35,682 nucleotides of DNA from a virus. Each line of letters begins with the position of its first letter. Within the stretch, counting starts at the first letter, position 1. Positions 1 through 35,682 of this stretch are shown piece by piece. A model generated the notes under the pieces. The model ran no database searches and was not told where the DNA came from. It was given only the letters and a program-made list of their open reading frames with translations. Where the stretch lies: IMG/VR virus record IMGVR_UViG_3300009507_000050, positions 1-35,682 of that record. One strand, given 5' to 3'. The position numbers and the translations under genes were made by a program.

Positions 1-3000
1 GTCCAAGGCCTTTGTCCACGGGGTGCTCACAGTTGTTGATAGCGTCGGCATAGAAACTTCAGATAGTCCTGTCCAATCTACATTTGCGCCATCGAAGTCC
101 TCACTGTTATTAACAATGTCTGTAACTAAGAACATAACATCAAGCGAGGTAATACCAAATCCTTGGTCACCTGTTTCACCTTTGTAACCACTCCAATCTG
201 AATAATTAACAGTTGATTCATCTCCTTGAGAAAGACCAATGTTGCCATTTCTACCAAATCCAAATCTAATGTTATTACCATCTGCAGTAATTTCAATAAA
301 AGCACAAGTTGTATCCTGTAATGCTGGTGTGTTTACAAGCATTGTGTTATAATTTGTTCCTGGTTTAAATAACTGAAAAGTCTTACTCTGAGTACTTCCA
401 GATATTCTAAGTTGCAAATCACCTTTAAATACTTCTCCAGAAACTACAGTATTAGATTTAGTTGATTGGTCACCATTGTCCCAATTGGCTCCTTTAAGTC
501 CAATGCGAATCTCATACGCATCTGGCATCTCATCAAAAAGGTCTGTAAAGAACGCATTGTCCATTACAAAGCGTTCACCAGCTCCAAGCGTTTCGTCAAT
601 TGACATCCAACCATAGTCACCATTGTCTACAATGTTAGTACCAGTTTGGTTAGCGGCTGGGCCTTCGTTTGTAATACCAGTCACAGATTCAACATAAGTG
701 GAACCAGAGATAGCAACAGCACGACCAGCATCTGCTGTAGTGTCATTGACGTAGTACAACGTTAACGGCGGAGCATCAGCAGGCACCGCAAATGTAATAC
801 CTTTATAACCTTCTTCGGCATTTGGATCACCGGCGGAAGTGTTATCAAACGCAGTAACACCAGTTGTATAAACAGTTGTGTTGTCAGAAGCAAGTCGGAA
901 CTCAATTTCATCATTCGCTTCCATTGATGGATGGTAAATGAATCGATATGTGTTACCTGCGTTCAGGGATGTAACACCAGCAGATTCAAAACCGTAACCA
1001 GAAGGAACATGACCGCCGGCGCTCGCAGCATCAAATGCGGCAGCGTCAGGTTGTACCTTGAAATGACCATTGCCAGCAGAGCCTTCAGCTACTAATATAT
1101 CACGAATACCAAATGGTGTACGTATTTCCTGTAGTCCACTTGTAGACAAGTTAACTTGTCCTTGGTCGTCTACAGCAAAGAACAATGGCAAACTTCCGTA
1201 AGCAGAGTCGCTTGGTACATAGTTGTGGTATGTCATAACTCGCGAAAATGCGCCACCGTTGTTAATTGCTGGCTGTGTGTTAATATCACCAATGTTACAA
1301 GCAATAACGTGTAGATCGTCGCCGTCCCATTCTAGAGCATAGTCAAAGAAAGCGTTGGTCATAGAGTTAATATTTGTAGTATCGTCAGTAACACTTGAAT
1401 CACTACTTGCTACTTCAAGTCTAGAGGTATGCGCCGGGTTAGCAGTGCCTTCGAATCCGATCACAGCATCAAAGTCGCTGAGTGCTACGTCGGTCCAGTT
1501 AACACCACTTGCCGGTACGCCAAAGTACACATCAGCGCCGGTAGTGCCAATGTACGGTAAAATATTAGTTTGTACCCATGTCTTTGGAAGTATGAATCTC
1601 TTGTTTACATCAAGGGTAGTGTTCAATTCAACCGCAGCATCGTGTGTTGTTGAATCGCCAGCATCGACATTACCGAGTAAGGTTGATGTAGCCATAGCAC
1701 CTTCGGCAATAGGAGTCTTAAATCCACTTGGCGAAGTTGTGCTTCCTGCGTTTTGATTAGCAATAGTAAAGTTAGTCGGAATATACACATTGTTTTGCGT
1801 TTGATCTTCAAACGCAGCAATAGTCAGTGTCTGTGCGCCTGAGTATGTACTAGCAGATGTTTTTAACAGTGCGCCGCCGCGGTACAAGCGGAAATAACCA
1901 TCAGTGTCATACTTTAGTGTAAATGTTTGGTTTATATTGTCATCGGAAATGCCAAATACTACGCCGTTATCGCTCCAACCAACTAAGTGATCTTTTTCAT
2001 TATCATTACTGCTAGTGCTTCCGCCTACAATACTGCCAAACGTAACAAATCGTAAATCCCACATTGTGGTCCACTTAAAGTCTGTGCCTGGTGACGATCC
2101 GCTAGTGCCTACGCCTAAGCTATCAGTAGACGGGTCAAACGACGTTACCGCATTTTGGCCAGTGGCACTTAAAACACCAATAGTTGGCGGTATATTGCTA
2201 GCACTACTAAAACTGTAAGTAAGTTCTTCGTCTTGACTAATTTGTACATCGTACTGAGCAATAGCGTCTTCGTCGAGGAATATTTGATTTGGCTGATAAA
2301 AGTTACCAGCGACTTCTGTAAAGTCAGCAATATTGCCCAAGTTAGCATTGTCAGTTAGTGTAATAGATAATGTACCAACTGACGACCCAAACGTGTTTGA
2401 TCGTGTAATAGTAATGGTATATGTTTCTGTAGCTGATATAGGGTCGATAGTGCCAGTAAGATAGCGACCAGTGTGTGTTATACACGGCGGCAGCCCAGAT
2501 ACAGTAGTAGTGTAAGAAACGTCTGTAGGAGTTATCTCAATGTTAACACTATCTAGTTCGTTAAACGTATAGCTAGTGCTACTGCTGTACACTGTTGGAA
2601 CATAATCTGCGTCTGCTGCTGTTTGAACAGCAGTATATGTCACCGACGCTGTGTTAGCCGGAGCCGAAGATTCAGCATGGAACATATAATTATCTGGCAT
2701 GTACCAAGTTGTGTTAGTTGGCTCGTCTACAAATATATGCGAGTGCGAGTAAAAGCCGTCTGAGTTAGTGTCAGTATCGTTTGTATACGGAGCACCAAAT
2801 AGTGTAAATGCGTTCTGTGATACATAGTCAGCTTCGGATCTGTTTGAAAACAGCGGGTAGTAAAATGATCCATCTGGTGATTCAATGTAGCGATATTGTA
2901 AAGGAACGTCGTCTACTAGACTATTGGTACTAACGGTGCCAACATTGACCTGAGCGTTTTCTTTAACCATATGACACACTAGCATGTATTCTTCACTAGT

Positions 3001-4065
3001 GTCTACAATAAACGCACTACGTGCAATTACCAGCCATTCGCCGTTTTTATAGTGACTAATGGATAGTCTACCAGTATTATCAATACCTGCTCTAAACTGG
3101 GAACTTTTGCCAGGTGCTTCGTAGAAACCATTTTCAATTACAACACCGTAATCGCTGTTTTCAAACGCAGCGTTTGGTCCAAGTCTTACAGCAAGATCTA
3201 ATACGTCGCCTAGGCTGGTTATGTTTTCTAACAGTGTAGTAGAATCACCAGCATCAAACTTACTAGTTTCTAACAAACCGATAGTAAATTTACGATCAAA
3301 ATCTCGACCAGTGTTATCAAATTCAAAGTATTCGCCAGGGCTGTTAACTTCTTGTCCTATAGTGTAAAAGCCATCACTAAATTGTGAACCTGAGTTAGAA
3401 CCCTTTGTAGCAATGCCTCCGGAGATAGTTACGTCGCCAAAAGTGCCTATGTTAGGCGTAGTTTGACCGTATTGATTACTAGTACTAGGGTCATCAGCAC
3501 CAGCGCCCACTGGAGTAACATTAAACAGTGCGTTTAGTGCGTTTACTACAGCATTAAGTGATGTAGTTTGTGCTTGACCATTAATTGTAACATTGTAAGG
3601 TCTAATGGAAGTATAAAGCGCAACACCAGTGTCGGCATCTTCTCGGATAGTGATGTTACCGTCAGCATCGCCAACAGCTTTAACGCTGTTTACACCAAAG
3701 CTATCACCAAGTGATGTAAGTACAGAAGTGTTAGTGTTATCACGTGTAAAGTTTACAACAGTAATAGCATCGAGTTCTACAGCGCCGCCAATTACGTTTG
3801 CCTTTTCAGTAATGTATGCTGCCGCCGCAACCGCATCAGCAAAGCCGTTACCGTCTGCGTCTTGGAATTCAGTGTGCGGTACACCGTAGAATTCGTATAC
3901 TGGGTTGTTGTCGTCTGTGGTTCTAACATCGTTAACAACATCAACACGAGTGCTGTCTTCGGTGTTAACTTGTCCACTTAGACAAGCGTTCCAGTATGCC
4001 GGCTGTGACGATCCTACAAAGGTTACACAGTTACCGTTGTTATTTCGAACTACTCGAATAGCCAT
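1..4065 (-). CDS. Giant tail/virion structural protein, partial (C-terminus outside window)
   Basis: An uninterrupted reading frame runs from an ATG at 4063-4065 to the left edge (1355 codons, no stop reached), so the true protein is larger. A GGGAGA ribosome site lies just upstream and the start is 3 bases after the stop of the next fibre gene. The N-terminus reads MAIRVVRNNNGNCVTFVGSS, which resembles N-termini I associate with marine T4-like phage structural proteins. Around residues 515-560 there is an Ig-like (He_PIG type) signature, LPP followed by an LTGT strand. The rest is Thr/Ser/Asp/Gly-rich with low lysine and alternating beta-strand character, and probably contains lectin-like or jelly-roll domains. 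No membrane segment or catalytic motif was seen. The likely role is a tail-fibre or baseplate-associated adhesin acting in receptor recognition. Family assignment is from composition and context; no specific T4 homologue can be named. Confidence 0.85.
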   Translation of the reverse strand, partial: MAIRVVRNNNGNCVTFVGSSQPAYWNACLSGQVNTEDSTRVDVVNDVRTTDDNNPVYEFYGVPHTEFQDADGNGFADAVAAAAYITEKANVIGGAVELDAITVVNFTRDNTNTSVLTSLGDSFGVNSVKAVGDADGNITIREDADTGVALYTSIRPYNVTINGQAQTTSLNAVVNALNALFNVTPVGAGADDPSTSNQYGQTTPNIGTFGDVTISGGIATKGSNSGSQFSDGFYTIGQEVNSPGEYFEFDNTGRDFDRKFTIGLLETSKFDAGDSTTLLENITSLGDVLDLAVRLGPNAAFENSDYGVVIENGFYEAPGKSSQFRAGIDNTGRLSISHYKNGEWLVIARSAFIVDTSEEYMLVCHMVKENAQVNVGTVSTNSLVDDVPLQYRYIESPDGSFYYPLFSNRSEADYVSQNAFTLFGAPYTNDTDTNSDGFYSHSHIFVDEPTNTTWYMPDNYMFHAESSAPANTASVTYTAVQTAADADYVPTVYSSSTSYTFNELDSVNIEITPTDVSYTTTVSGLPPCITHTGRYLTGTIDPISATETYTITITRSNTFGSSVGTLSITLTDNANLGNIADFTEVAGNFYQPNQIFLDEDAIAQYDVQISQDEELTYSFSSASNIPPTIGVLSATGQNAVTSFDPSTDSLGVGTSGSSPGTDFKWTTMWDLRFVTFGSIVGGSTSSNDNEKDHLVGWSDNGVVFGISDDNINQTFTLKYDTDGYFRLYRGGALLKTSASTYSGAQTLTIAAFEDQTQNNVYIPTNFTIANQNAGSTTSPSGFKTPIAEGAMATSTLLGNVDAGDSTTHDAAVELNTTLDVNKRFILPKTWVQTNILPYIGTTGADVYFGVPASGVNWTDVALSDFDAVIGFEGTANPAHTSRLEVASSDSSVTDDTTNINSMTNAFFDYALEWDGDDLHVIACNIGDINTQPAINNGGAFSRVMTYHNYVPSDSAYGSLPLFFAVDDQGQVNLSTSGLQEIRTPFGIRDILVAEGSAGNGHFKVQPDAAAFDAASAGGHVPSGYGFESAGVTSLNAGNTYRFIYHPSMEANDEIEFRLASDNTTVYTTGVTAFDNTSAGDPNAEEGYKGITFAVPADAPPLTLYYVNDTTADAGRAVAISGSTYVESVTGITNEGPAANQTGTNIVDNGDYGWMSIDETLGAGERFVMDNAFFTDLFDEMPDAYEIRIGLKGANWDNGDQSTKSNTVVSGEVFKGDLQLRISGSTQSKTFQLFKPGTNYNTMLVNTPALQDTTCAFIEITADGNNIRFGFGRNGNIGLSQGDESTVNYSDWSGYKGETGDQGFGITSLDVMFLVTDIVNNSEDFDGANVDWTGLSEVSMPTLSTTVSTPWTKALD

Positions 4066-4068
4066 TAA

Positions 4069-5475
4069 TTATCTCCCTACTACAAATAATGTGGTTAGCG
4101 GCTGTACAAACACTGGCTGATCTGCTCGTATAGCTGGTAATGCCCTTGCGTTTACATCTTCAATAGATGCAAGGTAAGCAGTCATAATTGGACGGTTCAG
4201 GAATGTTCTTCCCGTTGTGCCAGCACCAAAGAAGATCGGCTCACCTGTAAGGGCAAATGTAAATGTTGCGTCGTCGTTTGAGTCTCTAGTTTGCCAAATA
4301 AGCCCAACTTCTACAGTTGTATTAGCAAACTGCGGTGTTAGGTTAAAGTCGAATCTAAACGAACAAAAGTCACCTGTATTAAGTTGACTTATATTGTATG
4401 AACCCGAAGCAGCATTGTACTGTAAGCTGCCGGATGTCTGTGCTTCGTTGTACGGACTAAATGTACTGTCTTCAGCAAAGTCAAACATACTAGTCACGCC
4501 AGTCGGCATATAAGCGCCGGAGAATAAACCAACACCTCGATAAGCGTCTGGACGAGCAGTACTGCCGTCCATAAAGAATCCATCCGGTAAGTTGTTAGCA
4601 TCTGCGCCGTAAATAGCACCGGGAGCTTCGGAAGCTCCGCCTGCTCCGTTGGTCCAATATGGTTTGTCGTTTGCTAGCTGTCGTTCGGCGCTAAAACCAA
4701 ATCTCATCCATTCTTGCGTGAGTACTTGCGCAGAGGTATATTCTACGTCAGTACCAATGTCACTTGTACCAGCTGCTCCTGTTGTTCTATTTTCAAAACC
4801 ACCAGTAAACTCGTAACCACCTGTACCGTCACCAATTAGGTCTTGTACATCAGCGCCGCCAACTGTTAAGCGACCGTCGACATCAACGTCTGACTGGAAG
4901 TTAGCAATGTTCTCAACACGTAACGCAGAGCTATCTGGTGTAATAATGTTTGGCACCGATAAGTGCCCTCCTACAGTAACATCAGAATTAAAACTAGTGT
5001 GCTCTAACATTGTTACGCCACCAGATGCTAATCCGCCAATTTGGGTAGTGTTAACTGCGTAGGATGTTGTATTTGTGTTGTTTACGTTACCAGTAACTTC
5101 GCCGCTAACTCCGTCAATAATCTGTGTACTGTCGTCAGCAAACACTGAACCTGCAAAGTTACCAGAAAAATCAGCGCCGTCTACGGCAATTCCAGTTAAC
5201 GCCGAGCCGTCAATTGCAGGTAGTGTACCTGTTAAATTACCAGCATCGATAGTGCCGTTAATGCCGTCAATTAGTAGTGAACTATCATCGGCAAATACAG
5301 ATCCTGTAATATCGCCGGTAACGTCACCTGTGACATCGCCGGTTACATTACCAGTCAAGTTAAATGCTGCTGATGTAATGCTTGATTCCCAACTAGTGCC
5401 GTTCCACGTATATGTAGTTCCACCTACAATATGCGTATCGTTGACATTAGGATTGCTAGGAAATTGTATTGCCAT
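4069..5475 (-). CDS. Tail-fibre-like structural protein with VTGD repeats
   Basis: This 468-residue protein starts with MAIQFPSNPNVNDTHIVGG, then a TYTWNGTSWE motif, an N-terminal module often found on marine T4-like phage fibre and neck-appendage proteins. Residues about 40-60 are a run of VTGD/ITGS short repeats. Two copies of a GSVFADDS-type motif follow, the same motif as in the proteins at 5510-6829 and 26665-27477. The C-terminal half looks like a beta-sandwich. The start has a strong GGAGAGGG ribosome site and a GATAAATA late promoter 20 bases upstream. The downstream giant gene begins 3 bases after its stop. It is most likely a late-expressed distal fibre or adhesin subunit; the receptor is unknown. 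Confidence 0.85.
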   Translation of the reverse strand: MAIQFPSNPNVNDTHIVGGTTYTWNGTSWESSITSAAFNLTGNVTGDVTGDVTGDITGSVFADDSSLLIDGINGTIDAGNLTGTLPAIDGSALTGIAVDGADFSGNFAGSVFADDSTQIIDGVSGEVTGNVNNTNTTSYAVNTTQIGGLASGGVTMLEHTSFNSDVTVGGHLSVPNIITPDSSALRVENIANFQSDVDVDGRLTVGGADVQDLIGDGTGGYEFTGGFENRTTGAAGTSDIGTDVEYTSAQVLTQEWMRFGFSAERQLANDKPYWTNGAGGASEAPGAIYGADANNLPDGFFMDGSTARPDAYRGVGLFSGAYMPTGVTSMFDFAEDSTFSPYNEAQTSGSLQYNAASGSYNISQLNTGDFCSFRFDFNLTPQFANTTVEVGLIWQTRDSNDDATFTFALTGEPIFFGAGTTGRTFLNRPIMTAYLASIEDVNARALPAIRADQPVFVQPLTTLFVVGR

Positions 5476-5494
5476 TATCCCTCTCCGTTTTTAA

Positions 5495-5502
5495 TATTTA
5501 TC
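5495..5502 (-). promoter_or_regulatory. T4-type late promoter, GATAAATA
   Basis: Read on the minus strand the site is GATAAATA, one base from the T4 late consensus TATAAATA. It is centred about 23 bases upstream of the ATG at 5475 and leaves room for a short leader with a GGAGAGGG ribosome site. It would drive the structural genes at 4069-5475 and 1-4065. Confidence 0.7.
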
Positions 5503-5509
5503 GACACGC

Positions 5510-6829
5510 TTAGGCGCCCGTGCCGCTATTTAGTGTTTTTACTAGAGCTGCTAGTCGATCAATAGCGTCGCCGAGTGTTGTTGGCGCTGTACCGTTCCAG
5601 TCAGTTGGTGTGAAAGCGTTATACGCAGATCCTGCACCACCTTGCGGTGAAGCATCTACCCAGTAGCTGTCATATCGTATTTTTAGTCTACCAGTATCTG
5701 ATTCCCACCAAAGGTCGCCCGCTTCTGGGGTACCTCCCGGAGCATCGTCACTAACTGTGACACTGGCATTTCCGCTCGATCCGCCAACGCCGCTGCCAAC
5801 TGGCAAAGCATCGATCCAAACATCGTCATATCTTACTTTTAAGCGTAAGCTGTCTGATTCCCACCAAAGATCGCCGGTATTAGAACTAACTGGCGGATCG
5901 TCGCTTACTGTAACACTTGCGCCGTCTACTACGCTAGTATTAATAGCAGCGCCGCCGATTGTAGTACCTGCTGGTAGGTCAGTCGGAGTAGTTAGAGTTA
6001 GTGTATTTTCTATAGTAACATCTGAGTTAAATATAGTAGGTGGTGTAATGTTAATTGCGCTACTATCAAGCGTATCAATATTTGCTGTGTATAGTGTATT
6101 TTCTATAGTAGCATCTGAGTTAAATATAGCGGGCGGGATAATATTAATTGCGCTACTATCAAGCGTATCGATAGTTGCTGTGTATAGTGTATTTATTTTA
6201 GCGTCTGTAGTAACATCAAGTACGTTAGTAGTTACTGTATTATTCAAGTAGTCTACAATTACAGTACTGTCGTCGCCTAATACATTGCCTTTAATGTCAG
6301 CAACTACAACAGGGCTTAGTGAAATGCTTAACACACCTTCTGCGTCAGCACTAGTGCTTATATTTGCGTCACCTAAGATACTAAGTGTTTCGCCACTGTT
6401 AATTGTACGCTGTGTGCTATCGTCACCGGCAACAGTAATAGCGCCACCGCTACCACCGGTTCCTGCGTCAAAGCCTGCTTCCCATTCTGAGCCATTCCAT
6501 TTTAGCACTTGTCCAGTGTTTGGTACTGTATCACTTACATTACTCAGCGCTGATAACGAGTGATTAGATAGATCACTTACTTGTCCGGTTACATTGCCTG
6601 TAATGCCACCTGTAGCAATAATAGTATTATTAGACGAATCTACCATTACAGTACTGTCGTCGCCTAATACATTGCCTATTAGATCAAGAGATAAAGTGTT
6701 GCCGTCGGCAGTGCTTTGACGAGCGTAGAGTTCGATAAAGTTACTTTCGATTTTAGCAAACGCACTGCGTAAGCTTTCGCCGTCGCCTGCTCTTTCTGCT
6801 GAACCTATGTTAATGTGTTCTTGCGTCAT
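5510..6829 (-). CDS. Tail-fibre-like structural protein with DGxxxR..F..NF N-terminal motif
   Basis: This 439-residue protein begins with an INIGSAERAGDGESLRSAF segment followed by KIESNFIELY. The same anchor-like motif is found at the N-termini of the proteins encoded at 25970-26653 and 27502-34461. The body holds two GNVLGDDSTV-type motifs, a tandem 31-residue repeat (bases 6001-6186) and, near the C-terminus, two copies of a GDLWWESD...RLKxRYD module 52 residues apart. This pattern is typical of modular phage fibres that grow by repeat duplication. An AGAGGG ribosome site precedes the ATG, and no late promoter lies directly upstream, so it probably shares a transcript with the 145-residue gene at 6842-7279. 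The role is inferred as virion appendage; the partner protein is unknown. Confidence 0.85.
   Translation of the reverse strand: MTQEHINIGSAERAGDGESLRSAFAKIESNFIELYARQSTADGNTLSLDLIGNVLGDDSTVMVDSSNNTIIATGGITGNVTGQVSDLSNHSLSALSNVSDTVPNTGQVLKWNGSEWEAGFDAGTGGSGGAITVAGDDSTQRTINSGETLSILGDANISTSADAEGVLSISLSPVVVADIKGNVLGDDSTVIVDYLNNTVTTNVLDVTTDAKINTLYTATIDTLDSSAINIIPPAIFNSDATIENTLYTANIDTLDSSAINITPPTIFNSDVTIENTLTLTTPTDLPAGTTIGGAAINTSVVDGASVTVSDDPPVSSNTGDLWWESDSLRLKVRYDDVWIDALPVGSGVGGSSGNASVTVSDDAPGGTPEAGDLWWESDTGRLKIRYDSYWVDASPQGGAGSAYNAFTPTDWNGTAPTTLGDAIDRLAALVKTLNSGTGA
5651..5920 (-). repeat. Duplicated GDLWWESD module in fibre gene
   Basis: Two diverged copies (about 5651-5765 and 5807-5920) encode the same module: a VTVSDD strand, GDLWWESD, then RLKxRYD. 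The shared sequence attcccaccaaag in both copies is offset by 156 bases (52 codons). It is an in-frame coding duplication, not a regulatory repeat. Confidence 0.75.
6001..6186 (-). repeat. Tandem 93-bp in-frame repeat (two copies) in fibre gene
   Basis: Unit 6001-6093 and unit 6094-6186 both begin gtgtattttctatagta and share most of their bases. The period of 93 bp equals 31 codons, so the repeat keeps frame and encodes a duplicated segment with TIENTL and IDTLDSSAINI. A third, degenerate start is visible at 6187. It is consistent with recent slippage or recombination in a host-range gene. Confidence 0.8.
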
Positions 6830-6841
6830 TCCCTCTTACCC

Positions 6842-7279
6842 TCAATAATTCATTAATATGCTACTGATACTACCTGTCTTCCACCCGCTTACTACAGCTC
6901 TAAGCCATACAAAGTTACCAGTAAAGTTGTAGTTTACATTAGAATTCTCACCGTCGTAGCTAACACTCGACAGTGTTATTTTATTATCATTAGAAGCAGT
7001 AATAGCTCCGGTAGTGTCTACTGTAGCAATTAGCAAAGTAGTTGGGTCAACTGACGAAAGCTCAACAGTAAACCAATCTTCGTCAGTGGGCTCTATAGCA
7101 AGACTGCCTTGTATAGCAATCTCTCCTGAGAAATTAGTAAGGTTGATTTGTACAGTATGTAAACCGTCCGAGCGACCAAAGTATCCGTCTCCTTTTACTT
7201 TGTCGCTTGTCGCAGCTTGAACTGAACTGTCCCCTGGGTGGACTTGTGATGATAAAATTGTAACACTGTTTCCTGGCAT
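6842..7279 (-). CDS. Small virion structural protein, conserved in marine T4-like phages
   Basis: This 145-residue protein starts MPGNSVTILSSQ and has a conserved-looking core, VKGDGYFGRSDGLHTVQINL, then a beta-rich C-terminal half. I associate the KGDGYxGxxDGLHTVQ type of motif with small T4-like phage structural proteins, but the exact function is not known to me. No Shine-Dalgarno sequence precedes the ATG. Instead a GATAAATA element ends 5 bases before it, so a transcript from that promoter would begin at or next to the start codon. The 439-residue fibre gene follows after 12 bases. It is probably a late virion or fibre-associated protein. Confidence 0.75.
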   Translation of the reverse strand: MPGNSVTILSSQVHPGDSSVQAATSDKVKGDGYFGRSDGLHTVQINLTNFSGEIAIQGSLAIEPTDEDWFTVELSSVDPTTLLIATVDTTGAITASNDNKITLSSVSYDGENSNVNYNFTGNFVWLRAVVSGWKTGSISSILMNY

Positions 7280-7284
7280 AGTGT

Positions 7285-7292
7285 TATTTATC
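7285..7292 (-). promoter_or_regulatory. T4-type late promoter, GATAAATA, abutting a start codon
   Basis: GATAAATA on the minus strand lies between the stop of the 230-residue gene (7297) and the ATG at 7279. If the element spans -13 to -6 as in T4, the predicted +1 falls on the A of the ATG, giving a leaderless message. Confidence 0.55.
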
Positions 7293-7296
7293 TGTT

Positions 7297-7989
7297 TTAC
7301 TTAGGAAGCAACTTGTCGAGTCTTTTTATTTCAAAGCCAAACATAGAAACTACGTTTAAAACTTTATCGTCACGTACATAAAAGTAGTATGTGCCGTAAT
7401 ACTGAGCTTTGTTCTTTCTTATTGCTTCTATAGTGCTTGTTCCGGCACGTACATAAGTGTTATTATTTGTTTCGAGATAAGCAGCAAGGGCAGTGTCGTG
7501 TATTTTCCCTACAGTGATTTTATATTTGTACTGATCGGCAAAACTATGATAGATAGTATTAGGTTCTATGTTATCATTCTTTTGAACATGTAACTTATGT
7601 ACACATGACAACTCCTTAGCAATATCACGAACCTTGCCTTCCTCATTAGAGTAGAGACTAAGATTGTTTAGTTCTACTCTTGTTTTTGTATCCGGAGCAG
7701 TTACGGTTAAGAAGTTATACAGCTTTTCGCAATCTTGGATATCTGTAGAAGTTGGTTGAAATCGACGTAGGGTCCATTTAGTCGGGTACCGCAGCGCTCC
7801 GGGCCCTGCTTGTTCGAGAGCTTCGTCCCAGTTAGCGCTGCTATTCATGTATTGCTTAGCAAAGTCGATTGTTTCACGAGCTTGAACACGATCTGCCGAA
7901 CGAAACAAATGCCCTATACAAGTTATTAGCTCAAGTTTGTATTTGTATTTGTTATAGAACAGTCCGCTTGCTATTACTTCATGTAACAT
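7297..7989 (-). CDS. Unknown protein translationally coupled to ClpA-like gene
   Basis: This 230-residue protein has no recognised family. It is rich in aromatic and charged residues, has no signal peptide or membrane helix, and looks like a soluble alpha/beta protein; a Lys/Tyr-rich stretch (NKYKYKLEL) lies near the N-terminus. Its ATG sits inside the last codons of the ClpA-like gene (11-base overlap), so translation is probably coupled to the unfoldase. It ends just before the late promoter of the 145-residue structural gene. Tight coupling raises the possibility that it works with the ClpA-like protein, for example as a substrate adaptor, but no sequence feature proves this. It is probably transcribed from the sigma70-like promoter at 10237-10264. 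Confidence 0.75.
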   Translation of the reverse strand: MLHEVIASGLFYNKYKYKLELITCIGHLFRSADRVQARETIDFAKQYMNSSANWDEALEQAGPGALRYPTKWTLRRFQPTSTDIQDCEKLYNFLTVTAPDTKTRVELNNLSLYSNEEGKVRDIAKELSCVHKLHVQKNDNIEPNTIYHSFADQYKYKITVGKIHDTALAAYLETNNNTYVRAGTSTIEAIRKNKAQYYGTYYFYVRDDKVLNVVSMFGFEIKRLDKLLPK

Positions 7990-10210
7990 TTTGGTTGCTT
8001 TCGTAAGACAGAGTGATGTTCTTAGCTGCGCTAATAGTTACAGTGCCACCGTCTTTAAGCTCGCCGAACAGGATTGCTTTACTGAGCGGAGTCTTAATCT
8101 TCTCGTCAATGACTCGGCCTAGCGGACGAGCGCCCATTTCACGATGATAACCGTGTTTCATAAGATACGCTTTAGCGGTCTTATCAAGTTTTACAGTTAC
8201 GCCCTTGCCTTTAAGTGTAACACGCAGGTCGCTGATAAACTTGTCAACAATCTTACCAATTACAGATTCTTCAAGGTAGTTAAACGTAACAACTTTGTCA
8301 AGACGGTTTCTAAACTCTGGCGAGAAGAATTTCTTAAACGCAGCGTCTTTGTACACTTTCTGCGCAGCATCACCAAAGCCGATTGTGTTCTTTTCACTGT
8401 CAGCAGCGCCAAGGTTTGTAGTAAGAATCAATACACAGTTAGACACGTCAATCTCTTTACCGTTACCGCCGGAGATCTTACCATAGTCCATTACCTGTAG
8501 CAGGATCTGACTGATGTCTGGATGCGCTTTCTCAATCTCGTCGAGCAACAGTACACAGTTAGGATGTTCTTGTAGCTTATTAATCAGCTTACCGGAACTA
8601 TCACCATAACCTACATAGCCCGGAGGAGAACCCAGCAGCTTAGATACACTGTGTGACTCTTGATATTCACTCATATCAAAACGTACAAGTTCTACGCCTA
8701 AGTTGTCTGCGATTTGCTTAGCAGTTTCAGTTTTACCTGTGCCAGTTGGGCCCATAAACACAAAGCTACCAATTGGCTTGTTACGATCTTTAAGGCCTGC
8801 TTGTGCTACAAGGATCTTGTCTACTACTTGTTCAATAGCAACATCTTGTCCGTATACATAGCTCTTGATGTTTGACTCAAGATTAGCAAGGCTTGTAGTT
8901 TCACGCTCGCGAATGTTTTCAACAGGCATCTTGAGAACTTTAGCCATTTCAACTTCGATCTCAGAAGCCTTAACTACTCGCTTGCCTTCAAAGCCGTCGA
9001 GTAGATTAAAACGTGCGCACGCTTGATCAATAAGATCAATTGCTTTATCAGGAAGCTTTTTATCATGCTGATACTTTACACTAAGTTCAACAGAACGAGT
9101 AAGTGCGTTCTTGTGAATCTTAATTTTGTGATACTTTTCGTAGTACTTCTTAATACCAGCAAGGATAGCTACTGTATCTTTTTCACTTGGTTCTTCAACA
9201 CTTACACGTTGGAAGCGTCGCATAAGCGCAGTGTCTTTTTCAAAGTGCTTGCGGAACTCATCCCACGTAGTGCTACCGATAACTTTGATAGTACCTTTAG
9301 ACAGAGCTGGCTTAAGAATGTTAGCAAGATCGTTTGGATTTTCACTTTGTCCCGCTCCGGCACCGTTCATCATATGTGCTTCGTCGATATACAGAATAGC
9401 TTTTTCGTGCTGGATGAGATCTTCAAGCAGTGCGTCCATACGTTCTTCAAATTCACCACGGTAACGAGTACCAGCGAGAAGAGTAGTAATCTTAAGACTA
9501 AACACTTCGTACTCTTCGAGGAACTTAGGAACTTCTTTATTAACAATTCGGTATGCGAGTCCTTCGGCAATAGCAGTTTTACCTACGCCAGGGTCGCCAA
9601 CAAGCATTACGTTGTTTTTAGAACGCCGGCCAAGCGATAGAGCAATACTTTCAATTTCTTCAGCACGACCGATAACTGGATCAATTTCTCCGTTAGCAGC
9701 CATTTCGGTTAAGTTGTCAGTATAACGTTCAAGCGGGTTTGCGTGCTTGCCACCGCCAGCAGCCAGTCCTTCTTCAAACATAAACTCACTGTATAAGAAC
9801 TCAGCCATCTTGTCTTTGGTAACACCGGCTTGAATACAATAGTAAGTAGCAAGGCAGTTCTTTTCGTGAAGAAGACTTAGAATAATATCAGCTAAGCTAA
9901 CTTTATCTCGATTAGAAAACAGTGCTTGTGCGAACGAGCGTTGCATTACACGTTCAACTGCCCGTGTCTTCTTTGCTTTAATCTTCCCTTCTATTACAAT
10001 ATCATCGCATTCGTTGAGTAGATGATTCTCTAGCCGATTCTTAAGGCTTTCGTAGTCAATGCCTAGTTCAGTTAGAGTCACTCCGAACTCTTCGACACAC
10101 ATGATAGCAAAGGTCAAGTGCTCAAGAGTTAGATACTCGTGCTTGAGTTTGCTTGCGTCTCTATTAGCTTTTTCAAAAGCCAATTGTACTTCTTCAGTTG
10201 TGTTTAGCAT
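7979..10210 (-). CDS. clpA: ClpA-type double AAA+ protein unfoldase
   Basis: This 743-residue protein has nearly the length of bacterial ClpA. Residues 1-143 form a Clp N-domain-like region. The first AAA+ module has Walker A GDPGVGKT at 205-212, Walker B LYIDEAH at 273-279 and pore loop GTRYRG at 247-252. The second has Walker A GPTGTGKT at 487-494, Walker B LLLDEIE at 554-560 and pore loop GYVGYG at 531-536. There is no ClpB-type middle domain. Residues 610-612 are IGF, placed exactly where ClpA carries its IGL loop that docks onto ClpP, followed by the conserved PEFRNRLD. So it should unfold proteins and feed them to a ClpP peptidase, presumably the host's, since no clpP is in the window. 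It has its own sigma70-like promoter and follows a J-protein gene. An AAAGG ribosome site precedes the ATG. Confidence 0.95.
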   Translation of the reverse strand: MLNTTEEVQLAFEKANRDASKLKHEYLTLEHLTFAIMCVEEFGVTLTELGIDYESLKNRLENHLLNECDDIVIEGKIKAKKTRAVERVMQRSFAQALFSNRDKVSLADIILSLLHEKNCLATYYCIQAGVTKDKMAEFLYSEFMFEEGLAAGGGKHANPLERYTDNLTEMAANGEIDPVIGRAEEIESIALSLGRRSKNNVMLVGDPGVGKTAIAEGLAYRIVNKEVPKFLEEYEVFSLKITTLLAGTRYRGEFEERMDALLEDLIQHEKAILYIDEAHMMNGAGAGQSENPNDLANILKPALSKGTIKVIGSTTWDEFRKHFEKDTALMRRFQRVSVEEPSEKDTVAILAGIKKYYEKYHKIKIHKNALTRSVELSVKYQHDKKLPDKAIDLIDQACARFNLLDGFEGKRVVKASEIEVEMAKVLKMPVENIRERETTSLANLESNIKSYVYGQDVAIEQVVDKILVAQAGLKDRNKPIGSFVFMGPTGTGKTETAKQIADNLGVELVRFDMSEYQESHSVSKLLGSPPGYVGYGDSSGKLINKLQEHPNCVLLLDEIEKAHPDISQILLQVMDYGKISGGNGKEIDVSNCVLILTTNLGAADSEKNTIGFGDAAQKVYKDAAFKKFFSPEFRNRLDKVVTFNYLEESVIGKIVDKFISDLRVTLKGKGVTVKLDKTAKAYLMKHGYHREMGARPLGRVIDEKIKTPLSKAILFGELKDGGTVTISAAKNITLSYESNQNVT

Positions 10211-10236
10211 ATGCTACCTTTTTTGTTAATGTTCTT

Positions 10237-10264
10237 ATAATAACACTTTTGCGCTAAAAGTCAA
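10237..10264 (-). promoter_or_regulatory. Sigma70-like promoter for the clpA-like gene, with a dyad in the spacer
   Basis: On the minus strand there is a -35 TTGACT (10259-10264), a 16-base spacer and a -10 TATTAT (10237-10242); shifting by one base gives ATTATA with a 17-base spacer. The -35 contains the TGA stop of the J-protein gene. The spacer holds an imperfect palindrome with 6-bp arms ACTTTT and AAAAGT (10245-10250 and 10256-10261), a possible repressor site. Confidence 0.65.
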
Positions 10265-11052
10265 GTGTTCTTTGTGTAAATCAAGTCACGAACGTGTGAA
10301 AGTTTTTCTATAATTTCTTCGTCGTGAACATCGGGCATGACAGCTTCGATTTTTAATAGTACATTGCCTGCGATTCCTGTAGAAATATTAGGAATACCGT
10401 AGCCTGAAATATTTAGTACAGTGCCGGGCTTTGTGCCTTTTCGTATGGTTACAGAAAACTCACGCCCTGTCGGTATTGTTACGGGCACCGAAGCGCCAAG
10501 CATTAAATCTAATATGTTAACAATGATTGTAGATGATATACTATCACCGGAGTCACGCTTCCAGTCTGAGTCTCCCTGAACTCTTATTGCTATTATCAAT
10601 TTACCAGGCGGCATATGCGGATTTGAATCGTCGCCTAAGTTGGCAAATGTTAGCTTTTGATTGTCACGAATACCTTTAGGAATTTTAATAGTAATGTCTT
10701 TGGTTTTTCCACTGGGCAACTCGTAGCTAATGTCGACATGTTTATCAGTAAACTGATCGCTAAAGTTTATAACTTGCTCAACAAGTATGTTTTGGTTATG
10801 CTGCATACGCTTATAGTAAAAGGTTTGGTTAAGCCAGCTATCAAAACTATCACTTTGTTTAAACGTAAAGTCGTATTGACTACGCTTGTCTTGATCTTTT
10901 AGTGTGTTGTATGCTTCTGTTATTTTTGAAAACTTTTTAGGATCGCCGCCGCGGTCAGGATGACTAGTTAACGCAAGCTTTCTGTAAGCTGATTTAATTT
11001 CATCCTGACTGGCTGTTTTGTTTATATTAAGTATTGTATAGTAGTCGTCCAT
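10261..11052 (-). CDS. DnaJ/CbpA-like J-protein (class B, no zinc finger)
   Basis: This 263-residue protein starts with a J domain (about residues 1-62) containing the HPD motif at 31-33, needed to stimulate DnaK ATPase, and the helix IV region (KRSQYDF). It lacks both the Gly/Phe-rich linker of usual length and the four CxxCxGxG zinc repeats. The rest (about 85-255) matches the two beta-rich substrate-binding domains of CbpA/class B J-proteins, with IKIPKGIRDNQKL and IPTGREFSVTIRKGTKPG segments. It would recruit host DnaK to phage or host substrates. It lies directly upstream of the clpA-like gene; its TGA stop is inside that gene's -35 box. The start has only a weak, distant ribosome site (AAGAAGGA in the preceding gene), so translation may depend on the upstream EF-hand gene. 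Confidence 0.92.
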   Translation of the reverse strand: MDDYYTILNINKTASQDEIKSAYRKLALTSHPDRGGDPKKFSKITEAYNTLKDQDKRSQYDFTFKQSDSFDSWLNQTFYYKRMQHNQNILVEQVINFSDQFTDKHVDISYELPSGKTKDITIKIPKGIRDNQKLTFANLGDDSNPHMPPGKLIIAIRVQGDSDWKRDSGDSISSTIIVNILDLMLGASVPVTIPTGREFSVTIRKGTKPGTVLNISGYGIPNISTGIAGNVLLKIEAVMPDVHDEEIIEKLSHVRDLIYTKNT

Positions 11053-11060
11053 ACTAATAC

Positions 11061-11402
11061 TTATTTGCTATCCTTCTTCTTGTTAAAATTTTCTACACCT
11101 TCTTTGGCGTAAAAAGCAGCAACAATAGCAGCAACAGAAACAAAGTATGTAGGTGCTATGTCTTTAAGTAACCCACCTGCGGTTTCTAATCCGAATAAAC
11201 TTGTACCGATTATCGAAAACGGATACAGCAACATGCCAAACAAAGCAAACCATGCCATCATACGCTGAGCATCTTGTTTCTTATCGTCGTTTTCGATTTG
11301 AATCATACGCTCAGCTTTTGCCATCTCTTCGTCTGTTACAATTCCGTCACCGTCTTCGTCAAATTGATTATATATCGAATCCTTTTCGAGTGATTTCCCC
11401 AT
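11061..11402 (-). CDS. EF-hand membrane protein (holin candidate)
   Basis: This 113-residue protein has one canonical EF-hand loop at residues 15-26 (D15, D17, D19, G20, V22, E26), which fits the DxDxDG...E calcium-binding rule. A charged helix follows, then two probable membrane helices at about 49-71 and 84-99 and a lysine-rich C-terminal tail. Similar EF-hand plus two-helix proteins occur, as far as I know, in other marine T4-like phages without a proven function. Its neighbours are a nuclease and, a little upstream, a spanin pair, and the size and topology are compatible with a holin. The holin role is inference. Its ATG follows the nuclease stop codon with no gap, and the ribosome site is weak. 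Confidence 0.8.
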   Translation of the reverse strand: MGKSLEKDSIYNQFDEDGDGIVTDEEMAKAERMIQIENDDKKQDAQRMMAWFALFGMLLYPFSIIGTSLFGLETAGGLLKDIAPTYFVSVAAIVAAFYAKEGVENFNKKKDSK

Positions 11403-11873
11403 TTACTTTTTCGCTTCCATTTTCTTTATAGCAGCGTCGTAGTCTTCTCGACTAACAATACCTTCATTTAACAAACGTTCTCTGTTAACGGCATGTGCTG
11501 CTTGCGTGTCTTCTTTTGATCCGCCAAAGTACGGCACACAATGTCCTTCTTGGGTCATGATTTCAGTAATCATTCGTCCGTCCTGCGCAATAAAGTCGCC
11601 GAGGATTCGTCCGAACTTGCCTTTCATGTCTTCGCCGTGTTTGTTAACTTGAGTTTTTAGAATACACTCGTCGCCGAGTATTTGTTTTAGTCTTGCTTTA
11701 GCGGCTTCGCCGAACAAGTCTTCTACTCTGTCACTTGTTCTCGACTCTGGTGTGTCGATGCCCATTATACGAACACGTTCGTCCTTAAGCATTACTCCAA
11801 ACCCTAGATCAATATCGACATCAACTGTATCTCCGTCGATAACTTTTACTACGTATGCTCTATATTCGTACAT
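11403..11873 (-). CDS. Staphylococcal nuclease-like (TNase) protein
   Basis: This 156-residue protein matches the thermonuclease/SNase fold. The N-terminal VIDGDTVDVDIDLGFG supplies the calcium-binding acidic residues. ERVRIMGIDTPES holds R35, D40, T41 and E43, and KFGRILGDF holds R89, equivalent to the second catalytic arginine. All catalytic positions of Ca2+-dependent SNases are therefore present. There is no clear signal peptide, so it probably acts in the cytoplasm, for example on host DNA or RNA, unless released at lysis. A very strong GGGGAGGG ribosome site precedes the ATG. It lies between the DUF1289 gene and the EF-hand membrane protein gene in one operon. Confidence 0.9.
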   Translation of the reverse strand: MYEYRAYVVKVIDGDTVDVDIDLGFGVMLKDERVRIMGIDTPESRTSDRVEDLFGEAAKARLKQILGDECILKTQVNKHGEDMKGKFGRILGDFIAQDGRMITEIMTQEGHCVPYFGGSKEDTQAAHAVNRERLLNEGIVSREDYDAAIKKMEAKK

Positions 11874-11898
11874 TGTTTCCCTCCCCGAAAAATATACC

Positions 11899-12063
11899 TT
11901 ATCTTCTAGTTTTACGCCTTCCGTAACCTAGTCTTTTCATGATGACTAATCTTTCGTCATCAGTATACGTTTTCCATCGAGCAATCTCCTCTCTAGATCG
12001 CTCGCAGCCTACGCAAACACCCTCTATAATGTTACATAAGCCAACACACGGAGTAACGTACAC
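11899..12063 (-). CDS. DUF1289-like Cys-rich small protein (54 aa)
   Basis: A short frame starts with GTG at 12061-12063, 2 bases after the o-spanin stop, and ends at TAA 11899-11901. The residues give TPCVGLC, then GVCVGCERSREEIARW, then TDDERLVIMKRLG. This is the DUF1289 pattern: paired Cys (C6, C10, C17, C20), an R-x-x-x-E-I-x-x-W helix and a DER helix. The four cysteines suggest a small metal-binding fold, probably zinc or iron. No ATG is available in frame after the preceding in-frame stop, so GTG is the only plausible start, and no good Shine-Dalgarno is present, suggesting coupling to the o-spanin gene. The family's function is unknown to me. Confidence 0.75.
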   Translation of the reverse strand: MYVTPCVGLCNIIEGVCVGCERSREEIARWKTYTDDERLVIMKRLGYGRRKTRR

Positions 12064-12065
12064 AG

Positions 12066-12416
12066 TTATTCTACATTAACGTAATAATTTTCATATGCTG
12101 CTATTATAGCCTGCTGCTGCTGTATTATCTGTCTTGCGTTTTGATAGTTAATTGATATGTTAGCATAACCTTCGTCTGATAACGAGAAAAATACAACAGG
12201 TTCACCAGACTTTTCAAGTTCGGCAAATAATTGTTCATAGTTTTCTTCAGTGAGTAGCACCCATGACACTTCTTTTTGATCTACTGTGTCAATATCAGGC
12301 AGTGTTAGTTTTAGACGCTCAGTTGGCGCACTAGTTACTTGTATTGGAGTAACTAAGTTACCTCCGCAACTAGTAAGTGCCAGTAATGCTAGAGAAGCTA
12401 AAATTACTTTAATCAT
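12066..12416 (-). CDS. Outer-membrane spanin (lipoprotein, Rz1-like)
   Basis: This 116-residue protein begins with a lipoprotein signal peptide: K at position 3, a hydrophobic stretch, and a lipobox ending LTSC with the modified cysteine at C17. The mature part is mostly alpha/beta with a Gln-rich C-terminal helix. The gene overlaps the preceding coiled-coil membrane-protein gene by 8 bases. This arrangement is the usual i-spanin/o-spanin pair, which fuses inner and outer membranes in the last step of Gram-negative lysis. At about 100 mature residues it is longer than classical Rz1, comparable to separated spanins in T4-like phages. Function is by context and topology, not strong sequence similarity. 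Confidence 0.75.
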   Translation of the reverse strand: MIKVILASLALLALTSCGGNLVTPIQVTSAPTERLKLTLPDIDTVDQKEVSWVLLTEENYEQLFAELEKSGEPVVFFSLSDEGYANISINYQNARQIIQQQQAIIAAYENYYVNVE

Positions 12417-12894
12417 TTACTTTCTCCTCTTCTTCTGTTACTGGCGGCTGCCATAACCACGGACACTCGCTGTTAAATGAGTTGCCGCTTTCAGCAGCTA
12501 GCTCATCTTCTGTAAGGTCATCGCCGCTAAGAATTTCAATACATCTGTTGGCTTTTACAGTAGCACGATTAATAATACGTTCTACTAACACCGGCTTTGC
12601 TTCGCCTAGTAACCCTAAGTCGTGTCGTTCTAGTTTGCCTATTAGGTTTTGATTTTGTTTGCGTATTGCTGCGAACTCGTCGTTTACTTTTTGTAGCTCC
12701 TCAGTCGCAAGTTTAAAATCTCTTTGTAATACTTTAATTGTTTCTTCGTTAGTCGCTACTGCTTGCTGAAGCTTTGCTTCGTTTGCCCTTGATATATCTA
12801 GCTGGGTCTGTAAGTGATTTACATACCAAAATATTCCAAGTGCTAATGGTATTAGAGCTGCTACTATAATTAGCATTAGCTTTGCTCTTAACAT
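12409..12894 (-). CDS. Inner-membrane spanin (Rz-like)
   Basis: This 161-residue protein has one N-terminal membrane anchor (about residues 7-25) after a short basic start, then a long coiled coil (about 30-90) predicted to face the periplasm, and an acidic C-terminal tail with two cysteines that may pair. This is i-spanin architecture. Its end overlaps the start of a lipoprotein gene by 8 bases, supporting a spanin pair. An AGAAAGG ribosome site is formed by the last codons of the upstream gene, whose stop is 1 base before the start codon. No endolysin is in the window, so the lytic enzyme must be elsewhere. Confidence 0.75.
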   Translation of the reverse strand: MLRAKLMLIIVAALIPLALGIFWYVNHLQTQLDISRANEAKLQQAVATNEETIKVLQRDFKLATEELQKVNDEFAAIRKQNQNLIGKLERHDLGLLGEAKPVLVERIINRATVKANRCIEILSGDDLTEDELAAESGNSFNSECPWLWQPPVTEEEEKVND

Positions 12895-12895
12895 T

Positions 12896-13609
12896 TTACA
12901 ACCTTTCTGCTACTAAACAGTAGCCGTTATTTTCAATAATAAGTTTGTTACCGTATTTGGTAATATCATAGTCACCTAGATATTTTACCATAAAGATTAT
13001 TTCACCAAAGTCGTTAAAGTTATACGATTCTGTAAGATTAGCATGTACTTCATTATGAGTAGCAAAGTCAATTACATTAAATTGGATCGGATCGGAATAT
13101 ACCTTTTTAAGTGTTAGAATATTTTCATCGATCTTAATACTATCAAGAAAGCTCTTTTTAAAGAAATTATCTATGTTGTGATTTTCAGCTACTTTTAAAT
13201 CTACACCGTAGCGATCAGGGTCAGTAATAACTTGCTTGGTTAGATTTTCTTCTGTAGCCGGCACACTTTTAAAGTTTTTGTAGTATCTAAACTTGTAGTC
13301 GTTACTGTCTGTAAGTTTTTCAACGCCGGATAGTATTTCTAAAATATGATTAATAGCCGACTTGTCTCTAGCTATTTCAGAAAACACTCTAAAGTGGCCA
13401 TCGTCTTGTTCGCCGCTTGATACTGCGCTATCTAGAATAAAGTGATAGCCTGCTTCTAGAAATTTTACTAGATCTTTAGCAGGCGGTTCGGAGCTAACAT
13501 CAAACGAAATAGTAACAATGTTTTTGTCTTCGCCCATCTTACTAGAGTACGTATCAATGTCAAACGTCTTTTTTACAAGATCCTTAAGATCACCTTGACT
13601 TAACCCCAT
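12896..13609 (-). CDS. Conserved unknown protein of T4-like marine phages
   Basis: This 237-residue protein starts MGLSQGDLKDLVKKTFDID and then has SKMGEDKNIVTISFDV. I believe similar proteins occur in marine T4-like phages next to the 179-residue gene found directly upstream here, but I know no function. It is a soluble alpha/beta protein rich in charged and aromatic residues, with no signal peptide or membrane segment. It starts 1 base after the stop of the 179-residue gene with a GGAG ribosome site and is presumably transcribed from the late promoter at 14170-14177. Late expression suggests a virion or assembly role, which is inference. Confidence 0.75.
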   Translation of the reverse strand: MGLSQGDLKDLVKKTFDIDTYSSKMGEDKNIVTISFDVSSEPPAKDLVKFLEAGYHFILDSAVSSGEQDDGHFRVFSEIARDKSAINHILEILSGVEKLTDSNDYKFRYYKNFKSVPATEENLTKQVITDPDRYGVDLKVAENHNIDNFFKKSFLDSIKIDENILTLKKVYSDPIQFNVIDFATHNEVHANLTESYNFNDFGEIIFMVKYLGDYDITKYGNKLIIENNGYCLVAERL

Positions 13610-13610
13610 T

Positions 13611-14150
13611 TTATACTCCGCCCATTGCTAGTGGATCAGCGCCGCCGAGGCCTGCCATATCGTCAGTAGCAATATCTTCAACTGGCGGCTGCTGTCCTGC
13701 GTCCATTTGTTCAACTTCGTCTTTGTTAAAAATGTCTTGACCACCGTAAACACTCTTCATCAAAGACTTAGGCATCTTAATACCTACAATATAAATCTTC
13801 TCTCTAAGAAGCTTGCCTTTTTTAGTACCAGGGCGAACATCATCTGTGTGCTTGATCTTCTTAGGAGTCACAAAGTAACTTGTGCCTGTTTTAACTAACA
13901 CTTTATTACTGCGCAGGCGCTTGATAGCTGCCTCGTCTGGTCTTTTCTTATCGGGCCACATAAAGTAACAAGTTACCCAATACTTACTAGCCATCGGCCC
14001 TTGTAGAAGCTCGCCGTTGTCCCAGTTATCGTAAACGTAAATATCAAAGTATTCGTCAAGCACTCTCTCAAAATCTTTGAGAATTTGAAGAGCTGTTGTA
14101 CTGTTATACACTCTGTCAATATTATTTAAAAGTCGTTCAACATCATACAT
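13611..14150 (-). CDS. Conserved T4-like marine phage protein, probably structural or assembly
   Basis: This 179-residue protein has a globular N-terminal part with DNWDNGELLQGP and KYWVTCYFMWPDKKRPDEAA segments, a basic middle, and an acidic, Gly/Asp-rich C-terminal tail (about 145-179). I recognise the ENWxxGEL..GP / RYWV..xFMxP style of sequence as conserved among T4-like marine phages, without a known role. It has an AGAGGA ribosome site and a GATAAATA late promoter 20 bases upstream, so it should be expressed late. Divergent phoH lies on the other side of the promoter region. The flexible acidic tail could mediate assembly contacts. Confidence 0.75.
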   Translation of the reverse strand: MYDVERLLNNIDRVYNSTTALQILKDFERVLDEYFDIYVYDNWDNGELLQGPMASKYWVTCYFMWPDKKRPDEAAIKRLRSNKVLVKTGTSYFVTPKKIKHTDDVRPGTKKGKLLREKIYIVGIKMPKSLMKSVYGGQDIFNKDEVEQMDAGQQPPVEDIATDDMAGLGGADPLAMGGV

Positions 14151-14169
14151 AGTTTTTATCCTCTAATAG

Positions 14170-14177
14170 TATTTATC
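14170..14177 (-). promoter_or_regulatory. T4-type late promoter, GATAAATA, leftward
   Basis: GATAAATA on the minus strand, 20 bases upstream of the ATG at 14150. It would drive 13611-14150 and the genes downstream, including the spanins. It is back to back with the rightward late-type element at 14212-14219. Confidence 0.7.
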
Positions 14178-14211
14178 AAGCAATAGCTGTATATTTCTCT
14201 TTATCGACTGA

Positions 14212-14219
14212 TATAAATA
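14212..14219 (+). promoter_or_regulatory. T4-type late promoter, TATAAATA, for phoH
   Basis: This is an exact match to the T4 late consensus on the plus strand, 53 bases upstream of the phoH ATG. The leader contains a small stem, GGTGC (14238-14242) with GCACC (14249-14253), just before the AAGGAGA ribosome site at about 14260-14266. Confidence 0.7.
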
Positions 14220-14272
14220 TTTTTGCGGGAGAGTATAGGTGCTCTGTTGCACCGCTAACAAGGAGACCTTTA

Positions 14273-14953
14273 ATGGGTATGAAGCGTAAAGCTAAAGCAG
14301 GACCAAACTACCAAAATCATAACAGTATCCAGTTGAAACCGAGAAATCAAAAACAACATGAATACATAATACAACTAACAGACTTTAAAAAACACATTGT
14401 ATTCGGAATAGGACCAGCAGGAACAGGCAAGACGCTATTAGCTGTAAAAGCAGCAATTAAATCATTTAAAGAAAAAGAAGTAGATAAAATTGTTATCACA
14501 AGACCAGTAGTAAACGTAGATGAGGACTTAGGTTTTCTACCTGGCACACTAGAAGAAAAAATGGCACCGTGGACACGTCCTATATTTGATGTGTTTAAAG
14601 AGCATTTTTCTAACAAAGAAATTCATTCTATGATGAGTGAATCAGTTATTGAAATTTCACCACTAGCTTACATGCGTGGTAGAACTTTCAAAGACAGTTA
14701 CATTATTGCTGACGAAATGCAGAACGCTACATCTAATCAAATGAAGATGTTGCTAACACGTATTGGCGATGACAGTAAGATGGTTGTAACTGGTGACTTA
14801 GCACAGACAGACCGTGCTCAAGACAACGGCTTAATGGATTTCTTAGGTAAATTAAATAGTAAACACAGTAACTATATTGAAACAGTTATGTTTGATCATT
14901 ATGATATCGAACGTCACCCTGTGGTTGCTGATGTACTAAGGATTTACGACTAA
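14273..14953 (+). CDS. phoH: PhoH-like P-loop ATPase
   Basis: This 226-residue protein is a PhoH family NTPase, common in marine phages. Walker A is GPAGTGKT at about residues 48-55, Walker B is IIADEMQNAT at about 144-153, and a sensor-like MVVTGDLAQTD follows. It contains a single ATPase domain, without the KH or PIN domains found in some bacterial relatives. Host PhoH proteins are phosphate-regulated or RNA-related, and the phage function is not established. It is one of only two plus-strand genes here, in a single-gene unit with an AAGGAGA ribosome site and a TATAAATA promoter. Its stop overlaps by 4 bases the end of a convergent small gene. Confidence 0.93.
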   Translation: MGMKRKAKAGPNYQNHNSIQLKPRNQKQHEYIIQLTDFKKHIVFGIGPAGTGKTLLAVKAAIKSFKEKEVDKIVITRPVVNVDEDLGFLPGTLEEKMAPWTRPIFDVFKEHFSNKEIHSMMSESVIEISPLAYMRGRTFKDSYIIADEMQNATSNQMKMLLTRIGDDSKMVVTGDLAQTDRAQDNGLMDFLGKLNSKHSNYIETVMFDHYDIERHPVVADVLRIYD

Positions 14954-15165
14954 GCACGCACTAGTACATACTTTAAGAATTCATTATAAGTATATACAGT
15001 GCCTATAGATTCTATAGTATCGGAATTTCCCCTTACTATTTCTATAGTTTTCAAGTAGTAAGGGGAAAGCCAAATCGCTTTCCCCGTTGCTGACTTAGTG
15101 GGCCACCAAGCAAACTTCCGCCGCCATTTAGTTTTTCGTTGGGTGTCCCAACCTACAAACGGCAT
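14950..15165 (-). CDS. Small basic Trp-rich unknown protein
   Basis: This 71-residue protein starts immediately after the thyA stop codon (TAG then ATG) without a clear ribosome site, so translation is probably coupled. It is basic and tryptophan-rich near the N-terminus (KWRRKFAWWPTK), then has a predicted beta-rich C-terminal part. Small phage proteins with a similar RRKFAWWP-type start exist, as far as I recall, but no function is known. Its 3' end overlaps the phoH stop in the convergent orientation by 4 bases. A perfect 13-bp inverted repeat (15026-15068) lies inside its coding region. Confidence 0.65.
   Translation of the reverse strand: MPFVGWDTQRKTKWRRKFAWWPTKSATGKAIWLSPYYLKTIEIVRGNSDTIESIGTVYTYNEFLKYVLVRA
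15026..15068. repeat. Perfect 13-bp inverted repeat (stem-loop) near a convergent junction
   Basis: Arms tttccccttacta (15026-15038) and tagtaaggggaaa (15056-15068) are exact reverse complements around a 17-base loop. It lies in the 3' half of the small gene at 14950-15165, shortly beyond the phoH stop. Neither strand shows a T-run after the stem, so it is not a classical intrinsic terminator. It could slow polymerase, protect 3' ends, or end convergent transcripts. Confidence 0.7.
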
Positions 15166-16020
15166 CTATACAGCCATCTCTGCTTTGATGCTAGGCATAG
15201 GGTTGTAATTTTCTAGCATATAGTCAGTTGGCTTTGTTGTTAGCAGTGTTTCTAAACTATTGAACTTTGGCATTGTTAGTTCTGGCAACAAGCTAGGTTC
15301 ACGGGCTAGTTGCTCTGTAACTTGAGCAATATGATTATTATAGATATGGCAATCGCCACCGCTCCAAACAAAGTCTCCTACTTTTAGATTACATATCTGC
15401 GCAAGCATATGAGTAAGCAAACTGTAGCTAGCAATGTTAAATGGCACACCTAAAAACATATCAGCACTACGTTGATACAGCTGACAACTAAGCTTGCCGT
15501 TAATTACACTAAACTGTGCTAGTGTATGGCAAGGAGGCAGTGCCATTTTGTCAATTTTGGAAACATTCCACGCACTTAAAATATGCCTACGTGAATTAGG
15601 ATTCGTTTGAAGGTCGCTTATTAGCTTTGTGATTTGATCAATCTTATCCCAGTTTCGCCATTGTACACCGTATACTGGTCCTAGCTGTTTCTCTGTATCT
15701 GTATTACGATATCCGAGCGCAACACCTTGGGCATCGGCGTTAGCAGTCCAAATAGTTGTTTTGCCTACTAGTTCTTCACGAGGTTGATCATAGTGAATTT
15801 CAGCTAGTCTGCGTTCGTTACTGCTGCCTTCTAAGAACCAAAGTAGCTCACTTACTACGCTACGCCACGCTAGCTTTTTAGTTGTTACAGCAGGAAAGCC
15901 TTCTTGTAGATTGAAACGCATTTGATAACCGAACACTGCGGTTGTGCCTACGCCTGTACGATCTTCGACAGATTCGCCGTTTTCTAGTATGTGTTTAAGT
16001 GCTTCTAAATATTGTTTCAT
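15166..16020 (-). CDS. thyA: Thymidylate synthase
   Basis: This 284-residue ThyA enzyme converts dUMP plus methylene-tetrahydrofolate to dTMP. Conserved parts include the phosphate-binding DRTGVGT near residue 20, the catalytic cysteine C164 in [15 protein letters not shown] (about 144-152), [17 protein letters not shown] and the HIYNNH motif. It is about 20 residues longer than E. coli ThyA because of an extended small domain (about 75-110). It starts on the last base of the preceding 70-residue gene. Co-occurrence with DHFR in the same operon fits, because ThyA oxidises folate to dihydrofolate, which DHFR regenerates. Confidence 0.97.
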
Positions 16021-16232
16021 TAATCTTCATTCTTTACTAAACTAAACCCGACATGTGTAAACCACATTCGTGAATGCTTCATTGCGAAATCAATATCTTT
16101 TTCTGGATAACCGCTTTCCTTAAGCATCTCTTTATAATCTTTACCGTCTGGTAAATGCTTAGGGAAACCATACCTCCATCCAGAAGGCGGATCAATCATT
16201 GTACCATACTTGTGATGTACTGACTTAATCAT
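16020..16232 (-). CDS. Small conserved phage protein ([12 protein letters not shown] motif)
   Basis: This 70-residue protein contains [19 protein letters not shown] followed by a [15 protein letters not shown] helix. Small phage proteins with a DPPxGWxYGFPKxLP motif occur, as I recall, in several marine phages, with no assigned role. It is soluble, with no cysteines or membrane segment. It sits between a Cys-rich small gene and thyA with one-base stop/start overlaps on both sides, so it belongs to the nucleotide-metabolism operon. Confidence 0.75.
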
Positions 16233-16396
16233 TATTCATCGTCCTTACGTTCGTGTGGGTTAAGTTCGCCGGGAAGAATGTATCCCAATTCTTCCTCAGC
16301 TTCTTGGTTGACGATGAGAGCGTTAATATCTACAACTTCTTCTTCACAGGCTCCGGTACAGTAGCAGCCGTTTGGAGAATGGCATCCACGTTTCAT
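16232..16396 (-). CDS. Small Cys-rich unknown protein (54 aa)
   Basis: The preferred start is the ATG at 16394-16396, because AGGAAG lies 8 bases upstream; an upstream in-frame ATG at 16423 would add nine residues but lacks such a site. The N-terminus is MKRGCHSPNGCYCTGACEEE, with four cysteines in 13 residues (C5, C11, C13, C17) and one histidine. This is a candidate metal site, zinc or Fe-S. The rest is acidic and ends in a charged tail. No family was recognised. It lies between DHFR and the 70-residue gene in the metabolic operon. Confidence 0.65.
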   Translation of the reverse strand: MKRGCHSPNGCYCTGACEEEVVDINALIVNQEAEEELGYILPGELNPHERKDDE

Positions 16397-16415
16397 CTTT
16401 TGTCTTCCTTTATTT

Positions 16416-16901
16416 TTAGGCATTGCTCGGTAGTTTCATCCATTTTTCTACGTAAATGCCATCTGTTGGCTGAGCATAGTACATAGAGTACTGCTCTTCA
16501 ATTATAGTACGAGGAAGGAATACATCACACTGATATGTGCCTTTTATTCTACTAAGCCAAAATTCATCAATAATGCTTACACAGCTATTAAGTATCTGTG
16601 CGCCACCTATGATCCAGATATCTTGTTTGTTGCCTAGCTCTATTATTTGCTTTACTGGATTAGGCTCTAAGTTTATTGCTCCTGGTGCGTCGAACGGAAA
16701 GCTACGTGACAGTACATAGTTGTCACGGTTGGGCAAAGGTTTTATAGGCAGACTATCCCAAGTGCGTCGTCCCATGATAACTGGCATCCCAGTAGTACAG
16801 TTTTTAAACCATTTTAAATCTGCTGAATTATGAGGCCACGGTAAGTCACCGTCTTTGCCGATACCCCACGCATCGTCGCACGCTAAAATAGCTCTAATCA
16901 T
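16416..16901 (-). CDS. folA: Dihydrofolate reductase
   Basis: This is a 161-residue DHFR starting [20 protein letters not shown], which includes the conserved WGIGxxGxLPW of the Met20 loop. Other family marks are MGRRTWDSLP (about residues 43-52), NYVLSR, and IWIIGGAQI (about 96-104) for NADPH binding. It reduces dihydrofolate to tetrahydrofolate, needed to recycle cofactor for ThyA encoded just downstream. The start is chosen at 16901 because it overlaps the ferredoxin stop as TAATG, has an AAAGGG ribosome site and matches the family's N-terminus. A longer frame to 16961 would add 20 residues overlapping the ferredoxin gene. Confidence 0.95.
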   Translation of the reverse strand: MIRAILACDDAWGIGKDGDLPWPHNSADLKWFKNCTTGMPVIMGRRTWDSLPIKPLPNRDNYVLSRSFPFDAPGAINLEPNPVKQIIELGNKQDIWIIGGAQILNSCVSIIDEFWLSRIKGTYQCDVFLPRTIIEEQYSMYYAQPTDGIYVEKWMKLPSNA

Positions 16902-17242
16902 TAGTCGCCCTTTCCTGGCTTGTCTGAGAAGTGTTCCAACTTGCCTTGTATACCGTGCCACTCAGCAGCATCGGCCGGTACATCTTCAGAGCGCATCGCA
17001 GTAATGTTAGGCCACGCCTCGCTCCACTTTTGATTAAATTCTACCCATTCCTTTGCGCCATCTGCCGAGTCAGGTAAAATAGCATCAGCAGGACATTCGG
17101 GCTCGCATACGCCGCAATCAATACATTCGTCAGGATTAATTACAAGCATATTTTCGCCTTCGTAAAAGCAGTCTACTGGACAGACGTCAACGCAGTCCAT
17201 ATGCTTACAACGAATACATTGATCATTTACTACGTAAGTCAT
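16901..17242 (-). CDS. fdxA: Seven-iron ferredoxin (FdxA / Azotobacter FdI type)
   Basis: This 113-residue protein is a [3Fe-4S][4Fe-4S] ferredoxin. Cysteines are C9, C12, C17, C21, C25, C40, C43, C46 and C50. With the usual one-residue shift these match Azotobacter vinelandii FdI (C8, C11, C16, C20, C24, C39, C42, C45, C49), including all seven cluster ligands. The surrounding [14 protein letters not shown] and [20 protein letters not shown] are also typical, and the C-terminal tail (WPNIT and [10 protein letters not shown]) matches the FdI-type extension. It carries electrons at low potential; partners here are unknown. It overlaps the nucleosidase-like gene upstream and DHFR downstream (TAATG), so it is an integrated operon member. 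Confidence 0.95.
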
Positions 17243-17777
17243 ACTTCATTCTTTTCCAAAACTTATCTTCACCTTTGCTAACATTCTCATGCCATGCTTC
17301 AGCAGCGTTATCATCAGCTAGGTCTGTAATATACTTATAGCACTCAAACGTCGTTCCTGTCAACCGACATGTTTTAGCAATACCGTATGCTTCCATGTCA
17401 ACGCAGTCGCTTGTTAATTCAGGTTGTGCTGTTACAAAGTTATCACCCGTGCTTACGCTGTAATCGTGTACATCTGATATTCTAATATCACTAGCATGAA
17501 ACTGATCATACGGTGTTGTTCCTAAAGGTACCAACGGACGAGCGTCAATATCTCTTTGGCGAACAACACCGATTTCCAGCAAACTGCCGACGTGTAACTT
17601 ACTGAATGCGCCGGCAGTGCCATAGTTGATAATCTTCTCGCAGTCGTTACGAAGAGATATCATGGTAGCTACATGAGTAGCATTTACCTTACCAACGCCT
17701 GTATAGACGATAGTGTACTTTTCAGGATTTGGATTGGTTGAAAGCTCATCCTCAAGAGCTACTAAGATATAAATCAT
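17223..17777 (-). CDS. MTA/SAH nucleosidase-like (PNP_UDP superfamily) protein
   Basis: This 184-residue protein belongs to the nucleoside phosphorylase/nucleosidase superfamily. GVGKVNATH (about 27-35) and INYGTAGAF (about 50-58) form the base of the nucleoside pocket. [10 protein letters not shown] (about 127-136) matches the VxMEAxA motif of MTA/SAH nucleosidase, and YITDLADD (about 148-155) supplies the expected catalytic aspartate. It is about 45 residues shorter than E. coli MTAN. It may cleave methylthioadenosine or S-adenosylhomocysteine, or another purine nucleoside, so specificity is uncertain. There is no obvious ribosome site. A 48-base gap separates it from the TK gene upstream, and it overlaps the ferredoxin gene by 20 bases. 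Confidence 0.85.
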
Positions 17778-17825
17778 TTGATATTAACTAACTTTTCTCG
17801 AAGTTTTGTTTGTGTGTTTGTAGAG

Positions 17826-18377
17826 TTATTTTGGTTCCCAATGCTCTACACATCGAGGTTCGTACATGCCCATGCTACCTACCTGTACACGGTCACCGCT
17901 AGCTTTGAGTCTGTACGTTTTTGTAGCAGGCGCACCGCATTTGGTACACACTGCTGCAATCTTTTCTACACGGTCTGAGAGAGCCATAAGCAACGCTACA
18001 GTTTCAAATGGCACTCCCCTGCTGTCTTGGTCAAGGCCAACAGCAACAACGTTAATCCCGGTGCTGAGCCATTTTTCTACAATTTCTACAGTTTCTGTTG
18101 CGTTAAAAAACTGTACCTCGTCGAGACAAATAGTATCAAAGTGCTTGGGTTTTACATTATGATCTTGATCAAACTCTACAATAGAGCTAACACTTACGCA
18201 AGGATGACTTAGCTGATTATGTGTAACAATTTCAGATTCGCTGTAACGATCATCTTTACTTGGCTTAATCACTAGAACTTTTTTGCGCTGATGACCGAGC
18301 CAAAGAACACGACGTAACAGCTCACTAGTCTTGCCGGCATACATAGGGCCTGCATAAACATCTAATTGTCCTCGCAT
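17826..18377 (-). CDS. tdk: Thymidine kinase (type II, TK1-like)
   Basis: This 183-residue protein phosphorylates thymidine to dTMP. Walker A is GPMYAGKT at 10-17, the Walker B/catalytic segment DEVQFF begins at 87 with catalytic E88, and there is a lasso-type zinc site from C145, C148, C177 and H180. Length and motif order fit bacterial and phage type II TK. It starts 1 base after the clamp-loader stop with a TAGGAGA ribosome site formed by the end of that gene. It provides a salvage route parallel to ThyA in the same operon. Confidence 0.96.
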   Translation of the reverse strand: MRGQLDVYAGPMYAGKTSELLRRVLWLGHQRKKVLVIKPSKDDRYSESEIVTHNQLSHPCVSVSSIVEFDQDHNVKPKHFDTICLDEVQFFNATETVEIVEKWLSTGINVVAVGLDQDSRGVPFETVALLMALSDRVEKIAAVCTKCGAPATKTYRLKASGDRVQVGSMGMYEPRCVEHWEPK

Positions 18378-18378
18378 A

Positions 18379-19299
18379 TTATTCTCCTAAACGTGCTAAT
18401 CTGATAAGCGTAGCAGCCAGATTAATTTCTGGATCTACTACAAGGGTGTGATCAACCAAGCCCTGCTTAATAATTAGCACTGCTTGGTCTTGTTGCGGTT
18501 CATTTCCGAACAGCTCAATATTATCGTATAGCCAACGATAAATTTCTTCCATTTCTTCTGCTCGCACTGAGCCACACAGCATCTTACGAGCTTCTTGGAT
18601 CTTGCCTGCCTTGAACAACTCAACCATGTCAAGTTTCCAATCAGTTTCGCCGCTGTCGCCTTGCTGCGGAGTAACAAGCGTGCCGTCGACAATATTTTGC
18701 TGTACCATGTTGATACACTTACGCAGATCAGGATATGTAGCCTTTACGTAAGTATCAAGTACATCGAGATCAGGCACAGTGCCTTCGGTGATCAAAATTT
18801 CAGCAACACGAGCAGTAAACTCTGTTTGATCGATCTTAGCAATGTGAAAGCCCTGACAACGTGAATGAATAGCAGGAATGATTTTGTTTGGATAGTTACA
18901 CGTTAGAATAAAACGTGCGGTGCTATGATATTCTTCCATTACACCACGAAGCGCTGCTTGTGCGTTAGGAGACAAATAGTCTGCCTCATCAAGCAGTACA
19001 ACTTTGAAATCGCCAAACGGAATCATTTGTACAAAGTTTACAATCTTGTCACGAACGTCGTCTACAGAGTTTGTGCGACTTGCGTTGATCTCAAGAATGT
19101 CAAGCGGATTAAGATCAAGTTCGTTAAACAGCAGTTTGGCAAGTGTAGTCTTGCCAATGCCTGCGTTGCCGCTAAACAGCAAATGCGGAATAGTCTTTTC
19201 TTTTATCCAAGTGTTTACTTGATTGCGCTGTGCTTCGTCACGAAACACATAACCGTCTACTGTTTTCGGACGGTATTTTTCTACCCAAAGTTCTTTCAT
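18379..19299 (-). CDS. 44: Sliding-clamp loader ATPase (T4 gp44 / RFC small-subunit type)
   Basis: This 306-residue protein is an AAA+ clamp-loader subunit. WVEKYRPKTVDG opens the protein, Walker A is GNAGIGKT at 44-51, the Walker B box is DEAD at 104-107, the sensor 1 region is LTCNYPNK, and the arginine-finger SRC motif is at 146-148. The length matches T4 gp44. It would load the phage sliding clamp (gp45) together with gp62; neither gene is in this window, so the replication genes are split in this genome. It overlaps the NADAR gene stop as TAATG with an AAGGAAA ribosome site. Confidence 0.96.
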   Translation of the reverse strand: MKELWVEKYRPKTVDGYVFRDEAQRNQVNTWIKEKTIPHLLFSGNAGIGKTTLAKLLFNELDLNPLDILEINASRTNSVDDVRDKIVNFVQMIPFGDFKVVLLDEADYLSPNAQAALRGVMEEYHSTARFILTCNYPNKIIPAIHSRCQGFHIAKIDQTEFTARVAEILITEGTVPDLDVLDTYVKATYPDLRKCINMVQQNIVDGTLVTPQQGDSGETDWKLDMVELFKAGKIQEARKMLCGSVRAEEMEEIYRWLYDNIELFGNEPQQDQAVLIIKQGLVDHTLVVDPEINLAATLIRLARLGE

Positions 19300-19799
19300 T
19301 ACGCATTTTCCTTTAGTTGCTTGCGAGCTTCCATTGTTAACTCACCGAGAATATTAAGACCGTCCCAGTTAGCTTGATCTTGTGCTTTAGCATCTTCTGG
19401 GTGTAGCCCAATGCCCCAGATTCTATCTTCGGGTGAAGCTTCGGCAATAACTTTATCACCTGTACTTAGTAGCAGCTTTTTGAGAGCAGGATGAGATTTG
19501 AACTTAGCAACAATGCCCGGCAATACTTTTTCTCTACACACTGACATCCAAGCGGCAGTATCAAAATTGCGTACTTTGCGTCCGAGCCTCTTTTGCTCAT
19601 CCGGGTACTTTGCTTTCATGATCTTCTGTTCGATTTCAGTGTCGTTGAAGAAGCGAGCTTTTTCAGCCATCATGTACTGCTCAACACAGTTATACTCAAC
19701 GCCTTCAATTACAAAACCAGCTGGGTACCAATTAGAAAAGATTCCGTCCCAAAACAGAATCATTTCATCGTTTTCGTATTCCCAATGTTCGTTATACAT
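19299..19799 (-). CDS. NADAR domain protein (YbiA-like; candidate anti-DarT factor)
   Basis: This 166-residue protein has NADAR (DUF1768/YbiA) features. LFWDGIFSNWYPAGFVIEG and the VEYNCVEQYMMAEKARFF helix come first, then WGIGLHPED, and the C-terminal WDGLNILGELTMEAR matches the family's WxGxNxLGxxLMxxR end. NADAR enzymes act on N-glycosidic bonds near ADP-ribose. Some remove ADP-ribose from guanine in DNA, and a T4-like phage NADAR protein has been reported to counter DarTG defence. A counter-defence role is therefore plausible, but a metabolic role cannot be excluded. The ribosome site is AAAAAGG. The gene is in the early-type operon, as expected for a protein needed before DNA damage. Confidence 0.9.
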   Translation of the reverse strand: MYNEHWEYENDEMILFWDGIFSNWYPAGFVIEGVEYNCVEQYMMAEKARFFNDTEIEQKIMKAKYPDEQKRLGRKVRNFDTAAWMSVCREKVLPGIVAKFKSHPALKKLLLSTGDKVIAEASPEDRIWGIGLHPEDAKAQDQANWDGLNILGELTMEARKQLKENA

Positions 19800-19802
19800 T
19801 AC

Positions 19803-20000
19803 TCACACCTTTTTGATATCAACTTTATAAGTGTCGTAGTTGTTTGCGTTCCCTGTGTAGTCGTCGATGAACGATTCAGGAATGTTTGGATTATAGTGCT
19901 TGAGTTCGTCAGCAGTATAAGTGCCGGGTTCTTTAACTCCATACTTATTGAGCAGATCTAAAGCCCACTCGGTGTATTCTTTGCGAGACGTAAATGACAT
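19803..20000 (-). CDS. Small unknown protein
   Basis: This 65-residue protein has no recognised family. The first half is helical (RKEYTEWALDLLNKYG), followed by a DELKHYNPNIPESFIDDYTG segment and a lysine-rich end. There is no signal peptide, cysteine or membrane helix. It has an AAGGAGA ribosome site formed by the end of the MazG-like gene (TAATG overlap) and is directly followed by the NADAR gene, so it is translated as part of the early-type operon. The HYNPNIPESF region could be an SLiM-like binding surface, but nothing shows a function. Confidence 0.7.
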   Translation of the reverse strand: MSFTSRKEYTEWALDLLNKYGVKEPGTYTADELKHYNPNIPESFIDDYTGNANNYDTYKVDIKKV

Positions 20001-20422
20001 TAAAGATCTCCTTCTTCTCGGTTTTCACTGTAGAAAGCATCAAACTTACCACCAGGGTAACGTGCTTCTAGTTTACGGACATTTTCAGCAATTACTTCAT
20101 TAGGATCTTCGCCAATTGCGTTTACAGCATTTACCCAGTACCACATAATATCACCAAGCTCACGCTTCATATGAAAAACAGTTTCTTCATCACAAGGTTT
20201 GCCTTGAAAGACCATTTTCTTTACAACTTCAGCAAACTCGCCTGCTTCACTTGCCAAGCCAATAGCACCAGTGACAAGCCGTGCGCTGTTTACTTCAGCA
20301 CCGTCTTTACCTGTTTCCATATCGATCATGCGATTGTACATGTCAACAGTGGATTTAGATTCGTTGCTGGTTACTTCGTCTACAAAGTCTTTGTATTTGT
20401 TTAGATCTACGATGTTAGTCAT
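20000..20422 (-). CDS. mazG: MazG-like nucleotide pyrophosphohydrolase
   Basis: This 140-residue all-alpha NTP-PPase family protein has the metal-binding pattern ExxE at 59-62 (in ASEAGEFAE) and ExxD at 88-91 (in RELGDIMWY), as in MazG and dUTPase-like relatives. It hydrolyses (d)NTPs to monophosphates and pyrophosphate; the substrate is not fixed by the motif. Phage MazG has been proposed to affect ppGpp or to clean dNTP pools. It is the first gene after the sigma70-like promoter at 20457-20485. Its leader carries one arm of a long inverted repeat and an AAAGGA ribosome site. Confidence 0.9.
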   Translation of the reverse strand: MTNIVDLNKYKDFVDEVTSNESKSTVDMYNRMIDMETGKDGAEVNSARLVTGAIGLASEAGEFAEVVKKMVFQGKPCDEETVFHMKRELGDIMWYWVNAVNAIGEDPNEVIAENVRKLEARYPGGKFDAFYSENREEGDL

Positions 20423-20491
20423 TTTAGTCCTTTATGTGTTGCTTTTAACTTTAGCTATTATAGCAAGAGCAACACATAAAGTCAACTAAAA
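20422..20491. promoter_or_regulatory. Long inverted repeat flanking the -10 of the mazG promoter (operator candidate)
   Basis: Arms tttatgtgttgc (20431-20442) and gcaacacataaa (20469-20480) are perfect 12-bp inverted repeats separated by 26 bases. The similarity extends outward with a 2-base offset to ttttagt (20422-20428) and actaaaa (20485-20491). The -10 lies between the arms and the upstream arm fills most of the -35/-10 spacer. Because one arm is upstream of the predicted start site, this is better explained as a protein-binding dyad than as an RNA hairpin. Confidence 0.7.
20457..20485 (-). promoter_or_regulatory. Near-consensus sigma70 promoter for the nucleotide-metabolism operon
   Basis: On the minus strand there is a -35 TTGACT (20480-20485), a 17-base spacer and a perfect -10 TATAAT (20457-20462). 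The -35 contains the TGA stop of the upstream gene. It would use unmodified host RNA polymerase, so the downstream genes (mazG to thyA) should be expressed early. Confidence 0.85.
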
Positions 20492-20679
20492 TCGCCTTCG
20501 ATTCCGTTTATTGTGTAAGTTTTTCCGTTGAAGCCTTGATCCATTTTTTCAATTTCGGTCATAGCTTCGCCGTTCTTTCGTTCATACGGATTGAACTTTG
20601 TTTCGTCCATTTTTTCTAACAAAGTGCGTGGACGCCTTTCTTTATTAGACTTTGGTTTATGCTTACTAAAAATACGCAT
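20482..20679 (-). CDS. Small basic unknown protein
   Basis: This 65-residue protein is very basic at its N-terminus (FSKHKPKSNKERRPR), then mixed, ending GIEGDFS. No family was recognised; a nucleic-acid or virion contact is possible given the charge. Its GGGAGGA ribosome site is formed by the last codons of the preceding gene, and its TGA stop is inside the -35 of the mazG promoter. It is therefore the last gene of the upstream block. Confidence 0.65.
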   Translation of the reverse strand: MRIFSKHKPKSNKERRPRTLLEKMDETKFNPYERKNGEAMTEIEKMDQGFNGKTYTINGIEGDFS

Positions 20680-20682
20680 ACA

Positions 20683-20898
20683 CTATCCTCCCGGAGTAAA
20701 GTCTTTAGGTGTATACCATCTCTTTTGATTATGCAATCGACCTAGTAGTTCTTGTATTTCGTGCATTTCTTTTTTGAGCGTGACACTAGTTGCTCCTTGA
20801 GCAATAGCCATCCCTCGGCGCCCTGCTTTTGCCATTAGTGCCGATTCAATTATTTCTATATCTCTAACTGTAAGATTAAACTTTGTGTTAGGTTTCAT
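20683..20898 (-). CDS. Small helical unknown protein
   Basis: This 71-residue protein is predicted helical (LTVRDIEIIESALMAKAG, then an EMHEIQELLGRLHNQ helix) with a disordered C-terminal TPGG tail. No family was recognised. The two-helix form with an amphipathic ELLxxLHNQ segment is common in small phage regulators and linkers. A weak AGGACAG site lies about 12 bases before the ATG. It is followed 3 bases later by the 65-residue gene. Confidence 0.65.
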   Translation of the reverse strand: MKPNTKFNLTVRDIEIIESALMAKAGRRGMAIAQGATSVTLKKEMHEIQELLGRLHNQKRWYTPKDFTPGG

Positions 20899-20922
20899 AG
20901 TGCTTCTGTCCTGTTTTATTCA

Positions 20923-21132
20923 TTACCAAAGCCCTAGTGTTCGGCCATTACCTGCTATAATAGCAAAACAAGTAACAACGTGTAACGCAATCCAGAATGT
21001 TCGGAATGCTAGCGCTTTCTTTACGTCTGTTTGAGAGATGGGCAAGAATTCTGGTTTGTCGTCATCGTTAATGCCGATCGGCATTCCGACAGTTCTTGCC
21101 CATACTTTAAGCCAGCGTCGCTGACCGCTCAT
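20923..21132 (-). CDS. Small membrane protein, unknown
   Basis: This 69-residue protein has a basic N-terminal half (RRWLKVWARTVG), an acidic middle and one probable membrane helix at about residues 44-61 (TFWIALHVVTCFAIIAG) near the C-terminus. A single C-terminal helix with a cytoplasmic N-terminus is compatible with an inner-membrane effector or an antiholin-like role, but no homology supports either. It starts on the last base of the gp31-like gene stop (one-base overlap). Confidence 0.65.
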   Translation of the reverse strand: MSGQRRWLKVWARTVGMPIGINDDDKPEFLPISQTDVKKALAFRTFWIALHVVTCFAIIAGNGRTLGLW

Positions 21133-21518
21133 TAAACAAAATCGCTTGGGTCAACGGTCATGTGCTCGCCGTCGTTGTATTCAGTACCAAACAATACATC
21201 GTCAGGCTTTGTCTCACTGTATCCAAGTACAGCAGTATTTTCTACCATACGAATAGTACCTGTAAAGCCTTCGGTATCAAACTCTACACCACGAGTCCAC
21301 CGCCCGTGTTCGATTAGAATCCAATCACCAACTTTATAGTCGTCTGTGTTGCGTGGGCCTTTGTCAAATACACGACCCCAGCGTGCGTGTACGCCGCGGC
21401 TCTTGCCGTCGTCGCTGCCTAAAATTAAGCCACCTTTGGTTTTCTGTTCACCAAAATCCATATCCGAAACAAGAACCTTGTCACCGATTGCTTTTACTTT
21501 AGATGTAAATGTTTTCAT
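21132..21518 (-). CDS. 31: GroES/gp31-like co-chaperonin
   Basis: This 128-residue protein matches the chaperonin-10 fold. It starts with KVKAIGDKVLVSDMD, has a mobile-loop-like stretch KTKGGLILGSDD (about residues 26-37), VGDWILIEHGRW in the core and a C-terminal acidic tail. It is longer than GroES (97) and close to T4 gp31 (111). Like gp31 it would cap host GroEL to help fold phage proteins such as the capsid. It starts after the 84-residue gene (GGAATAAATG) and lies within the late-type block. Confidence 0.88.
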   Translation of the reverse strand: MKTFTSKVKAIGDKVLVSDMDFGEQKTKGGLILGSDDGKSRGVHARWGRVFDKGPRNTDDYKVGDWILIEHGRWTRGVEFDTEGFTGTIRMVENTAVLGYSETKPDDVLFGTEYNDGEHMTVDPSDFV

Positions 21519-21773
21519 TTATTCCTCGTCTGGTTTTGCTTTGCCTGGGTCGGCTACTACTACTGCATCATTGTTTTTGTAATAATCAGCTAATACTTCG
21601 TCACGGGTACGAATAATCTTGCCGCCGGGACCGATTTCATCTCCCCGTGCGTTTACTTTCATACCTAGCCCTACTGCCGGAGTAAGTTCATTCTTTTTAC
21701 GTAGCATGTCCATATCAATGACTGTGCCACGCATAGTTCTGTGTTGTGGTCTACCTTTTGATTTTTCTACCAT
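21519..21773 (-). CDS. Conserved small phage protein
   Basis: This 84-residue protein has MRGTVIDMDMLRKKNELTPA followed by MKVNARGDEIGPGGKI and a charged helix with DEVLADYYKNN. I believe similar proteins are found upstream of gp31-like genes in marine T4-like phages, without a known role. The Gly/Pro-rich centre suggests an extended virion-associated or scaffolding piece. A strong AAAGGAG ribosome site precedes the ATG. Confidence 0.8.
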   Translation of the reverse strand: MVEKSKGRPQHRTMRGTVIDMDMLRKKNELTPAVGLGMKVNARGDEIGPGGKIIRTRDEVLADYYKNNDAVVVADPGKAKPDEE

Positions 21774-21795
21774 GGTATTCTCCTTTGTATGTTAC

Positions 21796-22326
21796 TTATC
21801 TTAAGAACTCTTTGTAGTCTAAATTATACTTAAAACTGTCTATGCGATGTACATCTAGCAAGTATAACACATAGCTTGCTACTGAGCTACCTCTGCCAAC
21901 ACCCCATACAATATTATTCTCTCGCATAAAGTCTACAAGATAAATCATATAGCGTAATAGATCCAGCATTCCGTGTTCTTCAAATTCTGCTAGTTCTTCC
22001 CATATACGATCTTGAACACCCTGCGAACACGGCGTTTTAGCTTTACTCAGTACGTAATTGTGTACATTAATATCTTTGTATTCCTGAGGCATTAGCCATT
22101 CTGATTGACATACTGTGTCAAAGGTCTTTTGATCTACGTCTAACGAAATATACTTCTGTAGTTTACTCAGTCCTTGTTCATCCATAGCAGCATTGAACTT
22201 GTCTATTTCATCACTTGGATCGCAGAGAACTACATGACATTTATCAGCATTGCCCTGATAAATCATGTCTATTAGATCGTTATTCGTAAAACGAGGCACC
22301 CCGAGGTCGTCAGTTTTTATAAGCAT
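21796..22326 (-). CDS. DnaE-like stub (DNA polymerase III alpha palm fragment)
   Basis: This is a 176-residue protein. Its C-terminal part matches the bacterial replicative polymerase DnaE from the helix before the palm to the phosphate-binding GRGSS: LRYMIYLVDFMRENNIVWG, then VGRGSSVASYVLYLL, then IDSFKYNLDYKEFLR. In DnaE this is followed by a PDxDxD segment that carries catalytic aspartates. Here the protein stops right after EFLR, so those residues are absent and it cannot polymerise alone. The N-terminal 100 residues are not recognised. It could be a nucleotide-binding regulator, a decoy or a remnant. Its ATG lacks a Shine-Dalgarno and follows the 75-residue gene by 9 bases. Confidence 0.75.
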   Translation of the reverse strand: MLIKTDDLGVPRFTNNDLIDMIYQGNADKCHVVLCDPSDEIDKFNAAMDEQGLSKLQKYISLDVDQKTFDTVCQSEWLMPQEYKDINVHNYVLSKAKTPCSQGVQDRIWEELAEFEEHGMLDLLRYMIYLVDFMRENNIVWGVGRGSSVASYVLYLLDVHRIDSFKYNLDYKEFLR

Positions 22327-22335
22327 AGTATTAGT

Positions 22336-22563
22336 TTAGTTGATGTTGATTAAGTTGTCAAGATCTTTATTGTCGTCATCTTGTCTTTGTTGAGATCGAA
22401 CTTTTCTTTCTTCGAACTCAAGTTTATACATGTCAAGTATTGAAGCCATTTGCTCACGCACTTGAGGATTCGACGTCATAAAGTACTTTCGAGATAGATC
22501 CTCGATTTTGTCTATAAGTTGAGCTTCGCTAAGTTCCGAAGCGCCGTCTACAAAAGGATTCAT
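22336..22563 (-). CDS. Small helical conserved phage protein
   Basis: This 75-residue protein is almost entirely helical: SELSEAQLIDKIEDLSRKYF, then VREQMASILDMYKLEFEERK, with a Gln/Asp-rich C-terminal tail. No function is known to me, although this NPF...SELS start appears in T4-like marine phage genomes as I recall. It overlaps the stop of the structural gene upstream as TAATG. It may be a small assembly or scaffold component. Confidence 0.75.
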   Translation of the reverse strand: MNPFVDGASELSEAQLIDKIEDLSRKYFMTSNPQVREQMASILDMYKLEFEERKVRSQQRQDDDNKDLDNLININ

Positions 22564-23123
22564 TAGCTTGTGTACTGTCCTAGGTATCTTGCGAACACAG
22601 TTACACCACCGTTAGTAGTCCAAAGCTCAACAAACACAGGATCGTTAATGCTGGTTACAGTAAAGGATGCTGGCCAACTAGCATCTTTCTTGATAGTGCC
22701 GCCGTTGCCTGCTATCCAGCTAATAGTTCTTTCAGTACCGTCACCGGTAATCTGTAGCTTTAGCTTACCGTGCTTTGGTGAGTTAGGCCAATCAATAAGG
22801 GTAAGTGTAATATCTGCGCCTGCCTGTAGCAATTGATACGGAGCAAACTCCCAGTCAATGTCAAGGTCATTGGATATAGCACCGTAGCTATAAACTGTTT
22901 CAGTGAAGTTTTCTTGCTGAAAGTTAGTAAGCTTATTACCAGCGAAGTTGTTATCGCCGTTGGTCTTAGCGGTGTTAGTCTGCAAGTCTTCGATTTCACT
23001 CTTAGCTGCGACTAAGCTATTTTTTGTAAGGTTGAAGTTATCTCTAAAACCTTGGCTGTTATTATCTTGTCCTGCGACAGGAAAGTTAGCATCAATGTTA
23101 TCTGCGGTAATGTTACTGGCCAT
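22563..23123 (-). CDS. Virion/fibre-associated protein with anchor-like N-terminal motif
   Basis: This 186-residue protein begins with a NIDANFPVAGQDNNSQGFRD segment followed by NFNLTKNSLVAAKSEIEDL. This is a variant of the DNxSxGFRxNF...I..L anchor motif seen in other structural genes here. The C-terminal part is a beta-rich domain with SPKHGKLKLQ and RYLGQY. It is preceded by a CGGAGA ribosome site and a GATAAATA late promoter 16 bases upstream. Late control and the shared motif support a fibre or baseplate accessory role. Confidence 0.85.
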   Translation of the reverse strand: MASNITADNIDANFPVAGQDNNSQGFRDNFNLTKNSLVAAKSEIEDLQTNTAKTNGDNNFAGNKLTNFQQENFTETVYSYGAISNDLDIDWEFAPYQLLQAGADITLTLIDWPNSPKHGKLKLQITGDGTERTISWIAGNGGTIKKDASWPASFTVTSINDPVFVELWTTNGGVTVFARYLGQYTS

Positions 23124-23138
23124 TTTTTGTCTCCGTAA

Positions 23139-23146
23139 TATTTATC
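23139..23146 (-). promoter_or_regulatory. T4-type late promoter, GATAAATA
   Basis: Minus-strand GATAAATA upstream of the ATG at 23123, overlapping the space just before the stop of the 933-residue gene (23150). It would drive the 186-residue gene and the block through gp31. Confidence 0.7.
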
Positions 23147-23149
23147 TTG

Positions 23150-25951
23150 TTAAACCACATACTCTTTATTTTGGAACACTAGATATTGATCATCTGCGTT
23201 CGACTCTGCGTTGTCAATTACTACTCGATCAATATCTAGTTCAAACTGTTTAAAGTCTATTTTTTGGTCTTCTATTTTTTCTTTGATTAGTGCGCTTCCG
23301 CCTGGCTTACAGTAACAAAGTACTAGAGCCGGCACGTAGCCTATTTCAGCAATAGTAGTTTGCGGAGTCTGCATCCATAAAGGCAAAAAGTCTTTTTCAG
23401 TCTCGCCTATTTTGAGTATTTCTTCTCTTAAGTTAGTAATACTAGATATTGTTTTTTTGTTTTTGTAAATGCCATCAGCTGTATACAAGTCTATGTCTAC
23501 AGTAACTACGTTTGGATTGCTCGGGCGCAATTCGTAGTTTGTACTAGACCCAACTGTTTGTAAACTAGTCTCTAGTATGTTGCCTAGTCGACTGTACACA
23601 AATAGTTGATGTGCTAACAAGTATTGTAGTGTGCCGTTGTCTCTAGTTTCTATGTCTAAACTGCTAGTAAAGTCAACAACAACATCACCTTGTTCTCTAG
23701 TAGTAACTACTAGCTCATAAGGGTCGCTATCGTATGTTTCGTCAGTAACGTCATAGTGACTACTGTTGACTAACAACGGTGTGTGATCTTGATGCGTGTA
23801 AGACTTGCGTGTTTTGCGATTGATTAGTGTTTCGTTTGGGTCAACTAAGTCTAAGTATACAACTTCGTAGATAATGTTTTGAGTGCCGGGTTCTTTCGCT
23901 ACTGCGGTTTTTAACCTGCCTATGCTGTATGTTTTGCGCTTACCGTACAAATTTGCTGCTGCTACATAGTAGCGCATGTTCTTAGTTTCAATACCAGCGT
24001 ACAACAGAACTGTAGGATCGTATTGTATACCAAAGTTAGTATCATTCTGTCTGTACAGTTGCTCTGGCAAGAATATTTGAGGGTCACCTATGATATCTCT
24101 AAATGCGTCACGCTGTTTTCTTGTTAGCATTGGCTTTAGATGTAGGTTACTAAATTCTTTACTGTTTGGGTCATCTACAACTAGTGTAAACTTACGTGTA
24201 GTTATGCTATAACCAAAGTGATCTTTAACTTCTACAGTAAACTCAAACTTTCGATCCATGCGTGTAGTATTAGCATCAAACTTGGTAGTACCGTTATCAA
24301 AAACAGTAAGTCCTTGTTCGCTTGTGTTGCCGAAGCTTTTTACTGTACCAATGAGCTCACCGCTAAAGTCAAGACGCATGCCTGGGGGCAAGTCACCTGA
24401 CTGTACACGATATACTAGCGTAGCATTAGGAACACTAGTGGATGCTTGTATTCGCTTTGTGCTTGTGTAGTTTGCGCTTACACTGCCAAGGTCGCTAGCA
24501 GTTAACCAGGAAATTTCACTGTTTACTTCGCCTAACAAGTTAACCGTGAACGTTTTTGTACTCTTGGCTTCTTCTGCTTCTGTTAGATCAAAAATGCCTA
24601 GGTTAATAGCAGTGCCCTTTGGCATAACTGTGCGTGTACCGTAAGTAAGCGTGATCAGATCATAGTCTGCATGGCTTAGGTCGGCTAACAGAATTTTGTA
24701 AGTGTTACCTTCAACTGTAAATGTTCTGCCTATAAGATCAGTAGCAGTGACTTTTTCAGTTTTGCTAATTTTTAGTGTAGCGCTGTTTAGTGCTGCTGCT
24801 TCTTCTGTTTTCTGTTGTAGCTCTACACGCTCAGAGTCAAAGCTTACACGTATGGCCGATACTGTAAACTTATAAGTTTCAGTAATACCTTTTTGGTAAG
24901 GTGTGCGTCCTACAATGTAGCCGTTACGGAAGTCAAGTCCTAGGCCCGGCGGCAGCACACTGTCAGTACCGTCGTCGTTGATTTCTTCCATACGATACCA
25001 AACAAGCCCACCTAGTGTACTGTTATTGATTACCTGTAACGGAAGTGAGATATAGTTGTTTGCTCTACGGTAACCAAAGTCGCCCGGAGTAAGCCAAATT
25101 GGCCTGCGCAGTTTAGAAGCATCAGCAGTAAATGTACCTGTGCCAGCCTGCATTGTTGTAATGTCAGCAGTGAAGAAATCATCGCCGACTACAAAAATTC
25201 TAAATGTTCTCGGTACTACGTTTTCGCCGTCAGTTACGTCAACTGTAAATTGGTAGTATCTGTTTAGCTTTTTAGGTGTACGGGTATTTACAGAAATATC
25301 ATACTTTACTAGATCATAGTAGTAACTGTCGTACCCATTTGTTGAATTAGCAATGGCACTATACCAGTCATAGCCCGTTCCTGCGCCGTAATCGTAAGGC
25401 GCAGCGTCGTAGCCGCCTTTGATACTTTTTTCAATTGCTAGTATAGGGTCAACTACACCTTGAATTTTACCATCGTGTGTTAGCACTAAGCCCGGAGGTA
25501 TTTGTCCACTTTTTAAACTGTAACGCAGAACTTGCCCTGCCCGAATATCTTCGTCTTCGACAACCAGTTGAAAATCAACGTACGAGTTGTCTAACACAAA
25601 GTATTGATCGTTAGGGCCAGCAGGTAATAAATCTTCTGGAGTTTTCCATACAGGCAAGTCGGATCCCACAACAACAATGTTAAATGTACGATCAAATGTA
25701 TGACTGTTGTATGTAGCTCTTAGTACAAACCTAACTTTAGTCTCTATCGGTACTTCAACTGGCGTCCCTGTAATTTGATTACCATCTATTCTAAGACCAG
25801 ACGGTAACTTCCCACTAATGACTTCAACTTGAATTGCTGTAGAGTCAACACTGTCTATTAACGGAAGGTCAATCGAAACAATATCGTTTTCGTTCACAGT
25901 AGCAATTGTATTGCCTGATTTCTTAGTCCAGATTTGTTCAGCTTGCATCAT
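23150..25951 (-). CDS. Large Ig-like repeat structural protein (He_PIG type)
   Basis: This 933-residue structural protein contains at least four putative Ig (He_PIG) signatures: LPSGLRI...ITGTP (about 49-63), IPPGLVL...IQG (about 151-165), LPPGLGL...IVGRTP (about 335) and LPPGMRL...LIGTV (about 522). Such domains are common in tail fibres and sheath or capsid decorations. The C-terminal third (about 640-933) is of another type and may bind other virion parts. The start could be M1 or M2 (ATGATG); a TAGGAG ribosome site fits either. It has an AATAAATA late promoter 13 bases upstream. Role: late virion adhesin or fibre. Confidence 0.87.
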   Translation of the reverse strand: MMQAEQIWTKKSGNTIATVNENDIVSIDLPLIDSVDSTAIQVEVISGKLPSGLRIDGNQITGTPVEVPIETKVRFVLRATYNSHTFDRTFNIVVVGSDLPVWKTPEDLLPAGPNDQYFVLDNSYVDFQLVVEDEDIRAGQVLRYSLKSGQIPPGLVLTHDGKIQGVVDPILAIEKSIKGGYDAAPYDYGAGTGYDWYSAIANSTNGYDSYYYDLVKYDISVNTRTPKKLNRYYQFTVDVTDGENVVPRTFRIFVVGDDFFTADITTMQAGTGTFTADASKLRRPIWLTPGDFGYRRANNYISLPLQVINNSTLGGLVWYRMEEINDDGTDSVLPPGLGLDFRNGYIVGRTPYQKGITETYKFTVSAIRVSFDSERVELQQKTEEAAALNSATLKISKTEKVTATDLIGRTFTVEGNTYKILLADLSHADYDLITLTYGTRTVMPKGTAINLGIFDLTEAEEAKSTKTFTVNLLGEVNSEISWLTASDLGSVSANYTSTKRIQASTSVPNATLVYRVQSGDLPPGMRLDFSGELIGTVKSFGNTSEQGLTVFDNGTTKFDANTTRMDRKFEFTVEVKDHFGYSITTRKFTLVVDDPNSKEFSNLHLKPMLTRKQRDAFRDIIGDPQIFLPEQLYRQNDTNFGIQYDPTVLLYAGIETKNMRYYVAAANLYGKRKTYSIGRLKTAVAKEPGTQNIIYEVVYLDLVDPNETLINRKTRKSYTHQDHTPLLVNSSHYDVTDETYDSDPYELVVTTREQGDVVVDFTSSLDIETRDNGTLQYLLAHQLFVYSRLGNILETSLQTVGSSTNYELRPSNPNVVTVDIDLYTADGIYKNKKTISSITNLREEILKIGETEKDFLPLWMQTPQTTIAEIGYVPALVLCYCKPGGSALIKEKIEDQKIDFKQFELDIDRVVIDNAESNADDQYLVFQNKEYVV

Positions 25952-25963
25952 ATACTCCTATTG

Positions 25964-25971
25964 TATTTATT
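25964..25971 (-). promoter_or_regulatory. T4-type late promoter, AATAAATA
   Basis: Minus-strand AATAAATA, 13 bases before the ATG at 25951, overlapping the TAA stop of the 227-residue gene. One base from the T4 late consensus. Confidence 0.6.
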
Positions 25972-26653
25972 AGGATACGATGCTTCCAAAGTCGCTGTTT
26001 AAAGCTCCGGGAGCAGTAAATGTACCGTAGTCTAGATCCAATGTTGCTATTACATATTCTTGGCTAGTAGTAACTTGATAAACAATCCCGCCAAGATTTA
26101 AATCTTCAAACGAGCTTGTAATACCAATACCGTTTACAGTACCAACTAAGTTACCAGTAAATGTAGAAGCAGTTATGCCAGTGACATTTGTAATACTAAA
26201 GTTACCAGCGTCTAAGTTGCCGCCTAGCGTAGGAGCAGTATCAAGAGCAACAAGGCCAGTTGGATCTAGCGATATTTGAATATCGTTGCTTGAAATGCCA
26301 GCATTAACATTGCCAACGCCTTTTATGCCGAAAGACTTACTAGTGCCGGCAATATTAACACTATCGCTGTCAGCTTGAATAGTAAAGCTTTCATTACTGT
26401 TAATTGTTATTTCGTTATCAGTAGTGCTTAGCGCTATATTAGAGCCTGCTACTAAAGATTTGAAATACAATATATTATTTTCTTTGCTGTAAAACACACC
26501 CGAGCCGCTGCCCAAGTTTTCAACACTATTAGTAAACGAGAAACGATCATCAAGATCAAGAAAGTTTTGATTTACTTTTTCAAACGCAACACGTAAGTTA
26601 TCGCCAGTACCGTCGTTTGCGATTGTGCCTATGTTAATTGATTGTACTGTCAT
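25970..26653 (-). CDS. Fibre-like structural protein with DGTGDNLR anchor motif
   Basis: This 227-residue protein begins with SINIGTIANDGTGDNLRVAF followed by KVNQNFLDLDDRFSF, the same anchor motif as the proteins at 5510-6829 and 27502-34461. The rest is beta-rich with Thr/Ser/Gly and an ITGITAST-type strand. It has a CGGAGA ribosome site but no own late promoter, so it likely shares a transcript with the 270-residue gene upstream. It is probably a small fibre or collar appendage subunit. Confidence 0.85.
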   Translation of the reverse strand: MTVQSINIGTIANDGTGDNLRVAFEKVNQNFLDLDDRFSFTNSVENLGSGSGVFYSKENNILYFKSLVAGSNIALSTTDNEITINSNESFTIQADSDSVNIAGTSKSFGIKGVGNVNAGISSNDIQISLDPTGLVALDTAPTLGGNLDAGNFSITNVTGITASTFTGNLVGTVNGIGITSSFEDLNLGGIVYQVTTSQEYVIATLDLDYGTFTAPGALNSDFGSIVS

Positions 26654-26664
26654 TTATCTCTCCG

Positions 26665-27477
26665 TTAAACTATTGCGCTTAGTGCTGCTTTTTTCCAGCC
26701 GCTTGCTGTTTTAATGTATATAAAACTGTCGTCGTATCTTATTTCACCAGTATTACCTGGGTCTGCGTTTGCTGTAGGAGCCGAATCAGTAGTAGCTTCT
26801 ATTTTGCCTGTAACTGTAGTAGCTGTTATTATGTTAAACTTATTAGAATCAGACCCAATATTATGTACACCGTTGTTGTTTGGAATAACATTGCCACGTA
26901 CAGTACCGTCGAGATTTACAGCGGCTAGTATGCTGTCAATCATTACAGTGCTATCGTCGGCAAATACAGAGCCAACTAAGTCACCGGTATTGTTTACATC
27001 AACAGTTATGACTCCGTTTTGTAGATCACTCGCTGTTATATACCCTGCGTCGTTAACAAGCAAACTGTTATTAGACCCAGTTGTTAGCGCATCAGTAATA
27101 CCGTATCCAGCAAGTGTAGTAGGCTTGCTTGTTAAGTTAGCAAATGATACTGTTGTTAAATAACCTGCGTCGTTTGTTAGTATGCTTACGTTAGCACCTG
27201 ATGAAACTGCGTTAATATCGTTTGTAAAGTCACTTAGCGCAGTAGGGCGGTTATTAAGATCTGTGTAGTTAGCAGTAGTTGCCACGTTCTTAATAGTTGC
27301 GCCGCCGACAGTAGCGGAGTCAACAACAACACTAGGCGCTGTTACTACACCGGTAGCTGTTATGTTTAGTACGCTGCTTACACTGCTTCCTGTAAGATTA
27401 AGGTTGTCTCCTGAGGGGAGTTCCTTAATCTTATTTGAATCAGTTGAGTCAACTATTAGTGGATATCTGTTAGCCAT
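26665..27477 (-). CDS. Fibre-like structural protein (MANRYPLIVDSTDSNKIKEL N-terminus)
   Basis: This 270-residue protein begins with MANRYPLIVDSTDSNKIKEL, an N-terminal module common on marine T4-like phage structural proteins, followed by PSGDNLNLTGSSV. It carries a LTTVSF...LAGYGITDA segment twice in variant form and a GSVFADDSTVMID motif shared with the 468-residue protein. The C-terminal tag is GEIRYDDSFIYIKTASGWK. It is late, from the AATAAATA promoter at 27496-27503. Probably a fibre subunit; receptor unknown. Confidence 0.85.
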   Translation of the reverse strand: MANRYPLIVDSTDSNKIKELPSGDNLNLTGSSVSSVLNITATGVVTAPSVVVDSATVGGATIKNVATTANYTDLNNRPTALSDFTNDINAVSSGANVSILTNDAGYLTTVSFANLTSKPTTLAGYGITDALTTGSNNSLLVNDAGYITASDLQNGVITVDVNNTGDLVGSVFADDSTVMIDSILAAVNLDGTVRGNVIPNNNGVHNIGSDSNKFNIITATTVTGKIEATTDSAPTANADPGNTGEIRYDDSFIYIKTASGWKKAALSAIV

Positions 27478-27495
27478 GTTACGCTCTCTTTTATA

Positions 27496-27503
27496 TATTT
27501 ATT
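27496..27503 (-). promoter_or_regulatory. T4-type late promoter, AATAAATA
   Basis: Minus-strand AATAAATA overlapping the stop of the 2319-residue gene, 19 bases upstream of the ATG at 27477, with an AGAGAG ribosome site in between. Confidence 0.6.
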
Positions 27504-30500
27504 ACTTGCCGACTAGTGTTTCAACTACACCTTTGTCGTTATCGATCTTATCTTCAATTGCTTTGCCGATCACACTTCCAACTTTAGGGTCGTTATCAAC
27601 TATAGCATAACCAGGAACAGCACTAGCAACTAACATATCCCCTTTGCTTACTTGACCAATTACGTTTACTGGAACACGTCCTACAAGAGCAATACAAGCA
27701 GCAATGCCTGGGCAGTCTTGATTCATAGTAAACGCAGCATTGTTAGAAACTACGCCGGCAACTTTTGTAGACCGATGTTCAGTACAACCGGTAACTTCTT
27801 TCTCGCCGCCGAATACAAGTACCGTGCCTACTTCGTATGTATGATCAGCTTCGTAGTATTCTGCGATATCAGCATAAGTAGCTTCAAATCTAGATCCAAC
27901 AGTTAAGCTCCAGTTACCAGTAATAGTACCAGCAGTGCCACTTGCGCCTGTTGTAATTGTATTAGTTTTTACGTAAGAACCAGCAGCAACTTCTAGCCCG
28001 CTATCGTTGATTACAACTTTAACATTGCCATTGGATACAGCAACAATAGCGTCAGCAGCAGACTCAGCAAATCCGCCACCTGCTCCTAAGCCAATACCAG
28101 TACTAGTAGCATCTTTTTCAGTAGCAGCTTCTAAGAAGTTTGTGTAAATCCAAGTAGACGCTAGTTTACTTGTGTTTGCGCTATAACTACTAGCATTTTG
28201 GAATGTGCTGTTAGCTACATTGGCAATGTCGCCTACTTGAACTGCGCCGCCTGTTTCTAGTACAGGGTTACTAGCACCTTCGCCTCTTAGCAGCACGCCG
28301 CCTGCTGTAGTTTTAAGTACAGTATCAGTGCCGTCTACATCAAGTATCTGGCTGCCATCAATTTGATAAGCAGTAGCATCTACTTCACCAGTTGCTGAAC
28401 GCTTAACTACAGAGTTGTTAGACGTTGTAGCTGACAAGTTAGTTAAACCGTATGACCCAGACGCAACTTGTGTTAGTACCTTTGAACCAGTGTTGTCTGC
28501 TGTAAAGTCTGCATCTACAACAGCACCGCCTGCGCTAATTAGACTGCTAATGGCAATCTCTTCTACATTACCTGTACCAGCAGTCGTTCTACCAAGTACA
28601 GTGCTTGTAGCAATTTGTTCAATGTCTGCCTTAGCTATGCTGTTAGCAGCAATATCAACAGCACCTGACGTTACTGTAAAGTGTGCGCTAGCAAAACTAG
28701 CAATACCTTTAGCGCTTGTAGTAGCATCATCAAGAGCAAGTTTGCTTTGCGCAATAGCAGCACTAGCGTTTACGTCGTTGTTAACAATAGCGCCTGCTGT
28801 AATAGCACTTGTAACAGCGTTAGCGCCTGTGCGTGTAAGTGTTACGTCACCTGTAACAGCAGCATCTTCCCAAGCACTGCCGTTGTACACCAGGAAGTCG
28901 CTTGTAGCAGCTGAACTAATACTAGTATCAGCTAGTTCGCTAATGCTATCAAACTCAGCTACTTTAGAGTTAACGTATGCTACGTTAGCAGCGTCGGTAG
29001 TTACGCCGCTGTTTGTAGTAAGGTTAGTAATACGGAAACTGCTACCCATGTTAAGGTCGCCAGTCATCGTAGCGTTACCTTCAAGGTCGAGGTAACCCGG
29101 ACCGATCTTATCGCCGCCGGCAATCACCGATCCGGATTCGTCTAGGTGTAAACGTCGGTCAATGTATGTCTTAACAGCTTTCTCGGTTGGTACAGCACTA
29201 TCGGAAACACCGCTCATACTTGTATCAGTTGAGAATTCGTTAACTGTTGTACCAGAGGCAAATCCAAGGCTCACCGCATTGGAAATACCAACACCACCTT
29301 CAATAGTAGTGTCACCAGTTGCTTGGTCTACGTTAAAGAATTGACCTACACGGAATACGCCAAACTGATCAGTACTTGTCCAGAACACTCTACCTTGTCC
29401 ACGTTCCCAAACTTCAGCAGTAGAAGCAGCCGGAGAATCAGTAAACGCTGTAGGATCTTGTGTATTCTCAGGATCACCAAGAATATCGTTTGGATAGTTA
29501 GTTTCGTTAAACGAACCTGCGCCCACGCTCTTGAACACTGTATTCGTAGAACGGATGATCGCAGTATTTTCAACTACGCTTGCGTCTTCGCCAGTTGTAA
29601 CACCTGCGAATAGTTTTCTTGTAGTTGTAATCGCAGTGTTTAAACCAGCAGCCTGCGGTGATGGGTTAATGTTAGATCCACTTACACTTGCGTCGCTTAT
29701 GTTGAATTCAACATAAGCAAAGTTGTTTACACTAACTGTAGTCGGAACAACACTGGAAATAGTGTTAGTCGTGTTAAACGTGCCAGTCACGTCATAGACG
29801 TGTACAGTTGTACCGCTTGATACAGTCTTTAGTGCTGTACCAGTAGCACCCGTAACATCTTGTGTTACAGTATCACCAGCAGTAAACGAAACAGCACTTG
29901 CCATTTCTAGCGTAGTTACATTCTTGTAAGTTGTGATGTAATGACTCTTACCTGCGTGCGCAAATACCTTGCCAACGATTCTTGTGCTGTCTAAGAACGG
30001 AGCAGCGCCGCCGGTTAGTACTTCGATTGCTAGTTTTGTATCATTAGCAGTGCTACCGAATCCGCCACCGTTATGCGTAGTGTTAGGAGTAAGTTCGATG
30101 TACTTGTAGTCAGTATCAAACGTTGCTCGTACACGGTTAGCAGCTAGAGCGCTTCCGTAGTTGTCAGTAGTAGCAAATGCAGTTGCTTTATAACCAACGT
30201 CTGCGGACTCGTCGTAAGTTACAGTTGTGTTTGGTCTTGGGTTAAGTGAGCCTGCTGCTGCTACGTTGTCGTAAAGGAATTGCTTGCCGCTTCTAATTTC
30301 AACAATAGTATCATCAGTAACAGCTTCTTGTAGTGTACTATAGAAGTCAGTGGTGGATGAATTCTCAGCAACAAACTGTAGTTGGTAAACATTAGCGTTT
30401 AGTACAGTTGGCGACGGCGCTGGCGTAGGACTTGCCGCAGTAATATCAGTTACACTTGTAACACGATAGTTAAGTGTACCTGCTGTACCGTGATCAATAG

Positions 30501-33500
30501 TTATAATACTATCCTTCATTGGTGCTACAGCACAGTCATATACAGCAATAGCGCCATCGTTTAAGTTACCAGTGTAGCTACCATCAACGTAAGCCTTGGC
30601 AGCTTGTGTAGAGTTACCAATTAGATCTACATCATCTGGAATTTCGTTTGGATCAGTGCCGTCTGCTACAAGACCAAACTTACCAAAGTTTACTGTAGAG
30701 TTAGAAACTTTAATGTCAGTACCGTCGGCAGCATAAAACGCTGCTTGTGTATAAGTACTTTCGATGCCAGTAGCAGTAATTTGTGCGCCGTTAGTGCCAG
30801 CAATCCCGTATGCTAGATCGTTGCTTTGAGCAAAGTTACTGATTTCAACACTACGACTACCGCCGCTTTGAATGTAAGTGTCAACGTCAACAGAGCCTGT
30901 GTATCCTGTTCCACCGTTAGCACCAGCATCTAAATAAACAATACAGCGACCAAGGTCTTGATCGTAATTACTAATAGCGTTAACTTGATAACGCACACCA
31001 CCTGTGTAAAACACCGCAGGAACTTGGGGCTCTTTTAGCTTTAGACCTTGCGTGCTTAGGCCTGTGCTATCGCCGATAACATCTACGTCTTCGCTTTCGA
31101 CCCAAAGAGTAAATGCGTTAAGACTAACAGTGCCACGTGCTCCGTCGTCGAATGTACCTGAGTTACCTCTGATCTTAACTGGAATGTTGCCTGTGTAAGC
31201 ATCAGCAAATACACCACCGGCAAATAGTTTAGTGTTTGTGCTTTGCGTTAAGCTAGAGCTGTTAGCAATGTATGGTGCTTTGGTTAGTACTTGTCCGGTT
31301 GGATCAAGAACCATAGCAAACGACTTGTGTCCTTGTACCGTGATGTTTTCTACAGTAGACGCATCGTTTAGCAAGAACGCATCAATGTCACAGTTGCGTA
31401 GTGGTGGGTTGTAATCAATGCTGAATACAAAGTTAATCTTGTCAGTTAATGCTGTTACAATAGTAGCAGTACCACTTTCTCCACTGCCTAAGCTTAGGTT
31501 CGGTGATACAATGTTTGTTACTGCGCTGTTGCCTGCTGTGTAGCTGCTGTCTGTGTAAACAGGAGCAGTAGCACTTAGTAAGTTGTTGGCTAATACAGCC
31601 ACGTTATCAATAGTAGCTTCGACTGCTACTTCGGTAGAACTATCACCAAAGCGGCTTAGGTAATCAGTGTTACCTACTTCGTGGTAAGAACCTTGAACTA
31701 CAAGACTGTGCGCATCGCCGCCGTCACGTAAATCATCAGCAAGCGCATCAACAAGTGCTCTAAAGTCTGTTCTGTAAGATTCAGCATCATATGTAACGCT
31801 GTTGTAGTTTGTATCTAAGAAGCGTAGTGATTCTTCAACAATGTATTCTTTGTTTTCTAGTAGAATGTTCGCTGCTGTTGTGTAGCTACCTGTGTTAGCA
31901 ATTACAGAGCCAACATTCTTTGCTCTATCAGCACGATATAAGTAGTGACGTCCTACTTTACCTTTTTCGTTACCTTGCTGATCGTTAACTGCGACGCCTT
32001 CTGTAGCAACAGTGAGCCCGTCGAACTCATTATCTCTGTAGAAGTATGTGCCAGCGTACGAACTTTGAGAAACACCGTTATGTGGCTTGATCACAGTTCT
32101 ACGGAACTCGCTACCAATTACACTGGTGTTTGCTGGAATCTTAATTGGGAAGTCTTCTTCAAATACGCCGCCTTCGACTTGTATGGTTACCTGCTTAGTA
32201 ACAGTCTTGTAACCGTATTCAACTTCCTCGCCTACAATAAAGTCTAGCGGAGATAGCATATTAACGAAGAAGTCAGTAAAGCCCGGTGTTGCGTCGTTTT
32301 CAAAGCTTGTAATTTGTCCAATAGCGCCGCTTGTCTTACCACGTAATAGTTTACTTGGCAAAGCGTCGACATTATCGGAATCAGTTTGGTCAAGTTGTCC
32401 ACCGCTGTTTACAAGTACAATCTTGTACTTTTCGCCGTGTACAATTTCCTGTGCTACGTCGGCGCCGTTTTCCCAAACATTCTTTACAAGGTCTTTGAGT
32501 GTTTCTAAGGACGTTGCTACAGTTGTTTCTGTACTGTTTACATTAGCGCCGGTTGTATCTTGCTGGTAGTACGGCTGATAGCGTAGCGCAGATCTAGCAT
32601 TACCGTCGTTGGTAAAGTCAGTGTACGCACTGTTATCAAACAGTGTAGTTAGTGTGCTGTTTGTGTAAAGTTCAAACGTCGTTGAAGTTACTACCTTTGC
32701 GTAAGCAAACTGATTGTTAATCTCAGTCATGCCTGCTACGTCGGTAAACTTAACCAAGTTACCGTCAACTAGGCCGTGATTGGTTGTAGTGGTTACAACA
32801 GCAGCAACATTGCCGCTTTTCTTTGTAATGCTAGAAACTGTCTTTTCTTGGAAACCGCGGTTTTCAAAAATACTGTCGTTGATAATATCGTACAGCTTAT
32901 CAACAGCAGCATTATTTTCAGTTAAGAACTGCTTGATCTCGACACGACTGTCAACTTCGCTGTAGAACTTTTGAGCAAAGCGCTTGGTAAGTGTGTTTGC
33001 GTTTGTGCCACGGTTAAGGTCAAAGCGTAAGCTTTCGATCAAGTCACCGTAGTCACGATCGAACTGTCTCTCGTCGAACGAGTAATTAGGGTACGTAAAC
33101 TGAACAAAGCCTTTAAGTTCTTCAACTAGGTATTCTTTGTTGTCTTTGATTTTGTCATCAGCGTTCGGTGCCTGCGCAGTTGCTACGCTAGCAGAACTTA
33201 CTGTGCTGTTAACCGTAAAGTTAGTGTGCGTTAGTGCTTGTACGTACGGACCAGTTGTTTCCTGTGCGTTGCTTACAAGCTCGTTAGCGTGTTCAGCAGC
33301 AGCGCCTAGTGTCTTAAATGCGTAAGACAAGCTAGAGCCTTCCTTACCAGCAGGAGTATTAGTCTGTAGGTCATCGCCTAGTGGACTAACGTAGAGTACA
33401 CTGCTACTTGATGTAGCTTTGTTGTCAACGTAAAACTTACTAGCAGCTTGTAAGTCTGCGGCGCCGTTAGGAGTACCAGAACCAGCGAGCTCGCCTGGGT

Positions 33501-34461
33501 GATCATTTAGGTATAGCGCACCGGTCATAGTGTCGCCTTGACGTCTTACTACCGCATCACGTGGCAGCACTTGATTGCTGAGCCAGCTACCAGCTAAGCT
33601 AGAGTCGTAAGCAGCATCAGTAAGTGTGTGAGAATCTTCACTAGCAACAGCAGTATTGCCGATTAGAATCTTGTTGTTTAGCGCAGTTGCGCTTAGTGAC
33701 TTTGCGTCTGCTTCTGCAGCAAATAACGCAAGCTCGTTATCGTTAACGTAGCGTATATAGTATGTAGTACCGTCTACTAGGTTAGTAGGCGCTGTAAACG
33801 TAACGTCGAACACAAACGGCAAGCCGTTTTGCTGGCTAGTAATACCGTGGCTTGCGATGTACGCATTATTGTTTTGGTATTGCGTAACAGTTAATGCATG
33901 ATCACTAGCGCTTGGTTCTGTTGTGCTAATTCTATTGTCAGCGCCCTTTGGAGCATAACGTTGGTCAAGATGCTTTCTAGGAGCAACTAAGTCGTCAGCA
34001 GTGTAAGTGGTGCTGTTACCAGGTAGTGCGTTAAGCGCATCAGCAGCAGCGTCGCTTATTTCAACTCCGCCTATAGCAAAGCCGTTTGCGTTAAGGTGGT
34101 TGCCTAGCGTAGGAGCAACAGCATCGTCTTCTAACTGACCAAATGTAGTAGTTAAGATAATCTTACCTGGTATACTCAGTGTGTCGATTTGAACAGTATT
34201 TGCGTCATTACTGTCTAGCGCATTATCTGAAGCAAACTCCGAAAGTGTAACAGCAGTGCCTGCACTGTTAACTATAAGAATCTTATTTGCTTCTAGAGTA
34301 TCAGGAACATCACTCATATTAGTGATGCTAATCTGGCCACCTAATCCAAATACTGCGTAAAGCTCTTGGAAGTTTTCGTTACTCTTACGAAAACTTTCTC
34401 TAATGCTATCGCCAGTACCGTCGTTGCCTTCAATACCGATGTCTACTACTTGTCTTGACAT
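27502..34461 (-). CDS. Giant tail-fibre protein with beta-helix regions and peptidase_G2-like C-terminus
   Basis: This 2319-residue protein starts with VVDIGIEGNDGTGDSIRESF then KSNENFQELYAVFG, the anchor motif. From about residue 355 comes VLYVSPLGDD followed by a SYAFKTLGAAAEHA helix, typical of pectate-lyase-like beta-helix entry. A long beta-rich shaft follows. The C-terminal region (about 2190-2319) has RFEATYADIAEYYEADHTYE, GTVLVFGGEKEVT, KVAGVVSNNAAFTM and ALVGRVPV, resembling the peptidase_G2/IMC domain of phage fibres that acts as an intramolecular chaperone and cleaves itself. The CGGAGA ribosome site is good, but there is no TATAAATA directly upstream, so it probably shares the Fe-S carrier's late promoter. 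It is the likely main receptor-binding fibre. Confidence 0.9.
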   Translation of the reverse strand: MSRQVVDIGIEGNDGTGDSIRESFRKSNENFQELYAVFGLGGQISITNMSDVPDTLEANKILIVNSAGTAVTLSEFASDNALDSNDANTVQIDTLSIPGKIILTTTFGQLEDDAVAPTLGNHLNANGFAIGGVEISDAAADALNALPGNSTTYTADDLVAPRKHLDQRYAPKGADNRISTTEPSASDHALTVTQYQNNNAYIASHGITSQQNGLPFVFDVTFTAPTNLVDGTTYYIRYVNDNELALFAAEADAKSLSATALNNKILIGNTAVASEDSHTLTDAAYDSSLAGSWLSNQVLPRDAVVRRQGDTMTGALYLNDHPGELAGSGTPNGAADLQAASKFYVDNKATSSSSVLYVSPLGDDLQTNTPAGKEGSSLSYAFKTLGAAAEHANELVSNAQETTGPYVQALTHTNFTVNSTVSSASVATAQAPNADDKIKDNKEYLVEELKGFVQFTYPNYSFDERQFDRDYGDLIESLRFDLNRGTNANTLTKRFAQKFYSEVDSRVEIKQFLTENNAAVDKLYDIINDSIFENRGFQEKTVSSITKKSGNVAAVVTTTTNHGLVDGNLVKFTDVAGMTEINNQFAYAKVVTSTTFELYTNSTLTTLFDNSAYTDFTNDGNARSALRYQPYYQQDTTGANVNSTETTVATSLETLKDLVKNVWENGADVAQEIVHGEKYKIVLVNSGGQLDQTDSDNVDALPSKLLRGKTSGAIGQITSFENDATPGFTDFFVNMLSPLDFIVGEEVEYGYKTVTKQVTIQVEGGVFEEDFPIKIPANTSVIGSEFRRTVIKPHNGVSQSSYAGTYFYRDNEFDGLTVATEGVAVNDQQGNEKGKVGRHYLYRADRAKNVGSVIANTGSYTTAANILLENKEYIVEESLRFLDTNYNSVTYDAESYRTDFRALVDALADDLRDGGDAHSLVVQGSYHEVGNTDYLSRFGDSSTEVAVEATIDNVAVLANNLLSATAPVYTDSSYTAGNSAVTNIVSPNLSLGSGESGTATIVTALTDKINFVFSIDYNPPLRNCDIDAFLLNDASTVENITVQGHKSFAMVLDPTGQVLTKAPYIANSSSLTQSTNTKLFAGGVFADAYTGNIPVKIRGNSGTFDDGARGTVSLNAFTLWVESEDVDVIGDSTGLSTQGLKLKEPQVPAVFYTGGVRYQVNAISNYDQDLGRCIVYLDAGANGGTGYTGSVDVDTYIQSGGSRSVEISNFAQSNDLAYGIAGTNGAQITATGIESTYTQAAFYAADGTDIKVSNSTVNFGKFGLVADGTDPNEIPDDVDLIGNSTQAAKAYVDGSYTGNLNDGAIAVYDCAVAPMKDSIITIDHGTAGTLNYRVTSVTDITAASPTPAPSPTVLNANVYQLQFVAENSSTTDFYSTLQEAVTDDTIVEIRSGKQFLYDNVAAAGSLNPRPNTTVTYDESADVGYKATAFATTDNYGSALAANRVRATFDTDYKYIELTPNTTHNGGGFGSTANDTKLAIEVLTGGAAPFLDSTRIVGKVFAHAGKSHYITTYKNVTTLEMASAVSFTAGDTVTQDVTGATGTALKTVSSGTTVHVYDVTGTFNTTNTISSVVPTTVSVNNFAYVEFNISDASVSGSNINPSPQAAGLNTAITTTRKLFAGVTTGEDASVVENTAIIRSTNTVFKSVGAGSFNETNYPNDILGDPENTQDPTAFTDSPAASTAEVWERGQGRVFWTSTDQFGVFRVGQFFNVDQATGDTTIEGGVGISNAVSLGFASGTTVNEFSTDTSMSGVSDSAVPTEKAVKTYIDRRLHLDESGSVIAGGDKIGPGYLDLEGNATMTGDLNMGSSFRITNLTTNSGVTTDAANVAYVNSKVAEFDSISELADTSISSAATSDFLVYNGSAWEDAAVTGDVTLTRTGANAVTSAITAGAIVNNDVNASAAIAQSKLALDDATTSAKGIASFASAHFTVTSGAVDIAANSIAKADIEQIATSTVLGRTTAGTGNVEEIAISSLISAGGAVVDADFTADNTGSKVLTQVASGSYGLTNLSATTSNNSVVKRSATGEVDATAYQIDGSQILDVDGTDTVLKTTAGGVLLRGEGASNPVLETGGAVQVGDIANVANSTFQNASSYSANTSKLASTWIYTNFLEAATEKDATSTGIGLGAGGGFAESAADAIVAVSNGNVKVVINDSGLEVAAGSYVKTNTITTGASGTAGTITGNWSLTVGSRFEATYADIAEYYEADHTYEVGTVLVFGGEKEVTGCTEHRSTKVAGVVSNNAAFTMNQDCPGIAACIALVGRVPVNVIGQVSKGDMLVASAVPGYAIVDNDPKVGSVIGKAIEDKIDNDKGVVETLVGK

Positions 34462-34473
34462 GTTTGTCTCCGA

Positions 34474-34815
34474 TTAATTCATTGCTTCTAAGTCGAAATC
34501 TACACTAGTGCCGCATCCGCACGCTGCTTTTGCGTTAGGGTTAATAATTTTAAACATCTGACCGAACGCAACAGTTTCGTAGTCTATTTCAGTTCCTACT
34601 AAAAACATAATGCTTGTAGGATCTACTACTAGTTTCCCAGTATTAGCCTCAACAACTTCACTACCTGCTTCGATCTGATTATTGTCAATCACATCCCATT
34701 TATACTCAAAACCAGCACAACCGCCACCTTTAATACTAAGACTCACAGCCGTGTTGCTCGAACTTAGTTCATCGATTTTTTTCTTTGCGTTGTCTGTTAA
34801 AGACAAGATGGTCAT
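34474..34815 (-). CDS. A-type Fe-S carrier (IscA/ErpA/HesB-like)
   Basis: This 113-residue protein has the three conserved A-type cysteines: C33 in GGGCAGFEY, and C99 and C101 in ACGCGTSVDF near the C-terminus. DNAKKKIDEL at the start and FLVGTEIDY fit the HesB family. It binds iron or [2Fe-2S]/[4Fe-4S] clusters for transfer to apoproteins. It sits 12 bases upstream of the giant fibre gene under an AATAAATA late promoter, so it should be made late with virion proteins. Such genes are known in marine cyanophages. The client is not shown; the phage ferredoxin at 16901-17242 is a possible one. Confidence 0.93.
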   Translation of the reverse strand: MTILSLTDNAKKKIDELSSSNTAVSLSIKGGGCAGFEYKWDVIDNNQIEAGSEVVEANTGKLVVDPTSIMFLVGTEIDYETVAFGQMFKIINPNAKAACGCGTSVDFDLEAMN

Positions 34816-35108
34816 TGTGTTAAATTCCTCGTTACTGTATTTATTTGATTCTGTTGATTGTTAACCGTGCGGTTTAATTTTTGTATTTGCTTTTCTAAAT
34901 TAGAAACAGTTGCGTTAAGCTCTGTAACTTTTTGTTCTAGTGTTTCTACGTAGCGCTGCGACGGAACAGACTGCTCGCTACCGTCTTCTGCGATAACTGT
35001 ATGACTGTTAAGACCGTGCGCTCGAAGCCCGCCCATAACTCTGTTGGGGTTTTTACTAACAGAGCTAGACGTAGTGCTGTACATCTGTCGTAGGAATTGG
35101 CTATTCAT
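34812..35108 (-). CDS. Small coiled-coil protein, probable structural
   Basis: The start is taken at the ATG at 35106-35108, giving 98 residues, because AAAAAGGA lies just upstream and an AATAAATA late promoter lies at 35135-35142. A longer in-frame reading to 35294 would run through that promoter and the divergent gene. The protein opens MNSQFLRQMYST, has a Ser-rich linker and a NRVMGGLRAHGLNSHT segment, then a C-terminal coiled coil (about residues 54-98) rich in heptad Leu/Val/Asn. It may trimerise and help a fibre or neck structure. Its TAA overlaps the start of the Fe-S carrier gene by 4 bases. Confidence 0.75.
   Translation of the reverse strand: MNSQFLRQMYSTTSSSVSKNPNRVMGGLRAHGLNSHTVIAEDGSEQSVPSQRYVETLEQKVTELNATVSNLEKQIQKLNRTVNNQQNQINTVTRNLTQ
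34838..34845 (-). promoter_or_regulatory. T4-type late promoter, AATAAATA
   Basis: Minus-strand AATAAATA 22 bases upstream of the Fe-S carrier ATG (34815), located within the last codons of the coiled-coil gene. It would drive the Fe-S carrier and the giant fibre gene. Confidence 0.6.
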
Positions 35109-35128
35109 TTCGAATCCTTTTTCGTTTG

Positions 35129-35159
35129 ATACTGTATTTATTCTGTATATATACAGTAT
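35129..35159. promoter_or_regulatory. Palindromic divergent control region
   Basis: CTGTATATATACAG (35143-35156) is a perfect 14-bp palindrome touching the metallopeptidase ATG. A second, larger dyad pairs atactgtat (35129-35137) with atacagtat (35151-35159). On the plus strand a possible sigma70 site has -35 TTGATA (35126-35131), a 16-base spacer and -10 TATATA (35148-35153); it would start transcription close to the ATG. Confidence 0.5.
35135..35142 (-). promoter_or_regulatory. T4-type late promoter, AATAAATA
   Basis: Minus-strand AATAAATA 26 bases upstream of the ATG at 35108. It lies in the 49-base divergent intergenic region shared with the metallopeptidase gene. Confidence 0.6.
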
Positions 35160-35682
35160 GTTTAAAATTTTTGTTGCTAGTTTGTCATTACTTGTTGCCA
35201 GCGTTGCAGGCGCAGTAGACAGAGAAACCGAAGAAAGAATTATGCTCGAGCATATAGAATGGCTTGCTGAAGACTCGCTGATGTTTGAATACAATGGCGA
35301 GCCACTGCCTGCTGTTGTTTATGCCACGCAAGATCAATTAGGCGCTTATTTTTACGGGCTAGATAATTGGATACAAAATCAAGAAGATTTAGTGTCAATT
35401 GACGGCATATTTCGAAGTGAAGGCGAAGGTACCATTTTTTTACTCGACGATTTCGACTGGACTAGTAACGAGCATATTGATGTAGTAGTACACGAGTTAG
35501 TTCATTACCTACAGTATATTAACGATGTTAGCTACGACTGTTCAATCGCCGCAGAGCTAGATGCGTACAAGTATCAAACATACTGGATGATGGACAATCC
35601 ATCATCAAAGACAATGCCGTCCTACCTAATGGCAATTTGGATATTCGAAACATGCTTACTTGAAGCTATGGAAGCTGAAGAC
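35158..35682 (+). CDS. Secreted zinc metallopeptidase-like protein, partial (C-terminus outside window)
   Basis: An open frame from ATG 35158-35160 to the right edge gives 175 residues without a stop. The start MFKIFVASLSLLVASVAGAV is a typical signal peptide with a likely cleavage after AGA. The motif HELVH at 112-116 is the gluzincin zinc site, with a candidate third ligand E133 in AAELDAY, 17 residues later. C128 and C166 could form a disulfide, fitting an exported protein. I recognise a resemblance to small HExxH proteins of unknown function, not to a named protease. There is no Shine-Dalgarno; a message could be leaderless. It is on the opposite strand to all nearby structural genes. Target and timing are unknown. 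Confidence 0.8.
   Translation, partial: MFKIFVASLSLLVASVAGAVDRETEERIMLEHIEWLAEDSLMFEYNGEPLPAVVYATQDQLGAYFYGLDNWIQNQEDLVSIDGIFRSEGEGTIFLLDDFDWTSNEHIDVVVHELVHYLQYINDVSYDCSIAAELDAYKYQTYWMMDNPSSKTMPSYLMAIWIFETCLLEAMEAED

Follow-up and report, generated by a model that had tools for sequence, protein, structure and literature searches.

The window, by which we mean the whole 35.7 kb fragment that was analysed, encodes on its minus strand a two-ring AAA+ unfoldase of the ClpA type, with a dnaJ gene upstream at a gap of 50 nt (Table 1). Together the two genes make up positions 7979-11052, the span of the original prediction. They are embedded among spanin, fibre and virion genes, and 25.5 kb of the fragment lie upstream of clpA.

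Table 1. Features at and around the clpA locus, with positions in the window
Feature	Position	Strand	Product or residues	Basis or remark
clpA, two-ring AAA+ unfoldase	7979..10210	minus	743 aa	
D1 Walker A, GDPGVGKT	9575..9598	minus	residues 205-212	ClpA alignment
D1 pore loop, GTRYRGEF	9449..9472	minus	residues 247-254	ClpA alignment
D2 Walker A, GPTGTGKT	8729..8752	minus	residues 487-494	ClpA alignment
D2 pore loop, GSPPGYVGYG	8603..8632	minus	residues 527-536	ClpA alignment
Codons of the IGF ClpP-docking tripeptide	8375..8383	minus	residues 610-612	conservation in relatives
dnaJ, J domain and DnaJ_C, without zinc finger or G/F-rich linker	10261..11052	minus	263 aa	
Conserved gene	7297..7989	minus	230 aa	overlaps the end of clpA by 11 nt
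Candidate sigma-70-type promoter, TTGACT-16-TATTAT	10237..10264	minus		before clpA, overlapping the end of dnaJ; 10/12, TG precedes the second hexamer
Late-promoter-like GATAAATA	14170..14177	minus		heads a tightly packed run with the spanin genes, dnaJ and clpA
gp31/GroES-like co-chaperonin	21132..21518	minus		phrog_931 head morphogenesis, 51.5 bits; phrog_3188 GroES, 27 bits

Architecture of the phage ClpA

By profile search, the clpA product matched TIGR02639 (ClpA) with 836 bits across residues 5-727 and phrog_4871, annotated 'ATP-dependent protease', with 800 bits, and E. coli ClpA (PDB 1ksf) aligned with residues 6-731 in a single stretch (626 bits). The N domain is present, the isolated N-domain chain 1k6k aligning with residues 6-133 (E 8.7e-7), and the middle domain of ClpB and ClpC is absent, the ClpA alignment being continuous and the ClpB and ClpC alignments falling into two stretches. 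Because 836 bits lie under the NCBI equivalog cut-off for TIGR02639 (993 bits, a curation threshold and not a structural feature), we file the protein, on its profile scores, within the phrog_4871 subfamily, as a divergent phage branch rather than the bacterial equivalog.

Beside the motifs of Table 1, Walker B sequences occur at residues 272-277 and 553-558 and arginine fingers at residues 328-333 and 632-638. For column counts we used an alignment of 81 rows (70 distinct), comprising the window and the best 80 of at least 598 IMG/VR relatives found at E <=0.001, which are the nearest ones and a non-random sample. Across these rows, the tyrosine, second arginine and second glycine of the D1 pore loop and the GYVG of the D2 pore loop are unchanged. 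Profile, PDB and alignment evidence thus confirm the predicted full-length ClpA with both Walker sites and both pore loops. A monomer model (m75fce9471a89) superposed with the ClpAP structure 6w20_A at Z 33.5 over 550 residues (rmsd 5.2). In the VIA rows, ClpA, ClpC, ClpB and Hsp104 all fall within a few Z units and are therefore indistinguishable by them.

In an unrooted tree, whose bacterial rows were drawn from a scan for the window ClpA's own peptides and lack alphaproteobacterial ClpAs, the phage sequences group together with no bacterial member (SH-aLRT 99); within this phage-only group, PA5oct and SCTP-2 are long branches whose joining may be false. One match labelled 'Acinetobacter phage MD-2021a' proved to be bacterial sequence, with argC and aroF as neighbours.

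The predicted ClpP-docking loop

A [LIV]GF-type loop sits between the D2 sensor 1 and the arginine finger, as in ClpA class I Hsp100 proteins. The IGF tripeptide, expected at the site where ClpA docks onto ClpP, was borne out: among the best 80 of at least 598 IMG/VR relatives it reads IGF in 79 and LGF in one, and with the window added G and F are invariant and I occurs in 80 of 81 rows. Within the same 81 rows (the window and the best 80 of at least 598), the commonest residue directly before the tripeptide occurs in 30, and at the five positions after it in 46, 40, 23, 27 and 50. Farther before it, E (75/81), K (76/81) and N (79/81) are well kept, and the surroundings are therefore variable only in part. 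In the monomer model the loop is disordered, with pLDDT <50 at residues 610-618.

The loop has drifted in RaK2-like phages (IGM, IGV, LGM, MGM, MNM), as has their ClpP pocket at positions matching E. coli F82 and L114. A simple rule, by which an intact IGF would signal a ClpP of the phage's own and a drifted loop the lack of one, was ruled out, as the drifted-loop RaK2-like phages carry ClpP-family genes.

Neighbouring genes and promoters

The dnaJ product matches PF00226 and PF01556, contains HPD and has zero cysteines. Its original description as a class B J-protein stands as regards HPD, DnaJ_C and the missing zinc finger; no G/F-rich linker was found after the J domain, where residues 62-93 are without glycine, and 'class B' is for that reason only approximate. 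A survey of the clpA neighbourhood found dnaJ before clpA at 77 of the 77 loci with >700 nt upstream among the best 80 of at least 598. HPD is present in 73 of 78 DnaJ relatives from this set, and the other five start at base 1 or 3 of the locus, which indicates that the N-terminus is cut off.

On the other side of clpA, a homologue of the overlapping conserved gene adjoins clpA in 76 of 80 loci (again the best 80 of at least 598). Its product was modelled with a pLDDT of 86.6; a fold search gave no match in PDB at E <=0.001, and in BFVD only uncharacterised phage proteins, one of them from Agrobacterium phage Atu_ph07. The gp31-like co-chaperonin predicted elsewhere in the window is supported weakly but consistently by its two phrog matches.

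Region 7000-14500 of the window holds 18 promoter-like sites, against 16.9 in shuffles, and the site before clpA is therefore not significant taken alone. Among 23 representatives without an intervening peptide deformylase gene, 17 have a sigma-70-type promoter directly before clpA; the shuffle mean was 0.75 and the highest count among 300 shuffles was 4, and out of 126 control genes 7 scored. The late-type spelling DATAAATA is not unusual in number across the whole window (10 against 7.2 expected) and is unusual only in its position before genes, in a test of 38 hand-picked genes with the D fixed after a look at several spellings. The conserved sigma-70-type promoter supports a putative early expression of clpA within a late-type neighbourhood, lending some weight to the early timing first proposed, and it weakens genomic position as proof of late expression.

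ClpP and ClpS in related phages

Profiles for ClpP, with PF00574 as the family profile, gave no match in any frame of the window. Nine mapped records have a ClpP-family gene, at a distance of 28.8-65.4 kb on the upstream side of clpA; none is visible in the window, probably because the contig ends before the expected position. A related contig, L393, overlaps window positions 34220-35682 with 89.6% DNA identity over 1,464 nt. It encodes a ClpP of 204 aa (L393:1769-2383) that lies 2,339 nt beyond the window's right end and resembles ordinary ClpP, its matches to ClpP entries in PDB reaching E 2e-56. The identity of this relative to the window is 90%, and its own contig ends short of clpA. The original prediction had reasoned from the missing clpP to a probable capture of the host peptidase, an argument undercut by a clpP 2.3 kb past the window end in a 90% relative.

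The same arrangement recurs. In L228, L229, L231, L315 and L316, ClpP (cut by the contig end in L228) is directly upstream of the same glycosyltransferase-like gene, to whose C-terminus the synteny of the window lineage extends (L225, L305). The ClpPs of L229, L231 and L315 are 99-100% identical, so the five records amount to about three independent cases. All 7 records that extend 60 kb or more upstream of clpA gave a PF00574 match, canonical in five of six distinct ones, and ClpP-family genes occur in all 12 named phages examined from the phage-only ClpA group (SCTP-2 included). Reciprocally, 12 of 17 ClpP records measuring at least 59 kb contain ClpA, as do all 8 of those that reach 120 kb. 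The catalytic triad S, H, D is kept in 20/20 aligned ClpP-family proteins, and all three triad motifs were seen by eye in L228, L229, L231 and L393.

Records chosen for sharing the window's right-end gene gave a more mixed picture. A canonical ClpP was present in 13 of 33, only a divergent paralogue in two and none in 18; for the ten reaching 20 kb or more upstream of this gene, mostly relatives at about 50% and picked by that gene, not by ClpA, the counts were five, two and three. L074 and L078 carry the divergent paralogue only, at 94 bits. Of five ClpA phages outside the phage-only group, one lacks ClpP and three have a weak match to it (21-57 bits). Across 50,697 phage records, 1,257 gave a match to the ClpP family.

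ClpS profiles likewise had no match in any window frame. Within the phage-only ClpA group, all 12 named phages gave a ClpS match at E 0.001, 11 of them above the cut-off; ClpS was found in 7 of 47 fragments, and the residues N34, D35 and H66 are kept in 7/7 records; outside the group, one of five ClpA phages has it. The N-degron tagging enzyme Aat (PF03588), also considered, occurred in 0 of 24 records.

Comparison with known systems

Phage ClpA, ClpP, ClpS and DnaJ are already known, and occur together in Atu_ph07. In that 490 kb genome, DnaJ (gp293) adjoins ClpA (gp292), as in the window; the ClpA is about 41% identical to the window's and has an IGF loop, and the phage has its own ClpP (gp676) and a ClpS (gp708) in which N34, M40 and H66 are replaced by D, L and E. 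The available part of its published account lists these Clp parts, proposing roles in assembly, replication or aggregate clearance, and does not name a single phage ClpAPS complex (PMC6102473). Sinorhizobium phage Phosso (PV764938.1) encodes DnaJ, a peptide deformylase and ClpA consecutively, followed by one hypothetical gene and then thymidylate synthase and dihydrofolate reductase; its ClpA is 42% identical, with an IGF loop, and it has its own ClpP and ClpS, whereas the window gave no peptide deformylase match. A gene order similar to the window's is found in Pseudomonas phage PA5oct, with PhoH, two virion genes, DnaJ, ClpA, a structural gene and a tail gene; unlike the window, the stretch shown lists no spanin genes between the virion genes and dnaJ. 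Its ClpA is 40% identical and has the IGF loop, ClpS is present, and its ClpP is only about 13 kb from clpA.

Among the large aquatic moraphages, a ClpA VOG has an occurrence of 24, and some encode DnaJ and DnaK; the word ClpP is absent from the text available of that report (PMC12619734). The phage set resembles bacterial ClpAPS of E. coli in its two-ring ClpA with a docking loop and, in relatives, in the ClpP triad and the ClpS N-degron residues, and differs in its gene neighbourhood, the window clpA being linked to dnaJ and that of E. coli coming after clpS. A literature search, with most subscription journals outside it, recognised no description of the dnaJ-deformylase-clpA row or of a three-part Clp co-inheritance across phages.

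A probable phage-encoded protease

From the sequence comparisons, we consider it probable that the gene encodes the unfoldase of a phage-encoded ClpAP protease. As relatives carry a matching ClpP, the virus probably brings the whole protease, which is likelier than its borrowing only the host's. The window phage's own clpP would lie a short way beyond the contig. Early in infection, ClpA hexamers would be made and would dock onto phage ClpP, and possibly host ClpP too, through the IGF loop; a phage ClpS, such as some relatives have with the N-degron residues intact, could deliver substrates with particular N-termini, and the J-protein may recruit DnaK to these same unfolded clients. Such a protease would probably serve to remove host and phage proteins selectively, or to control their quality, while infection proceeds.

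The loop is of a general ClpP-docking type and could fit phage and host ClpP alike, and the clpA promoter is early-type; both would suit a phage ClpA that takes the place of host ClpA on host ClpP, or competes with it there, and so redirects host proteolysis, possibly towards host or defence proteins as first proposed. The record L040 fits this account as well, having ClpA and ClpS and no PF00574 match in its 330 kb. We judge it unlikely, however: in most cases with enough sequence the phages themselves hold a ClpP, and capture of the host's is therefore not needed, and the joint drift of loop and pocket in RaK2-like phages, a contrast of one lineage only, is what a private pair would be expected to leave.

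An assembly role has been suggested for jumbo-phage ClpA in the part of the report available (PMC7824862), and phage ClpP can serve as a prohead protease, according to the accessible part of another (PMC5964084). ClpA might accordingly act in virion assembly with no need of ClpP, unfolding or translocating proteins there, and the ClpP-family protein would then be a separate head-maturation protease, the name that some annotations give to the PA5oct and Atu_ph07 genes. In the window clpA is surrounded by spanin, fibre and virion genes, and in PA5oct, RaK2-like phages, VnaP and qdvp001 it lies beside virion genes; this setting and the company of DnaJ and the gp31-like protein speak for such a role. 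Yet [IL]GF in 80/80 of the best 80 of at least 598 relatives would be unexpected had ClpP binding been lost, and the ClpP of L393 looks ordinary; we regard this explanation as improbable, more so than host capture.

Large phages often acquire single AAA+ genes, but the idea that clpA is cargo lately taken from a host, with no phage-specific role, is largely refuted and very improbable: at least 598 IMG/VR stretches encode a relative at E <=0.001, dnaJ and the downstream neighbours are fixed among the best 80 of these, the ClpA clade is phage-only, and the closest GTDB matches (four, at 48-60% identity) resemble phage contigs binned into MAGs, the other 76 lying at 39-44%.

Beyond the phage-encoded ClpAP protease itself, we tentatively propose a broader picture, which is possible though we would not yet bet on it: a large lineage of marine and freshwater phages may possess a ClpA-ClpP-ClpS protease that is private to them and co-inherited, together with a linked J-protein and, in many cases, a peptide deformylase. 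ClpA would be made early, from a host-type promoter of its own within a late block, and the phage would thereby impose its own N-terminus-dependent turnover on the infected cell. Phage clpA, clpP and clpS have so far been annotated as scattered single genes; that each of the 12 named phages examined has all three parts, far apart as they are, points towards a single protease owned by the phage, with purifiable parts that lend themselves to testing. The row of dnaJ, deformylase and clpA ties nascent-chain processing to turnover. Should the protease be expressed early and its ClpS recognise N-termini, the phage would have an influence on which proteins, its own and the host's, persist through infection.

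ClpA and its docking loop

The window record is a fragment of 35,682 bases, and its 743-residue AAA+ protein matches ClpA over nearly its full length. It scored 836 bits against TIGR02639 (cut-off 993), 800 bits against phrog_4871 and 626 bits against the E. coli ClpA in the PDB. Matches to PDB entries formed one continuous stretch for ClpA and two stretches for ClpB and ClpC, as expected without a middle domain, and the protein carries the catalytic and pore motifs.

To define the docking loop, we aligned the window protein with 80 IMG/VR relatives, giving 81 rows, of which 70 are distinct. The tripeptide is IGF in 80 rows and LGF in one. The commonest residue directly before it occurs in only 30 rows, and at the five positions after it the commonest residue occurs in 46, 40, 23, 27 and 50; an E-K-N farther before the tripeptide is likewise kept (75, 76 and 79 of 81). 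A fixed tripeptide inside a largely variable loop is the sequence pattern that ClpP docking predicts. The AlphaFold2 model has a mean pLDDT of 81 and a pTM of 0.48, with pLDDT below 50 in the predicted docking loop (residues 610-618). The family and PDB matches, the motifs and the tripeptide confirm the original observation of a full-length ClpA with a putative docking loop.

Gene neighbourhood

The proposed pairing with a J-protein also held. The protein combines a J domain bearing HPD with a DnaJ_C domain; it contains no cysteines, and residues 62-93 lack glycine. Its gene lies directly upstream of clpA on the same strand in each of the 77 relatives whose upstream DNA exceeds 700 nt. Directly downstream, 76 of 80 loci carry one gene family of unknown function, possibly an adaptor or substrate of ClpA; this family has a confident predicted fold and no PDB match. 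A peptide deformylase homologue occurs in 43 of the 80 loci and in Sinorhizobium phage Phosso (two were checked with Pfam), and none was matched in the window. The end of the deformylase gene meets the start of clpA in 42 of the 43, following dnaJ where the locus includes it; the remaining locus differs solely in a longer overlap. The window genes around clpA are late in type (virion, spanin and fibre-like). The small probable membrane protein next to dnaJ had no family match and may be a holin.

Features of the window and of related loci
Feature	Coordinates	Strand	Remarks
Downstream family gene	7297-7989		
clpA	7979-10210	minus	
Predicted sigma-70-type promoter	10264-10237		TTGACT-16-TATTAT; dnaJ-clpA gap
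dnaJ	10261-11052	minus	50 nt upstream of clpA
Small probable membrane protein	11061-11402		spanin pair lies upstream
Rz/Rz1-like spanin pair	12066-12894		12066-12416 and 12409-12894; genes overlap
Virion proteins	12896-14150		
DATAAATA	14170-14177		heads run containing dnaJ and clpA
Peptide deformylase, example	L015:5502-6008		between dnaJ and clpA
UvdE-like UV endonuclease	L225:875-1936		named by eye; also in L305
Hsp20, ClpS, heme oxygenase, bilin reductase	L103:1636-3755		Pfam names

Promoters upstream of clpA

For 7 of 38 minus-strand window genes, the T4-late-like motif DATAAATA lies no more than 45 nt upstream, against 0.36 expected. The sigma-70-type site in the window is not significant by itself, since shuffles of the region give 16.9 such sites and the region itself has 18. 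Its conservation was surveyed at a threshold of at least 10 of 12 among 49 representatives with ClpA identity below 90%. Among representatives without the deformylase gene, 17 of 23 have a site before clpA; across 300 dinucleotide shuffles of the same 23 stretches the count averaged 0.75 and never exceeded 4, and other genes preceded by a gap of 40-300 nt carried a site in only 7 of 126 cases (Fisher 2.7e-12). Such a site precedes clpA in 1 of 26 deformylase-bearing representatives and dnaJ in 5 of 44 representatives. The conserved site suggests that clpA is readable by host-type RNA polymerase, counter to a simple late reading, and so lends sequence-level support to the early expression originally proposed.

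Probable ClpP beyond the end of the window

The window has no match to the ClpP profile PF00574, from which capture of the host peptidase had been proposed. That reading is corrected by close relatives, which encode ClpP past the window's end. Among 47 records with ClpA relatives, picked from the 80 and mostly longer ones, nine matched PF00574: seven are canonical (212-266 bits), and two near-identical records have only a divergent paralogue (94 bits). In all nine the gene is on the clpA strand, 28.8 to 65.4 kb upstream; the window covers 25.5 kb upstream of clpA. All seven records that reach 60 kb or more upstream of clpA matched, and five of six distinct ones were canonical.

Relative L225 (93% DNA identity) prolongs the window's right end by 1.9 kb, and L305 adds 0.25 kb, reaching the C-terminus of a glycosyltransferase-like gene. 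ClpP lies directly upstream of this gene in five relatives (L228, L229, L231, L315 and L316) whose protein next to the window's end is 81-82% identical; three of their ClpPs are 99-100% identical to one another. Relative L393 aligns with window 34220-35682 over 1,464 nt at 89.6% identity and encodes a 204-residue ClpP with triad motifs by eye, which solved ClpPs match at E 2e-56. This ClpP ends 2,339 nt before the point aligned with the window's last base; judged from coordinates, this contig stops before clpA. From ClpP placement in these relatives, we infer that the phage's own clpP would lie just past the contig. Counting against this, 18 of 33 records with the window's right-end gene had no PF00574 match, and of ten that extend 20 kb or farther upstream of that gene, three had none and two only the divergent form.

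Several side observations concern these loci. A second divergent ClpP-like family (about 188 residues, 93-97 bits) occurs in L096/L097 and the records behind L233, L236 and L272; in two records the gene spans an in-frame TAG, which could reflect a pseudogene or stop-codon recoding. The ClpP type of L092-L095 and L393 has 10 residues inserted after the region of the catalytic histidine, as in Pseudomonas phage PA5oct, and types with and without it both exist inside this phage group. An IscA-like Fe-S carrier, named by eye, lies at the window's right end near the UvdE-like gene.

Co-occurrence of Clp components

All 11 isolated ClpA phages in our first named set matched PF00574, and all 11 matched the ClpS profile PF02617 at E 0.001, ten above its cut-off. 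A twelfth locus, 'Acinetobacter phage MD-2021a', was set aside and its ClpA rejected as a phage gene, as CAKLQF020000008.1 contains bacterial chromosome (argC, aroF, clpS-clpA). Phosso, Agrobacterium phage Atu_ph07 and PA5oct have the IGF loop and dnaJ adjoining clpA; the other eight have neither (loops IGV, VGF, IGM, IGV, LGM, MNM, LGM and MGM). The ClpPs of these phages retain S, H and D, with differences at pocket positions. SCTP-2, one of six ClpA phages that are more distant, has ClpP (234 bits) and ClpS (69 bits); the other five gave ClpP scores of 260, 57, 30 and 21 bits and one without a match, with ClpS in one.

Reciprocally, 17 ClpP records of at least 59 kb (16 from 80 ClpP loci, plus L255) included 12 with ClpA, among them all eight of at least 120 kb. 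By tblastn, a phage ClpS matched 15 records among the 50,697 of the phage collection. Twelve are named phages, 11 of Pseudomonas plus Phosso, all also ClpA-positive; two are MD-2021a records and one is a faecal contig. The 330-kb L040 is a counter-case, with ClpA and ClpS and no ClpP match. ClpP-family genes are not rare among phages generally (1,257 of 50,697 records) and are at times labelled head maturation proteases. The co-occurrence counts are drawn from phages and records selected by their ClpA, ClpP or ClpS.

ClpS was found in 7 of the 47 records, exactly those with ferredoxin-dependent bilin reductase among 22 searched. In L103 it sits in a row of Hsp20, ClpS, heme oxygenase and bilin reductase; the same row was seen by eye in L098, L100, L102 and L104. 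This row joins the bilin genes of the phage with genes for a Clp adaptor and a small heat-shock protein. Through it these records resemble the hemO/pcyX phages of PMC11480375, whose passages on them do not mention Clp. The E. coli ClpS positions N34, D35, T38, M40 and H66 are kept in all seven, PA5oct and Phosso, and partly lost in three aligned RaK2-like ClpS, Atu_ph07 and Vibrio 2.275.O. Aat (PF03588) was found in 0 of 24 records, and DnaK in two near-identical records of the 47.

Origin and proposed role

In a tree of 63 rows with biased bacterial sampling, a phage-only group of 37 rows (SH-aLRT 99) unites the window's group (SH-aLRT 100) with 12 named phage rows, SCTP-2 among them; VnaP, qdvp001 and three metagenomic jumbo phages lie outside it. 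Four GTDB matches, with 48-60% identity, appear to be phage contigs that were binned into MAGs: three (L117, L119 and L120) have dnaJ upstream of clpA, and the fourth, L118, starts within clpA and has the downstream family gene.

The genes and their motifs, the conserved loop and promoter, the linkage and the ClpP of close relatives are observed, and together they outline a probable mechanism. The phage would synthesize ClpA early, and this would dock on phage ClpP; ClpS, where present, would deliver N-degron substrates, and DnaJ would bring DnaK to the same clients as ClpA. The likely use lies in the quality control of host and phage proteins or in removing selected ones. Phage Clp genes are already known singly, and together in Atu_ph07 (PMC6102473). 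What seems new is the co-occurrence of Clp parts over a broad phage lineage, together with a conserved early-type promoter that appears to be clpA's own.
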